Shown: in pieces, positions 1 to 64,000 of the stretch | Layout: each line of letters starts with the position of its first letter | Numbering within the stretch: the first letter of the stretch is position 1 | DNA from: Ideonella paludis | Lineage (GTDB): Bacteria; Pseudomonadota; Gammaproteobacteria; Burkholderiales; Burkholderiaceae_C | Direction of reading: 5' to 3' | DNA length: 64,000 bases | NCBI RefSeq assembly: GCF_018069865.1 | Contig: NZ_JAGQDG010000007.1 | Coordinates: 124,001 to 188,000, forward strand | Notes under the pieces: generated by a model | Databases searched by the model: none | What the model was told of the DNA's origin: nothing | The model's input: only the letters and a program-made list of their open reading frames with translations | Translations under genes and position numbers: made by a program

Positions 1-1060
1 TGATGAAGTCCGAGACGATCAAGAAGTAGCCAGGGAAGCCCATCTTGATGATGGTGTTGAGCTCAAACTCCAGCCGTTCCACATAGCGCGGGCGCTCGGC
101 GTCGCGCTTGGCCACATCCGGGTAGAGGTGCTTGAGCCGCCCTTCCAGGCCGGCATAAGACTCTTGCCGGAAGAACTCCTCCATGGGCATGGGTTGGCCG
201 TCTTCGAGCAGCGGCGTGGGGAAGTCCGGCAGGCGCGGCTTGCCCAGCACCAGGGTCAGGCTGCAGCGCTCGGCAATCTTCAGCGTGTTGGCAATGGCCG
301 AGGGCAAGTCGGCAAACAGCGCCTCCATCTCGGCTTGCGTCTTGAAGTACTGCTCGCGACCAAAGCGCTTGATGCGCTTGGGGTTGGTCAGGGTCTCGCC
401 TTCGGCCACGCAAACGCGGGCTTCGTGGGCGTCAAAGTCGTCCGGTGCAAAGAACTGCACCGGGTGGGTGGCCACCAGCGGCAATTGCAGCTCGGCGGCC
501 AGCGGCACGGTGGCGCGCACCAGCGGCTCATGCTGGGGCAGGCCGCCGCGTTGAATCTCTAGGTAAAAGCGCTGAGGGAAGATCTCCGCAATCATGCGCG
601 CCCCTTGCGCAGCGCGGGCGGTGTCGCCGGCCAGCAGGGCTTGGCCCACCAGGCCATGCTCGGCGCCTGAGAGCGCAATCAGGCCGTGGCCCAGCTCGCG
701 CAGGTCGCTCCAGCGCACCCAAGCCTGCGCCTTCTGCACATTGGCCGTCCAGGCCCGCGCCAAAAGCTCGCTGAGGTTGTGATAGCCGTCGACGTTTTGG
801 ACGATCAGCAGCAGGCGGCTGGCGGTTTTGTCCGAGGCGTCGGGGACGGGCTCTATCCAGCAGTCCGCCCCAATCAGCGGCTTGACGCCCTTGCCTCGGC
901 AGGCCTTGTAGAACTTGACCGCGCCAAACAGATTGGCGAGGTCTGAGATGCCCAGCGCCACCTGCCCATCGGCTTTGGCCCCGGCTGCCGCATCGTCGAT
1001 GCGCAGCGTGCCGTCAACAACAGAGAACTCGGTGTGGGTGCGGAGGTGGACGAAGGGCAT
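1..1060 (-). CDS. dnaE: DNA polymerase III alpha subunit, N-terminal part (cut by window edge)
   Basis: The minus-strand frame begins with ATG at 1060 and stays open to base 1, giving about 353 residues. It opens with the PHP-domain signature of replicative polymerases (MPFVHLRTHTEFSVVDGTLR, residues 1-20, with the metal-binding HxH-like LRTHTEF stretch). Near the edge it reaches YVERLEFELNTIIKMGFPGY, the conserved segment leading into the polymerase core, where a catalytic DFV motif would follow outside the window. DnaE is the catalytic subunit of the replicase and acts in the cytoplasm with the beta clamp. Its start lies 9 bases after the ychF stop on the same strand, so the two may be cotranscribed. 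The missing C-terminus is only the window border; no truncation is implied. Confidence 0.95.
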   Translation of the reverse strand, partial: MPFVHLRTHTEFSVVDGTLRIDDAAAGAKADGQVALGISDLANLFGAVKFYKACRGKGVKPLIGADCWIEPVPDASDKTASRLLLIVQNVDGYHNLSELLARAWTANVQKAQAWVRWSDLRELGHGLIALSGAEHGLVGQALLAGDTARAAQGARMIAEIFPQRFYLEIQRGGLPQHEPLVRATVPLAAELQLPLVATHPVQFFAPDDFDAHEARVCVAEGETLTNPKRIKRFGREQYFKTQAEMEALFADLPSAIANTLKIAERCSLTLVLGKPRLPDFPTPLLEDGQPMPMEEFFRQESYAGLEGRLKHLYPDVAKRDAERPRYVERLEFELNTIIKMGFPGYFLIVSDFI

Positions 1061-1069
1061 CGGCAAGAC

Positions 1070-2161
1070 TTAGACGTTGAACAGGAAGTGCAACACGTCG
1101 CCGTCTTTGACCACATAGTCCTTGCCTTCGGCGCGCATCTTGCCGGCCTCTTTAGCGCCTTGCTCACCCTTGTAGGTGATGAAGTCTTCATAGGCGATGG
1201 TCTGCGCCCGGATGTAGCCGCGCTCGAAGTCAGTGTGAATGACGCCTGCGGCTTGCGGGCCGGTGGCGCCGATGGGCACGGTCCAGGCGCGCACTTCCTT
1301 CACCCCGGCGGTGAAGTAGGTTTGCAGGCCCAGCAGCTTGAAGCCGGCGCGGATCAGGCGGTTCAGGCCCGGCTCGTCCTGGCCCATTTCAGCCAGGAAC
1401 ATGCTGCGGTCTTCGTCACTCATCTCAGAGAGTTCAGCTTCGGTCTTGGCGCAGATGGCCACGACCGGGCCGTTCTGGGCGGCGGCGTATTCCTTCAGGC
1501 GGTCGAGGTAGGGGTTGTTCTCGAAGCCGTCTTCCGAGACGTTGGCCACAAACATGGCCGGCTTGGCGGTGATCAGGCACAAGGGCTTGAGCAAGACCAG
1601 CTCTTCCTTGCTGAAATCCACCGTGCGCACGGGCTTGCCTTCGTTCAGCGCGGCTTCGCACTTTTCCAGCACTTTGACCAGGGCGATGGCATCTTTGTCA
1701 CCGGCGCGTGCCACCTTGTTGTAGCGGTGCAGGCTCTTCTCGACGGTGCCCATATCGGCCAAGCACAGCTCGGTCTGGATCACCTCGATGTCGGAGATCG
1801 GGTCGATCTTGTTATTGACGTGAATGACGTTGCCGTCTTCAAAGCAGCGCACCACATTGACGATGGCGTCGGTTTCGCGGATGTGGCTCAGGAACTGGTT
1901 GCCCAGGCCTTCGCCCTTGGAGGCACCGGCCACCAGGCCCGCGATGTCCACAAACTCGACGATGGCCGGCAGGATGCGCTCAGGCTTGACGATCTCCGCC
2001 AGGGCGGCCAGCCGAGGGTCGGGCAACTCGACCACGCCCACATTGGGCTCGATGGTGCAAAACGGGTAGTTCTCGGCCGCAATGCCGGCCTTGGTCAAGG
2101 CGTTGAACAGAGTGGATTTGCCCACATTGGGCAGGCCGACGATGCCGCACTTGAGGCTCAT
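1070..2161 (-). CDS. ychF: Redox-responsive ATPase/GTPase YchF (Obg-like)
   Basis: 363 residues, the normal length for YchF/OLA1. The P-loop is GLPNVGKST (residues 9-17), followed by the YchF-specific [10 protein letters not shown] switch region, the [18 protein letters not shown]3 segment, and a C-terminal TGS domain ending in [11 protein letters not shown], the typical terminus. Members of the family hydrolyse ATP better than GTP, bind ribosomes and modulate oxidative stress responses. The gene sits 9 bases upstream of dnaE and is divergent from the UbiH-type gene at 2284, with a 113-base gap holding the promoters of both. Confidence 0.97.
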
Positions 2162-2270
2162 GGGACGCTTTCTAGGAGAGGGTAGGGGGCGGACTTCGCC
2201 GAACCCGTGATTCTAGGTGGTGTCTCACAGCGCGCGGGGCCTGCCGTCGCCCTGGGGGCGGGCGGCCTCC

Positions 2271-2276
2271 TACAAT
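2271..2276 (+). promoter_or_regulatory. Candidate -10 element (TACAAT) immediately upstream of the UbiH-type gene
   Basis: TACAAT lies 7 bases before the ATG at 2284, so transcription would start at or next to that ATG. No Shine-Dalgarno sequence precedes either candidate ATG. I see no convincing -35 box, so this is only suggestive of a leaderless or nearly leaderless message. Confidence 0.3.
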
Positions 2277-2283
2277 GGACCGC

Positions 2284-3393
2284 ATGAGTGCCTTTGATGT
2301 GCGAGTTCTGGGCAGCGGCATTGTGAGCCGCTGCGTGGCCCTGGTTTTGGCCCAGCAGGGCTTGCGTGTGACCTTGCAGGCCAAGCCGCCTGCCCAAGGC
2401 TTGGGGCCAGATGTGCGGGCCTATGCGCTGAACCCGGCCTCGGTCGGCCTGCTGCAACGCCTCAAAGTGTGGGACGCCCTGCCGCTGGACGCCCGCACCA
2501 CGGTGCTGGACATGGATGTCCACGGTGACGCCCTGGGTGGGCATATTGCGTTTTCGGCCTGGGACCATGCCACCGAAGCCTTGGCCTGGATCGTCGACGC
2601 CGCTGCGCTGGAGACCGTGCTGGACACGGCCGCCGGCTTTGCCGCCTCCGTCACGGTGCAGCCCGAGCCTGCGGCGGCCGCGTTAACGGTGGTGGCAGAG
2701 GGCAAGGCGTCGGCCGAACGCGCCGCGCTGGGCGCACAGATGCAGCGCCACCCGTATGGCCACTGGGCCTTGGCGGCGCGCTTGGTGTCTGAGCAGCCGC
2801 ATTGCGGCACGGCCCGCCAGTGGTTCCGCAGCCCGGACATCTTGGCCCTCCTGCCGTTTGACCGGCCCGAGCCCCAGCAGTCTTGGGGCTTGGTGTGGTC
2901 GCAACCCGAGGCCCAGGCCAAAGAGATGTTGGCTTGGCCGGTGGAGCAATTTGAAGCTGCCTTGCTAGAGGCCAGCCAGGGCGCCGTGGGCCCCTTGCGC
3001 TTGGCCAGTGAGCGGGCGCTGTGGCCGTTGGCCATTGCGCAGGCCGAGCCGGTGGTCGGCCCCGGCTGGGCGCTGGTGGGCGATGCGGCCCATTTGGTGC
3101 ACCCGCTGGCCGGGCAGGGCCTGAATCTGGGCCTGGCCGACGTGCTGGCGCTGGACGAGGTGATGAAGCAGCGAGAGGCTTGGCGCGAGCTGGGCGACCC
3201 GGCGCTGCTGGCTCGTTATGCCCGCAAGCGGCGTCTGGGCACCCTGGCCATGGCTGGGGGTACGGATGCACTTTGGCACCTTTTCGCGTCTGAAGCACCG
3301 GGCCTCAGGGAACTTCGCAACCACGGCATGAGTCTGGTAGACCATGTCGCACCGCTCAAACGCTGGCTGATGGGCCGGGCGATGAGCGTCTGA
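2284..3393 (+). CDS. UbiH/UbiF/Coq6-type FAD-dependent monooxygenase
   Basis: About 369 residues. The N-terminus has the Rossmann FAD-binding fingerprint (VRVLGSGIVSRCVALVLAQQ). The middle-to-C-terminal part has the family hallmark GDAAHLVHPLAGQGLNLGLAD, which binds the FAD ribityl and pyrophosphate in flavoprotein hydroxylases of ubiquinone biosynthesis. It most likely hydroxylates a polyprenyl-aromatic ring in the ubiquinone pathway, but the ring position cannot be read from sequence. The frame also allows ATG at 2275; I prefer 2284 because the upstream ATG overlaps the TACAAT element and adds only MDR. dsbC follows 31 bases later on the same strand. Confidence 0.85.
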   Translation: MSAFDVRVLGSGIVSRCVALVLAQQGLRVTLQAKPPAQGLGPDVRAYALNPASVGLLQRLKVWDALPLDARTTVLDMDVHGDALGGHIAFSAWDHATEALAWIVDAAALETVLDTAAGFAASVTVQPEPAAAALTVVAEGKASAERAALGAQMQRHPYGHWALAARLVSEQPHCGTARQWFRSPDILALLPFDRPEPQQSWGLVWSQPEAQAKEMLAWPVEQFEAALLEASQGAVGPLRLASERALWPLAIAQAEPVVGPGWALVGDAAHLVHPLAGQGLNLGLADVLALDEVMKQREAWRELGDPALLARYARKRRLGTLAMAGGTDALWHLFASEAPGLRELRNHGMSLVDHVAPLKRWLMGRAMSV

Positions 3394-3424
3394 CCGGGCT
3401 GGCCCCGGCTTCACTTTTTCAAGG

Positions 3425-4192
3425 ATGACCATGTTCAAGACCACCGCTTCTGCCGCACGCTCGGCTGCTTTCTGGGCCCGCACAGCGGCTTTGGCTCTGC
3501 CGCTGGGCTTGGCCCTGGCTTCTGGCGCGCAGGCCGACGAAGCGTCCATCCGCAAGAACCTGGCCGACCGCATGGGCAACCTGCCGCGCATCGACGAGAT
3601 CAGCAAGACCGCCATTCCCGGCATCTACGAGCTGCGCATGGGCACGGACATTCTCTACAGCGATGAGGATGGCAATTTCCTGATCGAAGGCGCGCTGTTT
3701 GATACCCGCACCAAGACCGACATCACCAAGGCCCGCATCGACAAGCTCACCGCCGTGGATTTCGCCAAGCTGCCGCTGAAAGATGCGGTGGTCATCAAGC
3801 AGGGCACGGGCGCGCGCAAGATGGTGGTGTTTTCGGACCCGAACTGCGGCTATTGCAAAAAGATCGAGCGCGATCTGGTGAACGTCAAAGATGTGACGGT
3901 CTACAACTTCATCATCCCCATCCTGGGCGCGGATTCGGTGCTGAAGGCGCGTGACCTGTGGTGCGCCAAAGACCAGCCCAAGGCCTGGCGGGCCTGGATG
4001 ATCGACGGCCAACCGGCCGCCAAGGCGGCCGAGAAGTGCGACACCGCCGCTCTGGACCGCAATATGGCCCTGGCGCGCAAACACAAGATCCAGGCCACGC
4101 CGGCCGTGATCTTTGAAGACGGCAGCCGCGCCCCCGGTGCCATCCCGGCCGAGCAGATCGAAAAGATGCTGGCGGCAGCCAAGAAGGGCTAA
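3425..4192 (+). CDS. dsbC: Thiol:disulfide interchange protein DsbC (periplasmic isomerase)
   Basis: 255 residues. The N-terminus is a Sec signal peptide (Arg-rich start, hydrophobic ALALPLGLALASG, cleavage near AQA-DE around residue 38). A DsbC/DsbG dimerisation domain follows (residues about 40-100), then a thioredoxin-fold domain with the active site CGYC at residues 141-144 (VVFSDPNCGYCKK) and the cis-Pro region QATPAVIF. DsbC rearranges wrong disulfides in the periplasm and is kept reduced by DsbD. The start may be ATG 3425 or 3431; AAGGA lies just upstream. The gene is followed by a separate small membrane protein. Confidence 0.92.
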   Translation: MTMFKTTASAARSAAFWARTAALALPLGLALASGAQADEASIRKNLADRMGNLPRIDEISKTAIPGIYELRMGTDILYSDEDGNFLIEGALFDTRTKTDITKARIDKLTAVDFAKLPLKDAVVIKQGTGARKMVVFSDPNCGYCKKIERDLVNVKDVTVYNFIIPILGADSVLKARDLWCAKDQPKAWRAWMIDGQPAAKAAEKCDTAALDRNMALARKHKIQATPAVIFEDGSRAPGAIPAEQIEKMLAAAKKG

Positions 4193-4283
4193 GCCGCTCC
4201 TAGGCGTGTGCCGAACGCCACGGCTACCCCTCCCAAGCTGGGGGTGTCGCGTGTGGCCCACGTTGCGGCGGCGTGGCTCGGGC

Positions 4284-4289
4284 GACAAT
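4284..4289 (+). promoter_or_regulatory. Candidate -10 element (GACAAT) abutting the DUF3429 start
   Basis: GACAAT ends 8 bases before the ATG at 4298 and no ribosome-binding site lies between, the same arrangement as at 2271. A weak TTGCGG at 4263 is only 15 bases upstream. Confidence 0.25.
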
Positions 4290-4297
4290 CGCGCGCC

Positions 4298-4771
4298 ATG
4301 AACACGCCGTCGTCTCTTCCACCTTCTCTGCCCGACGTTTTGCAGCCTGACGAGCCGCCGCTGTGGGCGCGCCGCATGGGCTATGGGGGGCTCATTCCTT
4401 TTGTCGTGCTCTCGCTGCTGGTCTGGGTGGTGTGGCCCGACGTGCAGCCCGAAGTGACGCTGGCCTTCGCCGCCTATGCGGCCACCATCGTCGCGTTCTT
4501 GGGCGGCGTGCATTGGGGCCTGGCCATGCGGGCAGACGCCCCCGGCCCACGGGCCTTTCGCTGGGCGGTGGTGCCGCCACTACTGGCTTGGGTAGGCATC
4601 GTCATGCCGCCGCACGCCGGGCTGGCGCTGCTGGGGACGGCCTTGGTGGTGTGCTACCTGGTCGACCGCCGGCTCTACGTGGCCTGCGGCCAGGCGCATT
4701 GGCTGACCTTGCGCTTCCGCCTCAGCGCGGTGGCTGCATTCTCTTGTTTCCTTGGCGCTGCCGGGATTTAA
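4298..4771 (+). CDS. DUF3429 family inner-membrane protein
   Basis: 157 residues from ATG 4298. Four to five hydrophobic segments are visible (LIPFVVLSLLVWVVW; FAAYAATIVAFLGGVHWGLA; VVPPLLAWVGIVM; LALLGTALVVCYLVD; the C-terminal AVAAFSCFLGAAGI). The GGVHWGLAMR and YLVDRRLY segments are characteristic of DUF3429. The family has no assigned biochemical function. The frame extends upstream to 4208, but that extension has no membrane or family character. It ends 12 bases before the M61 peptidase gene and may be cotranscribed with it. Confidence 0.75.
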   Translation: MNTPSSLPPSLPDVLQPDEPPLWARRMGYGGLIPFVVLSLLVWVVWPDVQPEVTLAFAAYAATIVAFLGGVHWGLAMRADAPGPRAFRWAVVPPLLAWVGIVMPPHAGLALLGTALVVCYLVDRRLYVACGQAHWLTLRFRLSAVAAFSCFLGAAGI

Positions 4772-4783
4772 GGACTCCACACC

Positions 4784-6511
4784 ATGATCTCCTATCGTAT
4801 TGAGGTGGCCAGCGCCACCGAGCACCGCTTTGCGGTGACCTTGACGGTGCCGGCCCCCGACACCCAGACTTGGCTGACCCTGCCGGTGTGGATCCCGGGC
4901 AGCTACTTGGTGCGCGAGTTCGGCCGTCACTTGAGCCGTCTGAGCGCCCGCCAAGGCGCGCGCGAGGTGAGCTTGACCCAGGTCGACAAATCCACCTGGG
5001 TGGCCGAGTGCAGCGGCAAGGCCGCACTGACGCTGAGCTATGAGGTTTATGCCTTTGACGCCTCGGTGCGCACGGCCTATCTGGATGACCGGCGCGGCTT
5101 CTTCAACCCCACCAGCCTGTGCTTGAGCGTGATGGGGCGCGAGCAGCAGCCCCACCAGGTCGAGATCGCCCGCCTGCCCAAGGGCTGGGACGTGGCCACA
5201 GGCATGACGGCCACCGGCAAGCTGCGTTGGCAGAGCGCCGACTACGACGAGTTGATCGACCACCCCTTTGAGCTGGGCGCGTTTTGGCGCGGCGAGTTTG
5301 TGGCCAACGGCGTGCCGCATGAGTTTGTGGTGGCGGGCGCGTGGCCCAGCTTTGACGGCGAGCGTTTGCTGGCCGACACCCAAAAGATTTGTGCCACGCA
5401 GATCAGCTTTTGGCATGGCCGCAAGAAGCCGCCCTTTGGCCGCTATGTGTTCATGCTCTATGCCACCGAAGACGGCTACGGCGGTTTGGAGCACCGCGCC
5501 AGCACTGCGCTGATTGCCAACCGGCGGGATCTACCGCGCCAAGGCCAGACCGGCCTCAACGATGGCTATGTGAAGCTGCTGGGCTTGATCAGCCACGAGT
5601 ACTTCCACACCTGGAACGTTAAGCGCCTGAAGCCGGCCGAGTTTGTGCCCTATGACTTGAGCCAAGAGAACTACACCGAGCTGCTGTGGTTCTTCGAAGG
5701 CTTCACCTCCTATTACGACGACCTGCTGCTGCTGCGCTCCGGCCTGATTGACGCGCCGCGCTACCTGAAGCTGATGGCGCAAACCTGGAACGGTGTGCGC
5801 AGCACGCCGGGCCGCCATGTGCAGAGCGTGGCCGAGTCCAGCTTTGACGCCTGGGTCAAGTACTACCGCATTGACGAGAACACGCCGAACGCCACCATCA
5901 GCTACTACACCAAGGGCGCCCTGATCGCCCTGTTGCTGGACTTGCGGCTGCGCCAAGCCGGCCGAGGCAGCTTGGACGAGCTGATGCGCGGCCTGTGGAC
6001 GCGCTGCCATGGCGGCGCGGTGACCGAGGTCGACATCTTGGCGGAGGTGGATGCCTTGGCCGGGGCCGAGTTGGCGCAAGAGGTGCAGGCCTGGGTGCAT
6101 GGCCGGGGCGACCTGCCGCTGGAGGCCGCGCTCAAAGCGGCAGGGGTGCAGGTGGGCCGCGAGGCGTCCGGCTTCTCGGCCAGCTTGGGGCTCAAGCTCA
6201 CCGAAACCGCGCTGGGCGGCGTGCATGTCAAGTCCGTGCTGAGCGGCGGCGCTGCGGCTGCGGCGGGCGTGTCGGCTGGCGATGAGCTGCTGGCCGTGAA
6301 TGGCTGGCGCGTGCGCCGTCTCGACGACGCTGCGCAATGGCTGCAGGCTGGTCAAGCGTTTGAGTTGACCTTGGCGCGCCAGCAGCGCCTGGCCACGGTG
6401 CAGGTGCAGCGGGGCGGTGATGCGGCCTTGACAGAGAACCTGACGCTGAGCCTGGACGCCAGCCCTGGCGCTGCGGCCAAAGCGCTGCGTCAAGCCTGGC
6501 TCAAGGCCTGA
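4784..6511 (+). CDS. M61-family metallopeptidase with C-terminal PDZ domain
   Basis: 575 residues. The N-terminal third is the M61 beta-sandwich domain (WIPGSYLVREFGRHL is characteristic). The catalytic zinc site is HEYFH at residues 271-275, followed by the M61 signature TWNVKRLKP and a downstream FFEGFTSYYDDL that supplies the glutamate zinc ligand. Residues about 455-545 form a PDZ domain (GVHVKSVLSGGAAAAAGVSA, GDELLAVNGWRV). Family members are glycyl aminopeptidases. No signal peptide is obvious, so it may be cytoplasmic. DUF3108 begins 17 bases later on the same strand. Confidence 0.9.
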   Translation: MISYRIEVASATEHRFAVTLTVPAPDTQTWLTLPVWIPGSYLVREFGRHLSRLSARQGAREVSLTQVDKSTWVAECSGKAALTLSYEVYAFDASVRTAYLDDRRGFFNPTSLCLSVMGREQQPHQVEIARLPKGWDVATGMTATGKLRWQSADYDELIDHPFELGAFWRGEFVANGVPHEFVVAGAWPSFDGERLLADTQKICATQISFWHGRKKPPFGRYVFMLYATEDGYGGLEHRASTALIANRRDLPRQGQTGLNDGYVKLLGLISHEYFHTWNVKRLKPAEFVPYDLSQENYTELLWFFEGFTSYYDDLLLLRSGLIDAPRYLKLMAQTWNGVRSTPGRHVQSVAESSFDAWVKYYRIDENTPNATISYYTKGALIALLLDLRLRQAGRGSLDELMRGLWTRCHGGAVTEVDILAEVDALAGAELAQEVQAWVHGRGDLPLEAALKAAGVQVGREASGFSASLGLKLTETALGGVHVKSVLSGGAAAAAGVSAGDELLAVNGWRVRRLDDAAQWLQAGQAFELTLARQQRLATVQVQRGGDAALTENLTLSLDASPGAAAKALRQAWLKA

Positions 6512-6528
6512 GCATTCGCGACCCATTC

Positions 6529-7698
6529 ATGGCCCCATCGGCTCGCCACTCCGCGACCCCAGCCCGTGCCGCTGCACCGGGCTTTGCGCGCCACCGGCGC
6601 CTGCTGGCCGGCTTGGTGGTGGTGGTGGTCTTGGCCCATGCCGGCATAGCCTGGCAAGTGGCGGAGTCTCGCATCGGCGAGGGCGACGCAGACACTGCGC
6701 CCAAAGCGCTGGATGTGAGCTTTGTGAAGGAGTTGATGCCTGAGGCACCGCCCGTGTTGGTGGCGCCGCCGCCGCCGGCCGCGCCACCGGCGCCGGTGGT
6801 GGCCCAAGCGGACCCGGCAGCCTCAGCGGCCTCAGCGCCCGAGCCGCCTCCGCAGCCCACCACCCCGCCGCCGCCGCCCGTCGAGGTGGCGCAAGTGAGG
6901 GAAGAAGGCCCGGTGCCGCCACCCACCGAGGTGCCCCCGCCACCCCATTCGGTCGAATGGAGCATGGCCAGCCCCGCGCCGCCGGGGCTCACGCCCCAGC
7001 CCTTTGCGTGGCCCGCCTCCACGCGGCTCGTCTATAAATTGGTCGGCGACTTTCGGGGGCCTTTTGAGGGTAATGCCACGGTGGAATGGTTGCGCCGGGA
7101 TCAGCGCTACCAAGTCCGCATTGAGGTGGGTGCTGCGCTGATCTTCACCCGCCGCATGTTGAGCGACGGGGTCTTGAGCACGGTGGGCCTGACGCCGCAG
7201 CGCTATGACGAGGAAACCGATGCGCCGTTCTCGGCCACCCGGCGTCAGACAGTGCGCTTCGGTGCCGACCAGATCGAATTGGCCAACGGCACACCCACAG
7301 CCACGGTGCCGGGTGTGCAGGACCCGGCCAGCCAGTTGGTGCAAATCACTTGGCGCATGTTGACCCAGCCCGACTTGGCGCAGCCTGGCCAGACGCTCGA
7401 GCTGCCACTGGCGCTGCCCCGGCGGCTGGGCGCTTGGACCTATGATGTGACCGGATTTCAGACGGTGGACCTGCCGTTTGGGCCGACAGAGACCTTGCAC
7501 TTGGTGCCGCGTACCGGCAATGGGCGCGGTGACGAAATCACCATGGAGGTTTGGTTGGCACCCAGCTTGCAGTATTTGCCGGTTCGAATTCGGTTTGCCC
7601 AGGCCAAAACGGGCGCGTCTGCCGAGCTGACCTTGGCCTCGCGGCCCCTTCAGGCCAACGACGTGCCCACGCCTGTGGCCGCCCCCCCTCAACGATAG
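6529..7698 (+). CDS. DUF3108 domain protein with N-terminal membrane anchor and proline-rich linker
   Basis: 389 residues. One transmembrane helix near residues 24-42 (LLAGLVVVVVLAHAGIAW) is followed by a long Pro/Ala-rich stretch (residues about 68-150, for example APPPPAAPPAPVV) and a C-terminal DUF3108 beta domain (residues about 165-375) rich in short strands such as RYQVRIEVGAAL. The layout resembles a TonB-like periplasm-spanning linker carrying a globular domain. Its function is unknown; the family is common beside purine or cell-envelope genes in Burkholderiales. It lies between the M61 peptidase and the enoyl-CoA hydratase. Confidence 0.75.
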   Translation: MAPSARHSATPARAAAPGFARHRRLLAGLVVVVVLAHAGIAWQVAESRIGEGDADTAPKALDVSFVKELMPEAPPVLVAPPPPAAPPAPVVAQADPAASAASAPEPPPQPTTPPPPPVEVAQVREEGPVPPPTEVPPPPHSVEWSMASPAPPGLTPQPFAWPASTRLVYKLVGDFRGPFEGNATVEWLRRDQRYQVRIEVGAALIFTRRMLSDGVLSTVGLTPQRYDEETDAPFSATRRQTVRFGADQIELANGTPTATVPGVQDPASQLVQITWRMLTQPDLAQPGQTLELPLALPRRLGAWTYDVTGFQTVDLPFGPTETLHLVPRTGNGRGDEITMEVWLAPSLQYLPVRIRFAQAKTGASAELTLASRPLQANDVPTPVAAPPQR

Positions 7699-7708
7699 GA
7701 GACTCGCA

Positions 7709-8497
7709 ATGGCTTATGAATGCATCTTGACCGACGTGCGCGGTGACGGCCCCTTGAAGACGGGCGTGATCACGCTGAACCGCCCCAAGCAGATGAATGC
7801 GCTCAACGACCAGTTGATGGATGAGTTGGGCGAGGCCTTGATGGCCTTTGACCGTGACAGCAGCATTGGCAGCATCATCGTCACCGGCAGTGAGAAGGCC
7901 TTTGCCGCAGGGGCCGACATTTCCGCCATGGCGGATTACGACCACATGGAAGCCTTCCACCGCCAGCACATCAGCCGCAACTGGGAGACCATCCGCCAGG
8001 TGCGCAAGCCGGTGATCGCCGCGGTGGCCGGCTTTGCCTTGGGCGGGGGCTGCGAAGTGGCCATGATGTGTGATGTGGTGCTGGCAGCGGACAACGCCCG
8101 CTTTGGCCAGCCCGAGATCAAGATCGGCATCGTCCCTGGTGCGGGCGGTACCCAGCGCTTGCCGCGTGCGATTGGCAAGTCAAAGGCCATGGAGCTGCTG
8201 CTGACGGGCAAGTTCATGACGGCCGAAGACGCGGAGCGCGCGGGCTTGGTTTCGCGCGTGATCCCCTTGGCCAACCTGATGGAAGAAGCCTTGGCCCTGT
8301 GCGCCCAAATCAATGCCCAGAGCCAGCCTTCGGTGATGATGATCAAGGAATTGGTCAACGAGTCTTTCGAGAGCGGCCTGTCCACCGGGGTGCGCTATGA
8401 GCGCCGCCTGTTCCACTCGCTGTTCGGCACGCAAGACCAGCGTGAAGGCATGGGCGCTTTTGTGCAAAAGCGCGCGCCTGAGTTCAAGCACCGCTGA
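7709..8497 (+). CDS. Enoyl-CoA hydratase (crotonase superfamily)
   Basis: 262 residues, a typical length. The oxyanion-hole segments FAAGADISAM and ALGGGCEVAMMCD, and the second acidic residue in FGQPEIKIGIVPGAGGTQRL, match short-chain enoyl-CoA hydratases that have both catalytic glutamates. The enzyme hydrates 2-trans-enoyl-CoA to 3-hydroxyacyl-CoA in fatty-acid or aromatic acid catabolism. No beta-oxidation partner is adjacent, so the physiological substrate is open. AGGAGACTCGCAATG gives a clear ribosome-binding site. Confidence 0.92.
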   Translation: MAYECILTDVRGDGPLKTGVITLNRPKQMNALNDQLMDELGEALMAFDRDSSIGSIIVTGSEKAFAAGADISAMADYDHMEAFHRQHISRNWETIRQVRKPVIAAVAGFALGGGCEVAMMCDVVLAADNARFGQPEIKIGIVPGAGGTQRLPRAIGKSKAMELLLTGKFMTAEDAERAGLVSRVIPLANLMEEALALCAQINAQSQPSVMMIKELVNESFESGLSTGVRYERRLFHSLFGTQDQREGMGAFVQKRAPEFKHR

Positions 8498-8540
8498 CGC
8501 GCGCATTGCGCCCCAGACCGCACCGTGACGTGACAGCACC

Positions 8541-9551
8541 ATGAGTGCGATTGGCCCCCTGTTGCTGGCCCCGATGGAGGGCTTGCTCGACCACACCCTG
8601 CGCGACGCCTTGACGCGCGCCGGGGGCATCAGCCGGTGTGTTAGCGAGTTCATCCGCATCACCGACCAGCTCTTGCCGCACCGGGTCTTCAGCCGCATCG
8701 TGCCGGAGGAGGCTAACGGCTGGCGCACGCCAGCGGGTGTCTTGGTGCGGCCGCAGCTCTTGGGCAGCGACCCGGCGTGTTTGGCGGACAACGCCGCCCG
8801 CATCGCCGAGATGGGGGCGCCCGGCATTGACCTGAACTTTGGCTGCCCCGCCAAGATCGTCAACCGCCATGGTGGCGGCGCGACCCTGCTGGATGAGCCG
8901 GATCTCTTGCACCGCATTGCCCGCAGCGTGCGCGCGGCGGTGCCCGCGGGCCTGCCCGTGTCGGCCAAGATGCGCCTGGGCAATCAAGACGACAGCCGTG
9001 CGGTGGAGTGTGCGCTGGCGCTGGTGGAGGGCGGTGTGGCCGAGCTGGTGGTGCATGCCCGCACCAAGGCCCAGGCCTATCGCCCGCCGGCTTACTGGGA
9101 GCGGGTGGCCGACATCCGCCAAGCCGTGGCCGTGCCTCTGGTGGCCAATGGCGAAATCTGGACGGTGGCCGATGCGCAAGCCTGCCGCGCGGCCTCGGGC
9201 TGCGATGCGCTGATGCTGGGCCGCGGCATGGTGGCCAACCCTGGATTGGCCTTGGCCATCTTGGCGCACGGTGATCCGGGGGCCAAGGCTCAAGGCGGCC
9301 TGAGTTGGGCCGAGCTGCAGCCGCTGTTGCAGAGCTTTTGGGCCTCCGTCTGCGCCCATATCGTGCCGCGCAACCGCGCCGGGCGCTTGAAGCAGTGGCT
9401 CAATTACCTGCGCCGCCATTACCCCGAAGCGCAAGCCGCCTACACCGCTTTGCGCACCGACAACGACCCGCAGCGATTGGCCCATCGCCTGTTCCATGAG
9501 TTTGCTGCGGCCCCTGCGCCACAACACGACGCCCCTCGGGTGATGGCATGA
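8541..9551 (+). CDS. dusC: tRNA-dihydrouridine(16) synthase DusC
   Basis: 336 residues. The FMN-binding TIM-barrel starts with LLLAPMEGLLD, a form typical of DusC (DusA and DusB differ here). It contains the catalytic cysteine C102 in NFGCPAKIVN and the phosphate-binding LVANGEIWTVAD and CDALMLGRGM segments. It reduces U16 in the tRNA D-loop using NADPH. The stop overlaps the greB start by 4 bases (ATGA), indicating translational coupling. Confidence 0.92.
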   Translation: MSAIGPLLLAPMEGLLDHTLRDALTRAGGISRCVSEFIRITDQLLPHRVFSRIVPEEANGWRTPAGVLVRPQLLGSDPACLADNAARIAEMGAPGIDLNFGCPAKIVNRHGGGATLLDEPDLLHRIARSVRAAVPAGLPVSAKMRLGNQDDSRAVECALALVEGGVAELVVHARTKAQAYRPPAYWERVADIRQAVAVPLVANGEIWTVADAQACRAASGCDALMLGRGMVANPGLALAILAHGDPGAKAQGGLSWAELQPLLQSFWASVCAHIVPRNRAGRLKQWLNYLRRHYPEAQAAYTALRTDNDPQRLAHRLFHEFAAAPAPQHDAPRVMA

Positions 9552-10105
9552 GTAAAGCATTCACCAAAGAAGCCGACAGCGACGATGACGATGACAGCGG
9601 CGCGTTGCCGCCGCTGCCCGCCGGCAGCAAGAACTACATGACGCCGGCAGGCTATGCCCGGCTGCGCGATGAACTGCTGAACTTGATCGACAACGAGCGC
9701 CCGCGCATTGTGGAGATCGTGCACTGGGCGGCGTCCAACGGCGACCGCTCCGAGAACGGCGACTACCTCTACGGCAAAAAGCGCCTGCGCGAGATCGACC
9801 GCCGCATCCGCTTCCTGACCAAGCGCCTGGATGTGGCCGAGGTGGTCGACCCCTCAGCCCACCACGGCAGCGACCAAATCTACTTTGGCGCCACCGTGAC
9901 CTACGCCAACAGCAAAGGCGAAGAGCGGACGATCACCATCAAAGGCATCGACGAGGTCGACCACCTAGCAGGCGAAGTGAGCTGGATCGCCCCGATTGCG
10001 CGTGCGCTGCTGAAGGCTCGGGAAGGTGACGAGGTGCAGTTGATGACCCCTGGCGGCTTGGAGTCGCTGGAAGTGGTCGAAGTGAGATACCCGAAGCCAG
10101 CCTGA
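9548..10105 (+). CDS. greB: Transcription elongation factor GreB
   Basis: 185 residues. After an unusually acidic head (EADSDDDDDSG, residues 8-18) the GreA/GreB coiled-coil domain begins (NYMTPAGYARLRDELLNL). It carries the GreB hallmark SENGDYLYGKKRLREIDRRI, with the acidic tip residues that reach the RNA polymerase active site. The FKBP-like C-terminal domain (residues about 105-182) completes it. GreB stimulates transcript cleavage in backtracked complexes. It overlaps dusC by 4 bases and is followed by a candidate terminator. Confidence 0.95.
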   Translation: MSKAFTKEADSDDDDDSGALPPLPAGSKNYMTPAGYARLRDELLNLIDNERPRIVEIVHWAASNGDRSENGDYLYGKKRLREIDRRIRFLTKRLDVAEVVDPSAHHGSDQIYFGATVTYANSKGEERTITIKGIDEVDHLAGEVSWIAPIARALLKAREGDEVQLMTPGGLESLEVVEVRYPKPA

Positions 10106-10114
10106 AGTCCTCTG

Positions 10115-10148
10115 CACATCGCGTCAAACATCTGGTCTGCGCGATGTG
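10115..10148 (+). terminator. Candidate hairpin terminator between convergent greB and FG-GAP gene
   Basis: CACATCGCG (10115-10123) pairs perfectly with CGCGATGTG (10140-10148) around a 16-base loop. There is no T-tract, so it could be an mRNA-end stabiliser or a weak bidirectional terminator. Confidence 0.4.
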
Positions 10149-10207
10149 TGAGCATCGATCAGGAGCGGTTCACCCGTACCGGCGTGGTGCATCACTCCAG
10201 GATCAAG

Positions 10208-11545
10208 TCATTTCGTTGGGGATGAGGTAAACCGGATGGCGTAGTTATCGCCATGGTGCCCCTCATAACCCCGTGCCAAATGGATGATGCCTGGGCCTGC
10301 GGCGGTGGCCAGCCACGAACACCCGTTCGCTTGGGGCTCGGTGTTCAGCGTCAGCGGTGTCCAGCCATCGGTTCTGCCATGGGTGTGGAAAAGAATATCC
10401 GGCCATGTGTCTTTCATATTCTTCAATGTCACGGAGAGCTGTTGGCAGGCCTCTTTGTCAGACTGCGTGACATAGAGGTCGGCGCGGCCATCGCCGTCCA
10501 TGTCGCCCACTGCAATACTGTTGGCTTGAGTCGTTAGATTCGCCGTCCAAGATGGCTGAGCTGGCAAGCTGCCATCCGAAGATTGAAAATAAACTTCAAT
10601 GGAATGATTGCTTGCATCGCTGACCGAAACGATCAGGTCTTTGCGCCCATCGTGATTAAGGTCTTCGATCTCCGCGGTGATCCATTGCTGCTTGACCATA
10701 GGTAATTCAGCTTGCCGCCAAGTATTATTGGGGTTTTGATATAAAATAATGCTTGGCGCAGGGCTCTTACCATTTTGGCCCACGGTGCGACACAGCACGA
10801 GGTCATCCAGCCCATCGCCATTGAGGTCGCCGCTGCGGGAGCAGTTGTTGTAGGTCGTGATGTTTACCAAGGGCTCCACAATTTCGGAGAAGGTATATTT
10901 CCCCGATCCGTTGTATCGAAACAGCCTGTTTATATTTGCATGGCCATCGGGGCGCAAGGCCCCATGCACGGTAATCCAAACACCTTGAGTGCCATCCGCC
11001 CAACGGAAGGGTTCTACCGTGCGGCTCCTTCCATAGATGTCTTCTAGCCCTGTGGTGTTTGTCATTCGCTGCATCTTCACGTTGGACTTTGTGGAGACGT
11101 TGCGATACACCTCGTTGGGGCCTTGCCCTTTGCCTTCATTGGCGCCGATGGCGCACACCATGTCTATTTTCTTGTCTGCGTCCAGATGCATGAATCCACA
11201 TTCATGCCGGTCTGCCTTGTCTCCATCCAGGGCCGTATCTGGCAGGCTGAATTTCTGTGCGCTGTATTGAATGCCACCCCCAAGGCTACACAGGAAGGGC
11301 CCATCGCTGGTGTCGTGTCCCACAAACCAATAATCTTTGCATCCTATGCCTCTGAAGTCATAAGAGCCGCGCCCATACACCTTTTTGCGGGATTCAATCA
11401 ATTGATAAGTTGGCTCCAATTTGATTGTTTGAGCGACGCTGATGCTGGGCGTCACCATCAACAAAATAGCGAAGGTGGAGAAAATGATTTTGGTTCTCTG
11501 GTGGTCAACCGGGAATGAACTTGAATTCATGGTGGTCTTCGGCAT
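10208..11545 (-). CDS. Secreted FG-GAP/VCBS-repeat protein, paralogue A (AT-rich copy)
   Basis: 445 residues. The N-terminus has a signal peptide (hydrophobic IIFSTFAILLMVTPSISVA, cleavage before QT around residue 38). The mature part has several DxDxDG-type calcium-loop repeats: GDLNGDGLDDLVLC, EDLNHDGRKDLIVS and GDMDGDGRADLYVT. These are typical of FG-GAP/VCBS beta-propeller blades, so an extracellular or periplasmic calcium-binding propeller is likely; ligand and role are unknown. It is clearly homologous along its length to the gene at 11962-13377, which faces away from it. Codon and base use are far more AT-rich than in the neighbours (60 bases from 10681: 26 G+C), suggesting recent transfer. 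ATG 11530 is an alternative start; neither has a strong ribosome-binding site. Confidence 0.75.
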   Translation of the reverse strand: MPKTTMNSSSFPVDHQRTKIIFSTFAILLMVTPSISVAQTIKLEPTYQLIESRKKVYGRGSYDFRGIGCKDYWFVGHDTSDGPFLCSLGGGIQYSAQKFSLPDTALDGDKADRHECGFMHLDADKKIDMVCAIGANEGKGQGPNEVYRNVSTKSNVKMQRMTNTTGLEDIYGRSRTVEPFRWADGTQGVWITVHGALRPDGHANINRLFRYNGSGKYTFSEIVEPLVNITTYNNCSRSGDLNGDGLDDLVLCRTVGQNGKSPAPSIILYQNPNNTWRQAELPMVKQQWITAEIEDLNHDGRKDLIVSVSDASNHSIEVYFQSSDGSLPAQPSWTANLTTQANSIAVGDMDGDGRADLYVTQSDKEACQQLSVTLKNMKDTWPDILFHTHGRTDGWTPLTLNTEPQANGCSWLATAAGPGIIHLARGYEGHHGDNYAIRFTSSPTK

Positions 11546-11961
11546 TTATGGCGGATCGTTAGATCAATCTAAATCAATCCCCTTGATAATTTCAGCCATG
11601 AATTTGATGTTTACATATCTCGCCGGAGATGAATTTTTCGGTACCAGGGCGGATAAAGGTGATTCATCCATTTGTGGCCATGGGGCAGTGTGAGTACTGG
11701 CCCTTCATCTGGCGGGGCGCCAAAGCCATGGTCCAGGGCTGAACCGTAGGGTGGGCGGCGGCCGGCGTGCAGGAGCGCAAAGCGCTGGGCCCCGGCGTGA
11801 TAGCGAAAGGCGGCCTCGCCTCAGACAGGAAAATTTTTGGAGGCCTTGTCCATTCCCGAATGAGCTCTGCGTGTGTAGAGGCAGTTGTGACGTTAGGCGG
11901 CACAACGTTCCTAAAACACCACCTAGCTAGAAAGTTAGGTGCAAAGCAATTCGAGGGATAG
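11546..11961. other. 416-base gap between the two FG-GAP paralogues
   Basis: I find no convincing gene here. The left part (to about 11700) is AT-rich and should carry the promoter of paralogue A. The right part is GC-richer. It contains a small open frame (11767-11958) that stops with TAG directly before, and in frame with, the ATG of paralogue B. It also contains two short inverted repeats: ACGTT 11890-11894 with AACGT 11904-11908, and CACCTA 11920-11925 with TAGGTG 11936-11941. GAGGG just before 11962 is a plausible ribosome-binding site for paralogue B. Confidence 0.5.
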
Positions 11962-13377
11962 ATGGCACAGAAACAAAGAAGGGCCCCAGGGGGGCTAGTG
12001 GGTGTGGCGGGTGTGTGGCTGACCTGGGTCAGCATCGGGGCCGGGGCAAGCACAGAGGTGATGGCGCAGACCATTCCCTCGCTGCCCGAGTACACCTTGG
12101 TCGAGACAGGCAAAAAGGTCTATGGGCGGGCTTCGCATGACTTCCGAGCCATCGGGTGCATCGACTACTGGTTTGTGGGGCATGACCTGAAAGACTCGCC
12201 TTTCGCCTGCCAGAAGGGCAGCCCTGGCAAGTACACCCTCCAGAAGTACAAGCTGCCCACCCAAGCCGTCGATGGCGGCAATATGGACCGGCATGAATGC
12301 GGTTTCATGCACCTTGATGGCGACGGCAAGATCGACATGGTCTGCACGCTCGGGGCAGACAAGGGCAAGGGCGAGGGCGTCAACGAAGTCTTTCGCAATA
12401 CCTCGTCCAAGAAGGCGGTGAGCATGGAGCGCATCACCAAGCCGACAGGTATTGAAGACCCGTACGGACGCGGACGCACCGTCCAGCCCTTCAAATGGGC
12501 GGATGGTACGCAAGGGGTCTGGACCACAGTGCATGGCGCGTATCGCAGCGATGGCAAGCCCAATATCAATCGCCTGTTCCGCTACGGCGCACCCGGCAGC
12601 TTCTATTTCACCGAGGTCCCAGAGCCGGCGGTCAACGTCACGACCTATAACAATTGCTCGCGCAGTGGGGACTTGAATGGTGATGGCTTAGACGACCTGC
12701 TGCTGTGCCGAACCGTCGGCGAAGGCGGCACTGCCGCGGCCGACAGCGTGGTGCTGTATCAGCAAGCCGACATCAGCTGGCGCACCGCAGTGTTGCCCAT
12801 GGCCACGAAGACCTGGATCACCGCGGAGATCCACGACGTCAATGGCGATGGTCGTCGAGATCTGGTGGTGTCGGTGGAAGAGGCTGGGCAATACCGCATA
12901 GAGCTTTACCTTCAGGCGGCCAACGGCAGCCTGCCTTCCACAGCGAGCTGGTCGTCGCCACTGCCGGTCAAAGGCAACAGCATTGCCATCGGCGACCTCA
13001 ACGGCGACGGCCGCCCCGATCTCTATGTCACGCAGGCCGACAGCAAGGCCTGCCAAGACCAGGTCAAAGCCAAGGGGTCGATGACCGACACCTGGCCGGA
13101 TCGCGTCTTCTACGCCAGCCCCTACGCAGACCAATGGGCGCAGCAAGTCCTGGTCAATGAACCCCAGGCCTATGGCTGTTCTTGGTTGGCCACGGCCGCG
13201 GAGCCCGGTGTGGTTCACCTGGGGCGCGGGCTGGAAGGCGAGGTGGGGGACAGCTATGTGGTCCTGTTTGACCACAAGGCCTCCAGCAGTGTTCAAGGCG
13301 CTGTTGCTCTGCCCACGGAGGCCCAACGAAAGGCGCAGTGGCGCGACGCTATCCTGGGGCAAATCCGGGGCCGCTGA
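11962..13377 (+). CDS. Secreted FG-GAP/VCBS-repeat protein, paralogue B
   Basis: 471 residues. Signal peptide: basic QKQRR, hydrophobic GGLVGVAGVWLTWVSIGAGA, cleavage near VMA-QT (about residue 36). The repeats mirror paralogue A: HLDGDGKIDMVC, GDLNGDGLDDLLLC, HDVNGDGRRDLVVS and GDLNGDGRPDLYVT. The conserved pairs KKVYGR, CIDYWFVGHD, DRHECGFMHLD and YNNCSRSGDLNGDG occur in both copies; conserved cysteines suggest disulfides. The C-terminus has about 25 extra residues compared with paralogue A. Base composition fits the host (60 bases from 12661: 37 G+C). Function unknown; a calcium-stabilised beta-propeller acting outside the cytoplasm is the most that can be said. Confidence 0.75.
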   Translation: MAQKQRRAPGGLVGVAGVWLTWVSIGAGASTEVMAQTIPSLPEYTLVETGKKVYGRASHDFRAIGCIDYWFVGHDLKDSPFACQKGSPGKYTLQKYKLPTQAVDGGNMDRHECGFMHLDGDGKIDMVCTLGADKGKGEGVNEVFRNTSSKKAVSMERITKPTGIEDPYGRGRTVQPFKWADGTQGVWTTVHGAYRSDGKPNINRLFRYGAPGSFYFTEVPEPAVNVTTYNNCSRSGDLNGDGLDDLLLCRTVGEGGTAAADSVVLYQQADISWRTAVLPMATKTWITAEIHDVNGDGRRDLVVSVEEAGQYRIELYLQAANGSLPSTASWSSPLPVKGNSIAIGDLNGDGRPDLYVTQADSKACQDQVKAKGSMTDTWPDRVFYASPYADQWAQQVLVNEPQAYGCSWLATAAEPGVVHLGRGLEGEVGDSYVVLFDHKASSSVQGAVALPTEAQRKAQWRDAILGQIRGR

Positions 13378-13436
13378 TCCTCTGGGGCTTGGGTGAGTCG
13401 GCGTATGCTCAGCACGTCGATTCACCGGAGATCAGC

Positions 13437-13805
13437 ATGATTGGCTATGTGACCCTGGGCACCAACGACCTGCCGCGTGCCGTGGCGTTTTACGATGCCC
13501 TGTTCGGGGCCATGGGCGCCTCGCGAATCTGGGATGGCCCCTCGGGCGTGGCCTGGGGCGTCTCCATGGACAAGCCCGGCGTGGGGGTGATGACGCCGTT
13601 CAACAAGCAGGCCGCTACCGTGGGCAACGGCAGCATGGTGGCCTTGGTGGTCGACAGCAAAGAAAAGGTGGATGCGTATTACCGCAAGGCCATCGAGTTA
13701 GGCGCCACCGATGAAGGTGCGCCCGGCCCCCGAGGTGAGGGCTTCTATGCGGCGTACTGGCGCGACTTGGACGGCAACAAGCTCAATTTCTTCTTCATGG
13801 GTTGA
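13437..13805 (+). CDS. VOC (glyoxalase/bleomycin-resistance fold) family protein
   Basis: 122 residues from ATG 13437, which has GGAG seven bases upstream; the frame is open further upstream but lacks family character there. It shows the paired beta-alpha-beta-beta-beta modules of VOC proteins: YVTLGTNDLPRAVAFYDALF at the start, and GFYAAYWRDLDGNKLNFFF at the end, the latter a typical metal-site strand. Members are small lyases, dioxygenases or binding proteins; the substrate cannot be told. It converges on spoT. Confidence 0.82.
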   Translation: MIGYVTLGTNDLPRAVAFYDALFGAMGASRIWDGPSGVAWGVSMDKPGVGVMTPFNKQAATVGNGSMVALVVDSKEKVDAYYRKAIELGATDEGAPGPRGEGFYAAYWRDLDGNKLNFFFMG

Positions 13806-13810
13806 GGCCA

Positions 13811-13830
13811 GCGGGCTTCATTTAGCCCGC
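13811..13830. terminator. Candidate bidirectional hairpin between VOC gene and spoT
   Basis: GCGGGCT (13811-13817) pairs with AGCCCGC (13824-13830) around a 6-base loop, 5 bases after the VOC stop and overlapping the last codons of spoT. No T-tract follows on either strand. Confidence 0.4.
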
Positions 13831-16106
13831 ACCCGCTGGGTGCGCAACACCGACGGTGAGCGCTTGAGCGTGCGCAGCACATCGGCCAAATGCAGGCGGT
13901 CGCGCACGCTAACCAAGATCCGGATCTCGACCGTTTCGCCCACCGCTTCATCGCCCATGGCAATGTGGGTGATGTCCGCTTCAGCGGCCGACACGGCCTG
14001 TGCCACTTGGGCGAGCACGCCCTTGCCATTGCTGACCAGCACCTGCACGGCGGCTTCAAAAGGCCGGGTAGGTTGTTCGGCCCATTCCACCTGCATCCAG
14101 CGCTCAGGGTCGCGCTCGTAGAGGCGTTTGCCGGCCAGGCAGTCGCTCATGTGGACGATCAAGCCTTCGCCGCGGCCAAAGTAGCCGACGATGGCGTCGC
14201 CCGGCACCGGGCGGCAACACGGCGCCATGGAGATGGAGGCGGCTTCAGTGCCGTCAATCACCACCAGGCCTTGGGTGGGTGTGTTGTCGTCATGCCCATA
14301 GCGGCCCAGGCTCAGCGTGACCGCGTCTGGGCGCTCGCCTTGTTCCAGCAGCAGCTTGGCCATGCGCTTGGCCACGATGGTGGCAATCTTCTTGCCCAGG
14401 CCAATGTCCACCAGCAACTCGGTGGTGCTGCGGTTGCCACTCCAGCGCAGCAAGGCGGACCAGGCTGGGTTCTGGCCGGCTGCGTCTTCGCTCAGCGGTG
14501 GCAGGCTCAGGCCTTCGGCGCGCAGGGCCTGGCTCAGCATCTTCAAGCCCAGCTCTTGCGATTCCTCGTGCTCCAGGTTCTTCAAGAAATGGCGGATCTT
14601 GCTGCGGGCGCGGCCTGTGCGCACAAAGTTCAGCCACGCCGGGTTGGGGCGCGCACCCGTGGCGGTGACCACCTCCACCACATCGCCGCTGCGCAGTTCG
14701 GCCCGCAAGGCGGCGGGTTCGCCATTGATTTTGGCCGCCACGCAATGGTCACCCACATCCGAGTGGATGGCGTAGGCGAAGTCGATGGGCGTGGCGCCCC
14801 GCGGCAGGGCCAGGATCTTGCTCTTGGGCGTGAACACATAGACCGCGTCCGGCACCAAGTCGATCTTGACGTGCTCCAAGAACTCCGAGGCGTCGCGCGT
14901 CTCGTTCTGGATGTCCAGCAGGGACTTGAGCCACATCGCACCCAAGCGCTGGGCCACATCGCTGGGGTTGACGTTCTTTTGTGCGCCCACTTTGTAGAGC
15001 CAGTGTGCGGCAATGCCGGCTTCGGCCACGGCATGCATTTCATCCGTGCGGATCTGAAACTCCACGGCCGTGCCCAAGGGGCTCACCAAGGTGGTGTGCA
15101 AGGACTTATAGCCATTCGGTTTGGGGATGGCGATGTAGTCTTTGAAGCGCCCGGGTACGGGCTTGTAGAGCTGGTGCAGCACGCCCAGCGCGTGATAGCA
15201 GTCCATCAAGTTGGCCACAACGATGCGAAAGCCAAAGATGTCATTGACCTGCGCAAAGCCGGCGTGCTTCTCGCGCATCTTGCGGTAGATGGAGAAAACA
15301 GTTTTCTCCCGGCCCGAGATGTCCACGCGCATGCGGGCTTCGCCAAAAGCCTTGATCACATCGTTTTGGACCCGCGACACAATGTCGCGGCGATAGCCCC
15401 GCGCGCGCTGCAAGGCCTTCTCCAGGGCCGCGTGGCGCCAGGGGTGCAGGTAAGAGAAGGACAGCTCTTGCAGCTCGCGATAGGTCTGGTTCAAACCCAG
15501 ACGGTGGGCGATGGGGGCGTAGATGTCCAGCGTCTCGCGGGCAATGCGGCCGCGCTTATTGGGCGCCATGGCCGCCATGGTGCGCATATTGTGCAAACGG
15601 TCGGCCAGCTTGACCAAGATGACCCGCACATCACGCGACATGGCCAAGAGCATCTTGCGAAAGGACTCCGCCTGGCCTTCTTCGCGGGTCGAGAACTGCA
15701 GCTTGTCGAGCTTAGTCAGGCCGTCCACCAACTCGGCAGTGGGGGCACCAAAGCGCTCAATCAACTCGACCTTGGTGATGCCACAGTCTTCCATGGCATC
15801 GTGCATCAGCGCGGCCATGATGGCTTGCGCGTCCAGTTTCCAGTCGGCCACCAAGCCGGCCACCGCAATCGGGTGGGTGATGTAGGGCTCACCACTGGCG
15901 CGGAACTGGCCCAGATGGGCTTCGTCGGCGAACTTGTAGGCGTCGCGGATCAGCTTGAGGTCGGTCTTGCTGAGGTAGCCGAGCTTGTCGGAGAGGGCGG
16001 CAAAGGAGCTGACTTCCGGCGGCATCGCGCTCGGGCTGCCTGCGGGCACCCGGGGTTTGGACTGCAGGGCGGCGGGGAGAAAGTCAGCAAGTGTGCGAAT
16101 CACCAT
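13818..16106 (-). CDS. spoT: Bifunctional (p)ppGpp synthetase/hydrolase (RelA/SpoT homologue)
   Basis: 762 residues with the full RSH order. The HD hydrolase domain has its catalytic HD at residues 102-103 (MHDAMEDCG). The synthetase domain follows (SGREKTVFSIYRKMREKH and NDIFGFRIVV). Then come a TGS domain (LPRGATPIDFAYAIHSDVGD), a helical/zinc-finger-like region and a C-terminal ACT domain. Since HD and synthetase motifs are both intact, it should both make and degrade (p)ppGpp, the stringent-response alarmone. It lies downstream of gmk-rpoZ on the same strand, as in enterobacteria, but a strong terminator sits between. A TAAATT box 6 bases before its ATG may be its own -10. Confidence 0.95.
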   Translation of the reverse strand: MVIRTLADFLPAALQSKPRVPAGSPSAMPPEVSSFAALSDKLGYLSKTDLKLIRDAYKFADEAHLGQFRASGEPYITHPIAVAGLVADWKLDAQAIMAALMHDAMEDCGITKVELIERFGAPTAELVDGLTKLDKLQFSTREEGQAESFRKMLLAMSRDVRVILVKLADRLHNMRTMAAMAPNKRGRIARETLDIYAPIAHRLGLNQTYRELQELSFSYLHPWRHAALEKALQRARGYRRDIVSRVQNDVIKAFGEARMRVDISGREKTVFSIYRKMREKHAGFAQVNDIFGFRIVVANLMDCYHALGVLHQLYKPVPGRFKDYIAIPKPNGYKSLHTTLVSPLGTAVEFQIRTDEMHAVAEAGIAAHWLYKVGAQKNVNPSDVAQRLGAMWLKSLLDIQNETRDASEFLEHVKIDLVPDAVYVFTPKSKILALPRGATPIDFAYAIHSDVGDHCVAAKINGEPAALRAELRSGDVVEVVTATGARPNPAWLNFVRTGRARSKIRHFLKNLEHEESQELGLKMLSQALRAEGLSLPPLSEDAAGQNPAWSALLRWSGNRSTTELLVDIGLGKKIATIVAKRMAKLLLEQGERPDAVTLSLGRYGHDDNTPTQGLVVIDGTEAASISMAPCCRPVPGDAIVGYFGRGEGLIVHMSDCLAGKRLYERDPERWMQVEWAEQPTRPFEAAVQVLVSNGKGVLAQVAQAVSAAEADITHIAMGDEAVGETVEIRILVSVRDRLHLADVLRTLKRSPSVLRTQRVRAK

Positions 16107-16112
16107 GGCTCG

Positions 16113-16118
16113 AATTTA
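16113..16118 (-). promoter_or_regulatory. Candidate -10 element (TAAATT) of spoT
   Basis: Read on the minus strand, TAAATT ends 6 bases before the spoT ATG at 16106, with no Shine-Dalgarno between. A private spoT promoter is expected because the rpoZ terminator lies upstream. The -35 region is not clear. Confidence 0.3.
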
Positions 16119-16208
16119 GCGGAAATACGCTGTAACTTGAGCAAGATGCCGCCAAGCCCTCGCAATTCCCTGGGCCAAGCCAATGAACCCTGAAATGGCA
16201 GGCATGAA

Positions 16209-16232
16209 AAAAGGGCGCTTGAGCGCCCTTTG
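16209..16232 (-). terminator. Rho-independent terminator after rpoZ
   Basis: AAAGGGCGC (16210-16218) and GCGCCCTTT (16223-16231) form a 9-bp stem with a TTGA loop. On the minus strand the stem is followed by a run of T (plus-strand AAAAAA at 16207-16212), the textbook arrangement for ending transcripts that come from gmk-rpoZ. It separates rpoZ from spoT. Confidence 0.85.
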
Positions 16233-16270
16233 TCGTGGTCAGGCCAGACGGAGTGGCCAGTGACTGGTGG

Positions 16271-16474
16271 TCAGGTCGGGACCTTGCGCAACATCTCCAG
16301 GCCCACTTCGCCGGCGGCGATTTCGCGCAGCGCGGTCACGCCGGGCTTGTTCTTGCTTTCCACGCGGGGGGTGTGGCCTTGGCTCAGCATGCGAGCGCGG
16401 TAGGTGGCGGCCAACACGAGCTGGAAGCGGTTGGGGATCTTGTTCAGGCAGTCTTCGACGGTGATGCGGGCCAT
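16271..16474 (-). CDS. rpoZ: RNA polymerase omega subunit
   Basis: 67 residues. The start [20 protein letters not shown] and the central [12 protein letters not shown] segment are the conserved core of bacterial omega, which wraps the C-terminus of beta-prime and helps assembly and ppGpp response. It lies 38 bases downstream of gmk on the same strand and is followed by a strong terminator. Confidence 0.95.
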
Positions 16475-16512
16475 GTGGGATCCAGTGACTCTTGGTAAGG
16501 AAGCGCTGAGGC

Positions 16513-17130
16513 TTAAATGCCCAGCGAATGAAACACAGCCGCCTTGGCGCGGCGTTGGGCCGCATATTTCAAGCGCTGTGAGTGGACCACTGTCTTCAGG
16601 TCAAAGACGGCAGTCTCGAAGAGGGCGTTGATTATAACGTAGTCGAAAAACTGGGCCTGAGCCACCTCGGTGCGGGCATTCTCCAAGCGGGTTGCGATGA
16701 CATCGGCCTGGTCCTCGCCACGGCGGCGCAGGCGCTGCTCCAGCTCTTCCCAGCTCGGCGGCAAGATGAAGATCAACACCGCAGCCGGGAAGAGCTTGCG
16801 GATCTGCAAGGCGCCTTGCCAGTCAATCTCCAGCAGCACGTCTTTGCCCTGGGTCAGCAGGCCCTCGATCACACCGCGCGAGGTGCCGTAGTGGTTGCCA
16901 TGCACGGCCGCCCACTCGACAAACTCGCCGCGCTCAATCATGGCTTTGAACTCGTCGGGTTGGATGAAGAAATACTCGCGGCCATGCTGCTCTTGCCCGC
17001 GCGGCTGGCGCGTGGTGTGCGAGACCGAGACATTGAGGTGAGAGTCGACCTCCAGCAAGGCCTTGACCAAGCTGGATTTGCCGGCCCCGCTGGGGGCGGC
17101 CACGACGTAGAGGTTTCCGGGCATCTCCAT
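16513..17130 (-). CDS. gmk: Guanylate kinase
   Basis: 205 residues. The P-loop APSGAGKSS (residues 12-20) is followed by the GMP-binding [19 protein letters not shown] and [15 protein letters not shown] segments, and then the lid with LRRRGED. It phosphorylates GMP to GDP. It begins 5 bases after the yicC stop, so yicC-gmk-rpoZ form a likely operon. ATG 17130 or 17124 may be used. Confidence 0.96.
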
Positions 17131-17135
17131 GGTGT

Positions 17136-18047
17136 TTACTCGATGTTTTGAACCTGCTCGCGCATCTGTTCGATCAAGACCTTCATCTCCACCGAGATGC
17201 CGGTCAGCTCCAGCGCGGCAGATTTAGAGCCCAAGGTATTGGCTTCGCGGTGCAGCTCTTGGATCAGGAAGTCCAGGCGCTTACCCAGCTCGCCACCAGC
17301 CGTCAGCAAACGCTCGATCTCGTCCAAATGTGCCTTGAGGCGAGAGAGCTCTTCAGCCACATCAATGCGGATGGCAAAGGCGGCGGCTTCCGACAATGCG
17401 CGCTCGCGGGCGGACTCGGCTGTCATCGCATGGCCGGCGCCAGCGCTTTGCAAGGCTTCGTTCCAGCGCTCCAAGAAGCGCTCCTGCTGGCGCTTGACCA
17501 CCAGCGGCACCTGGGGCTCGGCCTGGGCGGCCAGCTCGCGCAGCTTGTGCACGCGCTCCATCAGGATCTGCACCAGACGCTCACCTTCGCGGCTGCGGGC
17601 CTCGCGCAGCGCGGTCAGCCCCTCGCGGGCGGCGGCCAGTGTCAATTCGTCCCACTGCGGGGCAGCCGTGGGCGCGGCGCTGCCGCGGCACCATTGCAAG
17701 GCCTCATGCACGCTCAAGGGCTTGGCCTTGGGCAGCCAGGCGGCCACGGAAGACTCCATGCGCGCCAAGCGGTTGAGCTGCTCAGAGCTGGGCTGCGGCA
17801 GACCTTCGTCGGCAGCGCGGCCTAGGGCGGCGCGGACCTCCACCTTGCCGCGCTTGAGACCACCCACCAGGAGGTCGCGCAAAGCGGGCTCCAAGTGGCG
17901 CAACTCGTCGGGTAAGCGGAAGGCGATGTCGAGGAAGCGGCTGTTGACCGAACGCAGCTCGACGGTGACGCCGGGCTGGGTGGGAACTTCCTCATTCCGG
18001 GGGGCGGCAGCGGCGCTGGCGAACCCGGTCATGCTGTAAACTGGCAT
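17136..18047 (-). CDS. yicC: YicC/YloC family endoribonuclease
   Basis: 303 residues from ATG 18047. It starts with the family signature [12 protein letters not shown], includes [20 protein letters not shown] in the N-terminal domain, and ends in the conserved C-terminal [20 protein letters not shown] and [16 protein letters not shown]-like helices (here [16 protein letters not shown]). Family members are hexameric RNA-cleaving proteins linked to stationary-phase survival. The frame stays open to 18116, but that would run through the divergent kinase start and lacks homology, so 18047 is chosen. Confidence 0.93.
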
Positions 18048-18052
18048 GGAGC

Positions 18053-18069
18053 TTTTGCACCTAGCAAAA
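18053..18069. repeat. Inverted repeat in the 31-base gap between yicC and the kinase gene
   Basis: TTTTGC (18053-18058) and GCAAAA (18064-18069) are perfect inverted arms around ACCTA. It fills the centre of the divergent gap and could be an operator or an RNA hairpin in either leader. Confidence 0.4.
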
Positions 18070-18078
18070 ACAAGGATT

Positions 18079-19047
18079 ATGTCAAAGCCTAAACCAGCCC
18101 CGTTGCCCGCGGGCACAGTGGTCGGTGGCTACCAGATCGTCAAGAAACTGGCGGCCGGCGGTTTTGGTGTGGTTTACCTCGCCGAAGACGAAGGTCGGCA
18201 CCATGTGGCGCTCAAAGAGTACCTACCGGCGTCTCTGGCCGAGCGATCGGCAGGCGAGCTGATTCCACGCGTCAAGCCGGAAAAGCAGCCCCTGTATCGC
18301 CTGGGCCTGAAGAGCTTCTTCGAAGAAGGGCGCTCGCTCGCCCAGATTTCTCACCCGAGCGTGGTCTCGGTGCTGAATTTCTTCCGCGAGAACGAAACCG
18401 TCTATATGGTGATGAACTACTTGCAGGGCGATACCCTGCAGGACTTCATCATCACGGCCCGCGATTTGAAGCGCGAAAAGGTATTCCGCGAGTCCACCAT
18501 TCGCAGCCTGTTCGACGAGATCTTGCGCGGCTTGCGCATCGTGCATCAGCACAAGATGCTGCACCTGGACATCAAGCCGGCCAATATCTTCATCACCAAC
18601 GACAACCGCGCGGTGCTGCTCGATTTCGGCGCGGCGCGCGAAGTGCTGTCCAAAGAGGGCAATTTCATCCGTCCCATGTACACGCCGGGCTTTGCGGCCC
18701 CCGAGATGTACCGCCGCGATGGGGCCTTAGGCCCGTGGACGGACATCTACGCGATTGGGGCTTGCCTCTATGCCTGCATGCAGGGCTACCCGCCCAACGA
18801 TGCCCCGCAACGCATCGAGAAAGACCGCCTGCCGCTGTCGCTCTCGCGCTTGCGCAACACCTACTCTGACAACCTCATCGAGGTGACCGAGTGGTGCATG
18901 TCGTTGGACCCGCTGTCCCGACCGCAAAGCGTGTTTGCCCTGCAAAAAGAGCTCTCGCGTGAGACCGAGCGCCGCTACACCTCGCTGAGCTTCACCGAGC
19001 GCTTGAAGCTGCAGATCGAGAATTTGAAATCGGGGGCACGCAGCTAA
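18079..19047 (+). CDS. Hanks-type serine/threonine protein kinase
   Basis: 322 residues from ATG 18079 (AAGGA just upstream; the ATG at 18046 would overlap yicC). The kinase domain spans residues about 15-280: glycine loop LAAGGFGVVYLAED, catalytic lysine in VALKEYLP, catalytic loop HLDIKPANIF, metal-binding LLDFGAAR, and activation segment TPGFAAPEMY. The usual HRD arginine is leucine (HLD), so activation-loop control may differ. There is no transmembrane helix and no PASTA or sensor domain, so it is a short soluble kinase. The PP2C phosphatase gene follows after 35 bases and is the natural antagonist. Confidence 0.92.
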   Translation: MSKPKPAPLPAGTVVGGYQIVKKLAAGGFGVVYLAEDEGRHHVALKEYLPASLAERSAGELIPRVKPEKQPLYRLGLKSFFEEGRSLAQISHPSVVSVLNFFRENETVYMVMNYLQGDTLQDFIITARDLKREKVFRESTIRSLFDEILRGLRIVHQHKMLHLDIKPANIFITNDNRAVLLDFGAAREVLSKEGNFIRPMYTPGFAAPEMYRRDGALGPWTDIYAIGACLYACMQGYPPNDAPQRIEKDRLPLSLSRLRNTYSDNLIEVTEWCMSLDPLSRPQSVFALQKELSRETERRYTSLSFTERLKLQIENLKSGARS

Positions 19048-19082
19048 GGGCTGCGTTCTCCCACTAGCCAGCACATGCCATC

Positions 19083-19994
19083 ATGAGGTTCTCCGTCTAC
19101 CAAGTCAGCCGCAAGGGCGGGCGCGAAAAGAACGAAGATCGCATGGGCTATTGCTACACGCGAGATGCCGGCCTGTTCGCTTTGGCCGATGGCATGGGCG
19201 GCCACCCTGAGGGCGAGGTCGCGGCTCAGTTGGCGCTGCAGACCATGGCGGCCGCGTTCCAGCGCGAGGCCAAGCCGCAGTTGAAGAACCCACTGCGTTT
19301 TTTGCAGGAGTCCATCCTCGCTGGGCACTATCAACTGCTGCGCTACGCCACAGACAAGTCACTGGTCGATACACCGCGCACCACCATGGTGGGCTGCCTG
19401 ATGCAAGGTGCCACCGCTTATTGGGCCCATTGCGGTGACTCGCGCCTCTACCTCGTGCGAGATGGCGTCTTGTTGGCCCGCACCCGCGACCACTCCTACA
19501 CCGAGCTGCAAGAGACCTTGTCCCAGGTGGTGCCCATTGATGCGCGCTTCAACCGCTCGGTCTTGTTTACGTGTTTGGGCAGTCCCGGCAAGCCGGTAAT
19601 CGACACCGTCGGCCCCATTCAGATGCAGGCGGGCGACCGGGTGCTGCTGTGCTCGGACGGTTTGTGGAGCGTGTTGAGCGACGATGAAATCGTCAGCACG
19701 TTTGCGGCGCGCCCCATTTCTGACGGGGTGCCCGAACTGGTCGAGCAGGCCTTGCGCCAAGGTGGCCCGCACTGCGACAACGTCACCGTCTTGGCGGTGG
19801 AGTGGGAAGCGGCTGAAGACCGCGACAGCCTGTCAGGCGTGTCCACCCAGTCTTTGGGCGAGGATGTTTTTGCCTCGACCATTCAAGCCAGCATGGCCGA
19901 TGCGACGCTGCCTGATTTGGACGAGGCCGAAATCGAGCGCTCCATTCGCGAAATCAACGAGGCCATTCAGCGCACCTCCAAAAAGGGGCGCTAG
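19083..19994 (+). CDS. PP2C-family serine/threonine protein phosphatase
   Basis: 303 residues. The PP2C metal-binding motifs are all present: GGREKNEDRMG near the start, ALADGMGGHPEGE (DGxxGH), AHCGDSRLYLVR, LLCSDGLWSVLSDDE and GGPHCDNVTVLAVEW. A catalytic domain of about 245 residues is followed by an acidic tail of roughly 55 residues (for example LDEAEIERSIREIN). It should reverse the phosphorylation made by the adjacent kinase. No membrane segment is seen. Confidence 0.93.
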   Translation: MRFSVYQVSRKGGREKNEDRMGYCYTRDAGLFALADGMGGHPEGEVAAQLALQTMAAAFQREAKPQLKNPLRFLQESILAGHYQLLRYATDKSLVDTPRTTMVGCLMQGATAYWAHCGDSRLYLVRDGVLLARTRDHSYTELQETLSQVVPIDARFNRSVLFTCLGSPGKPVIDTVGPIQMQAGDRVLLCSDGLWSVLSDDEIVSTFAARPISDGVPELVEQALRQGGPHCDNVTVLAVEWEAAEDRDSLSGVSTQSLGEDVFASTIQASMADATLPDLDEAEIERSIREINEAIQRTSKKGR

Positions 19995-20060
19995 CCTTCC
20001 CGGGCGCACGGGCTGCCACAAGCCCCTGATGCGCTGCATTCACCATTGACAGGAATTCTC

Positions 20061-20804
20061 ATGACCTTCGTCCGCCCCTTGGGCCGTCCGGCCGATGCTT
20101 TGCGCCCCCTTCGCATCACGCGGGGCTACACCCGCCACGCCGAGGGCTCGGTCCTGATCGAGTTTGGCCAGACGCGGGTGCTGTGCACCGCATCGGTGGA
20201 AGAACGTGTGCCGCCCCACAAGAAGGGCAGCGGCGAAGGCTGGGTCACGGCTGAATACGGCATGCTGCCGCGCGCCACGCACACCCGCTCCAGCCGCGAA
20301 GCGGCCAAGGGCAAGCAGACTGGCCGCACCCAAGAGATCCAGCGCCTGATCGGCCGCTCCCTGCGTGCTGTGTTCGACCTGGCTGCCTTGGGCGAGCGCA
20401 CCATCACCTTGGATTGCGACGTGCTGCAAGCCGATGGCGGCACCCGCACGGCGGCCATCACCGGGGCCTTTGTGGCGGCGCAAGACGCCGTGAACCAACT
20501 CTTGGCCAGCGGCGCACTGAGCAGCAACCCCATTCGCGACCATGTGGCCGCGATCTCGGTGGGCATCGTCCAAGGCACGCCGCTGCTGGATCTGGAGTAC
20601 GTCGAAGACTCAGCCTGCGACACCGACATGAATGTGGTGATGACCGGTGCCGGTGGCTTTGTGGAAGTGCAAGGCACAGCCGAGGGCGTGGCCTTCAGCC
20701 GGGCTGAGATGGGCACGCTGCTGGACTTGGCGACTGCTGGGATTGCCACCTTGGTGCAAGCCCAGAAGACTGCTCTCGCGCAGCCGCTGCCCGCACAAGA
20801 CTGA
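20061..20804 (+). CDS. rph: Ribonuclease PH
   Basis: 247 residues from ATG 20061, preceded by AGGA at 20051. RNase PH signatures are [20 protein letters not shown] at the start, [13 protein letters not shown]-like [32 protein letters not shown] and the catalytic [20 protein letters not shown]. It trims tRNA 3' ends by phosphorolysis. rdgB and hemW follow without gaps, an arrangement common in Burkholderiales. Confidence 0.96.
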
Positions 20805-20822
20805 TTGAGCAAGGGCTGCAAG

Positions 20823-21458
20823 ATGAAGCTGGTGCTGGCCTCGAACAATGCCAAAAAGCTCAAAGAGCTGAGCGCGCTGCTGGGCGCCTTGCCCTTGAGC
20901 CTGGTCACCCAAGGCTCCATGGGCGTGGCCGAGACCGAGGAGCCCCACATCACCTTCATCGAGAACGCCCTGGCCAAAGCCCGCCATGCGGCGGCGGCCA
21001 CCGGCCTGCCTGCGCTGGCGGATGACTCCGGCCTGTGTGTGGATGCGCTGGGCGGTGCGCCCGGCGTGCAAAGCGCGGTTTATGCGCCTTTCACCGCGCC
21101 GCCAGCGGCGGAGCGAGAGGCGCTCAGAGCCCTGCAAGATGCCGCCAACAACCAACTGCTGCTGAGCCGGCTGCAAGGCCAGGCTCAGCGCCGGGCCAGC
21201 TTTGTCTGCGCACTGGTGGCCATTCGCTCGGCCGACGACCCGGAGCCCTTGATCGCCTTTGGCCGCTGGCAGGGCGAGATCTTGCGCGCGCCGCAAGGGG
21301 AGGGTGGCTTTGGCTATGACCCGCTGATGTTCATTCCTGCTTTCGGCTGCACCGTGGCGGCGCTGGACTCTGCCACCAAGAATGCGCACAGCCACCGTGC
21401 GCTGGCGGCGGCCCAACTGTTGGGCTTGATGCAAAGCGCCTGGGGCTTGGGCCAATGA
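20823..21458 (+). CDS. rdgB: XTP/dITP (non-canonical purine NTP) pyrophosphatase
   Basis: 211 residues from ATG 20823; a TTG at 20805 would add six residues. Ham1/RdgB motifs are LVLASNNAKKLKEL, ITFIENALAKARHAA, PALADDSGLCVDALGGAPGV and GEGGFGYDPLMFIP. It hydrolyses ITP, dITP and XTP to keep damaged purines out of nucleic acids. The last codons overlap the hemW start by 4 bases. Confidence 0.95.
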   Translation: MKLVLASNNAKKLKELSALLGALPLSLVTQGSMGVAETEEPHITFIENALAKARHAAAATGLPALADDSGLCVDALGGAPGVQSAVYAPFTAPPAAEREALRALQDAANNQLLLSRLQGQAQRRASFVCALVAIRSADDPEPLIAFGRWQGEILRAPQGEGGFGYDPLMFIPAFGCTVAALDSATKNAHSHRALAAAQLLGLMQSAWGLGQ

Positions 21459-22696
21459 ATGGCGAGGCGCTGGTCCAGCGCTACCTGCGCCCCGGCACCT
21501 TGCAACTGGGCGCACCGCCGCCGCTGTCCGTGTATGTGCACCTGCCGTGGTGCCTCAAAAAATGCCCGTACTGCGACTTCAATTCGCATGAGTTCAAAGG
21601 CATTCGGCTGTCGCCCGCCGAAGCCGCGGAAGACACCCTGCCCGAAGCCCGCTACCTGGACGCGCTGCGTGCCGACCTGGAGGCCAGCTTGCCGCTGGTG
21701 TGGGGGCGCTCGGTGCACTCCATCTTCATTGGCGGAGGCACGCCCAGCTTGTTCTCGCCCGAGGCCATTGCCCGCCTGCTCAGTGACATCCGTTTGCTGC
21801 TGCCCCTGTTGCCGGGCTGCGAGATCACCATGGAGGCCAACCCCGGCACCTTCGAGAAAGACCGTTTTCGGGCCTATCGGGCGGCCGGTGTCACGCGTTT
21901 GTCGATTGGCGTGCAGAGCTTTGACGATGCGAAGCTCCAGGCCCTGGGCCGTGTCCATGATGGCGCCCAAGCCCGCGCCGCCGTGGCCGAGGCGGCGGCC
22001 TGCTTTGACACCTTCAACCTCGACCTGATGTATGCCCTGCCAGGGCAGACGGCGGATGACTTGGCCCAAGACCTCAGCACGGCGCTGAGCTTTGCCCCGC
22101 CGCATCTCTCGCTCTACCACCTGACGCTGGAACCGAATACCGTCTTCGCCAATCACCCTCCGGTGCTGCCCGATGACGATGTCAGTGCTGACATGCTGGA
22201 TCAGGTGGTGGCCACCACCGCGGCCGCGGGGCTGCAGCGCTATGAGGTCTCCGCCTATGCCCGCAGCGGCCACCGCTGCACGCACAACCTGAACTACTGG
22301 CAGTTCGGCGACTACCTGGGCCTGGGCGCTGGCGCGCATGGCAAGCTGAGCTACCCTCATCGTGTGGTGCGTCAGGTCAAATGGCGCGAGCCGGCGACCT
22401 ATATGCGTGAGGCCTTGGCCGGCAAAGCCTGCTCCAATGATGAAGAGGTTGCACGCAAGGCATTGCCCTTCGAGTTCATGCTCAACACCTTGCGCTTGCG
22501 TGACGGTTTTGAGGAGGCCTTGTTCCAAGAGCGCACCGGCTTGCCGCCCTCGGCGATCAGCCAAGGCTTGGCCCAGGCCCAGGCCAAGGGCTTGCTAGAG
22601 CGTCAGATGAGTGAGTCGGGCGTGGTGTGGCGCCCCACCGAGCGTGGCTTTGATTTCTTGAGCGACCTGCAGGCCTTGTTCCTCCCCCCAGCTTGA
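21455..22696 (+). CDS. hemW: Radical SAM protein HemW (coproporphyrinogen-oxidase-like haem chaperone)
   Basis: 413 residues. The radical-SAM cluster motif is C33-x3-C37-x2-C40 (VHLPWCLKKCPYCDFNSH). GGGTPSLF and TMEANPGTFEKDRF are conserved SAM-binding segments, and the C-terminal HemN-type domain follows (residues about 300-405). HemW proteins bind haem and are thought to insert it into respiratory proteins; true HemN-specific residues cannot be judged here. Overlaps rdgB by 4 bases. Confidence 0.92.
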   Translation: MNGEALVQRYLRPGTLQLGAPPPLSVYVHLPWCLKKCPYCDFNSHEFKGIRLSPAEAAEDTLPEARYLDALRADLEASLPLVWGRSVHSIFIGGGTPSLFSPEAIARLLSDIRLLLPLLPGCEITMEANPGTFEKDRFRAYRAAGVTRLSIGVQSFDDAKLQALGRVHDGAQARAAVAEAAACFDTFNLDLMYALPGQTADDLAQDLSTALSFAPPHLSLYHLTLEPNTVFANHPPVLPDDDVSADMLDQVVATTAAAGLQRYEVSAYARSGHRCTHNLNYWQFGDYLGLGAGAHGKLSYPHRVVRQVKWREPATYMREALAGKACSNDEEVARKALPFEFMLNTLRLRDGFEEALFQERTGLPPSAISQGLAQAQAKGLLERQMSESGVVWRPTERGFDFLSDLQALFLPPA

Positions 22697-22847
22697 GGGG
22701 CTGGCTCGCGAAGCTGTGTCACGCGCCTTTCACACGGCGCGAGCATCATGTGGGTTTTGGGGCTTGATGCCCATCAACAATCCCGTTAGGGTCAAGCCGT
22801 GCGGCACCGTGACGCACGACAAAACCTCATCGTTGGAAGGAACACTC

Positions 22848-23981
22848 ATGAACGCTCGACTCTTGTGGGCCGCCTTGGCCTTGGCTGCATTGCAGGCCTG
22901 CGGCGGTGGTGACGACCCCCGCTACAACACACTCAGCGGCGAAGCGCCGCTGGTCATCGGCCACCGTGGTGCCTCGGGCGAGCGGCCTGAGCACACCTTG
23001 GAGAGCTACCAACTGGCCATTGACCAAGGGGCTGACTTCATTGAGCCTGATCTGGTGCTGACGGCCGATGGCGAAATGATCGCCCGCCATGAGCCCATGC
23101 TGGACAGCACCACCGACGTGGCCGCCAAGTTCCCGGCCAGCCGCATGAGCACCAAGATGGTCGATGGTGTGCCGACCACCGCCTACTTTGCCAGCGACTT
23201 CACGCTGGCGGAGATCAAGACCTTGCGTGCCGTGCAATCGCGGGCCAGCCGCTCGCAAGCGTATAACGGCCAATTCGGCATCCCTACTTTGGCCGAAGTC
23301 ATCACCCTGGCCAAGAATGCCAGCGCCAAGACAGGGCGCACGGTGGGCATCTATCCGGAAGTCAAGCACTCCACCTTCCACGATGGCTTGTTCGGCAGCC
23401 ATGTGTTTGAAGACAAGCTGGTCAGCATGCTGCACCTGGCTTATGGCAACACCCGCACGGCGCCGGTGTTCATCCAATCCTTTGAAGTCAGCAACTTGCA
23501 ATACCTCAACACCAAGACCGACATCCGCTTGGTGCAGTTGATTGATGCCGATGACGTGAACAAAGACGGCAGCATGTCCTTGGTGGCGCCTTACCGCCAG
23601 CCTTATGACTTTGTGGTGAAGGGCGATGCGCGTCTGTTCTCAGACCTGCTCACCAGCAGCGGCCTTGATTTTGTGAAGACCTATGCGGACGCCGTCGGGC
23701 CTTGGAAGCCCTATCTGGTCAAGACGGTGGATGACGGCGTGGAGCGCACGGGCGACACGACGCTGAGCATCAACGACCGTCGCGTGGATGGCAGCACCGG
23801 CGTGGTGGAGCTGGCGCACAGCAAGGGCTTGCTGGTCTACACCTGGACCTTCCGCAATGATGCCTCGGGCTATGGCTTCAAAGACCCGCAGGCCGAGATG
23901 CGCTACTACATGAGCCTGGGTTTGGATGGGGTCTTCACAGACTTCCCCGCCACGGGCGTGGCGGCGCGCAACGGCTTGTGA
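22848..23981 (+). CDS. Glycerophosphodiester phosphodiesterase, lipoprotein
   Basis: 377 residues from ATG 22848, preceded by GGAAGG at a good distance. The N-terminus is a lipoprotein signal: ALALAALQACGGG, with lipobox LQAC. The GDPD active site is visible: VIGHRGASGERPEHTL (H and R binding phosphate) and IEPDLVLTADGEMIARHEP (E, D metal ligands and second H). Later, GIYPEVKHS supplies another metal-binding glutamate. It should cleave glycerophosphodiesters to glycerol-3-phosphate at the periplasmic face of a membrane. About 150 bases separate it from hemW, so it probably has its own promoter. Confidence 0.92.
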   Translation: MNARLLWAALALAALQACGGGDDPRYNTLSGEAPLVIGHRGASGERPEHTLESYQLAIDQGADFIEPDLVLTADGEMIARHEPMLDSTTDVAAKFPASRMSTKMVDGVPTTAYFASDFTLAEIKTLRAVQSRASRSQAYNGQFGIPTLAEVITLAKNASAKTGRTVGIYPEVKHSTFHDGLFGSHVFEDKLVSMLHLAYGNTRTAPVFIQSFEVSNLQYLNTKTDIRLVQLIDADDVNKDGSMSLVAPYRQPYDFVVKGDARLFSDLLTSSGLDFVKTYADAVGPWKPYLVKTVDDGVERTGDTTLSINDRRVDGSTGVVELAHSKGLLVYTWTFRNDASGYGFKDPQAEMRYYMSLGLDGVFTDFPATGVAARNGL

Positions 23982-24000
23982 GCGCAGGCCTGACACGTTG

Positions 24001-24030
24001 AAGAGGAGGGCAGCCAGGGCTGCCCTCTTT
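24001..24030. terminator. Bidirectional terminator between the phosphodiesterase gene and cheB
   Basis: GAGGGCAGC (24006-24014) pairs with GCTGCCCTC (24019-24027) with a 4-base loop. TTT follows on the plus strand, and an A/G-rich stretch precedes it. It lies midway between the convergent stops. Confidence 0.75.
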
Positions 24031-24035
24031 CGCAT

Positions 24036-25160
24036 TCAAACGCGATGCAGCGTCGCACCGTGAGCGGCGCGCAGCTTGTCGATCAAGTGGCCGGCAATCT
24101 GGTTGAGCGGCAGCACCTCGTCGGCCGCACCATGGTTGATCGCCTCTCGCGGCATGCCAAACACCACGCAGCTGGCTTCGTTTTGGCAGATGTTGAAGGC
24201 CCCGGCGTCCCGCATGGCCTTCATGGCCTTGGCGCCATCGGCGCCCATCCCTGTCAGCATGATGCCGAAGGCGTTGGGCCCGACCACTCGAGCGGCAGAT
24301 TCAAACAGCACTTCCACACTTGGTTTGTGGCGGTTGACGGGCTCACCGTCGCGCACCCGGGCCACATAGTTGGCGCCCGAGCGCTCGACAGATAGATGCA
24401 AGCCACCCGGTGCGATGTAGGCGTGGCCTGGCAGGATGCGCTCGCCATCGGTCGCCTCTTTCACACGAATCTTGCACAGCCCATCCAAGCGCGTGGCGTA
24501 GCTCTTGGTGAAGCCTGGCGGCATGTGCTGGGTGATCACCACGGCAGGAGAGTCAGGCGGCAAGTTGACCAGCACTTCCTTGGTGGCTTCGGTGCCACCC
24601 GTCGAGGCGCCGATGAAGATGATCTTTTCGGTGGAGACGCGGCCCAGCGGCGCGCTGGGTTTGGCGGTGGCGGCTGGGCTTGCGCTGGCGGCGCTCGACG
24701 CGGCGGCTGTGCCAGCGGCCGCCACAGCCGCAGTCACCGAGGGTGGTGGGCGGTGGACATGGGCTTTGGAGGCGATCCTCACCTTGTCCGTGATCTCTTC
24801 GGCCAGGATCTTCAAGCCATCCGCAATGCCAATCTTGGGCTTGGCCACAAAGTCAACAGCACCGAGTTCCAAGGCCCGCATGGTGACTTCGGCGCCGCGC
24901 TCGGTCAGCGTGGACACCATCACCACCGGCATGGGGCGCAAGCGCATCAGCTTGGACAAGAAGTCGATGCCGTCCATGCGCGGCATCTCCACATCCAGGG
25001 TGATGACGTCTGGGTTCAGGTTGCGAATCATCTCGCGGGCGATGAACGGGTCGGCGGCCGCGCCAACGCAGGTCATGTCCGGTTGGCGATTGATGATCTC
25101 GCTCAATATGCTGCGCACCAGCGCTGAATCATCCACCACCACGACACGGGTCTTAGACAT
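24036..25160 (-). CDS. cheB: Chemotaxis protein-glutamate methylesterase CheB
   Basis: 374 residues. The receiver domain has acidic residues D10-D11 and phospho-acceptor D56 ([12 protein letters not shown]). An Ala/Pro-rich linker (residues about 145-185) leads to the methylesterase domain with catalytic Ser in [12 protein letters not shown], His in [10 protein letters not shown] and Asp in [12 protein letters not shown]. It removes methyl groups from, and deamidates, chemoreceptors when phosphorylated by CheA. The upstream cheD and cheR on the same strand give a complete adaptation module. Confidence 0.96.
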
Positions 25161-25196
25161 AGCTTGAAGCTCCTGAGCAGGTTTTGGTTTTGGTGT

Positions 25197-25865
25197 TTAG
25201 AACAAGTCCACAGAGCCGCCGCCTGTGGTGGCGGGGGCGGCATTCTGCGCGGCGAGTTTGTCTTGGGCGACCAGTGCCTCGGCATTGGCCGGCGCTAAGC
25301 GCTTGACCATGGCCTTGCCGCTGGCCGGCAGGAAGCAGACCTTGCGCGGATAGATGTCCAGCACGTCTTTGGAGACGATGGGAATGCGCTCGGTGCTGAG
25401 GAACTCGGTGACGAACTTGGTGTTGCGCTCGCCGACATTGATGCTGTTCATGCCACTGATGACGGCGCCGCCGCCAAAGATCTTGGCCTCCATGCTCAAG
25501 CGTGAGGCGCCGCGCTTCATCATCTCGTTGATCAACAACTCCATCGCGTAGGTGCCGTAGCGGCCGGAGTCTCCAGCGCCCTCAGGCAACATGAAGTGGT
25601 TCATACCGCCAATGCGCCGGTCGCGGTCCCAGATGCAGGCCGCGATACAGGAGCCCAAAGTGGTCATCACCAGAATGTCTTCGGTGTCGACGTAGTACTC
25701 GCCGGGCAAGACTTTGACGGCCTCATTGCCAAAGTGCGCGTCGTAATAAAAGAACGACGCTTCACCGGCCCGACGAGGCTGTGACTTCAGCTTCTCAAGG
25801 CGCTGATTGCGCCCACCGATCGCTGGAGACTTGGTGTGGCTGGCAGTGTTCAGCGGTGGATTCAT
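25197..25865 (-). CDS. cheD: Chemoreceptor glutamine deamidase CheD
   Basis: 222 residues from ATG 25865 (the frame extends upstream, but that would overlap the end of cheR). The catalytic cysteine is in VMTTLGSCIAACIWD and the histidine in GGMNHFMLPEG, as in CheD deamidases. INVGERNTKFVTEFL is also conserved. It deamidates receptor glutamines, and in some bacteria works with CheC. Spacing: 36 bases to cheB and 40 bases from cheR. Confidence 0.94.
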   Translation of the reverse strand: MNPPLNTASHTKSPAIGGRNQRLEKLKSQPRRAGEASFFYYDAHFGNEAVKVLPGEYYVDTEDILVMTTLGSCIAACIWDRDRRIGGMNHFMLPEGAGDSGRYGTYAMELLINEMMKRGASRLSMEAKIFGGGAVISGMNSINVGERNTKFVTEFLSTERIPIVSKDVLDIYPRKVCFLPASGKAMVKRLAPANAEALVAQDKLAAQNAAPATTGGGSVDLF

Positions 25866-25905
25866 GGGCTGGCTTTGGTGAGTGTGGGGAGGCTCATGAA
25901 GGCAC

Positions 25906-26781
25906 TTAGGCCCGGCGATAAATGGTCTTGCCTTGCAGCGCAAACAAGTCGCGCGACTCGGTGAAGTTTTCAGAGTGACCGACGAAGAGCATGCCGCCGG
26001 GCTTCATCACCTGGTGGATGCGCTCCAGCACCTTGCGCTGGGTCGGGGGGTCGAAATAGATCATTACGTTGCGGCAGAACACCATGTCGAAAGGCTCGCC
26101 CAGGCTGCTCCACTGCGTGCTCATCAGATTGAAGGGCCGAAACTCGATGCAACGGCTCAGCTCTGGCTTGGCACGGATGAAGCCGGCGTTGCTGGCGGTG
26201 CCGCGCAAGAAATGTCTCTTCAGTCGCTCAGGGCTCAAGCCTCGTGAGTCGGCGGGGTAAACACCGCGCTGGGCCTGAGCCAGCACCTTGGTGTCAATGT
26301 CGCTGGCCAGCAGCTTGGCCTGGTGGCTGGCACCAAGCGCTTCAGTCAACACCATGGCGATGGAGTAAGGCTCTTCACCCGTTGAGGCGGCGCAGCACCA
26401 CACTCGCAAGGGGCCGGATGTGTGGCTGCGCAGCATCTCGGCCATGGCATGAAAGTGGTGCTCTTCCCGGAAAAAGGCGGTCAGGTTGGTGGTCAGGCTG
26501 TTGATGAATTCCTGCCACTCTTGCTCGCCGGCCGCACCGCTGGAGCGCTCCAGCCATTCCAGATAGGCGTGAAAGCTGGTGTGGTTGGTTTCTCTGAGGC
26601 GCCGCGAGAGGCGGCTGTAGACCATCGCGCGCTTGCCCTCGTGCAGGCTGATGCCGGCGCGCTGGTAAATCAGCTGCCGCACGCGCTCAAAGTCAGCCGC
26701 TGAGAAGCTGAACTCTTGGGCCGACCCATCGCTGAGGCCAGGGCTACTGGGGCGGGGTGGCGCATCGAGCAAACTGGACAT
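25906..26781 (-). CDS. cheR: Chemotaxis protein methyltransferase CheR
   Basis: 291 residues from ATG 26781; an upstream ATG at 26850 would add 23 residues without homology. The N-terminal helical domain (residues about 25-95) is followed by the SAM-dependent methyltransferase fold: VWCCAASTGEEPYSIAM, LASDIDTKVLAQAQRGVY and FDMVFCRNVMIYFD. The C-terminus LFVGHSENF is typical. It methylates receptor glutamates. First gene of the cheR-cheD-cheB run. Confidence 0.96.
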   Translation of the reverse strand: MSSLLDAPPRPSSPGLSDGSAQEFSFSAADFERVRQLIYQRAGISLHEGKRAMVYSRLSRRLRETNHTSFHAYLEWLERSSGAAGEQEWQEFINSLTTNLTAFFREEHHFHAMAEMLRSHTSGPLRVWCCAASTGEEPYSIAMVLTEALGASHQAKLLASDIDTKVLAQAQRGVYPADSRGLSPERLKRHFLRGTASNAGFIRAKPELSRCIEFRPFNLMSTQWSSLGEPFDMVFCRNVMIYFDPPTQRKVLERIHQVMKPGGMLFVGHSENFTESRDLFALQGKTIYRRA

Positions 26782-26907
26782 GGTGTGGAGGCGCAAAGTG
26801 GAAGGCCGCGACAAAAGCCTCGCAGCGGAGCTTGACCGAGAGTCTTGCAATGACCGGGCCCTTGCGGCGGCTGGAGTTGCAGGGCTTTCGGGGCCTTTAT
26901 CCCCGTC

Positions 26908-26935
26908 TTGAGCCGCTCCCCCCCGCTCCTATACT
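26908..26935 (+). promoter_or_regulatory. Candidate sigma-70 promoter of the GGDEF-ParA-haemoglobin operon
   Basis: TTGAGC (26908-26913) and TATACT (26930-26935) are separated by 16 bases. The -10 differs from consensus at one base. It lies 40 bases upstream of the GTG start at 26976. Confidence 0.5.
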
Positions 26936-26975
26936 GGCCTCCTCATCGAACTGAGCACTGCTAAAGCCGCCTGCC

Positions 26976-27701
26976 GTGGATCACATTCCCTACGCCGACT
27001 TGCCCGATCCGGGGGTTCTGAACCTGGATCGAGCACTGCAGCTTCTGCGCCAAACCGGCCAGGAGTTGCCGCAAGGCCTGCCGGGCTCTGGGGCTTGGCT
27101 GCAGTCTTTGGTGGACAAGCTCTGCGACCTCAGCAGCCGCGACGCACTGACCGGGCTGGCCAACCGCCGCACGTTCGAGTCGGCGCTGAACCGTGAGATT
27201 GATCGGGTGGCGCGCTCCGGCGAGCCGGCCTTGTTGCTCTATCTGGACATTGACCACTTCAAGCGGGTCAACGACAGCCATGGCCACAGCTGTGGCGATG
27301 CCGTCATCAAGGCCGTGGCTCAGGCCATTGGCGAGAGCGTGCGTCCCATGGACTTGGCCGCTCGCATCGGCGGCGAGGAGTTCGCCATCATCTTGCCTAA
27401 CTGCCCACCGGCCTTTGGGCAAACCGTGGCCGAGCGGGTGCGTTTGCGCATTGAGTCCCGCGCCATTGATGTGGGCCCCTCTCAACGCCTGGGCGTGACG
27501 GTCAGTATTGGCGGAGCCTTTGCGCCGCAGTGGGTGCGCTCCTCGGCCTCGCTGTGGGCGGAGCGTGCGGACTTGCAGCTCTATCGCGCCAAATCAGAAG
27601 GGCGTAACCGCACTTGCCTGGAGCCGACACCGGTCTCTCTGGTCAGTGCTGAAGAAAAAGGGCTGCTGTTTGGCAGCTCACCGTCAGGGGATATTGCATG
27701 A
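26976..27701 (+). CDS. GGDEF-domain diguanylate cyclase
   Basis: 241 residues from GTG 26976. The first 55 residues are a short helical region without a recognised sensor. The GGDEF domain follows: DALTGLANRRTFE, YLDIDHFKRVNDSHGHSCGD, the active-site GGEEF at residues 132-136, and a classical inhibitory site RPMD (R123-D126) exactly five residues before it. It should make c-di-GMP and be feedback-inhibited by it. Its stop overlaps the start of the ParA-like gene by 4 bases, so the two proteins are probably made together. Confidence 0.92.
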   Translation: MDHIPYADLPDPGVLNLDRALQLLRQTGQELPQGLPGSGAWLQSLVDKLCDLSSRDALTGLANRRTFESALNREIDRVARSGEPALLLYLDIDHFKRVNDSHGHSCGDAVIKAVAQAIGESVRPMDLAARIGGEEFAIILPNCPPAFGQTVAERVRLRIESRAIDVGPSQRLGVTVSIGGAFAPQWVRSSASLWAERADLQLYRAKSEGRNRTCLEPTPVSLVSAEEKGLLFGSSPSGDIA

Positions 27702-28480
27702 ACGCCCAAGCCGCTTCAACCGGCCATGTGGCCCGAATCACCGCGATCACCAGCGGCAAAGGCGGGGTGGGCAAGACGTTCGTGTCTGCCAACCTGGCTG
27801 CTGCCATGGCGCGTCAAGGCCTGCGGGTCTTGGTGCTGGACGCCGACTTAGGCTTGGCCAACCTGGACGTGGTGCTGAACCTCTATCCCAAGATCACGCT
27901 GCACGATGTGTTCACGGGCAAGCATCAGCTTGAAGAAGCCATCATCCCGGCACCCGGCGGCTTCTCCGTGCTGCTGGCGGGCTCCGGCATGGTGGAGTAT
28001 TCGCGCCTCACGCCCGAAGTGCGTGACCAATTGGTCGATGTGATTCGCCAGATCCGGCCCAAGTACGACCGCATCTTGCTGGATACCGGGGCTGGCATCT
28101 CCGATGTGGTGCTCTACACCGTCTCGCTGGCCGACGAAGTGCTGGTCGTGGCCACGCCCGAGCCTACGTCGCTGACCGACGCCTACGCCACGATCAAAGT
28201 CATTGCCACGACCCAAGGACGTCGGGATTTGCGTCTCTTGGTCAACCAAGTCAGCAAGGTTGGCGAAGGCCGCACCATTCGGGGCCAATTGCAGCAAGTC
28301 GTCGACCGCTATGTCACCCCCGGTTTGGAAGCCCCGGTCAAACTGGCCTTTTTGGGCGAGATTCCGTCGGACCCCGCCGTGCGTCAGGCCGTGCAGCGGC
28401 GACAATTGCTGCTGGATTGCTTTCCAGGCAGCCCCGCGGCCCAAGGCATTGTGGCGGCGGCCACGCGCCTGGCCGACTGA
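27698..28480 (+). CDS. MinD/ParA-family ATPase (FlhG-like)
   Basis: 260 residues. The deviant Walker A is SGKGGVGKTFVSANLAA, with both lysines. LVLDADLGLANLDVVLNLYP is Walker A-prime, and DRILLDTGAGISDVVLYT is Walker B. The LGLANLDVVL segment and the later switch region (VATPEPTSLTDAYATIKV) are close to FlhG/YlxH/MinD2 proteins that set flagellum number or position. The N-terminal FlhF-activating DQAxxLR motif of FlhG is not seen, so chemosensory-array or pole placement are alternatives. No C-terminal MinD-type amphipathic helix is evident. Confidence 0.85.
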   Translation: MNAQAASTGHVARITAITSGKGGVGKTFVSANLAAAMARQGLRVLVLDADLGLANLDVVLNLYPKITLHDVFTGKHQLEEAIIPAPGGFSVLLAGSGMVEYSRLTPEVRDQLVDVIRQIRPKYDRILLDTGAGISDVVLYTVSLADEVLVVATPEPTSLTDAYATIKVIATTQGRRDLRLLVNQVSKVGEGRTIRGQLQQVVDRYVTPGLEAPVKLAFLGEIPSDPAVRQAVQRRQLLLDCFPGSPAAQGIVAAATRLAD

Positions 28481-28893
28481 TGGCCGACGACGACACCTCT
28501 TCTGCACCTGCTGGTCCCACACCGTTCGAGATGATGGGCGGCGAAGCGCGCGTGCGCAGCTTGGTGGATCGTTTTTACGATCTGATGGACTTGGAACCCC
28601 GCTTCACCGTGCTGCGCCAGGTCCACGGCAGCACGCTGGACGACGCCCGCGACAAGCTGTTTTGGTTTTTGTGCGGCTGGTTGGGCGGGCCCAACCATTT
28701 CATCGAGCGCTTTGGCCACCCTCGCTTGAGGGCGCGCCATCTGCCGTTTTCCATCGGCCGTGAAGAGCGCGACCAGTGGCTGGCCTGCATGTTCCAGGCG
28801 ATGGAAGACGAGCAGGTGCCTGAGGCCTTGGCCAGCCGGCTGCAGAAGTCTTTCTTCGATACGGCAGACTGGATGCGCAATCGGCCCGACTGA
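28480..28893 (+). CDS. Group II truncated haemoglobin
   Basis: 137 residues from ATG 28480, sharing one base with the preceding stop (TGATG). Group II features are the MMGGEARVRSLVDRFYDLMD helix, the LFWFLCGWLGGPNHFIERFG stretch, the proximal histidine in RARHLPFSIG and the group-II tryptophan in ERDQWLACM. Such globins bind O2 or NO. Cotranscription with a diguanylate cyclase and ParA-like ATPase hints at an oxygen or NO link to motile/sessile control, which is inference. Confidence 0.93.
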   Translation: MADDDTSSAPAGPTPFEMMGGEARVRSLVDRFYDLMDLEPRFTVLRQVHGSTLDDARDKLFWFLCGWLGGPNHFIERFGHPRLRARHLPFSIGREERDQWLACMFQAMEDEQVPEALASRLQKSFFDTADWMRNRPD

Positions 28894-28914
28894 CCAGCCC
28901 GGCCTCACCCCATG

Positions 28915-28934
28915 AGGGCGCGTTCGCGCGCCTT
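28915..28934. terminator. UUCG-capped hairpin between convergent globin and DUF1839 genes
   Basis: GGCGCG (28917-28922) and CGCGCC (28927-28932) pair around a TTCG loop, with two more pairs (A-T and a G-T wobble) at the base. The very stable tetraloop and position between two stops suggest a bidirectional terminator. T-tracts are minimal. Confidence 0.55.
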
Positions 28935-29949
28935 AGGCCTGAAGTTGGTCCAGCGCCGCGAAGCCACGGTCCCAAGCGCTGGCCAGGGTATCGAACAGCG
29001 GGCTCAGGTCCGTCGGCTTGGCTGACATCACCGCCCGCGCGCCCTTGAGGATCAGCGTCTTGCCGGTCTGGCCGATCTCGTCGAAGGCGGCGACGGCGGG
29101 CTCTGCCGCGGGGCCAAGCTCCAGCCAGCGCAGCCAGCGCGAGGCCAACTCAAAACCGGCGCCCATTTGCCGCGTGCCGGCAAAGGCCCAGACGTGATAG
29201 TGATCCAGCCCTTGCTCGCGCAGCCACGGCAAATCTTGGTGGAAGCGCTGGCCAAAGCGGTGCATGGGGTTGTCGGTGGGGCGGCGCTTCAGCAAGTCCG
29301 GCAGCTGGGCTCGGCCTTGAGCTTGAAGCTCCGCCAAGGGGCGAGACACACGGCGGTCGCTGCGAATGACCTCGGCAAACAGCGGCAGATAGCTGGGGTC
29401 GGCGGGCTGGCCCAGCCGGAAGGTGCGGTCGAAGTCTTCACCCTCCAGCGCATAGCAGCCCGCGTTGTGGAAGTAGACCAAGCGCTTGGCGGCGACATCG
29501 ATGTCGGCCAGCACGATGGTGGTCTTGGAATGGTTCTGGCGGTAATCGGTGCCGGCCACATCGGGCAGCCAAAACGCATCGGCTTCGACGCTGATCAGCT
29601 TGCCGGCGCTCAGGTGCTCCAGGGCGTGATCCAGCAGCGGGCGCCAGAGCGTCAGCTCTTGGACATCCAGGCCATAGCAGCGCCGGAGTTCGTCGTGCGA
29701 GGGCTTGAAAAAAGTCCACTGGTCGCCTTCAAAGTCCAGCGGCAGCGTTACGCCCAGCATGGCATGAGGGTCCAGCCCCATGGCATGCAGCAGCTCGATC
29801 CACAGGTCGGCATAGCAGTTTTTCTCGGGCCACACCGCGCCCTCACCATGCAGGGCATGGCGCTGGTAGTGGGCGGGGTCCAGGCCGGGCAGGGCGGTGG
29901 CGCGGGACAGTGCCAAGGTGTCGAGGGTGCTGCGCAAGCTCATGCTCAT
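28933..29949 (-). CDS. DUF1839 family protein, candidate carrier-protein-dependent aminoacyltransferase
   Basis: About 338 residues from ATG 29949 (ATG 29943 is also possible). The fold cannot be proven by eye, but the layout resembles the cysteine-protease-like BtrH_N type. Cys45 begins a helix (EKNCYADLWIELLHAMGLDP); FFKPSHDELRRCYGLDV follows; then a strand with LISVEADAFWLP, His140 in DYRQNHSKTTIVLADIDV, and Asp149/Asp151 just after. That Cys/His spacing could support acyl transfer from a carrier-protein thioester. It follows the aa:CP ligase gene by 13 bases on the same strand, and such genes commonly accompany aa:CP ligases. The acceptor is unknown. No signal peptide or membrane segment. 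Confidence 0.7.
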   Translation of the reverse strand: MSMSLRSTLDTLALSRATALPGLDPAHYQRHALHGEGAVWPEKNCYADLWIELLHAMGLDPHAMLGVTLPLDFEGDQWTFFKPSHDELRRCYGLDVQELTLWRPLLDHALEHLSAGKLISVEADAFWLPDVAGTDYRQNHSKTTIVLADIDVAAKRLVYFHNAGCYALEGEDFDRTFRLGQPADPSYLPLFAEVIRSDRRVSRPLAELQAQGRAQLPDLLKRRPTDNPMHRFGQRFHQDLPWLREQGLDHYHVWAFAGTRQMGAGFELASRWLRWLELGPAAEPAVAAFDEIGQTGKTLILKGARAVMSAKPTDLSPLFDTLASAWDRGFAALDQLQA

Positions 29950-29962
29950 CCGGATTGGACAC

Positions 29963-30883
29963 TCAAGGCCAGAGTTGGGCGCGCACATCGGCGGGCCATT
30001 GGTTCACGTCAAAACCGTGGGTCTTGATCAGCGCCAGGGTGACGCGCTCCAGGCCAAAGCCCAGGCAGGCGGTGTGGGCGGTGCTGCCGTCGGCACGCTG
30101 GATGCCGAACTTGCCGGTGAAGTGCTCTTGGTGCCAGTTGAAGGAGCAGATGGCGGTGGGCTTTTCCTCGGAGATGACCGGGACCATGATCTCGAACTTC
30201 AGCTGCTGCTCGCGCTGGCTGGTCGCCATCATCTTGCCGGCCTTGCCAAAGAAGGGGTCGTTGGCCACATCGCTGATCACCGGCAGCTTCAGGCCCTGCA
30301 ACAGGCGCAGGCCGCGCTCCAGCCAGGCGTTGCGCCAGGCTTGGACATCGTCGGGGGCGCCAACGCGGATGTATTCGCGCATGCGGAAGGATTGCAGGCG
30401 GGTGGGCTCATCCGAGGGCTCGTGCCGGTAGCACCAATTGCGCACGGTCACCAAGCGGCCACCGTCGGGCAGCAGGCCACTGAAGACGGGGTAGACCGGG
30501 TAGCAGGCGGCCGGCAACAGCATGCTTTCGGTGATCTCTAGCGCCTCTTCCCAGCGCTCGCCGTTGCGGGCCTTATCAGCCATGGCGCGGGCGTCGAGCT
30601 CTTTGCCGAAAAAGCTGTGGATGCTGCCGATGAGCTGCGGGAAGTTGTCCAGATAGCCCATCTTCTCGATCATCGTGCGCGCGACGATGGGCGGAAAGGT
30701 CATGGTCTCGGCGCCGTCGCCTGCGGCTTCGCGCTGGACCAGCGCGTCAAAGCGGTCGAGGATGTCCTCGAACACCGCACCGCGGCCGTAGCCGCCCTTG
30801 ATGGGGGTGGGAATGATCAGGCCATGGGCCACCAGGCCGTCGTAGAAGGCCTTGGGGTCGTAGCGGTCTTGAGGTGTGGTCAT
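29963..30883 (-). CDS. Amino acid:[carrier protein] ligase (seryl-tRNA synthetase-like, no tRNA-binding arm)
   Basis: 306 residues from ATG 30883. This is a class II aminoacyl-tRNA-synthetase catalytic core lacking the N-terminal coiled-coil that binds tRNA. Motif 2 is RNWCYRHEPSDEP...RLQSFRMREY and motif 3 is ACLGFGLERVTLAL. The zinc ligands known for this family (Cys-Glu-Cys, as in archaeal-type SerRS) match Cys127, Glu170 and Cys273. Characterised homologues activate glycine or alanine with ATP and load it on the phosphopantetheine of a small carrier protein, not on tRNA. The cognate carrier protein is probably the gene at 33545-33793. It lies 13 bases after the acyl-CoA dehydrogenase gene. 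Confidence 0.9.
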   Translation of the reverse strand: MTTPQDRYDPKAFYDGLVAHGLIIPTPIKGGYGRGAVFEDILDRFDALVQREAAGDGAETMTFPPIVARTMIEKMGYLDNFPQLIGSIHSFFGKELDARAMADKARNGERWEEALEITESMLLPAACYPVYPVFSGLLPDGGRLVTVRNWCYRHEPSDEPTRLQSFRMREYIRVGAPDDVQAWRNAWLERGLRLLQGLKLPVISDVANDPFFGKAGKMMATSQREQQLKFEIMVPVISEEKPTAICSFNWHQEHFTGKFGIQRADGSTAHTACLGFGLERVTLALIKTHGFDVNQWPADVRAQLWP

Positions 30884-30896
30884 GGTGGGTTCGGGG

Positions 30897-32072
30897 TCAG
30901 TCGTCTTTGTGGACCAACAGCAGGGCGGCGCTCTTGGCAGCAATACGGTCGTTGGAGACCATCAGCGAGCCCGACAGCGCGTCGCGCAGCGGGCGGCCCA
31001 TCGCGTAAGGGCCGTCATTTTTGTAGCCCTGGATGCCCACGATCTGCAGCGCGGCGATCACGATCTGCGGCGCGGCCTCCGAGGTAGAAATCTTCAGGTT
31101 GTTCATGCGCAGCGCCCAGCTCAGGCTGCTGTAGGACTCCACCTTGTCGCCGGCGGCCACAAAGCCGTCGTACTCATCGGCAATGGCCATGATCTGCTGG
31201 CGAATGACCTGCAGCCGGGTGTTGAGCTCGGCCAAGGGCAGGGCCTGGGGCGGCACGGTGCCCGGGTTCTTGCGGGCCAGGGTGCGCACATACTGGGCGG
31301 CCTTGCCATAGGCGCCGGCCGCAATGCCCATCCACAGTGCCGACCACAGGATGTGCGAGTAAGGGACCATGGACGCCGCCGAAATCTCGGCATAGTCCAC
31401 GGGCAGCACATGGTCGATGGGGCCGGTGGCACTGAACTTATAGCCCGGGCTGCAGGTGCCGCGCATGCCCAAAGTGTCCCAGGTGCTGGTCTGCTCCAGC
31501 GTCAGGTCGGACTTGCGGTTGTAGACCAAGCACTGGTCGTTGGCGGCAGAGTCGGCCGTCTTGCGGCAAGTCACCAAGATGACGTCGGCATCGGCGCAAT
31601 AAGAGCCGGTGGTGGCATCCTTGTTCAGGCGGTAGCTGTCGCCCAACCTTTCGACGGCGCAGATACTGCTTCGGGTATCGCCAAAAGTGCCCACTTCTGA
31701 GGTGATGGAGGCGATCAGGTGCTGGTGCTCGCAGAGTTCGCGCACGCGCTGCAGCAGCGTGGGGTTGCCACCCGTGTTGCGCATCAAGCAGGCCACCTGG
31801 CTGTAATGCATGGTCAGCACCATGGCGGCCGAGGCGCATCCCGGCGCCAGCGCGGAGACGATCTGCGCCAATTGCCGCATGCTGCAGCCCGAGCCGCCCA
31901 GCTCCCGCGGCACCGGGGCTGACATCAGCTTGGCGGCGCGCATGGCTTCCACGGACTCCCGAGGGAACCGGCCTTTGACATCCACGTCATTGGCATGCAA
32001 GGCGGACACCTCCTTGCTGATGCGGTGGGCGGCGTCGAGCAAGGCGTCGAAAGAAGGGGCAAGGGTGGACAT
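30897..32072 (-). CDS. Acyl-CoA dehydrogenase-family flavoenzyme, likely acting on a carrier-bound acyl or aminoacyl group
   Basis: 391 residues with the ACAD three-domain order. The N-terminal helices contain LMSAPVPRELGGSGCSMRQL; the middle beta domain contains DSYRLNKDATTGSYCADAD and WDTLGMRGTCSPGY; the C-terminal helices contain the FAD-binding LQIVGIQGYKNDGPYAMGR. The usual catalytic glutamate position is not obvious to me, so the reaction cannot be assigned. First gene of the minus-strand trio with the aa:CP ligase and DUF1839 genes. Precedent: ACAD homologues oxidise prolyl-carrier protein to pyrrolyl-carrier protein in natural-product pathways. Confidence 0.85.
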   Translation of the reverse strand: MSTLAPSFDALLDAAHRISKEVSALHANDVDVKGRFPRESVEAMRAAKLMSAPVPRELGGSGCSMRQLAQIVSALAPGCASAAMVLTMHYSQVACLMRNTGGNPTLLQRVRELCEHQHLIASITSEVGTFGDTRSSICAVERLGDSYRLNKDATTGSYCADADVILVTCRKTADSAANDQCLVYNRKSDLTLEQTSTWDTLGMRGTCSPGYKFSATGPIDHVLPVDYAEISAASMVPYSHILWSALWMGIAAGAYGKAAQYVRTLARKNPGTVPPQALPLAELNTRLQVIRQQIMAIADEYDGFVAAGDKVESYSSLSWALRMNNLKISTSEAAPQIVIAALQIVGIQGYKNDGPYAMGRPLRDALSGSLMVSNDRIAAKSAALLLVHKDD

Positions 32073-32278
32073 GTAACGGTTCCAGTAAGGACGGGTGAGC
32101 CAAAGGGCTTGCCGTCAGAAGGACATGCCTTGAATTTTGCGGGCAATGCGTCAGTTGTTCGCGAAATCAAGCTCACGAAACGGTGAGGCTCGCGAGAAAA
32201 TCACGGGAAACTTTGTCTCGGGCAGAGGATTGCGCCAAGCTTGCGCTGGCGGGCTTGTCTTTCTCTGTCTTTTTCGTC

Positions 32279-32938
32279 ATGTCCTCACCTGCCTTTAATG
32301 CCACAGACCCTGCCCCGCGTTGCTTGGTGCTGCTGCTGCATGGCTTGACCATGCTGCCGCAGACCATGCAGGCATTTGCCAAAGTCCTGGAGCCGCAGGC
32401 CTTGGTGTGTTGCCCGGCCGGGCCGGTGCAGTACCCGGATGGATCGCTGTCCTGGTGGCCGGTGGACCTGGCCAAGCGTGAGGCCGCCCTGGCGACAGGC
32501 CCCGTTGACTTGGCCCAGCGGTCCCCCAAAGAACGCGCACGAGCGAGGGAGGCTTTGCATGAGGCAGTGCGGGCTGCCCGCGCACAGCACCCCGGTTTGC
32601 CATTGGTGCTGGCGGGGTTTTCGCAAGGGGGCATGTTGGCCGTTGACTACTTGCTGCAACACCCCGACGCTCAGGCCGATGCCTTGGCGCTGATGTCGGC
32701 CTCGCGCATTGACCTTGACACCTGGCAGCCCTTGCTGCCCCGATTGGCAGGATTGCCGGTGTGGGTGACGCACGGGCGCCTCGACAACGACCTGGCCTTC
32801 AGCGCCGGTGAAGGCTTGCGCGACATGCTTCACACAGCGGGCGCGCACGTGCAGTGGCAGCCCTTTGACGGGGGGCATGAGCTGACGATGGTGGTGTGGC
32901 GGGGCTTGCGCCGATTTGTCCATGGGCTCTACCCATGA
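32279..32938 (+). CDS. Phospholipase/carboxylesterase-type alpha/beta hydrolase
   Basis: 219 residues from ATG 32279; the frame extends upstream to 32183, but that part is not family-like. It has the LLLHGLTM oxyanion strand, nucleophile elbow GFSQGG, catalytic Asp in HGRLDNDL and His in GGHEL, matching small carboxylesterases (YpfH/acyl-protein-thioesterase-like). It is the first gene of the plus-strand side, divergent from the flavoenzyme across about 206 bases that should hold both promoters. A housekeeping or editing-thioesterase role is possible. Confidence 0.8.
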   Translation: MSSPAFNATDPAPRCLVLLLHGLTMLPQTMQAFAKVLEPQALVCCPAGPVQYPDGSLSWWPVDLAKREAALATGPVDLAQRSPKERARAREALHEAVRAARAQHPGLPLVLAGFSQGGMLAVDYLLQHPDAQADALALMSASRIDLDTWQPLLPRLAGLPVWVTHGRLDNDLAFSAGEGLRDMLHTAGAHVQWQPFDGGHELTMVVWRGLRRFVHGLYP

Positions 32939-33028
32939 TCACGTTAGCTCCGTTATCATCCGCCCGCCTCTGGCCCCTTGGCGCCGGTGCAGCCGGTCCA
33001 TGCCGCTGGGGCGCGGGCCGTCGGTGAC

Positions 33029-33523
33029 ATGGACCCCTTCGTCTTCAACGCTGCCACCGCCCCCTCCATGCAGACTCTCCAGATTGACCCTCAGTGGGCC
33101 GCCCGCGCGCTGCCGGGCCAGCGCTTGTGCGCAGGCATCGACACCGTGGCGCTGGCCTCCCTGCGTGAGTCACTGGCCGCGTTTGGTCCGCGCTTTGTGC
33201 AGCGCTTGTTCACCGCTCAAGAGCAGGCGGTGGCGGCCGAAAGTGTCGATGGCGGCGTAGAGCGCTTGGCGGCGCGCTTTGCCGCCAAAGAAGCGGCCAT
33301 CAAGGCCTTTGGCTTGTCTGAGGTGGGCGTCGATTGGCGCCAGATTGAAGTGTTTCGATTGCCCTCGGGCAAGCCAGAGCTGCGCCTGCATGGCCGAGCC
33401 CTGGCGCATGCCCAGGCGCTGGGCGTGCGCAGCATGACGGTGTCTTTGAGTCATGACGGCGAGCAGGCCTGTGCCTTGGTCGTTGCTGTGGCTGATGAGG
33501 CCGCATCCCCCGAATGTGTTTGA
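33029..33523 (+). CDS. AcpS-type 4'-phosphopantetheinyl transferase
   Basis: 164 residues from ATG 33029; ATG 33068 is an alternative, and neither has a good ribosome-binding site. AcpS motifs are LCAGIDTVALASL, with metal-binding Asp38, and RFAAKEAAIKAFGL, with Glu88 and Lys92. It is longer at the N-terminus than stand-alone AcpS (about 125 residues). It should transfer phosphopantetheine from CoA to the carrier protein encoded 21 bases downstream. A dedicated PPTase suggests the housekeeping AcpS does not serve that carrier well. Confidence 0.85.
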   Translation: MDPFVFNAATAPSMQTLQIDPQWAARALPGQRLCAGIDTVALASLRESLAAFGPRFVQRLFTAQEQAVAAESVDGGVERLAARFAAKEAAIKAFGLSEVGVDWRQIEVFRLPSGKPELRLHGRALAHAQALGVRSMTVSLSHDGEQACALVVAVADEAASPECV

Positions 33524-33531
33524 TTTTTGAC

Positions 33532-33537
33532 GAGGAG
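33532..33537 (+). promoter_or_regulatory. Strong ribosome-binding site of the carrier-protein gene
   Basis: GAGGAG ends 7 bases before ATG 33545 and decides that start over the ATG-like codon 18 bases upstream. It is the best ribosome-binding site in this run, fitting high expression of a small carrier protein. Confidence 0.7.
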
Positions 33538-33544
33538 ATTTTCC

Positions 33545-33793
33545 ATGAGTGCTTCTGTTGCTGAGCGTATCCGAGCCATCCTGGCCAAGCATGGCAAGCT
33601 GTCGCAAGACGCCGCAGCCCTGGCTGCTGATGCTGACCTGTACGCGGCGGGCATGACCTCGCACGCCAGCGTCAACGTCATGCTGGCGCTGGAGGGTGAG
33701 TTCGACATTGAGTTCCCCGACCACTTGCTGACCCGCGCTGTGTTCTCCAGCGTGGCAGCGATCCAAGCTGCCGTGGAAGAGCTGACCGCCTAA
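33545..33793 (+). CDS. Small acyl/aminoacyl carrier protein
   Basis: 82 residues. A four-helix carrier-protein pattern is visible, with the phosphopantetheine site at Ser39 in LYAAGMTSHASVNVML. The site is TSH, not the DSL of fatty-acid ACPs, as also occurs in carrier proteins charged by amino acid:[carrier protein] ligases. LEGEFDIEFPDHLL is helix-III-like. Context: dedicated PPTase 21 bases upstream, GH2-like gene 13 bases downstream, aa:CP ligase 3 kb away on the other strand. Confidence 0.88.
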   Translation: MSASVAERIRAILAKHGKLSQDAAALAADADLYAAGMTSHASVNVMLALEGEFDIEFPDHLLTRAVFSSVAAIQAAVEELTA

Positions 33794-33806
33794 GGGTCTG
33801 TTTGCC

Positions 33807-36332
33807 ATGCGCCGCCTAGCCCGCGTCCCCGACAGCCCGCTGCGCCTGCCCCTGGTGGGCCAGTGGGCCATGGTGCGGCTTGAGGGCGACGCAGTGCCCG
33901 GCGACGACGCCGACTGGATCGCTTTGCCAGGCCCCATGACCGTGGCGGCAGGATTGCAGCGGGCTGGTCTCTGGCACTTGGCGTCCTCCACGCGAGACTT
34001 TGACCAGGAAGGCTGGTGCTTCCGCTGCTGCTTTGACGCGCCCGCCGGTACAGGGCTCGGCCAGCCGCTGTGCTTGGGGCTGGACGGCCTGGCCACCGTG
34101 GCCAGCGTCAGCCTGAATGGTGAAGTGCTGCTGCACAGCCAAAACATGTTTCGTCAGCATGAGCTGCTGCTGCCGCAGGGCGTGAAGCCGAACGGCAACG
34201 AGCTGCTGATTCGCTGCGAGCCTCTGGCGCCGCTGCTGGCCCAGCGGCGTGGCCGCCCGCGTTGGCGCACGCCCATGGTGCCGCAGCAGCAACTGCGCTG
34301 GGTGCGTACCACTCTGTTGGGGCGCACGCCGGGCTGGTCTCCCAACGCGCCCGCCATCGGCCCTTGGCGGGACGTGTGGTGCGAGCCTCTGGCGCCCCGC
34401 CGCTTGACCCACTTGAGCTGGCAGGCTGAGGTGGTCGACGGCCAAGGACGGCTGCGTGTGGCGCTGGCCAGCCAGGCGCCTGAAGCTCTGCGCGCCGCCG
34501 CCATCAGCCTCGTGTGCGGCGAACAGCGTGTGCAAGCTGCGTTGCTGCCGGGCGACGAAGGGCGCTGGCAGGCCGAGGTGGTGGTGCCCGAGCCCGCCTT
34601 GTGGTGGCCGCACACCCATGGCCGGCCTGCGCTTTACGAGGTGTCACTGCACTGGCCGGGTGATGAGGCTGCGCAACACCTTGGACGCGTGGGCTTCCGG
34701 ACGGTGACGCTGGACACCGCCCAACAAGGCTTTGGGCTGCAGATCAACGGTGTGCCCGTTTTTGCCCGCGGCGCTGTGTGGACACCGCCTGACGCTCTGT
34801 CACTGCACGCCCCCGGCGAGCAGTATCACGATCTCTTGAAGCCCCTGTGCGCGGCGGGTTTGAACATGCTGCGGGTGGCTGGGCCCATGGTGTATGAATG
34901 CCCCGCCTTCTTCGACGCTTGCGACGCGCTGGGAGTGATGGTCTGGCAAGACCTGATGTTCGCCAATATGGACTACCCGGGCGAGGACGCCGCCTTTTTG
35001 GCAGAGGTCGAGGCCGAGGTCACCCAGCAGGCGCAGCAATGGCAGGCCCGGCCCAGCGTGGTGGTGGTTTGCGGTAACTCAGAAGTTGAGCAACAAGCTG
35101 CCATGTGGGGGGCGCCGCGCGAGGCCTGGGAGTCGGCGTTGTTTCATCAGCATGTGCCTGCGCTGCTGGCTCAGGTGTTGCCTGGCGTGGCGTATTGGCC
35201 GTCCAGCGCCCACGGTGGTGCGCTGCCTTTTCAGCCTTCGGTGGGCACGTGTTCTTATTACGGCGTGGGCGCCTACAAGCGCCCCTTGGAGGACGCGGCC
35301 AGCAGCCGCGTGAGATTTGCGACCGAGGCCCTGGCCTTTGCCAACATTCCTGGTGACGATACCCTGGCAACGCTGCGCGAGCTGTCGCAAGGTCAGGCGG
35401 CGCGGGTGCACGGCCCGCTCTGGAAGCAAGGCGCGCCGCGTGACCTGGGGGCCGGATGGGACTTTGACGATGTGCGCGATCATTACGTCGAAACCCTCTA
35501 CGGTGTCCGGGCCGATCATCTGCGCGCCTATGACCCCGCACGGCATCTGATGCTGGGCCGCGCGGCGGTGGCTGAAACCATGGCCGCCGCATTTGCGCGC
35601 TGGCGCTCCGCGGGCTCGGCGTGCCGCGGCGCCTTGGTCTTCACGCTGCGCGACCTGCGCCCCGGTGCGGGCTGGGGAGTGCTGGATGATGTGGGACGGC
35701 CCAAGTCGGCGCTTCATGGTTTGGCTTCGGCATGGCAGGCGCGCAGCCTGCTGCTGACGGATGACGGGCTCAACGGCGTCACCTTGCAGTTGGTGAACGA
35801 TCCGGCCGAGGCCGTGACCGGCGAGGTGGAGCTCAAGCTGTTCCGCGACGGGCAGGTGGTGGTGGCCGAAGGCCGCGCCCCGGTGACGGTGGCAGGTCAT
35901 TCGGTCACGGCGGTGCCGGCGCAGGCTTTGCTCGAAGGCTTTCTGGATATCAACTGGGCCTACCGCTTTGGGCCGCCGGTGGCCAATGTGCTGTGGGCGG
36001 GCTGGCGCAATCAGCAAGGCGAGCTGCTCTCTGAGCGGCTGATGTTCCTGCCGACGGTGGCGGGCTTGCAGGGTCAGGAGCTGGGCTTGAGCGCCCAGGC
36101 CCAGACCCAAGCAGATGGGTCGCGTCGCGTGACCCTCAGCACCCAGCGGGCGGCGCGCGGTGTTCACTTCGAGGCAGAAGGCTGGGTCGCAGACCACGAG
36201 TGGTTTGACTTGGCCCCGGCCGCCTCGCGCACGGTGGTTTTGAGACCCAGTGGCGCCAAGGTGCGTGCATTCCGCGGCCTGGTGCAGGCCATCAACGGAT
36301 TGGCGCCCGCTGTGATCAGCGGAGGGGCTTGA
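33807..36332 (+). CDS. GH2-family (beta-mannosidase-like) glycoside hydrolase, apparently cytoplasmic
   Basis: 841 residues. Domain order: N-terminal sugar-binding jelly roll (residues about 10-170), immunoglobulin-like domain (about 190-305), TIM barrel (about 310-620), and C-terminal beta domains. The barrel has the GH2 pattern: MLRVAGPMVYECPAFFDACD; MVWQDLMFANMDYP; acid/base Glu426 in VVCGNSEVEQQ (WNGNNE in beta-mannosidases); nucleophile candidate Glu507 in FATEALAFANIP. No signal peptide is visible, which is unusual for a polysaccharide-degrading enzyme. It may edit or recycle glycosyl intermediates, or act on a lipid- or carrier-linked precursor. It sits between the carrier-protein gene and the hydrolase, with tight spacing. 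Confidence 0.8.
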   Translation: MRRLARVPDSPLRLPLVGQWAMVRLEGDAVPGDDADWIALPGPMTVAAGLQRAGLWHLASSTRDFDQEGWCFRCCFDAPAGTGLGQPLCLGLDGLATVASVSLNGEVLLHSQNMFRQHELLLPQGVKPNGNELLIRCEPLAPLLAQRRGRPRWRTPMVPQQQLRWVRTTLLGRTPGWSPNAPAIGPWRDVWCEPLAPRRLTHLSWQAEVVDGQGRLRVALASQAPEALRAAAISLVCGEQRVQAALLPGDEGRWQAEVVVPEPALWWPHTHGRPALYEVSLHWPGDEAAQHLGRVGFRTVTLDTAQQGFGLQINGVPVFARGAVWTPPDALSLHAPGEQYHDLLKPLCAAGLNMLRVAGPMVYECPAFFDACDALGVMVWQDLMFANMDYPGEDAAFLAEVEAEVTQQAQQWQARPSVVVVCGNSEVEQQAAMWGAPREAWESALFHQHVPALLAQVLPGVAYWPSSAHGGALPFQPSVGTCSYYGVGAYKRPLEDAASSRVRFATEALAFANIPGDDTLATLRELSQGQAARVHGPLWKQGAPRDLGAGWDFDDVRDHYVETLYGVRADHLRAYDPARHLMLGRAAVAETMAAAFARWRSAGSACRGALVFTLRDLRPGAGWGVLDDVGRPKSALHGLASAWQARSLLLTDDGLNGVTLQLVNDPAEAVTGEVELKLFRDGQVVVAEGRAPVTVAGHSVTAVPAQALLEGFLDINWAYRFGPPVANVLWAGWRNQQGELLSERLMFLPTVAGLQGQELGLSAQAQTQADGSRRVTLSTQRAARGVHFEAEGWVADHEWFDLAPAASRTVVLRPSGAKVRAFRGLVQAINGLAPAVISGGA

Positions 36333-36334
36333 GC

Positions 36335-38164
36335 GTGCAGCCAGGCCTGGGCCTCGCTGCGCAGCCCTTCTACCTCGACACGCGGGGTGGCACGGTCCTG
36401 TGCTGGTGGCACGCCCCGGCACAGCCGGCCGTTGCGCATCCGGTCTTGATGTGCCCGACCTGGGGTGACGAAGAGATTGGCGCCTACGCGGGCTGGCGTG
36501 CGTTGGCGAATAGCCTGGCGCTGCAAGGGGTGCCGGTGCTGCGTTTGGACTTGCCCGGCGAGGGCGATAGTTTGCCTCGGGCCGCCGGGGCTTCTGCCTG
36601 GTCAAGTTGGCTGGACGCCTTGGACGATGCCGCCCTGGCGCTGTTGCAGGTGTCGGGCTCGCCCAAGGTCCACCTGCTGGGCTTGCGCCTGGGCGCCTTG
36701 TTGGCGGCTCAGTTGGCTGACCGTTTGCGTCAGCGCGCGGATCAGGTGGCCTCGCTGCTGCTGTTGGCGCCGGTGGCCTCGGGACGCGCCTTTTTGCGGG
36801 AGGCGCGATTGCTGAGCCAGGTGCCGCAGGGCGAGCCCTTGCAGGCCGGCGAGGCGATGGCCGGTGGCTTTGTGCTGGATGCCCCGAGTGCCGAGGCACT
36901 GGCCGCAGCCCAGTGGCCAACGCCGCAGGCCTCAGGGCAGAGGGCGGCTTGCCCGGTGTTGCTCTTGGAGCGCAGCGACCGTCCACTGCCCGAGGCCGCA
37001 CGGGCTTCCTTGGCGGCTTGGGCGGGCGTGGAGCGCTTGCAGGGTGAGGTGCGCGACGACCTGGCGACGACCACGGCCATTGCGCACTCTGCAGTGTGGC
37101 CGGACTTGACGCAGCCCTTGCGGTCGTGGCTTGTGCAGGCCGGGGCCGCTGCGTCGGACTTGGTGGGCTTGGTCTGGCCTGGTGTAGCGCCAAGCGCCGC
37201 GGGCCCGGGCTGGACGGAAGAGCTCGTCAGCTATGGCCCAGGCTTGGTGGCGCAATGCACGCGCCCAGCCTCTCGGTCTGCGCGGGCCACCCTCTTTTTG
37301 TCGAGTGGGGCGGAGCGGCGCATCGGCCCGCATCGGCTGTGGGTGGACTTTGCCCGGCAGTGCGCGGCCCGCGGTGAGCTGTGTTTGCGACTCGACCTGG
37401 GGGGTATCGGTGACAGTGTGGCCCGTGACACTGCTGGCGCATCGCCCTCGCGTGCCGACCAGGTCTACGACGCCCGATGTGTGGACGACGTCCGTGCCGC
37501 CTTGCGGTGGCTGGAGCAGACGCACGGTGTCACCCAGGTGAGGCTGGTGGGCCTGTGTTCGGGGGCCTACCACGCCTGGCGCTGCGCCGTGGCGGGGCTG
37601 CGGCTGAGTCATGTTGTGGCGATCAATCCCTTGGTCTACCACTGGCGCTCAGGCATGTCATTGGACCCGACACACCATGCTTTTGGACAGATTGATATCG
37701 CCGATGGTGCTGTACGCTCCTTGAAAGACCCCGCCCGTTGGATGAAGTTGCTGCGGGGGCAGGTGCACGTCAGGGTGATCCTCCGAGCGATGGCGGCTCG
37801 GTTGATGGGCCGGCTGCAGAACATCTCTCGCCATGTCGGCCGTCGGCTGCATTGGCCACTCTCAGAGGATGTGGTGAGCGATTTGAGGCAAGTGATCCGT
37901 CATGCAACGCCCCTCAGCTTTGTATTCTCCGAGGGAGACCCGGGTCAGGCCCTGCTGCGCCAAGAGGCGGGCTCGTTCTTAAAGGGTCAAATTGCCAGCG
38001 CTCGCGTGCACTTGACCACGATTGAGCGCTCGGATCACACCTTTTCGACGCGAACTGGTCGTGATAGCTTGTATAACTGTCTGAATAGCATCCTCTCCGC
38101 AGCGAGCGATTTCGCCGTGCGCGAGGATCAGAACTTGGCGTCCGTGACGCCCCAGCAGTCATGA
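36335..38164 (+). CDS. Tandem two-domain alpha/beta hydrolase-like protein of the exopolysaccharide locus
   Basis: About 609 residues from GTG 36335, which has GGAGGGG seven bases upstream; TTG 36329 is the alternative. Two alpha/beta-hydrolase folds lie in tandem. The first (residues about 10-260) has GLRLG where the nucleophile elbow should be (around residue 116-120), so the usual serine is replaced by arginine. The second (about 280-590) has GLCSGA with a cysteine near residue 408. Those two elbow forms resemble, from memory, the exosortase-A-system-associated hydrolases 2 and 1, which are usually separate genes. No exosortase is in the window. The C-terminal IERSDHTF could supply the histidine. 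Overlaps the next gene by 4 bases. Confidence 0.75.
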   Translation: MQPGLGLAAQPFYLDTRGGTVLCWWHAPAQPAVAHPVLMCPTWGDEEIGAYAGWRALANSLALQGVPVLRLDLPGEGDSLPRAAGASAWSSWLDALDDAALALLQVSGSPKVHLLGLRLGALLAAQLADRLRQRADQVASLLLLAPVASGRAFLREARLLSQVPQGEPLQAGEAMAGGFVLDAPSAEALAAAQWPTPQASGQRAACPVLLLERSDRPLPEAARASLAAWAGVERLQGEVRDDLATTTAIAHSAVWPDLTQPLRSWLVQAGAAASDLVGLVWPGVAPSAAGPGWTEELVSYGPGLVAQCTRPASRSARATLFLSSGAERRIGPHRLWVDFARQCAARGELCLRLDLGGIGDSVARDTAGASPSRADQVYDARCVDDVRAALRWLEQTHGVTQVRLVGLCSGAYHAWRCAVAGLRLSHVVAINPLVYHWRSGMSLDPTHHAFGQIDIADGAVRSLKDPARWMKLLRGQVHVRVILRAMAARLMGRLQNISRHVGRRLHWPLSEDVVSDLRQVIRHATPLSFVFSEGDPGQALLRQEAGSFLKGQIASARVHLTTIERSDHTFSTRTGRDSLYNCLNSILSAASDFAVREDQNLASVTPQQS

Positions 38165-39357
38165 CCAATACATCCTCACGCCGAATTGCCATCATGGGCA
38201 TCCGTGGCGTGCCCGCGCAACATGGCGGTTTCGAAACTTTTGCTGAACGTTTGGCCCCTTATCTCGTCCGTTGTGGGTGGGATGTCACCGTCTATTGCCA
38301 AGAGGACCAAAAAGGCCCGGTGACGGAATCTGACTGGCAAGGGGTTCGGCGGGTTCACATCGGCGTTGGTGAAGACACGGCGCTCAACAGCATTCACTTC
38401 GACTGGGCTTGCATTCAGCATGCCGTCCGCGAAAAGGCAGCGTTGGTGCTGACGCTTGGCTACAACACTGCGGTGTTGGGCCTGCGTCTGCGCATGGCCG
38501 GGATTTGCCATGTCATCAATATGGACGGCATCGAATGGGCGCGCGATAAATGGGGGCCGATTGCCAAGGCTTGGCTGTACCTGAACGATTGGGCGGGCTG
38601 CTTGGGCGGCCACCACTTGTTGGCCGATCACCCCATGATTGCGCGGCACTTGGCCGGTCGTGTGGACAAACGCAAGATCAGCACCATTCCCTACGGCACA
38701 GACATCATCCGCCAGGCGCCAGCCGATTTATTGGCCCCCTTGGGTGTGGCCTCGGGCCAGTTTCTGACCTTGATTGCGCGTCCCGAGCCCGAAAACTCGG
38801 TGTACGAGATCGTCAAGGCTTTTTCGGCTCGGCCGCGCGGGGTCAAACTGCTGGTTTTGGGCAGTTACAAGCCGCAGCAGAACGCGTTTCACGCCAAAGT
38901 CATGGCGGCCGCCAGCCAAGAGGTGGTGTTTGCTGGCGCCATCTACGACCATCAGGTTGTCAATGCGATTCGGCTGCATGGACTACTTTATTTGCATGGA
39001 CACCAAGTAGGAGGCACAAATCCGTCACTGGTTGAGGCCATGGGTGCTGGAAATCCCGTTCTGGCGCACGACAATCGCTTCAACCGCTGGGTCGTTCGAG
39101 AAGGCGCCTGGTATTTCAAGGACTTGGACAGTTGTGTCGAAGCCTTGGATGCTTTGTTGGCCGACCCTGAAGAGCGCCAGCGGATGTCGCGTGCCAATCG
39201 TCAGAGGGCTGTGGAAGCCTTCAGTTGGCCCGTGGTTTTGTCTCAATATGAAGTGACGCTGAGTGTCCTCTATGGGCGTGCGGCTGGGGGTACGGGCGAT
39301 GTGACGCCGCCCTATGCCGGCAGCTTGGATACCGTGAATACGATTGACCTGCTATGA
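38161..39357 (+). CDS. GT4-type glycosyltransferase with DUF1972 N-terminal domain (rhamnosyltransferase-like)
   Basis: 398 residues. Starts with IAIMGIRGVPAQHGGFETFA, the hallmark of DUF1972 glycosyltransferases, followed by a GT-B fold: LLADHPMIARHL and IPYGTDIIR at the domain junction, and in the C-terminal lobe GLLYLHGHQVGGTNPSLVEA, the nucleotide-sugar-binding HxxGGTNPSLVEAM motif. Family members often transfer rhamnose or similar sugars. Cytoplasmic, building the lipid-linked repeat unit. Overlaps its neighbours by 4 bases on each side. Confidence 0.88.
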   Translation: MTNTSSRRIAIMGIRGVPAQHGGFETFAERLAPYLVRCGWDVTVYCQEDQKGPVTESDWQGVRRVHIGVGEDTALNSIHFDWACIQHAVREKAALVLTLGYNTAVLGLRLRMAGICHVINMDGIEWARDKWGPIAKAWLYLNDWAGCLGGHHLLADHPMIARHLAGRVDKRKISTIPYGTDIIRQAPADLLAPLGVASGQFLTLIARPEPENSVYEIVKAFSARPRGVKLLVLGSYKPQQNAFHAKVMAAASQEVVFAGAIYDHQVVNAIRLHGLLYLHGHQVGGTNPSLVEAMGAGNPVLAHDNRFNRWVVREGAWYFKDLDSCVEALDALLADPEERQRMSRANRQRAVEAFSWPVVLSQYEVTLSVLYGRAAGGTGDVTPPYAGSLDTVNTIDLL

Positions 39358-40469
39358 ACCCCAGCCGCCAAGCCTCATTCAGTCTGGCCCGTGTGCTCCG
39401 TTTGGTGACGGGGCTGTTGGTCGTGGGCAGCCTGGTCGCCTGCAGCAGCCTGACGCCGCCGGCGCAAACCTCTGGGCCGGTGCCGTTTTTGCGCCTCGAC
39501 ATGGACGGGCAGGTCGCGGCCGCGCAAGCCACGGCCGATGGCGCCACCCTGCCGACGGGTTTGGACGCTGAGCCCGCCTTGCCCCCCTATCGCTTTGGCG
39601 TGGGCGACGAGTTCGACCTGCGTGTCCCGGATGCGCCGCAGTTTGACTTGGCCTTGAAGGTGCGGCCGGATGGCAAGGTCAGCCTGCCCATGATCGGCAC
39701 GCTGCATGTCAAGGGGCGTTCGCCTGAAGACGTCCAAGACGAAGTGCGCGAGCGCTTGAATGCCTTGTCCGGTGGCCCGGGCAACCGTGAGTACCTGCTG
39801 CACACCAACGACGAGTTGGAGATCAAGTTCCCCTACATGCCCACGCTCAACGAGTCCGTGCGGGTGCGGCCAGACGGCAAGCTGCAACTGCAGATGGTGG
39901 GGGTGGTGCAAGCCGAAGGGCTGAGCCCTGAAGAGTTGCAGGCGCAGCTCAAACAACGCTATGCCAAGTTTTTGCGCTCGCCCGAGGTGTCGGTGCTGGT
40001 GCGTAGTTTTGGCACGCAAAACGTTCGGGTGGGCGGTGAAGGCACCGGCCGGGCCGGCTTGGCCAACCTGAGGCCCAACATCATTGCGCGCAGCACCCAA
40101 GCCACCCAGGTTTTTGTGGGCGGCGAGGTGGCGCGTCCAGGCGTCCTGGCCTATCGCCCAGGCTTGTCTTTGCTGCAAGCCTTGATCGAAGCCGGCGGCC
40201 AGTTGCCCAGTGGCGACGTGACGCAGATGGTCATCTTGCGCCGTGGCGCGAACGACAAGGTTGAAGTCTTCCCGCTGCGCTTGTCGGCCACCTACTTCCG
40301 GGCGCCCAACAAGGACATCCAACTTCAGCCCTTCGATGTGGTCTTGCTGCCGAAGTCGGGCATCTCCACGCTGGGCGATCAGTTGAACCAATATGTTTTC
40401 AACCTCTTCCCCTTGATCCGGAACAGCGCACTTGGCCTGTCCTACAACTTGCGCTCCAACACGCCTTGA
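39354..40469 (+). CDS. Wza-type polysaccharide export lipoprotein with duplicated Poly_export domain
   Basis: 371 residues. The lipoprotein signal is VTGLLVVGSLVACSSL (lipobox LVAC, Cys about residue 30). Two successive Poly_export units are visible: residues about 78-135 (VGDEFDLRVPDAPQFD, KVRPDGKVSLPMIG) and about 145-215 (TNDELEIKFPYMPTL, RVRPDGKLQLQMVG). An SLBB domain follows (residues about 255-330, FVGGEVARPGVLAYRPG). The C-terminus probably forms the outer-membrane helix. It forms the outer-membrane exit pore of the export machine with the Wzz-like protein. Most homologues have one Poly_export unit, so the repeat is notable. Confidence 0.9.
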   Translation: MNPSRQASFSLARVLRLVTGLLVVGSLVACSSLTPPAQTSGPVPFLRLDMDGQVAAAQATADGATLPTGLDAEPALPPYRFGVGDEFDLRVPDAPQFDLALKVRPDGKVSLPMIGTLHVKGRSPEDVQDEVRERLNALSGGPGNREYLLHTNDELEIKFPYMPTLNESVRVRPDGKLQLQMVGVVQAEGLSPEELQAQLKQRYAKFLRSPEVSVLVRSFGTQNVRVGGEGTGRAGLANLRPNIIARSTQATQVFVGGEVARPGVLAYRPGLSLLQALIEAGGQLPSGDVTQMVILRRGANDKVEVFPLRLSATYFRAPNKDIQLQPFDVVLLPKSGISTLGDQLNQYVFNLFPLIRNSALGLSYNLRSNTP

Positions 40470-40495
40470 GCGCGGGCCAAACACCTTTCAGCGTC

Positions 40496-41863
40496 ATGTC
40501 CTCCACTCAGACTCTCTTCAGCCCGCCAGGCAGCGCCGCAGAACCGGCCATGACCTTGCAAGATGGCTTGGCCATGCTGGCCCGCCAAGCCATCTTGATC
40601 CTCATCACCATGGCCGTGCTGACCGCAGTCACCTTGTGGTTGCTGGGGGGGCAGAAAAAGGTCTACACCACCACAGCACGGATCTGGATTCAGACGGAGC
40701 AACAAGGCACGCCCGCGTTCTTGTCGGGCCTGGCGGCTTACCGGGACTCGCCCTATCCCGACCCCGTGGCGCGCAAGATTGAAACCGAAATGGAGCTGCT
40801 GCTGACGCGCTCCAACGCGGCAGATGTGATTCGCCGCTTCAAGCTCACCGAAGACCAATTGGCCTTCAAGCCCATGGACCATGTGAAAAACAAGGTCTCC
40901 AAACTGCTGGGTATTGAGGACGACTATGTGGGCCAAGACGCCAAGTCAGGCCCACCCGTGGATGCCCTGGTCGACCAGTTGCTCAAAGGGATCAAGGTCA
41001 GTCCACGTCGCTCCGGCACGGCGGACACCTCCTCCAACGTGTTGGAGATTGAGCTGGAGTCCACCGATGGCGAGGTCGCGCCCAAGATTTTGGCGGCGCT
41101 CATTGAAGGCTATCTCAAACTCTCGGCCGAGCAGTCTCAACAACAGGCCACGACCACCAGCCGTCTTATCGAGCGGCAGATGATTCAGGCGCGGGATGAA
41201 TTGCGCGCCGTTGAGGGTGAAATCACTGAGGTGCTGATGCGTCAGGCGCGTCGGGCCGAGTCTGACGGTACCGGTGGCTCTTTGGTGACCGCCCGCACGG
41301 GGGCAGCCTTGCAAGGCGAAGCCGATGGCGGAGCGACCCAGCTCAAGAACCACATGATGGAGCTGCAGATTCAGCTTGATCAGGCGCGACAGCTCTACAC
41401 CGAGGACGCTGAGCCGGTGAAGGCTGCCAAGCGTCGGCTGGCGGCGGCCGAGGCCCGCCTGCGGCAGGGCATGGGAGACGGCGTCAAGACCAGTGCGGAC
41501 ATCAGCCGCTTGGAGCGCCAGCGCAATTTGGCGCAAGAGCGCTATGTGGAGTTGCGCAAGCGGCTCGACCAGATCGAGCTCTATTTGCAGGCCAACCAAG
41601 AAGAGAACCAAGCACGCACCGTCGTGGACAACGCCAGCGCGGCCTCGGGTTCAGGCAAGGCCAAACAGTTGATGCTGATGGCACTGGGCCCGATTTTGGG
41701 CTTGGCCTTGGGTCTGCTGTTGGCCGGCGTGCGCGAGTTCATGGATGGTCGGATGCGCTCGCCCAAGGATGTTCGGCAAACCTTGGGCTTGCCAGTCTTG
41801 GGCCAGGTCAGTGAGCTGAGTCGTTCGGCGCGCCGGTCCTTAGAGCAGAACAGGGGTGGGTGA
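40496..41863 (+). CDS. Wzz/GumC-type chain-length determinant protein
   Basis: About 455 residues from ATG 40496 (TTG 40466, overlapping the previous stop, is the alternative). A transmembrane helix near the N-terminus (ILILITMAVLTAVTLWLLGG) and one near the C-terminus (LMALGPILGLALGLLLAG) flank a long periplasmic coiled-coil (residues about 205-365). A basic/Pro C-terminal tail (RSPKDVRQTLGLPVLGQV) is cytosolic. Polysaccharide co-polymerases of this kind set chain length and connect to the Wza pore. The cytosolic ATPase is a separate protein encoded next. Confidence 0.9.
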   Translation: MSSTQTLFSPPGSAAEPAMTLQDGLAMLARQAILILITMAVLTAVTLWLLGGQKKVYTTTARIWIQTEQQGTPAFLSGLAAYRDSPYPDPVARKIETEMELLLTRSNAADVIRRFKLTEDQLAFKPMDHVKNKVSKLLGIEDDYVGQDAKSGPPVDALVDQLLKGIKVSPRRSGTADTSSNVLEIELESTDGEVAPKILAALIEGYLKLSAEQSQQQATTTSRLIERQMIQARDELRAVEGEITEVLMRQARRAESDGTGGSLVTARTGAALQGEADGGATQLKNHMMELQIQLDQARQLYTEDAEPVKAAKRRLAAAEARLRQGMGDGVKTSADISRLERQRNLAQERYVELRKRLDQIELYLQANQEENQARTVVDNASAASGSGKAKQLMLMALGPILGLALGLLLAGVREFMDGRMRSPKDVRQTLGLPVLGQVSELSRSARRSLEQNRGG

Positions 41864-41867
41864 GCGC

Positions 41868-42509
41868 ATGTTGTCTAAGTTGTTTGGTGGCTCATCTCTA
41901 CCTTCTATCGACTTGCTGGCCATCGACCGCATGGCCCTGCACCTGCGGCACGACAACGACGGTGCGGTAGAAGGGCGTGTGTTCATCGTCACCAGTGCCC
42001 GGCCCGGGGAAGGCAAATCGCTGATTGCACGTTTGTTGGCCCAGGCGGCTGCGCGGCACCAAGAAGGCGATGTGCTCCTGATGGATGCTGGCATCACGGC
42101 CAATGCGGCTGAAGCGGCTTCGGCGGGCTTGGCGGAGCTGTTGGCCGGTGCGCCTTTGGATGGCCTTGTCACTCAAAGCGGCAGCCCCAGTTTGTGGCAG
42201 CTGTGGCGGGGTCACGGCTATCACGCCAGCCAGTTGTTCAGGGGCGCTCGTCTGCGCAGCGCGCTGGACAAGGTCCGTGCCCGCTTCCCGTTGACCATCA
42301 TCGATGCCCCCGAGCTGTCGGCCTGCGGCGCTTTGCTGGCCCTGGTTGATCAAGCCATTGTGGTGGTGGATACCCGTGTCACCACCGGTGAGGCGGTCAA
42401 GCAAGCCCTCGATACGGCGCTGGGCGTGGCGGGTGTTGGGCAAGAGCGCATTGCGGGCGTGGTGCTCAACCGGCAGTCACAGCGGCAAATTCGCTGGTCG
42501 GGGGGCTGA
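41868..42509 (+). CDS. Wzc/CpsD-like polysaccharide biosynthesis ATPase without tyrosine cluster
   Basis: 213 residues from ATG 41868 (GTG 41856 would overlap the previous gene). Walker A is TSARPGEGKSLIA; Walker A-prime is DVLLMDAG; Walker B is PLTIIDAPE. These are the BY-kinase order, and the protein pairs with the Wzz-like protein upstream. Only one tyrosine occurs in the sequence and there is no C-terminal tyrosine cluster, so it is not a conventional autokinase; it may act as a nucleotide switch only. It shares one base with the wzy gene (TGATG). Confidence 0.82.
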   Translation: MLSKLFGGSSLPSIDLLAIDRMALHLRHDNDGAVEGRVFIVTSARPGEGKSLIARLLAQAAARHQEGDVLLMDAGITANAAEAASAGLAELLAGAPLDGLVTQSGSPSLWQLWRGHGYHASQLFRGARLRSALDKVRARFPLTIIDAPELSACGALLALVDQAIVVVDTRVTTGEAVKQALDTALGVAGVGQERIAGVVLNRQSQRQIRWSGG

Positions 42510-43990
42510 TGCGCGGCGGGCTTCCCCTGTTGGAGGCCGCCTTCTGGTCGCTTCTGGCCTGTGGAGCTGCGGTCGTCTCTGCCATGGTGATGGTGGGGGT
42601 CTCGCCCACCAAGTCGGTGGCCATGGTCGCGGTCGTCTTGTGTGGCTGCGTGTTTCTTTGGTTGCGCCACTACCGCGCCAGCCTGCTGGCATTGACCTTT
42701 GGGCTGGTGCCCATGGACATGAGCAAGGCGGTCTTCCCGCCCTTGGAGCTCTACTACTCGCCGGGCCTCTACCTCTATGCCCCCCAGGCGCTCTCCATCG
42801 TTTTGCTGGGCATGGCCTTTGTGCGGTGGTTCATGGTCACCAAGCGCTTGCCCAAGTTCGAACCCATCGACGGCTTGGTGGCGGTCTTTTTGACCTGGGT
42901 CTGGATTTCAGCCATCGGCTCACCGCAAGGCGCACTGGCCCTGGCCACGGCCCTGGCCTACACCTTGATCGTGGCCGCCTACTACGCTGCGGTGGTGTCC
43001 GTGCGGGAGATGCGCGACGTGCGCGCCATCTTGTTTGGCGTCGGGGCCATTGTGCTGCTGCAACTCATTTGGGTCGCGCTGCAAGTCGTCACCAAGCAAC
43101 CCTTGGGCCTGCCGGGCAGCAAGAACGAAACCTCGGCCTTCATGGTGAATTTCGGCGGCGCGGGTGAGGCCATTCGGCCAGGCGGCTTTGCCGGCCACCC
43201 CAACGGTTTGGCGCACCACATGGTGATGGTCATTCCGGTCGCGCTGTCCTTTGCCTTGTTGGGTTTTCGCTTTATCTCAGCGCGGGTAATGGCCTTTGTC
43301 TGGGCTGTCTTGCTGGTGGCCGCAGTGATGCTGGTGCAGACCTTGTCACGCGGCGGCTGGCTCTCTGCGGGCATTGCCGGCCTGGTGCTGTTTGCTGTGA
43401 TGACGCGCCTGGGCGCCATCTCCGGGCGGCGCTTGGCGGGCGCGGTGTTGATGTCGATAGCGGCCCTGATGCTGCTGGTGGCCATCTTCCCGCAGACGAT
43501 TCTGCGTCTGACCGAGTCCGACGACCGCTCCTTGGAGGGCCGCATGGTCTTGAACGATCAGGCCATGGCCATCATTGAAGGCAATCCGCTCAAAGGGGTT
43601 GGCTTGGGGGCTTACAACCGCTCTACCTACGCCTACAACGGTCCGCTCTACGCCACCGTCTCGGAAGACTTCCAAAAGCAGTTGCGTACTGTGGTGGTGC
43701 ACAACGGTTATTTGTTGATGGCTGCTGAGTTGGGTATTCCGGCGCTGTTGCTGTTCTTTGTCATCTTGATCAAATTCCTGAGAACTCCCTGGCCGCTCAA
43801 TCGCTTCAAGGACCCGGTGCTTTTGACCTTGGCGATGGGGCTGTTGGCGAGTTTGCTGGGGCAAGCCATCTACTTCAGCTCTGACAACTACTACGTGGAT
43901 CAGCGGGTGGCCATGCTGTGGATGACCGCAGGCTTGCTGCGTGCGGTCACCCGCCTGGCCAGCGAAGCCCCGAGTGAGCCTGCAGCATGA
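42509..43990 (+). CDS. O-antigen-ligase/Wzy-type polysaccharide polymerase
   Basis: 493 residues with about 11-12 transmembrane segments, for example FWSLLACGAAVVSAMVMVG and LAYTLIVAAYYAAVV. A large periplasmic loop is near residues 200-230, and the Wzy_C signature has QTLSRGGWLSAGIAGLVLFA and VVHNGYLLMAAELGIPALLL. The histidine in VVHNGYL is conserved in Wzy/WaaL. It polymerises lipid-linked repeat units at the periplasmic face. Overlaps wzx by 4 bases. Confidence 0.9.
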   Translation: MRGGLPLLEAAFWSLLACGAAVVSAMVMVGVSPTKSVAMVAVVLCGCVFLWLRHYRASLLALTFGLVPMDMSKAVFPPLELYYSPGLYLYAPQALSIVLLGMAFVRWFMVTKRLPKFEPIDGLVAVFLTWVWISAIGSPQGALALATALAYTLIVAAYYAAVVSVREMRDVRAILFGVGAIVLLQLIWVALQVVTKQPLGLPGSKNETSAFMVNFGGAGEAIRPGGFAGHPNGLAHHMVMVIPVALSFALLGFRFISARVMAFVWAVLLVAAVMLVQTLSRGGWLSAGIAGLVLFAVMTRLGAISGRRLAGAVLMSIAALMLLVAIFPQTILRLTESDDRSLEGRMVLNDQAMAIIEGNPLKGVGLGAYNRSTYAYNGPLYATVSEDFQKQLRTVVVHNGYLLMAAELGIPALLLFFVILIKFLRTPWPLNRFKDPVLLTLAMGLLASLLGQAIYFSSDNYYVDQRVAMLWMTAGLLRAVTRLASEAPSEPAA

Positions 43991-45432
43991 AGAAGCCCAG
44001 CACCTTGTGGTCGGCCTTGGGCTCGGCGGTGTTTTTGCGGCTCATCATGGCCGTAGTGAACTTCGGCCAGTTTTGGGTCTTCACGCGGATGCTCCCCGCA
44101 GACGAGCTGGGGGGCTACTCCCTCATCTTGGGCGTGTTGATGATGCTGCACGCGATGCCGCTTTTGGGCTTGTCCGTGCCCTTGATTCGCCGCATCGCCA
44201 CCGGCCCCGAGGATGCCTCACGGGAAGTCTCCAATGCATTTGCGCTGAGCCTGCCTATGGCGGTGCTCATCACGATTGGCGTGTATGTCTACGGGGTGAC
44301 ACAGTTCGATGCTGCCTTGCATGGCCCGCTCGATTGCTTGGCACTGACGATGATCCCGGTGGCCTGGATCTTGGTGGCCGAGTGTGCCTTGCTGGGGCTG
44401 GAGCGCATGGACTTGATCACCAAGGTCCAGGGGCTGGAAGCGGTTGGGCGCCTCGTGTTTGGCGTGGCTGCCATCCAACTGGGCTATGGCTTGTACGGCG
44501 TGTTTGTCTGCATTTTTGTGCTGCGCGCGCTGGTCGCGGTGTATTACGCCCTGTCCTCCGTGGTGCCGCGCGTTCGGTGGGCCTTGGTCAGTTGGGACAT
44601 TCAGGTTCGCAACTTCCGCGAGATCCCGACCTTCATCGGCATCGTCATCTTGGCTGCGCTGGTATTGCGGGTTGACGTCTTGGTCTTGGAGCACACCCGC
44701 GACCTGGCCGAAGTCGCGCTGTTTGCAGCAGGTGCGCGGCTCTACGAAGCCGCCTTGATGGTGCCCACCATGGCCGCACAGGCCTTGATGCCCACGCTCG
44801 CGCGCATGCTTCAAGAGAGCGAAGAGAAGTTCAAACAGATGTTCCGCGAAGTGCTGGACCACCTCATGCTCATTGGCGGCTTGTTCGCCATCGGCTTGGC
44901 GGCGCTGGCCGGCGTGGCGGTGGCTTTGGTGTACCCCAGCCATTTGCAAGGGGCGGGCGAGGTGTTTTCTTGGCTCGCCTTGGGCACTGTGCTGGTGATG
45001 GTGGACCAACTGTTGTCTTCCGCCATGTTGGCTGCCAAAGCGCAGCGGGAAGACATGCGCAGCCTGGCCGTGGCGGCTGTGGTGCTGGTGCTGGCCTTGC
45101 TGTTGCTGACAGGCCCATGGGGCGCGCAAGGGGCGGCCTGGGCCATCCTGATCGCCCACCTGACGCGTTTGGCCATGCGCATTCGCTGGGCTGCCGCGAG
45201 ACTGGCCTTTCCCGAACTACCGGGCGCCTCCGTTCGCCACCTCTTTGGCATGACCATGGGCATGTTGGGCCTGCGCTTGGTTCACCTGCAGCACCCGGCA
45301 GCGGAGCCGGTGTGGGCCTTGATGGCGGGCCTGGCCGCTTGGTATATGACGGCCCGCCTGACGGGTGTTTTGAGGCCCGGTTGGTGGCGGCGCCTGCGGC
45401 AGTGGCGCGCCTCGCTGCAGGCCGCGCGCTGA
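43987..45432 (+). CDS. Wzx-type lipid-linked oligosaccharide flippase
   Basis: 481 residues, about 12-14 transmembrane segments over the whole length. MOP/Wzx features are the N-terminal VFLRLIMAVVNFGQFWVFTR helix and ADELGGYSLILGVLMMLHAM, and the late LLSSAMLAAKAQREDM. It carries the undecaprenyl-linked repeat unit across the inner membrane. The next glycosyltransferase starts 9 bases later. Confidence 0.9.
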   Translation: MKKPSTLWSALGSAVFLRLIMAVVNFGQFWVFTRMLPADELGGYSLILGVLMMLHAMPLLGLSVPLIRRIATGPEDASREVSNAFALSLPMAVLITIGVYVYGVTQFDAALHGPLDCLALTMIPVAWILVAECALLGLERMDLITKVQGLEAVGRLVFGVAAIQLGYGLYGVFVCIFVLRALVAVYYALSSVVPRVRWALVSWDIQVRNFREIPTFIGIVILAALVLRVDVLVLEHTRDLAEVALFAAGARLYEAALMVPTMAAQALMPTLARMLQESEEKFKQMFREVLDHLMLIGGLFAIGLAALAGVAVALVYPSHLQGAGEVFSWLALGTVLVMVDQLLSSAMLAAKAQREDMRSLAVAAVVLVLALLLLTGPWGAQGAAWAILIAHLTRLAMRIRWAAARLAFPELPGASVRHLFGMTMGMLGLRLVHLQHPAAEPVWALMAGLAAWYMTARLTGVLRPGWWRRLRQWRASLQAAR

Positions 45433-45441
45433 GAGGGACTG

Positions 45442-46560
45442 ATGAGAATCCTTCATCTGGACCCTGACGACATCGACAACCCCGTCTCTGGCGGTGGGCC
45501 GATTCGAACCTTGCAGCTTTACCGGCGCATTGCTCGGCATCACGAGGTCACCGTGGTGACGCCGACCTTTGCGGGCTCCACGCCGGAGCTGGTGCGCGAC
45601 GGCATTCGCTATCTGCGCCTGGGCCGCAAGATCCGAAACCACGGCTCCTCGCACCACATCACCTACCTGTTCAAGCTCCCAAGCGCTGTGCGCGGCATAG
45701 AGCATGACCTGTTGGTTGAAGACTTCATGCCGCCGTGCGGCGCCACTCACGTGCCGCTATTTCGGCGCCGCGATGTGCCGCACATTGCATCGGTGCAGTG
45801 GTTCAGTGCCTGGGATTACACCCGCAAGCTCAAGCTGCCCTTTCATTGGGGGCAAGAGTATGGATTGAAGCTCTACAGCAACTTTGTGGTGCTGACACCG
45901 TCGATGAAGCAAACCATCCAGGGCTGGAATCCCGGTGCGCGCATCGACGTGATTCCCAATGGTGTGGATGACGACCTCTTCGAGGTGCCCATTGAGGCCG
46001 GACGAGGCATTCTGTTCTTGGGGCGCGTGGAGATCGGCACCAAGGGCATAGACCTTTTGCTTGAAGCCTATGCCCGTATGCCGGTGGCGCAACGGCCAGG
46101 CTTGACCATTGCCGGCACCCTGCAAGAGCCAGAGCTGCTGCAAGCCTGTTTGCAGCGCTGGGGCTTGGAGGGCCAAGTGACCATCTTTGGCCGCTACGAC
46201 GCAGCGCAGCGCCGCGAGTTACTGCGAACTCACCGCTGTCTGGCCATGCCCTCCCGCATTGAGACCTTTGGCATGACCGTGGCGGAAGCCAATGCGGCCG
46301 GCACGCCTGCGGTCGTGTGGGACCAGGCGCCCATGAACGAAGTGTCGTCAACAGCCTGCTGGCGAGTGCCGCCCTATGACGTCGAGGCCTACCGTCAGGC
46401 CCTCCAGCAGGCTTGCGCAGCGCCAGACCATGAACTTCTGCGCAGAGGTGAGCTTGCGCGGGAACAGGCCCGTCGATTTAATTGGGATACTGTTGCGGGC
46501 TTGCAAATGTCCGTGTACGAAGACGTCCAGGCCCGTTGGCTGCAAGCCCGAGCACGGTGA
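45442..46560 (+). CDS. GT4-type glycosyltransferase
   Basis: 372 residues with a GT-B fold. The donor-site half has VIPNGVDDDLFEVP, GILFLGRVEIGTKGIDLLLE and the EX7E-like PSRIETFGMTVAEANAAGTP. The N-terminus has DNPVSGGGPIRTLQLYRRIA, the acceptor-side loop. Retaining glycosyltransferase that adds one sugar to the growing repeat unit; donor not predictable. Confidence 0.9.
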   Translation: MRILHLDPDDIDNPVSGGGPIRTLQLYRRIARHHEVTVVTPTFAGSTPELVRDGIRYLRLGRKIRNHGSSHHITYLFKLPSAVRGIEHDLLVEDFMPPCGATHVPLFRRRDVPHIASVQWFSAWDYTRKLKLPFHWGQEYGLKLYSNFVVLTPSMKQTIQGWNPGARIDVIPNGVDDDLFEVPIEAGRGILFLGRVEIGTKGIDLLLEAYARMPVAQRPGLTIAGTLQEPELLQACLQRWGLEGQVTIFGRYDAAQRRELLRTHRCLAMPSRIETFGMTVAEANAAGTPAVVWDQAPMNEVSSTACWRVPPYDVEAYRQALQQACAAPDHELLRRGELAREQARRFNWDTVAGLQMSVYEDVQARWLQARAR

Positions 46561-46572
46561 GGCGCTGCTGTT

Positions 46573-47406
46573 ATGACCTTCATTTCCTTTCTGCGCCGAT
46601 CGGTGGTTCGATTCCTGCGTCCGGATGCGCGGAACTCCCTGGCCATCGCGCTGTTGCTGTCGGGCCATGACCGCTGGCCCAGGCCGGTCGACGCGTGGTC
46701 CGAGCGCAAGGTGCTGGTCATCAGCCCGCATGCCGATGACGAGGCCATAGGCTGTGGCGGCACGGTGCTCAAACATGTGGCTGAGGGCGCTGAGGTCACC
46801 GTCTTGCACCTCACCGATGGCCGCAACGGCTGCAAACGCCTGCAGGACCCTCACCTGCCGCCGGATGAACGTGCCACCTTGGTCGCTTGGGTGCGCCAGA
46901 CTCGCGAAGCGGAGGCCCGTGCTTGGGCGGCTGGGGCGGGCGTTCGGGCGGTGGAGTTTTTGGGTCTTTCAGACAGCGAGGTGTCTGCCTCCCCCCAGGC
47001 GGTCGCCGGCCTGAAGGCAGTGTTGGAGCGCATCCAACCGGACTTGATCTATGTGCCCGCCATCACCGATTTGCTTGAAGACCACTGGCGCGCCAACTTA
47101 TTGCTGGACGCGGCGTTGAACGCCGCACCGGGCGCATGGCAGGGCCGTCTCCTGCTGCGCTCTTACGAGGTGTGGAGCCCTCTGCCCGCCAACCGTGTGG
47201 TGGATGTTTCGGCGGAGTTTGAGCGCAAGCTTGAACTGCTGAGGCTCTACAAGAGCCAGTTGGCCGATGTGGACTATTGCCGTGCGATTGAAGGCTTGAA
47301 CGCCTATCGCTCCACCATGCTGCCACGAACCGCGCAAGGCTATGCCGAGGCCTTCTTGGAAGCCAGTTTGCCGGGCTGGCGGGCTGTGTTGGCAGGTCGA
47401 CACTGA
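46573..47406 (+). CDS. PIG-L/LmbE-family deacetylase
   Basis: 277 residues. The zinc site is the classic SPHADDEAIGCGG with His53, Asp55 and Asp56, followed by VTVLHLTDGRNG and the later zinc histidine region DLLEDHWRANLLLD. Enzymes of this type remove N-acetyl groups from GlcNAc-type sugars. In this locus it could expose an amine on a repeat-unit sugar. The GNAT transferase follows 7 bases after the stop. Confidence 0.9.
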   Translation: MTFISFLRRSVVRFLRPDARNSLAIALLLSGHDRWPRPVDAWSERKVLVISPHADDEAIGCGGTVLKHVAEGAEVTVLHLTDGRNGCKRLQDPHLPPDERATLVAWVRQTREAEARAWAAGAGVRAVEFLGLSDSEVSASPQAVAGLKAVLERIQPDLIYVPAITDLLEDHWRANLLLDAALNAAPGAWQGRLLLRSYEVWSPLPANRVVDVSAEFERKLELLRLYKSQLADVDYCRAIEGLNAYRSTMLPRTAQGYAEAFLEASLPGWRAVLAGRH

Positions 47407-47413
47407 GCGCGTC

Positions 47414-48442
47414 ATGACGAGCCCAAAGGATTCAGGCATTGAGGTCAGAGAAGCCACGCCCGCGGACGATGAGGGCGTGAATCGGCTCTTTCACACCGTG
47501 TTTGGCTTTGAGCGCTCTGCCGAACATTTCAAGTGGAAGGTCTACGACAACCCTGATGGCCCGATGGTGGCCCTGGTGGCCGTGGCAGGCACTGAAGTGG
47601 TCGGCTATTACGGCTTTTGGCCCACCGCCATGCGCTTGGGTGGCAAGCGGGTGCTGGGCGGGCAGGCGCTGGACATCATGTTGCATCCCGAGCATCGCGG
47701 CCTGCCCCTGGCCTTGCGTCTGTGCGGTGAGTGCATTGAGTTAGCCGGGCGGCGCGGCATGCAACTGCTCTACGGCTTGCCCAACATCTTGGCGCTCAAG
47801 CTCCAGGTTGGCAAGCTCAACTCCGACCATGTCGGCGATGTGCCGCTGTGGGTTCGGATTCTCGACACCCGCGAAGCCCTCGGCATTACCGGCCCCCGCG
47901 GCTGGGCGGTGCGCGCGATGGGCTTGTTGCCCCTGGGTGCCAGCACGGGCTTTGAGCTGAGTGTGGGCGTGCCACAGGAGGCTGAATTGGCCGAGTTTCT
48001 GGGCCGCGCCAAGCTGCCCCATGGCCGCCTGCGGGTGGCGCCCACGGCCGCGCGCTTGCTCTGGCGTTTCGGCGCCAACGCCCAGCGCAACTATGTCTGG
48101 CACACCGCACGGCAGGCCGGGCAACTGCAAGGATTGGTCGTGGTGGGGGATCACACGCTGCCGCACATGGCATTGCTGTCGGAGATGCTGGGCGTGGCCG
48201 ATGCCCCGCAGCAGGCGGCCCTGCAGCACGCCCTTCAGAGCCTGAAGCGCCAAGGCGTGACGGCGGTGCACGCCATGTCCACCAGGGGCCCGAGAGATGC
48301 GGTCTTGAAAGCTTGTGGCTTCAGGCGTCGGCGGGTGACCCAACCATTGGTGGTGCACAAACCCTTGCCTGTGACCCTGCCGGCCAATCCCCATGTCTTT
48401 GACGACTGGGTGGTCTTCGGTGCGGACCATGACGTGTATTGA
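47414..48442 (+). CDS. GNAT-superfamily acyltransferase
   Basis: 342 residues from ATG 47414. The N-terminal GNAT domain has VREATPADDEGVNRLFHTVF, YYGFWPTAMRLGGKR, and the CoA/acyl-binding strand-turn IMLHPEHRGLPLALRLCGEC. A second, weaker GNAT-like half follows (residues about 195-325). Such doubled GNATs include FemAB-like aminoacyl transferases. It sits directly after the PIG-L deacetylase, so N-acylation of the freed amine is a natural idea; the acyl donor is unknown. Confidence 0.8.
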   Translation: MTSPKDSGIEVREATPADDEGVNRLFHTVFGFERSAEHFKWKVYDNPDGPMVALVAVAGTEVVGYYGFWPTAMRLGGKRVLGGQALDIMLHPEHRGLPLALRLCGECIELAGRRGMQLLYGLPNILALKLQVGKLNSDHVGDVPLWVRILDTREALGITGPRGWAVRAMGLLPLGASTGFELSVGVPQEAELAEFLGRAKLPHGRLRVAPTAARLLWRFGANAQRNYVWHTARQAGQLQGLVVVGDHTLPHMALLSEMLGVADAPQQAALQHALQSLKRQGVTAVHAMSTRGPRDAVLKACGFRRRRVTQPLVVHKPLPVTLPANPHVFDDWVVFGADHDVY

Positions 48443-48489
48443 TTGGCCAGCACCTGCAACGCGAGGTCTTGGCCCCAACGAGTTAGAGC

Positions 48490-49428
48490 ATGATTGACGT
48501 CTCCATCATCGTCGTGAATTGGAATGTGCGCGACCTCTTGCGCCTGTGCCTGCAGTCTTTGCGAGACCAGGCGGGCCTGCCCATGGCGCGCATGCAGGTG
48601 ATCGTGGTGGACAACGCTTCTGCCGATGGCAGCGCGGCCATGGTCCGAGCCGAGTTCCCAGAGGTCACGTTGTTGGCCAATGAAGACAACCTGGGCTTTG
48701 GCAAAGCGAACAACCAAGCCTTGCCTTTGTGCACAGGCCGTCATGTGTTGCTGCTCAACCCAGACACCGTGGTGTTGGATGGCGCCATTGCCAAGCTGGT
48801 GGGCTTGATGGATCGGCAGCCCGAGGTGGCCGTGGCCGGCTGCCGATTGCTGAACGGCGACATGACCCTACAGCGCTGGACAGGCGGTGCCTACCCGCGC
48901 TTGCTGAACTTGGCCAATCACTACTTTTTCTTGGATCGGGTCTTGCCCTCGTCGTGGCGGCCCATGCCGCTCTACCTCGACCGCGATGTGCCTGAAAACA
49001 TGGAGGTCGATTGGGTCAGCGGCGCCTGCATGATCCTGCGCGGCAGCGCCCTCGGGGGGCGTCTTTTCAACCCGGACTATTTCATGTACGGCGAGGACAT
49101 GGAACTGTGCCACCGCCTGAAGCAAGCGGGCGGCCAGGTGCTCTACACGCCCGAGGCGTCCATCATTCACTACCAAGGCGAGAGCATGAAACAGCAGCAA
49201 GGCGATGTGCTGCTGTCCTCACTGAAAGGCCCGCGCCAGTTCTACCGCCAGATGCGGGGCGGTCGCGGCCTGTGGTTGTATGACTTCGTCACCTGGGCAG
49301 GTTTTGCCCTGCGCTGGGCGCTGTATGCGTTGGCTGGGGTGGTTCAAGGCGGCGAGCGCTGGCGGGACAAAGCGGCATCAAGCCGCAGCATGATGCACCG
49401 CGCTTGGAAGATCCTGGTCAGCCCTTGA
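48490..49428 (+). CDS. GT2-type glycosyltransferase
   Basis: 312 residues with a GT-A fold. VSIIVVNWNVRDLLRLCLQS opens; VIVVDNASADGS and the metal-binding LLLNPDTVVLD follow; VSGACMILRG and FFMYGEDMELCHRLK-like FMYGEDMELCHRLKQAGG complete the rhamnosyltransferase-like pattern. A C-terminal hydrophobic stretch (WAGFALRWALYALAGVV) may associate with the membrane. Last gene of the exopolysaccharide run, convergent with the Tad operon. Confidence 0.92.
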   Translation: MIDVSIIVVNWNVRDLLRLCLQSLRDQAGLPMARMQVIVVDNASADGSAAMVRAEFPEVTLLANEDNLGFGKANNQALPLCTGRHVLLLNPDTVVLDGAIAKLVGLMDRQPEVAVAGCRLLNGDMTLQRWTGGAYPRLLNLANHYFFLDRVLPSSWRPMPLYLDRDVPENMEVDWVSGACMILRGSALGGRLFNPDYFMYGEDMELCHRLKQAGGQVLYTPEASIIHYQGESMKQQQGDVLLSSLKGPRQFYRQMRGGRGLWLYDFVTWAGFALRWALYALAGVVQGGERWRDKAASSRSMMHRAWKILVSP

Positions 49429-49440
49429 GCCGGGCGCTCG

Positions 49441-49460
49441 CTTGAGGCGCAGGCCTCAGG
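49441..49460. terminator. Candidate bidirectional hairpin between the exopolysaccharide and Tad operons
   Basis: CTTGAGGC (49441-49448) pairs with GCCTCAGG (49453-49460), with one G-T wobble and a GCAG loop. It lies between the two convergent stops and overlaps the end of the last Tad gene. Confidence 0.45.
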
Positions 49461-50205
49461 GATATTCGAGTGCGTCCGACTGCATTTGCAGCGTCGCAAA
49501 GGCCTGCAGCGGGATGTAGCCCCCGAAGCCACCGGCATCAGCGCCCGCATCAACCATGGCCGCAAACAGCGGGTCCACGGGCAGGTTCAGTTGACGCTGG
49601 GTTTCCAGCACCAAGCGGTAGGCGTTCATCACCAAGGGGACGCGGGGCTGATAAGCCAAGATGACACGGATGCGCAGCACATTGGCGTCTTGAATGGTTT
49701 GGCCAGAGCTGGCCCCTACATTGGCCAAGCCATTCGGCCGGTACTCCAAACCACTGTTGGGAATAACGCGCAAACCACCTTGCTTGTCGGTGAGGGCGGG
49801 GTCGGCCCAATCGTTGAAGCTGGCGGTCGTGGGGTTCAGCACGGTGATGACCCGACCGCTGGACTTCAGCACCTTGTCTTGCGTGATGGCGATGGCCTGG
49901 CGCGCCCGATCCCGAGCGGCCTGCAACTGGGTGTCGTCCACACCGCCGCCGTACATGGGGACCAGTGCATTGATCAAAGCCTCTTGCATGGCATTCGGAT
50001 TGGTGCCGTTGACCGACCCCGCCCGGGCTGCCATGAAGGTGGCATGGTTGAGCTGGTTCTTGGCAAAGAACAGCAAGCCATGATGAATCAAGATCATGGT
50101 CAGCAGCAGCAAGATGGGGGCCACGATGACCATTTCCACCATCGTGGCGCCGCGCTGTGCGCCACGCCGGAGTGCTGTGTTCATGACGGACGACGAAACA
50201 TTCAT
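49456..50205 (-). CDS. TadE-like pilus assembly protein (pseudopilin)
   Basis: 249 residues. A class III-type leader is visible: RRGAQRGATMVEMVIVAPIL, with a glycine before ATMVE and Glu at position +5, followed by a hydrophobic helix of about 20 residues. The rest is periplasmic. Prepilin-peptidase processing is expected. Last gene of the tad run, 5 bases after the DUF192 gene. Confidence 0.82.
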   Translation of the reverse strand: MNVSSSVMNTALRRGAQRGATMVEMVIVAPILLLLTMILIHHGLLFFAKNQLNHATFMAARAGSVNGTNPNAMQEALINALVPMYGGGVDDTQLQAARDRARQAIAITQDKVLKSSGRVITVLNPTTASFNDWADPALTDKQGGLRVIPNSGLEYRPNGLANVGASSGQTIQDANVLRIRVILAYQPRVPLVMNAYRLVLETQRQLNLPVDPLFAAMVDAGADAGGFGGYIPLQAFATLQMQSDALEYP

Positions 50206-50210
50206 GGAAA

Positions 50211-50543
50211 TCAGTGCCCTGTAGCAAGGCTGGGCAACAGGTGTGCCAATGAATCACCCACCTTGATGCCCAGACGCTTGATGGCCCCTGCACTCAATTC
50301 GAGGGTATGCACAGCAGCGCGGCCACCGAGATGAAAGCGCCAGGGCTTGAGCCCCGGTGCCAGCCTCACGACCTTGGCCCCGCGGTCCAGGTAAACCACG
50401 TCGATGGTGAAGCGCATGAAGCAGGTATGGATGCTGTCACAGCGGGTGATCAACAATCCCTCATCGGGGGCGATGGAGGCTTGAAGCATCAAGCCCTTAA
50501 AGCGGGCCCAAAAAGTGTCCGCGCAGTGAATGTGAAGCGCCAT
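50211..50543 (-). CDS. DUF192 family protein inside the tad operon
   Basis: 110 residues from ATG 50543; the frame is open further upstream but would overlap tadC. DUF192 features are the WARFKGLMLQASIAPDEGLL stretch, the SIHTCFMRFTIDVVYLD core, and a GDSLAHLL end. The family has no confirmed function. Most homologues have a signal sequence; this one starts directly with the domain, so it seems cytoplasmic. Seven bases from tadC. Confidence 0.82.
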   Translation of the reverse strand: MALHIHCADTFWARFKGLMLQASIAPDEGLLITRCDSIHTCFMRFTIDVVYLDRGAKVVRLAPGLKPWRFHLGGRAAVHTLELSAGAIKRLGIKVGDSLAHLLPSLATGH

Positions 50544-50550
50544 GTTGTGC

Positions 50551-51498
50551 TCAACCGCCTGCAGCCAACAATCGCGAGACGATGGGGAATAACAAAACAA
50601 TGAAGGTGCAGGGGAAGATACAGGCAATCAGAGGGAACAGCATCTTCACCGGGGCCTCGAGTGCCAACTTCTCCGCACGCATGAAGCGCTCATTGAGCCG
50701 TTGCTCGCCTTGGGTGCGCAACATCGGCCCCAAGCTCATGCCCATGCGCTCTGCTTGAATGACGCATGAGGTGAAGTGCGACAGCGATTGATCTTTGACC
50801 CGATCGCTCATATCGCGCAGGGCTTCGGCCCGAGACTTGCCGGCGCGAATGTCCCGCAAGACGCGTTGGAACTCGTCGCGCAGATAGCCTCGCGGGCCTT
50901 TGGCCACGGCCTGGGTGATGGCGCCTTGAAGGTTCAGGCCGGCTTCCACGCACAAAGTGATCACATCGAGAAAGAAGGGCAGGGCCCGCACGAACTCGCG
51001 CTGCCGCGCTTTGATGCGGTCCCGCAGCCACACCAAGGGCAAAAACCAGCCCAAGGCAGCGACCATCACGATCAGCAGCAGCGAGTTGCCGTAGCCGACT
51101 TCAAACTCACCCTTGTTGGCGTCTGCAGTGCCCAGGCCCGTCAAGATGGCCAAGAGCAGGCTCATCAGCACCACGCTGGTGATCATGAAGGCCAACTGCC
51201 CGGCGTAAAACTGCCCGGGTGAGAGCGAAAACTCCAAGCCGGCTTGGCGCAAGCGCAGCACAAAGGCCAAGCGGGTTTGGCGCGAGAGCATCCTGTCGAA
51301 GCGGGGCTCCATCCACTGCACCGGCCACCACAACATCCGGAATCCCAAGGGCGGTGGGTCTCGGAACTCGCGGTCTTCCTCCGGGGGCTCAGGCAGCAGC
51401 CCCAGAGCGAACCAAATCGCCACACCCACCACCGTGCCCATGAGCAGCGCGGCGAGTGGAAGAATCCAGGAGGCGTTGATCAGGCTGTCCACAGTCAC
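50551..51498 (-). CDS. tadC: Tad pilus inner-membrane platform protein TadC
   Basis: 315 residues. T2SS-F-type domain with membrane helices at residues about 12-32, 100-125, 140-160 and at the C-terminus (FPLIACIFPCTFIVLLFPIV). The core contains LPFFLDVITLCVEAGLNLQGAI and the SCVIQAERMGMSLGPML motif. It begins directly after the tadB stop. TadB and TadC form the platform on which TadA works. Confidence 0.9.
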   Translation of the reverse strand: MTVDSLINASWILPLAALLMGTVVGVAIWFALGLLPEPPEEDREFRDPPPLGFRMLWWPVQWMEPRFDRMLSRQTRLAFVLRLRQAGLEFSLSPGQFYAGQLAFMITSVVLMSLLLAILTGLGTADANKGEFEVGYGNSLLLIVMVAALGWFLPLVWLRDRIKARQREFVRALPFFLDVITLCVEAGLNLQGAITQAVAKGPRGYLRDEFQRVLRDIRAGKSRAEALRDMSDRVKDQSLSHFTSCVIQAERMGMSLGPMLRTQGEQRLNERFMRAEKLALEAPVKMLFPLIACIFPCTFIVLLFPIVSRLLAAGG

Positions 51499-52362
51499 TC
51501 ACACATCAATGGTGGTGATGCGACGGATCAGCATCACCCCGACCACTTCGAGCACCACAATCACGGCCAGTGCGATCCAGCCCGGCGTGCTGTGCCACAG
51601 GCCGTGCATGCCTTCGGGCTCAATCTCATTGAGCACCAGCATCAGGGCAATCGGCATGGAGCCCACCACCCAGGCTTGCAGCTTGCCTTGGGAGGTGAGT
51701 GCGTCAATCTTCTCTTCCATCTGCAGCTTGCGGCGCACGGTGTTGGAGGTGCGCTCCAGCGTTTCGGCCAAGCCGCCGCCGGTTTCATTGGCCACCCGCA
51801 TGGCAGACACCACGAGGATGGTGGTGGTCGTGGGCACGCGCCGCGCCAGGTTCGTGAGGGCACTGTCCAGCGGCATGCCCAGGCGGTTTTCGCGCAGCAC
51901 CAAACCCATCTCTTGGCGCAGCGGGGCAGGGGCTTCCTCCACCAGATGATGCAGCGCGCCAGTCAGGCTCAAGCCCGCCCGCAGGCCCCCGGCAATCATC
52001 ATCAGAGAGTCGGGCAATTGCTGGTCAAACTTTTTGAGGCGCGCCGCCCGCATGCGGGCGTAAATGATGCGAGGCATGGAGGCCAACAACACCAAGCCCA
52101 GCATCGCCAACAAGACGCTGTCGGTGATCAGCCAGACTGCCAGCGTGCCGGCAATCATGGCAAAAAGGTTGATACCGAAAGCCGCCTTCGGGTCGAGAGA
52201 GAGGAAGAGGTCGCGGGTGTGGGACTGGGTCAGCCGGGTGAAGCGATTCTCGTAGGCATCAATCGCCTTGGGGGCGTGTTGAATCACCAGCCACGCCGCC
52301 GCCGCCGCCGCGGCAGCCGCCGTCAATGCCACCAAGACCGGGATCAACCAATCGGCATTCAT
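51499..52362 (-). CDS. tadB: Tad pilus inner-membrane platform protein TadB
   Basis: 287 residues. It has an N-terminal helix (LVALTAAAAAAAAAWLVI), two helices near residues 67-100, the F-type core QQLPDSLMMIAGGLRAGLSL and VSAMRVANETGGGLAETLER, and a C-terminal helix. Overlaps tadA by 4 bases. Confidence 0.9.
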   Translation of the reverse strand: MNADWLIPVLVALTAAAAAAAAAWLVIQHAPKAIDAYENRFTRLTQSHTRDLFLSLDPKAAFGINLFAMIAGTLAVWLITDSVLLAMLGLVLLASMPRIIYARMRAARLKKFDQQLPDSLMMIAGGLRAGLSLTGALHHLVEEAPAPLRQEMGLVLRENRLGMPLDSALTNLARRVPTTTTILVVSAMRVANETGGGLAETLERTSNTVRRKLQMEEKIDALTSQGKLQAWVVGSMPIALMLVLNEIEPEGMHGLWHSTPGWIALAVIVVLEVVGVMLIRRITTIDV

Positions 52363-54302
52363 GTCAGTGCTCCAGACGATGCACTCTCTTGCAGCGGCTC
52401 TGCATTTTGGGCCAGCGCCAGCTCTTCAGAGGCGGGGGCAAACAGACGCAAGTCCAACGCGCCACCGCGCGCGTTCAGGTCTTCGTAGAAGGTGGGAATC
52501 ACATCGCAGCCGGTGTAGTAGCCCCGCACCTTGCCGGCTTTGGGATGGCCTTCAGGGTAGTAGCCGCGCTGCATGAACAAGAACAAGTCTTGCATCTGGA
52601 AGCGGCCGCTTTCCATGCCACTGATCTCGGTGATGTGGGTGATGGCCCGGGTGCCGCAGGCGAATCGCGTTTGTTGGACGATGATGTCCACGGCGCTGGC
52701 AATCTGCTCGCGGATGGCCGGCAAGGGCAAATCTGCGCCCGCCATCAAGATCATGGTTTCCAAGCGGGCCAAGCCGTCGCGGGGCGTGTTGGCATGCAAG
52801 GTGGTCAGCGAGCCTTCATGGCCGGTGTTCATGGCCTGCAGCATGTCCAGGGCTTCGGCGCCCCGGCACTCGCCAATCACGACCCGGTCGGGCCGCATGC
52901 GCAGCACGTTCTTGACCAGGTCGCGGATGGCCACGGCGCCCTTGCCTTCGGCGTTCGGCGGTCGGGCTTCCAGGCTGATCAAGTGGTGGTGGTGCAGCTT
53001 CAACTCAGCCGCGTCTTCGACCGTGATCACCCGTTCGCTGTCCGGGATGAAGTTGGAGAGGATGTTCAGCAAGCTGGTTTTGCCAGAGCCCGTGCCGCCC
53101 GAGATGATGATGTTCTTGCGGGCCTCGACGCAGACCTTCAAAAAGCGCAGCATCTCTGGGCTGATGGAGCCCAGGTTCACCAAGTCTTCCCCGGTCAGTT
53201 TGCGCTTGGGGAACTTACGAATCGTGATGGCCGAGCCATGAATGGCCAGTGGCGGAATGATGGCGTTGACCCGCGAGCCATCCTTCAGGCGCGCATCCAC
53301 CATGGGGCTGGATTCGTCGATATGGCGCCCCAGCGGCGCCACGATGCGCTCGATCACGCTGATCACGGCCTTGTCGCTGGTGAAGCTCAAGGGATAGGGA
53401 TGGAGCTGGCCGCGCCGCTCGACATAAATGCTGTCGTAGCGGTTGACCATGATTTCGCTGATGGAGTCATCCAAGAGCAGCTCTTCCAGCGGCCCCAAGC
53501 CAACGGCTTCGTCAATCACCTGCTTGCGCAACAGGGCCGGGTTGAGCTGCGGCGGGATCTCGTCCGCCACGCTTTCCATCACCCCATCCATCAGGCTGGA
53601 CGCCTCGCTGCGCAGACGCTCGTCGGTCATCGAGGAGACATCGCGACGCCGCAAGTCCATGCTTTCAATCAGCAAGCCATGCAGGCGCTTGCGCCATTCA
53701 AACTCCAAAAGCTTGAGCGGGTTGTTGGCCGCTTCTACGCGCGCAATGGGGGCCGTGGGCGCCAGCGCCTGGGGCGCAGCCATCGCCGCCGTGGCCTGAA
53801 GGGGGGCTGCCGCACGTGCCATCGGTGCGGACACCGGCGCTGCGGGCGCCGCGAGCAAAGACTGATCCTGAGCGCGGCGGCCGAACTCGGCGGCACCGCG
53901 CAAGTCTTCAGCCGTGAGCTGATTGCCGTGCAGGTGGTCGCTGGCTCGACGCGCCAAACGGCGGGTTGAGGCCAGGCTGTCTGCCGGTGCTTGCCAGGGC
54001 GCGACTTCCTGGGCACTGGCCAAGAGCTTGAGCCGGAAAGGCCCGATGACGATGCGATCGGCGACGCTGAGCGGGCCGTATTGCAGGTCAATGCGTTGGT
54101 CATTGACCTGCACGCCCCCAAAGGCGCCCAGGTCTTCAATGAAGACGCCCGACGGTGTGTTGAAGAGCCGCGCGTGCTCGCGGCCGATGCGCCAGTTGTT
54201 CAGGCGCAGATCGCATTCACTGCTCTTGCCGATGATGCAGTCATCCGCCACCGCAATGGCGCTGGTCTGCCCATCGGGCCGGGTCAGCTCAATGTTCATC
54301 AT
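52359..54302 (-). CDS. tadA: TadA/CpaF secretion ATPase with N-terminal FHA domain
   Basis: 647 residues, about 200 longer than usual TadA. Residues about 15-95 form an FHA domain (CIIGKSSECDLRLNN, RIGREHARLF, GVFIEDLGAFGGVQVNDQRI). An Ala/Pro-rich linker runs to about residue 185, and then the CpaF ATPase follows, with Walker A IIISGGTGSGKTSLLNIL near residue 400, Walker B-like RPDRVVIGECRGAEALD and GSLTTLHANTPRDGLARLE. It powers Flp pilus assembly. The fused FHA should bind a phosphothreonine peptide, tying pilus assembly to Ser/Thr kinase signalling. No tadZ/cpaE gene is present in this locus. Confidence 0.93.
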   Translation of the reverse strand: MMNIELTRPDGQTSAIAVADDCIIGKSSECDLRLNNWRIGREHARLFNTPSGVFIEDLGAFGGVQVNDQRIDLQYGPLSVADRIVIGPFRLKLLASAQEVAPWQAPADSLASTRRLARRASDHLHGNQLTAEDLRGAAEFGRRAQDQSLLAAPAAPVSAPMARAAAPLQATAAMAAPQALAPTAPIARVEAANNPLKLLEFEWRKRLHGLLIESMDLRRRDVSSMTDERLRSEASSLMDGVMESVADEIPPQLNPALLRKQVIDEAVGLGPLEELLLDDSISEIMVNRYDSIYVERRGQLHPYPLSFTSDKAVISVIERIVAPLGRHIDESSPMVDARLKDGSRVNAIIPPLAIHGSAITIRKFPKRKLTGEDLVNLGSISPEMLRFLKVCVEARKNIIISGGTGSGKTSLLNILSNFIPDSERVITVEDAAELKLHHHHLISLEARPPNAEGKGAVAIRDLVKNVLRMRPDRVVIGECRGAEALDMLQAMNTGHEGSLTTLHANTPRDGLARLETMILMAGADLPLPAIREQIASAVDIIVQQTRFACGTRAITHITEISGMESGRFQMQDLFLFMQRGYYPEGHPKAGKVRGYYTGCDVIPTFYEDLNARGGALDLRLFAPASEELALAQNAEPLQESASSGALT

Positions 54303-54317
54303 GGCTGTGGTCCTGCC

Positions 54318-56333
54318 TTACTGCGCACGCAGCCACTGTGCCCCGACCCAGCCGGTTTGCTCGCCCACTTTGACCGCCACAAAGTAGCCTTTACGGCCCG
54401 AGGGCAAGACTTCGACCACGGTGTTCAGGGGCAAATAGCGCAAGACGCGGCCATCGAATTCAGCGCTGGAGCGCAGAGGCAGGTCGTATTGGTTGACGCG
54501 ATACATGCCCGCCGCCAAGGAGCCATCTCCGTCCACGGGCATACCAGTCAATGGCGTGGTTTCGTTGCGGGGGGCGCGTCGGGCCGCCTCTGCGGCGACG
54601 TCCGCGGCCGTTGGCTTGGCCGCTGCTGCACGCTGTGCAGCCAGGGCTTCGGCGGCCTGGGCGACGGCTTTTTCATTGGCCGCAGCTTGCGCGGCCGCAG
54701 CGGCCGCCGCGGTGGACGCCGCAGTGGACGCCGCAGTGGACGCCGCGGCCGCACTCGGGGTGGCTGCGGGGCTGCGCGCCGGTGTGGCCACAGGTGGCAA
54801 GGCTGCCGCCGCAGAAGGAGAGGGCGCCGGTACGGGGTGGGGCGTCGCCACAGCCACTGGGCTGGCAGGGGAGGTCGCCACGATGGGCGTGGGGGCGACC
54901 AAGGCCGGCTGGGGCAGCGCCGTGGGCTTGGCCTGCACGGCGTTGGCGGGTGGCAGGGTCTCAATGGCGGGCAGGTAGGGCGACTTGCCTGCGTCCTTCT
55001 CCAGCCGCTGGGTTGCGTCTTCCACCCGAGCGCTCAGGGACGAGGTGTGGGCGTCCACGATGGTCGGGGTGACAAACACCACCAACTCGGTTTCGTCATT
55101 CTGGAAGCGCTTGGAGCGGAACAAAGCGCCCAGCACGGGGATGTCGCCCAAGAACGGCACTTTGTCGATGGTGCTGGTGGTCTTGCGTGACAGCAGCCCG
55201 GCCAAGACCATGGTCTCGCCAGCCTTGACGTTGAACTCGGTGCTGGTGCGACGGGTCGACAAGGCGGGGCCGGCGTTTGTGGACAACGAAGTGTCCAGCG
55301 AGCTGACTTCGCTGTCGATCACGGCGCGCACCATATTGTTCTTGTCGACCTGCGGCACGATGTCGAGCTTGATGCCGAAGGGCTTGAAGAAGACGGTTTG
55401 GCCGTTGATGGAGGAGACGGTGTAGGGGTATTCACCGCCGGCCAGGAAGGTGGCCTTGGAGCCGTTGCGAGCCGAGAGTTGTGGCTCGGCCAAGATGCTG
55501 CCTTGGCCGTCACGCACGAGCATGTTCAGCGTGCCCGAAAGACCTAGGTTGACGGCGGTTAAGGCGCGCAAGCTGGAGGTCAGCGAGACCGTATTGGTGC
55601 CCGTGGTGCTGAGATTGGGTGAGCCCGGAATGGCGATGGTCAAGTCACCTGTCGCGCCTCGTTGGAAAGGTGACCACACGCCACCAATGGCCGCGCCGCC
55701 TGCTGCGTTCCACTTCAGACCAATCTCGCGCAGCAGGTTGGAGGGGAACTCCACCACCTTCACGTCCATCATGATCATCTTTTCCCAGCCCAGTTTGCTG
55801 GTGAAATTGACGACTTGCGGATAGCGCTTGCTCAGCTCATCAATTTTGGCCAAGTCCCGGTCGGCCAGGTTGTCGCCCTCGACGATGACTTTGTCGCCAA
55901 TCACCGAGGTGCGGGCATTCGGAATGGTGGCCAGGAAGCCTGCGATCTCTTTGGCCGAGCCACGGGCGTCATTGGCCGTGACGGTGACCTTCATGCCCGT
56001 CATGCGGCCGGCCGCGTCCCAGAACATCATATTGGTCACGCCGGGGGCATTGGCAAACACCAGCACATCGCGCCCATCCAGCACATTGGCAGTCAGCAGC
56101 TGGCCATTGCCCACGGCAATGCGTTTGACGCCAGGGGCCGGGAACAAGCGGGTCTCACCCACATACAACTGCACCTCGGCCTCGGCCACGGCGGCCGGTG
56201 CGGGGGTGGTGGTGCTGCGTGCGGCTGGCGTGCCGGGCGTCTGGGCTTGCAGGCCCCAGGGCAGGCATAAAGCGGCCAGCGCATAGAGAGCTTGGGGAGA
56301 AGCCTTGGGGCGGAGAGAGAAAGAGAACAACAT
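54318..56333 (-). CDS. Tad pilus secretin (RcpA/CpaC) with C-terminal SH3-like domain
   Basis: 671 residues. Signal peptide (ALYALAALCLPWGLQA). The pilus-type N-domain is at about 48-120 (YVGETRLFPAPGVKRIAVGN); a BON-like region is at about 125-180. The secretin core spans about 235-440 (SGTLNMLVRDGQGSILAEPQ, VDKVPFLGDIPVLGALF-like TIDKVPFLGDIPVLGALF, ETELVVFVTPTIVD). Then follows a long Ala/Pro/Thr-rich linker and a C-terminal SH3-like domain of about 60 residues (RYLPLNTVVEVLPSG, VKVGEQTGWVGAQWL). Standard CpaC proteins end after the secretin core. The linker carries a 12-base tandem repeat. Confidence 0.9.
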   Translation of the reverse strand: MLFSFSLRPKASPQALYALAALCLPWGLQAQTPGTPAARSTTTPAPAAVAEAEVQLYVGETRLFPAPGVKRIAVGNGQLLTANVLDGRDVLVFANAPGVTNMMFWDAAGRMTGMKVTVTANDARGSAKEIAGFLATIPNARTSVIGDKVIVEGDNLADRDLAKIDELSKRYPQVVNFTSKLGWEKMIMMDVKVVEFPSNLLREIGLKWNAAGGAAIGGVWSPFQRGATGDLTIAIPGSPNLSTTGTNTVSLTSSLRALTAVNLGLSGTLNMLVRDGQGSILAEPQLSARNGSKATFLAGGEYPYTVSSINGQTVFFKPFGIKLDIVPQVDKNNMVRAVIDSEVSSLDTSLSTNAGPALSTRRTSTEFNVKAGETMVLAGLLSRKTTSTIDKVPFLGDIPVLGALFRSKRFQNDETELVVFVTPTIVDAHTSSLSARVEDATQRLEKDAGKSPYLPAIETLPPANAVQAKPTALPQPALVAPTPIVATSPASPVAVATPHPVPAPSPSAAAALPPVATPARSPAATPSAAAASTAASTAASTAAAAAAAQAAANEKAVAQAAEALAAQRAAAAKPTAADVAAEAARRAPRNETTPLTGMPVDGDGSLAAGMYRVNQYDLPLRSSAEFDGRVLRYLPLNTVVEVLPSGRKGYFVAVKVGEQTGWVGAQWLRAQ
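54712..54747. repeat. Three tandem 12-base units in the secretin linker
   Basis: GTGGACGCCGCA occurs at 54712-54723 and 54724-54735, and with one change at 54736-54747. Read on the minus strand they encode repeated Ala-Ala-Ser-Thr units in the Ala-rich linker. Unit-number change would alter linker length in steps of four residues without breaking the frame. Confidence 0.8.
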
Positions 56334-56374
56334 GGGGATTCCGGTGCGCAGGGTTGCCTAGAGGGTCAGGGCCT

Positions 56375-57322
56375 TCACCGGCCGGTCGTGCTGGGCGCAG
56401 CCGCAGCGGTAGGGGGGGCATCATTCGGCGCTGCAGAGAGATTGCTCATCACCTTGCCTTGGGAGCTCGATTTGCCGGCGCCGCCATAAAGCACTTGCAC
56501 CTCGGGCGCAGGGGGCGCAGCAGGGCGACCTCTGGGCGCGGCCGAGGGCGCGGTGGGGCCATCTTCCATCAGACTCACATCGACCTCTTCCACGGCGCCC
56601 GCCGGTTTGTCATTGGGGTTGCGCAGCAGCGCCGTGATCTTGCCCATCTCGCGGGCGCTGATCACATTGCGGGCTTGCTCGGGCGTCGTGTTGAGGGTGA
56701 CGGTGGAGTAGCGGCGTGACTCGCCCGTGCGGGGGTCATTGGCCACGCGCTGGCCCGTGGCCATCACTTCGACGCCCAGCAGCACCGGCACTGGCGCAGA
56801 GCGGCGGCCGCCTTGGCTCGTGGTGAGCATCAGGTCGATCAAGTCGCCCGGCTCCACCAAGCCCGAGATGGAACTGATTTCGTCCACTTGCATCGTCACT
56901 GCGCGCCGACCGGGTTCGACCCGGGCCGAGAACGTCGCAGCGCCACCTTGAATCAGGCTGGGTAAGATCATCTCGCCCGCTTTGATGGGATAAGCCAGCA
57001 GTTTGCCTTCGACCCGTTCAAAGTCGCTGGCTTTGAGCGCCAGGGAATGAGCGTACTCCACCGGAATCTCGCGAGCGGCGACCGTTTCAGCGCTGATGGC
57101 GTCGCCCCGGCCCAAGGGGCGCTTGGCCACGATCATCTGTACTTTTTGGCCGCTCTCCAGGTTGGCCTGGGCGGCGATGGCCGCCTTTTGGCGGTTCAAG
57201 TAGCTCAGGCTGAGCATGGCGGACGCGCCACCCAAAACCAGGGCCACCACCAAAATGATCCAGGTGCGCCGCGTGGCGCCCCGGGTGGACTTGAGAGAGG
57301 GGGAGGCGGTGGGTGCGTTCAC
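56375..57322 (-). CDS. cpaB: Flp pilus assembly protein CpaB/RcpC
   Basis: 315 residues. An N-terminal transmembrane helix (WIILVVALVLGGASAMLSL) is followed by a SAF domain (KRPLGRGDAISAETVAAREI; AGEMILPSLIQGG) and the RcpC-type region (VDEISSISGLVEPGDLIDLM; TLNTTPEQARNVISAREMGK). The tail is Pro/Ala-rich. It works with the secretin at the outer membrane. Upstream of the secretin gene by 41 bases. Confidence 0.9.
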   Translation of the reverse strand: MNAPTASPSLKSTRGATRRTWIILVVALVLGGASAMLSLSYLNRQKAAIAAQANLESGQKVQMIVAKRPLGRGDAISAETVAAREIPVEYAHSLALKASDFERVEGKLLAYPIKAGEMILPSLIQGGAATFSARVEPGRRAVTMQVDEISSISGLVEPGDLIDLMLTTSQGGRRSAPVPVLLGVEVMATGQRVANDPRTGESRRYSTVTLNTTPEQARNVISAREMGKITALLRNPNDKPAGAVEEVDVSLMEDGPTAPSAAPRGRPAAPPAPEVQVLYGGAGKSSSQGKVMSNLSAAPNDAPPTAAAAPSTTGR

Positions 57323-57371
57323 AACAAAAGCTCAGCAAAAAATGTGCAGGACAAACCGGAGCGGTGCGGCC

Positions 57372-57569
57372 CTAGGTGGGCAAAGACAAGGCATAGCTGA
57401 AGCGCTTATAGGCTTCTTGAAGGGCGGCGAACATTTGGTCTAACACGGAGACATTGCCGTCATAAGGGATCAGCAAGATCACAGAAAAGGCCGCCAAAAC
57501 AATCACATATTCGACCATGGTCTGCCCTTGCTGGGCCTGACGGGAGCGGAATTTCATACCTCGAATCAT
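57372..57569 (-). CDS. Small second pilin-like protein of the tad operon
   Basis: 65 residues; a start at ATG 57557 gives 61. The leader QAQQGQTMVEYVIVLAAFSV has glycine followed by QTMVE, with Glu at +5 and a hydrophobic helix, which is the class III/Flp prepilin pattern. The mature part is very short (DGNVSVLDQMFAALQEAY). It could be a minor pilin. It begins 5 bases after the preceding gene, and 49 bases separate it from cpaB. Confidence 0.75.
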   Translation of the reverse strand: MIRGMKFRSRQAQQGQTMVEYVIVLAAFSVILLIPYDGNVSVLDQMFAALQEAYKRFSYALSLPT

Positions 57570-57574
57570 CTGGC

Positions 57575-58315
57575 TTAGCCTCCGGCAACAGTGACTAAAA
57601 ATACAGCGGTTTGTCCCTGCGGTTCCACAGAAATGGTGGCCGTGGCCTCTTTGCCATCGCCGCGAAAAAACAGCAATTCACCGGGCGCCCCAGCATTTTG
57701 GCGCTCAGCGCTGGTTTGCCGCTCCAGCGCATAGCCTTCGCCTTTGAGCATACCTACTAAATGGCTTGAGTTGATCGCGATGGAGCTGGTATTCGTGAAG
57801 AGTAGCTGCATACTTTTGCGCGCGCCATCCACACTCGTGCTGTGGCTCTTGATCACCGAGCCCAGAGGCAGCCGATCTTGCAGGCGACCGAGCCTGGCGC
57901 GGTAATCGTCGCGCATTTCAGCGGCCGCGCGCATATCCGTGATGCCAATCACCCCCCGGCAGCCCGGAAAAGTCGCTTCAATCTGCACGGTGACATAAAA
58001 ACCGTCCAGATACTTGGCTAAAACCATGGTCCGGCCCTGGGCACTGCGTGCCACTGGTGGCCCTAAGCTTTTCTCGAACCAGGCCGTGACCGCACCGGGC
58101 TTGTCCGGGCTGGCAAAGCCGAACATGCGCATGGGCGTGCCGTTGTGGATCATGGGGCCGCCCATGTCCTGCGCCACAGCGCGCGGCGGGAGCTTCACCT
58201 CGGGCCACGCCCAAGCCGTGCCACCCAAACCCCAGAGCAAAGTGACCAGCAGCGCTGTGCACCAAGCCCGGCGCAGCCCATGCCCAGCAGACCCTAAGAG
58301 ACCCCAAAAATGCAT
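57575..58315 (-). CDS. Exported protein of unknown function in the tad operon
   Basis: 246 residues from ATG 58315; the frame is open upstream to 58402 but would overlap the TadE-like gene. A signal peptide is clear: basic GLRRAW, hydrophobic CTALLVTLLWGLGGTAWA, cleavage before WP (about residue 41). I recognise no domain. Visible features are alternating beta/helix segments and one cysteine in the mature part (FPGCRGVIGI). Between the TadE-like and small pilin-like genes with gaps of 28 and 5 bases, so a part in pilus assembly is likely. Confidence 0.6.
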   Translation of the reverse strand: MHFWGLLGSAGHGLRRAWCTALLVTLLWGLGGTAWAWPEVKLPPRAVAQDMGGPMIHNGTPMRMFGFASPDKPGAVTAWFEKSLGPPVARSAQGRTMVLAKYLDGFYVTVQIEATFPGCRGVIGITDMRAAAEMRDDYRARLGRLQDRLPLGSVIKSHSTSVDGARKSMQLLFTNTSSIAINSSHLVGMLKGEGYALERQTSAERQNAGAPGELLFFRGDGKEATATISVEPQGQTAVFLVTVAGG

Positions 58316-58343
58316 CACAGGCAACAAGCGCAGTGCGCGCGGC

Positions 58344-59225
58344 TTAATTCGGCTTCTTGCGATCGGGCGGAGCGACCTCCTGCCAAAAATCGAGTTTGCC
58401 AATCTCCGGTCCCTTGATGCGCCCAGAAGCTTCGACGTCCGACACCACTTGGCGGATCGTGTCAGACGTGTATTGGGTGTATTGATTGGCGAGGTTCAGC
58501 CCTTGAGAGGGAAACACCCAGGCAAACACATCGCCTTCTTGGGTGGCCATTTGGCGGATGACCTGGGCTGGGTCTTTGGCCGTCCAGGGTGAGGTGAGCG
58601 TGGTGGTTCGAGCGGACAACTTCATGTCCAGGGTGTCGAAGGGCGAGAAGCTGGACTCCATGAAGCCAGGCGTGCGAGAGGGCAATTTGTTCAGGCTGAC
58701 TTCCACGGTGGCCGTGAACAGGCCGCGCCCTTTCAAGCCGATGTACTTTGGCGCCATGCCACCATTGGCGAAGGCATCGCGCCCTAGAGCATCTTTGCCA
58801 AAAAAGTCTGTCGAGGGGTCAAAGCCGCCAGCCGTACCAGCACCTTGGCCGGTCGGTCCGTACTTGATGGTCACTGCCGCACTGGGGTTGCTCAGCAAGC
58901 GTTGGTTGGCGGGGTCGGTCCAATTCACTGGCCCAGTGGCGGGGCTGGCGGGGTTGGAGACGATTTTGCTGTCGTTCTCGCCAAAAAACCGGTTCTGCAC
59001 CTCGCGAGCCAGTACATCCTCGGGCCGCCAATTGCCGGAGTCGTCCGACTGGGTGCGAGCCTCAAACGCCACATAGCGGCTGGCCATCTGAGTTTGATGC
59101 TGCACATCCTGATACTTGGCGATCAGGGGCATCAAGAGCAGAAACGGCACGATGACGCCGGCCAAGAGGATGATGAACTCGGTCATCGCTTGGCCATGGG
59201 GGCGGTGGGTCGTTCGCAGCGTCAA
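58344..59225 (-). CDS. TadE-like pilus assembly protein
   Basis: 293 residues. HRPHGQAMTEFIILLAGVIV is a prepilin-type leader (glycine, then QAMTE with Glu at +5), followed by a hydrophobic helix and a long periplasmic domain rich in Asn, Gly, Pro and Ser. It overlaps the TadG-like gene by 4 bases. Confidence 0.8.
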   Translation of the reverse strand: MTLRTTHRPHGQAMTEFIILLAGVIVPFLLLMPLIAKYQDVQHQTQMASRYVAFEARTQSDDSGNWRPEDVLAREVQNRFFGENDSKIVSNPASPATGPVNWTDPANQRLLSNPSAAVTIKYGPTGQGAGTAGGFDPSTDFFGKDALGRDAFANGGMAPKYIGLKGRGLFTATVEVSLNKLPSRTPGFMESSFSPFDTLDMKLSARTTTLTSPWTAKDPAQVIRQMATQEGDVFAWVFPSQGLNLANQYTQYTSDTIRQVVSDVEASGRIKGPEIGKLDFWQEVAPPDRKKPN

Positions 59226-60607
59226 TTGATGCCTCCAGCGCCTTGCAAGCCGCGGGCGGCATCCACTTCGCCCTTGGCATCGGCCAGGCGGGTGTGCCAG
59301 TAGGGATTGAAGAGGTTGGGGCGCTCTTCGGCGTTGAAGTACTTGTTCAGCCGGGCGGCACCGTCGCGCCGGAAAAAGGTTTCCGTCTTGGCCACGGCCA
59401 CCATCTCACCGGCATTGCCTGCAGGCTGGGCTTTGTAAGCATTGAGCTTGGGGGTGGTCTTGATGCTGGAGCGCGCCTCTGAGGTGGCGGTGTCGCTGAT
59501 CTTGCGCATCACGCGGATGCCAAACACCATGCGCGCCTTCTCATCCTGCTCATCAGGCGTGAGCTTGGGATCTTGCAGCAGGTCGAAATAATCGGGGATG
59601 CCCGAGTAACCACTGCCGCCAGAAGGGCCATTGCCAAAAGAGTTGCGCCCAAACAGCAGCTTGCGGCGCTGGGGTGTGCTGCAGTCTTCAAAGCTATAGA
59701 ACTCCTCGACCAACTCGTCTTCAGAGGTCCAGCGTGCAAAGCCCGGTTTGCCGGGGGCGTCCAGGTTGCCGGCCTCGGCGTCTTCGGTGATCCAGGTCTT
59801 GCCGCGCCGGATCAGCTTGTCGGTTTGGCCTGCACAAAACGTGCTGTTCACCGACATCTCCCAGTCGCGCATCATGGGGGTGGTGTCGGACGTTCCTGGC
59901 TCGCCAATGAAGGGGTCTTGCCGCTGTGCTGCCAACACGCCGCTCAGCATCCGGCCTCGGTCGGTGCCGCTCATGATGCGCACAAAGCCGCCTCCGCCAT
60001 TGCGCCACTCGGCTTCGTCATCCGCAGCGCCCAGGCTGTTGGACAAGGGGTTGGGGTCGGCGACGGGGGGATTGCCTTCGTTGGCGTAGGCGGTTCTCAG
60101 CACCGCGTCAATGGCGTCTTGTCGCGATTGACGCAGTGCCTTGAAGGCGATCAGTTGCGACTGCGAGATGGTGAACAGATTGCGCTGGTCGGACAAGCCT
60201 GTCAGCGCGCCCAGCACACCGCTGTCTACCAGCTCGCCTTGCATTTGCGGCGCATGTCGCTGCGCAGCGGCCACGGGGGCGGCCATCTCAGGGTACTTGC
60301 CAGAGAGCAGCACCACGGCGTCTTCGCCTGCCGAGTTGAGCATGGTCAACCACGATTGCAGGCTGTTCATCTGGGCAATGGCGACCGTGTTGGCCATGAT
60401 GACCCGGTTGCCATAAGCCGTGTAATTCAGGGTTCTGGCGTCCAACAGACCGGCGGCGTACACAGCCGCGTCGGTGGTGTTCACCAGCTTGGTCTTCTCG
60501 CGGATCAGCTGACCCGAATTGAAGACAAAGAAAAGCATTGCGGCGGCCACAGCCGCCACAAAAAGCCCGAAGACCAGCACCTGGCCGCGTTGACTGCTTC
60601 TACGCAT
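59222..60607 (-). CDS. TadG-like pilus assembly protein
   Basis: 461 residues. An N-terminal helix (GQVLVFGLFVAAVAAAMLFF) after SQRGQ is the TadG-like pattern. KTKLVNTTDAAVYAAGLLDAR follows, the typical start of the putative Flp-assembly TadG N-domain. The rest is a large soluble periplasmic portion without a recognised domain. The Flp pilin gene is 44 bases upstream. Confidence 0.8.
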   Translation of the reverse strand: MRRSSQRGQVLVFGLFVAAVAAAMLFFVFNSGQLIREKTKLVNTTDAAVYAAGLLDARTLNYTAYGNRVIMANTVAIAQMNSLQSWLTMLNSAGEDAVVLLSGKYPEMAAPVAAAQRHAPQMQGELVDSGVLGALTGLSDQRNLFTISQSQLIAFKALRQSRQDAIDAVLRTAYANEGNPPVADPNPLSNSLGAADDEAEWRNGGGGFVRIMSGTDRGRMLSGVLAAQRQDPFIGEPGTSDTTPMMRDWEMSVNSTFCAGQTDKLIRRGKTWITEDAEAGNLDAPGKPGFARWTSEDELVEEFYSFEDCSTPQRRKLLFGRNSFGNGPSGGSGYSGIPDYFDLLQDPKLTPDEQDEKARMVFGIRVMRKISDTATSEARSSIKTTPKLNAYKAQPAGNAGEMVAVAKTETFFRRDGAARLNKYFNAEERPNLFNPYWHTRLADAKGEVDAARGLQGAGGIN

Positions 60608-60651
60608 GGTTTCTCACTGTAGAGCAGCCAAGGGCCACGGTGCAAAGCCTC

Positions 60652-60927
60652 TTACTGGCTGGTCTTGTTGTAGGAATCCAAGCCCTTGGTCTTTTTAGCT
60701 TCGCTGTCGGCTTTGCCCGCAGCGGTCTGGGCTTGGCCGATCTGGGTCGCAGCGTCCTTGCCGGAGATTTCAGCAGCGATACCGGCGGTTTGGTTACGCA
60801 CGGTACTACCGAAGAACTGGTAAGTCACGATTGCGGCCACGGCGATCAGGGCGACGATGATGATGTACTCGGTCATGCCTTGGCCGCGTTGGGTGGCACG
60901 AGCTTGCTTGGCGACTTGCTTGAACAT
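60652..60927 (-). CDS. Flp-type major pilin
   Basis: 91 residues. Leader ending RATQRG, then QGMTEYIIIVALIAVAAIVT, with Glu at +5 and a hydrophobic helix, as in Flp/Fap pilins and related type IVb pilins. The mature part is 74 residues with a hydrophilic C-terminus (KADSEAKKTKGLDSYNK). First gene of the operon. AAAGGT lies about ten bases before the ATG. It is the likely major subunit of the fibre. Confidence 0.88.
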   Translation of the reverse strand: MFKQVAKQARATQRGQGMTEYIIIVALIAVAAIVTYQFFGSTVRNQTAGIAAEISGKDAATQIGQAQTAAGKADSEAKKTKGLDSYNKTSQ

Positions 60928-60968
60928 GGTGAGACCTTTCAGGTAAACACAGGAATATATGAGGGTGA

Positions 60969-61018
60969 CTCGGAGCGTCCGCGAGATTTTGAAACAGCCT
61001 GTTTCGCCACTCTCCGAG
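60969..61018. promoter_or_regulatory. Nested inverted repeats upstream of the Flp pilin gene
   Basis: A perfect 15-base palindrome, GAAACAGCCTGTTTC (60991-61005), sits inside outer arms CTCGGAG (60969-60975) and CTCCGAG (61012-61018). The inner palindrome centre is about 71 bases upstream of the pilin ATG. It could be a repressor/activator operator, or a long leader hairpin controlling a strongly expressed gene. No sigma-54 or clear sigma-70 boxes were found around it. Confidence 0.55.
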
Positions 61019-61117
61019 CCCAGAACCTTGGTGCGGAATGAATTCTATGGGGCGCCTTGCTGCGCCGATACCTTCTTTGCGGCGTCCGCTGTGCGGTGCG
61101 TCACGAACTCATACAAA

Positions 61118-62323
61118 TCATGGCCTCAAGGGGGTGTTGGAGCCGGCCGATAGGCCGCCATCACTGGGCCTCATGCCGCTGCAAGTGTGACGTATGCCCG
61201 CTAACAGCGTCTGTGCGGACGCATCCCAACTGAATCGGGCCGCTTGCAACACCCCTGCTTGCCGCATGGCTTCAGCGCGGCGATCGTCGTTCAGCACTTC
61301 ATGCATGGCGGCCGCTAAGCCGCCCTCATCGCTGGGGTGAACCAGCAGGGCGGCCTCGCCGGCCACTTCGGGCAGCGCTGTGCTGTTGGCGGTGATCACG
61401 GGCACGCCGCTGGCCATGGCCTCCAACACCGGCATGCCAAAGCCTTCGGCAAACGTGGGGTAGGCGAAGAGCTGAGCATGGCGCAGCACGGCAGGCAGTT
61501 GCGTGTCGCTGACTTTCTCCAGGACCTTGACTCTGTCGTTAAGCCCCAAGGCGGCGATGGTCTCGAACACGGCGTCATGCTGGAAGTCGCGCTGGCCCAC
61601 AATCACCAAAGGCGGTGAGTCGGGCGGCAGGGTTGCATAGGCTTTGAGCAAGGTGACATGGTTTTTGCGCGGCTCCAGCCGGCCCACAGTCAAGAGGTAG
61701 CGGCCGGGCGTGAGCCCCAAGGCGCGCACGAGATCTTCACCGTCAGTGCCCGGGTAGAAGCGGCTGTGGTCGACCGCATTGGCGGTGACATGAATCGCCT
61801 CAGGCGCCAAGCCGTATTGCCGCACCATCTCTTGGCGGGAATAGTCGCTGACCGTCAGCAACAAGGCTGACTTCTGGGCGGCTTGGGTGCAAAAGTAGTG
61901 CATCTGCCGCGCAAAGCTGGGCTCAAAGTACTGCGGATGGGTCTCGAACAGCACATCGTGGATGGTGCAGGCAAAGCGCCCCCTTCGCAGCAGCGGCAGC
62001 TTGTATTGCATGTGCAGCACATCCAGCTTGTGCCGCCATTGCAGCCAGGGGAGCTGCAGGCCCAAGCGCAGCACACCCGGCCACTTGGGCATGCGCACCA
62101 GAGTGACGTTTGGCGCTGCGAATTCGGCATGAGCTTGTCTGAGGCTGTCCGTGCCCTCTAAAAAGAAGATGAAGTCGATGTCCGGGCCTAGGCGAATGGC
62201 CGCGCGGTAGAGGCCCAGGATGTGGCTGCGTGAGCCTTGAAACAGCTCGTCCCACACATGGAAGTCCACCCCCAGGCGTATGCGTTGAGCGGGGGCGGCA
62301 GCAGAGGTGGAAGGGGATGACAT
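61118..62323 (-). CDS. GT4-type glycosyltransferase
   Basis: 401 residues with a GT-B fold. HVWDELFQGSRSHILGLYRA is an N-terminal acceptor-side loop. The donor half has LLTVGRLEPRKNHVTLLKAY and the EX7E motif in YPTFAEGFGMPVLEAMASGV. Similar proteins act in exopolysaccharide or LPS assembly. It is separated from the exopolysaccharide locus by the Tad operon and lies 190 bases upstream of the pilin gene on the same strand, so whether it serves the polysaccharide, glycosylates the pilus, or something else cannot be told. Confidence 0.9.
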   Translation of the reverse strand: MSSPSTSAAAPAQRIRLGVDFHVWDELFQGSRSHILGLYRAAIRLGPDIDFIFFLEGTDSLRQAHAEFAAPNVTLVRMPKWPGVLRLGLQLPWLQWRHKLDVLHMQYKLPLLRRGRFACTIHDVLFETHPQYFEPSFARQMHYFCTQAAQKSALLLTVSDYSRQEMVRQYGLAPEAIHVTANAVDHSRFYPGTDGEDLVRALGLTPGRYLLTVGRLEPRKNHVTLLKAYATLPPDSPPLVIVGQRDFQHDAVFETIAALGLNDRVKVLEKVSDTQLPAVLRHAQLFAYPTFAEGFGMPVLEAMASGVPVITANSTALPEVAGEAALLVHPSDEGGLAAAMHEVLNDDRRAEAMRQAGVLQAARFSWDASAQTLLAGIRHTCSGMRPSDGGLSAGSNTPLRP

Positions 62324-62441
62324 GTGGGCTTTGGCGTGGCGTGCTCGCTGGGTGGCCCAGGAGGGGCGCTCAGCTGGAGCGGCGGATGCTAGCAGTGGCC
62401 AAGCCTAGGCACAGCAGCAGGCCTGCCCAAAATTTGGCGTT

Positions 62442-63113
62442 TCACAGGGGCGCGCACGGGGGCGCTGGGCGGCGGGTCTTGGAGCCGAGCAAGACGATCA
62501 AGGCCCCCGCGCCCCCCTCTGGGCCGCTGGCTTGGGTGAAAGCAATCACCTCCTGGCGCTGCGCCAGCCAGCGCTGAACCTTGGTCTTCAAGATGGGTTG
62601 GCGCCCGGGCGAGCCGTGGCCTTTGCCATGCACCACGCGCAGGCAGCGCCGGCCTTGTTGGTGGGCCTTCAGGATGAAGCTGGCCACGGCCTCTCGGGCC
62701 TCGTCGCGGCGCAGGCCGTGCAGGTCGATCTCGCCCTGGATGGACCATTGCCCCCGCCGCAGGCGCGACAGCACATCTTCAGACACCTCGGGGCGGCGAT
62801 AGCTCAGGCCGTCGTCGGTGAGCAGCAGCGACTCCACATCCACCTCGTCGGAGAGTGCCTCGCGCAGGGCGGCGGCTTCATCGGCCAGGGTTTGCCGGGG
62901 CTCGGGGGTGGGCACGCTGCGCGGCAATTCAGCCCGGCCAGTGTCCTTGAGCGGGGCGACCGGCCCCACGCTGAGCGCAAACAACTGCCGCTCGCGGGCC
63001 AGCCGAGCCGCTTCGGCCGCCTCTTGGGCGCGCCGCGCTTCTTCTTGCAGCCGTGCTTGGCGCAAGGCCTCACGCACGGCGCCCAGCTCTTTCCAGTCTT
63101 TCACCATCACCAT
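62442..63113 (-). CDS. Smr-domain protein
   Basis: 223 residues. An N-terminal Glu/Arg/Ala-rich coiled-coil (residues about 5-45, RQARLQEEARRAQEAAEAAR) leads to a C-terminal Smr domain with IDLHGLRRDEAREAV and VVHGKGHGSPG, the DLHG and HGxG motifs of Smr nucleases. Homologues nick branched DNA or cleave RNA near ribosomes. An ATG at 63107 is also possible. Confidence 0.88.
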   Translation of the reverse strand: MVMVKDWKELGAVREALRQARLQEEARRAQEAAEAARLARERQLFALSVGPVAPLKDTGRAELPRSVPTPEPRQTLADEAAALREALSDEVDVESLLLTDDGLSYRRPEVSEDVLSRLRRGQWSIQGEIDLHGLRRDEAREAVASFILKAHQQGRRCLRVVHGKGHGSPGRQPILKTKVQRWLAQRQEVIAFTQASGPEGGAGALIVLLGSKTRRPAPPCAPL

Positions 63114-63157
63114 GCGGCCATGATGCCCGTTTTATGCGGGCGGCGTGCGCCAGCGGC

Positions 63158-63832
63158 TTACATCAGGCCTCGCTCGGCCAAGCTGACCACCTCGCCTTGG
63201 CCCACGACCATGTGGTCTAAGACCCGCACATCCACGAGGGCCAGCGCCGTTTGGATGGATTTGGTCAAAAACTCATCGGCCCGCGAAGGCTCGGCCACGC
63301 CCGAGGGGTGGTTGTGGGCCAGGATCACCGCAGCGGCGTTCATCTCCATGGCTCGGCGCACCAGCTCGCGTGGATAGACGCTGGTTTGGCTCAGCGTGCC
63401 CTGAAACAGCTCTTGCCAGGCGATCAGCCGGTGTTGGGCGTCCAAGAACATGACTGCAAACACCTCGCGGCTCTGGCCACCCAACTGCAGCGCGGCATAG
63501 TCTTTGACCCGCTGCACCGTGTCAAACGCGGGTTTGGCGCTGAGTTGCTGGGCCAAGGCGCGGCGTGAGATCTCCAGCACGGCGCTGACCTCTGCCCGTT
63601 TGGCCGGGCCCAAGCCCTTGACGCCCTTGATGTCGTCAGCGCTGCAGTGCAGCAGGCCACCAAAGCCATTGAAGCGCTTGAGCAGCGCGTCGGCCATGTC
63701 CAGCACACCCATGCCCCGTGTGCCCGTGCGCAGCAGCAGGGCCAGGAGTTCGGCATCAGCCAGGGCTGCAGGGCCCTGGGCCAAGAGCTTTTCACGCGGG
63801 CGCAGGGCTCGGGGCAAGTCCTTGATCGTCAT
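63158..63832 (-). CDS. radC: RadC family JAB/MPN-domain protein
   Basis: 224 residues. An N-terminal helix-hairpin-helix region ([20 protein letters not shown]) is followed by a metalloprotease-like MPN+ domain with the zinc motif [17 protein letters not shown]. Despite its name, RadC has no proven DNA-repair function. Transcribed away from fkpB. Confidence 0.93.
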
Positions 63833-63931
63833 GTTTCCTCCCTGATTCGGGGCACGTTCACGGCTTGTGACGAGGGCCTGCGTGGGCCACCCCTAAAATC
63901 GGCCCCAGCGTATCAGTTTGAGGTCGTGCTT

Positions 63932-64000
63932 GTGAATACCATTCAGCCAGGGTCTTTCCTGACCCTGCATTACCGGCTTGCCGGCCCGGACGGGGCCGAT
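63932..64000 (+). CDS. FKBP-type peptidyl-prolyl isomerase (FkpB/SlpA-like), first 23 codons
   Basis: A GTG at 63932 opens a frame reading VNTIQPGSFLTLHYRLAGP, which matches the start of the SlpA/FkpB group (N-terminal strand followed by HYRL and the DG turn). The frame runs out at the window edge. In proteobacteria this gene is often followed by ispH, which cannot be checked here. Divergent from radC with a 99-base gap. Confidence 0.6.
   Translation, partial: MNTIQPGSFLTLHYRLAGPDGAD

Follow-up and report, generated by a model that had tools for sequence, protein, structure and literature searches.

A recurrent gene set around an amino acid:[carrier protein] ligase next to polysaccharide genes in Ideonella paludis

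Genes and proteins of the divergent block

The window, i.e. the whole stretch of 64,000 nucleotides from Ideonella paludis that was analysed, holds a divergent block of genes joined to a polysaccharide operon (Table 1). The earlier note had named five proteins in this block (ligase, flavoenzyme, DUF1839 protein, phosphopantetheinyl transferase and carrier protein), and we found all five to be real, with open frames at the right places and correct names. The block also holds a small alpha/beta hydrolase, a GH2 enzyme and a tandem alpha/beta hydrolase (ABH2), none of which had been listed. The junction to the polysaccharide operon was confirmed: the plus-strand run starts at the small hydrolase, passes through the Wza, GNVR, kinase-like, Wzy and Wzx genes and continues up to 49428, the end of the GT2 gene; its genes overlap in several places and are elsewhere no more than 47 bp apart. 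The promoter/terminator scan found no promoter-like site, and it gave 17 terminator-like sites vs 18.1 in shuffles. The PIG-L, GNAT and GT4 genes lie well downstream of the module; a mycothiol-like reading of them was considered, and the fetched loci are mostly too short to reach them.

Table 1. Features of the divergent block and the adjoining polysaccharide operon (positions in the window)
Feature	Position	Strand	Basis or content
DUF1839 protein (PF08893), papain-like fold	28933..29943	-	Pfam E=1.3e-101
Amino acid:[carrier protein] ligase, 306 aa	29963..30883	-	NCBIfam NF005479, PDB matches
Flavoenzyme, acyl-CoA-dehydrogenase fold	30897..32072	-	PF02771/PF00441 over cut-off
Small alpha/beta hydrolase, PF02230-like, GFSQG motif	32279..32938	+	Frame open from 32183
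AcpS-type phosphopantetheinyl transferase	32978..33523	+	PF01648 6.2e-15
Carrier protein, phosphopantetheine site GMTS(39)H	33545..33793	+	NCBIfam NF005480 over cut-off
GH2 enzyme, beta-mannosidase type	33807..36332	+	PF22666 over cut-off; 5n6u 8.5e-44
ABH2, tandem alpha/beta hydrolase	36329..38164	+	TIGR03101/TIGR03100, both below cut-off
Polysaccharide genes, same run	38161..49428	+	GT4, Wza, GNVR co-polymerase, kinase-like, Wzy, then Wzx, GT4, PIG-L deacetylase, GNAT, GT2

For amino acid:[carrier protein] ligases, structures were solved and activities measured more than a decade ago; to our knowledge, the fate of the amino acid they load has not been settled so far. The ligase of the window reaches 412 bits against NF005479 (cut-off 357), and among solved structures, amino acid--[ACP] ligase 1 (4h2w, 4.1e-81) and Bll0957 (3mey, 1.4e-79) come closest to it. 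It has a class II aminoacyl-tRNA synthetase core, with residues 29-302 aligned to chain 54-328 of Bll0957, and its length leaves no space for an N-terminal arm, in agreement with its description as a seryl-tRNA-synthetase-like ligase that lacks the tRNA arm. Cys127, Glu170 and Cys273, which we take to be the probable zinc ligands from their positions in Bll0957, are kept in 39/39 sequences. The window ligase is also 45% identical to the ligase of another locus, L130, which matches Bll0957 over its whole length (713 bits). Homology to Bll0957 strongly suggests that the ligase loads glycine or alanine onto the carrier.

The carrier has the TSH phosphopantetheine site that had been claimed, and this Ser is conserved in 34/34 sequences. 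The phosphopantetheinyl transferase, whose true start is probably further inside its frame, had been called dedicated; the gene is present in the block but is no fixed partner, being found in 18 of 41 loci.

The flavoenzyme lacks the canonical catalytic Glu of acyl-CoA dehydrogenases: at position 372, which we take to be the site of this residue, we found Val or Ile in 50/50 sequences. Its PDB neighbours comprise dehydrogenases as well as nitrososynthases; the best profile match is dehydrogenase 7p98 (1.4e-26), with the nitrososynthase-type 3m9v close behind (1.2e-24); prolyl-ACP dehydrogenase 4irn is also matched (1.2e-12), as is RedW in NCBIfam, below its cut-off (6.8e-11). Judged from sequence, oxidation of a carrier-bound amino acid by this enzyme is plausible. 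Since there is no dehydrogenase base and glycine would offer no beta carbon, C=C formation would be less likely than N-oxygenation or oxidation at C-alpha.

The AlphaFold2 model of the DUF1839 protein (pLDDT 84.9) has a papain-like fold with a helical C-terminal domain, and Foldseek returned 11 entries at E<=0.001, all of them CtaG or AziU3/U2, with moderate TM. The candidate catalytic residues are Cys43, Thr142 and His159 (336-aa numbering). His is present in 42/42 rows and Cys in 38/42, the exceptions being L082, L083 and a single copy in each of L061 and L063; the last two loci are ligase operons carrying a DUF1839 protein with no Cys. The usual Cys-His-Asp order of the triad is absent, as Thr/Ser takes the usual place of His and His comes third, and none of 20 DUF1839 members matched Pfam BtrH_N at E<=5. 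Since CtaG and AziU3/U2 are the sole significant fold matches, the DUF1839 protein is probably the transferase. We predict from the model that it is probably an acyltransferase drawing on the carrier protein, CtaG/BtrH-like in working, and we do not file it as a member of that family. A glycan role for DUF1839 had already been guessed in a passage of an earlier paper (PMC10318531).

The GH2 enzyme looks cytoplasmic: a rough screen for hydropathy showed no signal peptide. Its Glu426 and Glu507, presumably the acid/base and the nucleophile, are both kept in 38/38 sequences. The two ABH2 domains resemble exosortase-A-associated hydrolases 2 and 1 at scores below the cut-offs (TIGR03101, 94 of 203; TIGR03100, 105 of 168). 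The first domain lacks the usual nucleophile, and the second has Cys410 in a GxCSG motif, kept in 29/30 sequences; the AlphaFold2 model of ABH2 is poor (pLDDT 56). The small alpha/beta hydrolase, present in 7/41 loci, is possibly an editing thioesterase.

Recurrence of the gene set and two types of ligase

We surveyed 41 loci of the window type, mostly retrieved via DUF1839, and found the core of carrier, ligase and flavoenzyme in 41, 40 and 39 of them, respectively, as the earlier grouping of these genes had implied. DUF1839 is present in 39 loci, the GH2 enzyme is almost as constant (38), and ABH2 is found in 29. The 20 kb of one locus (L070) hold the partners but not the ligase. The combination of carrier, ligase, flavoenzyme, DUF1839 and GH2 is found in several families of the order (Burkholderiales) and outside it; hence, the gene arrangement is beyond chance. 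In four loci of one family, EF-P, EpmA and EpmB adjoin the set, and we take them as neighbours in that clade only.

The Bll0957-type ligases fall in a clade of their own (support 100/100), and their 10 loci have different partners: the flavoenzyme, which is thus common to both ligase types, is present in 10/10 and the carrier in 8/10, and DUF1839, GH2 and ABH2 are present in 0/10. Some of these loci adjoin metabolic genes (homoserine O-succinyltransferase-like, Cys/Met-metabolism, AMP-binding and SDR). In Bradyrhizobium, one table of the targets that rise in a phaR mutant lists both bll0957 and bll0958 (acyl-CoA dehydrogenase; PMC10888616).

The ligases of two relatives (L018 and L019) fall inside the window-type clades (support 100/99). 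Both stand with a carrier beside polysaccharide genes, with no flavoenzyme, DUF1839 or GH2 within ~20 kb, and DUF1839 was found nowhere in either genome.

Association with polysaccharide genes

We counted three polysaccharide marker families within 20 kb of each locus. Within the order, 10/24 ligase-bearing loci have a marker, compared with ~1.9 expected (by subtraction from the computed 1.5 and 0.5). The probabilities computed for these counts are nominal, as the loci come from related genomes, the window and two others of its genus included, and are not independent. Outside the order, a marker is found in 1/11 loci, as by chance (1.06 expected). Random placement of the markers is therefore rejected within the order and not outside it. 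Taken together, 11/35 ligase-bearing loci have any marker and 8/35 have Wza; the other 24/35 have none of the three families within 20 kb. A wider set of 37 loci, which adds L070 (genome G425) and a second DUF1839 copy of genome G173 (on contig C159, which starts at that gene), has a marker in 13, compared with <=3.1 expected.

Glycan families are the top flanking genes of the loci and are absent from the control list; the annotated clusters were a minority of the flanking ones. In two loci of one genus outside the order (L084 and L086), a single open frame of 1103 codons joins ABH2 to a Wzx-like flippase. Hence, the adjacency claimed for the window recurs beyond its genome, as seen in the count within the order, the glycan flanks, the fusion and the loci L018 and L019, but it is not universal, given the loci with no marker and the count outside the order. 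The outcome that the earlier note had held against its idea, ligases lying mostly away from polysaccharide loci, is what the strict count gives, but not the comparison with chance within the order. No paper tying the ligase to exopolysaccharide was among the literature matches listed for the ligase by itself, and we do not claim absence from print.

Proposed pathway and known systems

We propose, with a probability of about 0.45, that the module is a cytoplasmic carrier-based pathway in which a small amino acid is activated, probably oxidised and delivered to a sugar intermediate of the adjoining polysaccharide, whose amine or hydroxyl would be the acceptor. The phosphopantetheinyl transferase would arm the carrier at Ser39, and the ligase would put glycine or alanine on this arm, a step strongly suggested by homology to Bll0957. 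The flavoenzyme may then oxidise the aminoacyl group on the carrier. Cys43 of the DUF1839 protein would accept the acyl group and pass it to the acceptor, in the manner of CtaG/BtrH, as its fold and residues suggest. GH2 and ABH2 may act on the glycan or the acylated sugar ahead of Wzx flipping. Since L018 and L019 lack the flavoenzyme, DUF1839 and GH2, the last three steps as drawn cannot be general. A more specific version, which we consider unlikely, would be a polysaccharide modification with no earlier description: glycine or alanine is loaded, oxidised on the carrier (e.g. to an N-oxygenated or alpha-imino acyl group), joined by DUF1839 to an amino sugar of the lipid-linked repeat unit and exported by the fused or neighbouring Wzx.

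It is somewhat unlikely that the product of the module is instead a diffusible small molecule, namely an amino acid that is oxidised, joined through an amide and perhaps glycosylated, with the polysaccharide genes as mere frequent neighbours. The core enzymes look cytoplasmic by the rough screen, CtaG and AziU3/U2 come from antibiotic pathways (azinomycin for the latter), most ligase-bearing loci have no marker, and metabolic genes adjoin some Bll0957-type loci. Beyond the annotated minority of flanking clusters, a recurrent exporter could also stand beside the module. However, the glycan families among the top flanks, the ABH2-Wzx fusion and the near-constant GH2 enzyme all point to a glycan.

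There are two other readings. The amino acid could be a temporary handle: after its coupling to an intermediate that is a sugar or is lipid-linked, it would be oxidised in place and then removed by GH2 or the hydrolases, so that the finished polymer is free of it. This is consistent with a glycosidase that has both catalytic Glu residues next to one or two hydrolases, but L018 and L019 have no GH2 nearby, and we consider it very unlikely. The flavoenzyme could be a true dehydrogenase that turns the alanyl-carrier into a dehydroalanyl group, as prolyl-carrier dehydrogenases act on proline. Its best profile match, the match to 4irn and the weak RedW match favour this, whereas the invariable absence of the canonical Glu and the nearly equal score of the nitrososynthase type make it quite unlikely.

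Several known systems can be compared with this proposed delivery to a polysaccharide intermediate. The window type resembles Bll0957/Bll0958 of Bradyrhizobium in the ligase family, the adjoining flavoenzyme and, in most loci, the carrier; it differs in having DUF1839, GH2 and ABH2 and in its separate ligase clade. The survey splits the ligases into two types with different partners, and it gives them recurrent partners, among them a candidate transferase with Cys and a near-constant glycosidase, as well as a setting among polysaccharide genes in which one gene fusion occurs.

The DUF1839 protein shares its whole-length fold with CtaG (closthioamide) and AziU3/U2 at TM ~0.53-0.62, 13-17% identity and rmsd 6-7.4 A; with CtaG, the likeness is moderate (TM ~0.55-0.62, rmsd 6 A, 13-14% identity). 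The substrates of AziU3/U2 are carrier-bound. CtaG was proposed to take an acyl group off one carrier protein and join it to an amino acid on another (PMC6772006), and BtrH (butirosin), which has a papain-like domain, is described as an ACP:aminoglycoside acyltransferase (PMC10318531). Compared with CtaG/BtrH-type proteins, the catalytic His and Thr/Ser of DUF1839 are seemingly swapped (PMC10318531). BtrH, of the wider fold, is itself not among the fold matches of DUF1839.

AlmEFG puts glycine on lipid A, and DltABCD puts D-alanine on teichoic acids. The pathway proposed here would share with them the activation of an amino acid on a small carrier and its transfer to a surface glycan. AlmEFG and DltABCD use AMP-binding domains for activation and membrane acyltransferases for transfer, whereas the window has an aminoacyl-tRNA synthetase-derived ligase and a soluble papain-like protein. 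The Wza, co-polymerase, kinase-like protein and ABH2 also resemble models of exosortase A (XrtA) loci; unlike XrtA loci, the window scores below all the cut-offs (TIGR03027, 142 of 180; TIGR03007, 64 of 279; TIGR03018, 52 of 231), and one protein of L019 passes the cut-off of TIGR03013.

Gene block and its recurrence

We confirmed the gene block described in the earlier note, a ligase and carrier-protein block joined to a Wzx/Wzy exopolysaccharide operon, in the 4.8-Mb genome of Ideonella paludis (table). The plus-strand run has gaps of at most 47 bp, with 4-bp overlaps in four neighbouring gene pairs, and Ideonella sp. MAG2 carries a near twin of the locus (ligase identity 98%). Within the polysaccharide run, the PIG-L deacetylase and the GNAT that follows it could free an amino sugar and acylate it again; such a sugar would be a conceivable acceptor.

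Genes of the Ideonella paludis locus (window positions)
Feature	Strand and place	Position
Flavoenzyme, ligase, DUF1839	minus
Small hydrolase, PPTase, carrier protein, GH2 enzyme	plus, facing away from the minus-strand genes
ABH2 (tandem alpha/beta-hydrolase)	plus, next in the same run	36329-38164
GT4, Wza, co-polymerase, kinase-like, Wzy, Wzx, GT4	plus, after ABH2
PIG-L deacetylase, then GNAT	plus, within the polysaccharide run	46573-48442
GT2	plus, after GNAT
TadE-like gene	minus, after the polysaccharide run	49456-50205

DUF1839 was present in 4/16 genomes of the genus, 18/250 of the family, 9/399 of the order (8 above cut-off) and 16/398 of the phylum; these samples overlap. We collected 41 window-type loci (the window, 35 fetched via DUF1839 and five found via the ligase). 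Excluded beforehand were the remote, ligase-less DUF1839 genes L082 and L083, the second DUF1839 copy of genome G173 (L095), the short L016, the same-contig duplicates L010-L012 and L014, and weak matches in G377 and G429. A six-frame profile search, covering 24 kb of the window and up to ~20 kb of each other locus, detected the carrier in 41, the ligase in 40, the flavoenzyme in 39, DUF1839 in 39 (biased upward, since most loci were found via this gene), GH2 in 38, ABH2 in 29, PPTase in 18 and the small hydrolase in 7; misses are upper bounds because some loci lie near contig ends. At L070 (G425), carrier, flavoenzyme, DUF1839, GH2 and ABH2 stand in order, with DUF1839 directly against the flavoenzyme; the ligase, not found in 20 kb, is either lost or located elsewhere.

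The nearest relatives of the GH2 enzyme are beta-mannosidases (8.5e-44); both catalytic Glu are kept in 38/38, and a rough hydropathy screen found no signal peptide in 37/38. ABH2 looks like a tandem of exosortase-A-associated hydrolases 2 and 1, with scores under their cut-offs. Of its two nucleophile elbows, the first is degenerate (Arg in 23/30, Gly in 7/30) and the second has Cys in 29/30. The aminoacyl-carrier set with its conserved flavoenzyme, CtaG-like protein and glycosidase is real and recurrent, which partly supports the earlier reading, in which an activated amino acid may decorate a sugar precursor or polymer.

Neighbouring polysaccharide genes

We searched 38 genomes for PF02563 (Wza), PF04932 (Wzy) and PF02397 (initiating transferase). 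Among the matches listed, at least one marker lay within 20 kb of DUF1839 in 13/37 loci, relative to at most 3.1 expected at random, and Wza did so in 10/37 (0.96 expected). Within the order, 12/26 loci had a marker (~2.0 expected among the matches listed); dropping two ligase-less rows left 10/24 there, and 11/35 for any marker and 8/35 for Wza overall. Outside the order, the corresponding count was 1/11, where 1.06 are expected. By this count, the gene set lies near polysaccharide genes above chance within the order and at about the chance level outside it.

We also compared flanking genes at 39 loci (all but the window and its near twin) with a control. Where present, the two closest genes per side that encode at least 150 aa and lie outside the core were taken (144 proteins); a like number of control proteins came from random regions of the same genomes (36 of 40 such regions). 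Removing proteins above 600 aa (20 from each set) left 124 case and 124 control proteins. The best 25 of 146 case families included Glycos_transf_1, Glyco_transf_4 and Glyco_trans_4_4 (5 each; overlapping families whose counts probably stem from the same proteins), Bac_transf, Poly_export and Acyl_transf_3 (4 each), Glycos_transf_2 (3), and Epimerase and GDP_Man_Dehyd (2 each), besides the non-glycan DAO and Radical_SAM (4 each). None of these glycan families was among the control's best 25 of 182 families; since that list reaches down to one member, each has at most one in the control.

Outside the order, map reading after the strict count, hence post hoc, found a flippase and a polysaccharide deacetylase between GH2 and ABH2, then a GNVR protein, at L090, and a Wzz/GNVR protein adjoining the carrier at L085. 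At L084 and L086 (two genomes, one genus), also post hoc, a single 1103-codon open frame joins a Wzx-type flippase at the N-terminal end (PF13440, 2.9e-11 and 5.3e-12) to ABH2 at the C-terminal end. These two loci, with L088 and L089 (one family outside the order), have the module near genes for EF-P and for EpmA-like and EpmB-like proteins, which form another modification system of aaRS origin. Acyltransferase-3 enzymes can O-acylate surface glycans; their genes lie near the module at L066, L070, L073 (fused to SGNH), L076, L077 and L091.

At two loci inside the window-type ligase clades (support 100/99), ligase and carrier lie next to polysaccharide genes, with no flavoenzyme, DUF1839 or GH2 within ~20 kb: L018 of Variovorax and L019 of a gammaproteobacterium, the latter with XrtA-type genes. 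Genome-wide searches found no DUF1839 in either genome, where the search controls were silent too, though the family matched in other genomes. Hence, these loci strengthen the ligase-carrier link to polysaccharides and weaken the idea of DUF1839 as the only transferase.

Two ligase types sharing a flavoenzyme

The window ligase scores above the curated NF005479 cut-off; among solved structures, those of Bradyrhizobium Bll0957 come nearest to it. Three residues that we presume to be zinc ligands are kept in 39/39 window-type rows. Loading of glycine or alanine onto a carrier has been reported for the family (PMC9437257). At E ≤ 1e-40, the ligase profile matched 9/399 genomes of the order and 37/398 of the phylum. 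The 16 phylum genomes above 460 bits are exactly the 16 with DUF1839, 12 score 350-381 bits and none of these has DUF1839, and nine ligase-like matches score at most 171 bits. This remote third class (G667, G678, G682, G709, G725, G758, G766, G778 and G809; families f83, f87 and f100) has open frames of ~400 codons or more.

Ten middle-class, Bll0957-type loci (nine of the phylum's twelve and G168 of the order) had ligase in 10/10, flavoenzyme in 10/10 and carrier in 8/10; a profile search of these ten found no DUF1839, GH2 or ABH2. One ligase (L130) matches crystallised Bll0957 whole-length (713 bits), and the nine middle-class ligases included in the tree form one clade (support 100/100; drawn root at the midpoint). 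Hence, the solved enzyme represents a type that lacks the presumed transferase, and both types have the flavoenzyme as their common partner. For Bradyrhizobium, a table in PMC10888616 lists bll0957 and bll0958 (acyl-CoA dehydrogenase) together, among the targets raised in a phaR mutant.

PDB profile matches of the flavoenzyme were mixed: dehydrogenase 7p98 was best (1.4e-26), nitrososynthase-type 3m9v a close second (1.2e-24) and prolyl-ACP dehydrogenase 4irn lower (1.2e-12). At what we take to be the position of the acyl-CoA dehydrogenase catalytic Glu, all 50 homologues (40 window-type, 10 Bll0957-type) carry Val or Ile, and all share M88, H89, S122, Y158, S208, H240, W243, W247, N374 and R376. 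If the substrate is glycine, oxidation at N or C-alpha would fit better, since glycine has no beta carbon.

DUF1839 as a candidate transferase

The DUF1839 Cys is kept in 38/42 rows and the His in 42/42. Two of the four Cys-less exceptions are at loci without ligase. The other two are in ligase operons of two genomes of one genus (L061:7101-8081 and L063:9535-10521, with Gln and Arg instead) that have a second, Cys-bearing copy nearby or on another contig (L061:11932-13152 and L095:88-1299); these copies possibly form a catalytic/non-catalytic pair.

An AlphaFold2 model of DUF1839 (9 sequences, pLDDT 84.9) matched only CtaG and AziU3/U2 at E ≤ 0.001, whole-length but moderately (TM 0.53-0.62, rmsd 6-7.4 Å). 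A 2023 survey had already assigned DUF1839 to the papain-like fold, with a triad in which Thr/Ser and His have swapped places, and speculated that the family takes part in glycan processing (PMC10318531). CtaG entries name variants of C11, H128 and D144; the 16-residue H128-D144 spacing, against 17 for T142-H159 of DUF1839, is in keeping with this swap. For CtaG, the proposed reaction takes an acyl group off one carrier protein and attaches it to an amino acid bound to a second carrier protein (PMC6772006). BtrH has been characterised in PMC10318531 as an ACP:aminoglycoside acyltransferase with the same kind of carrier-bound donor.
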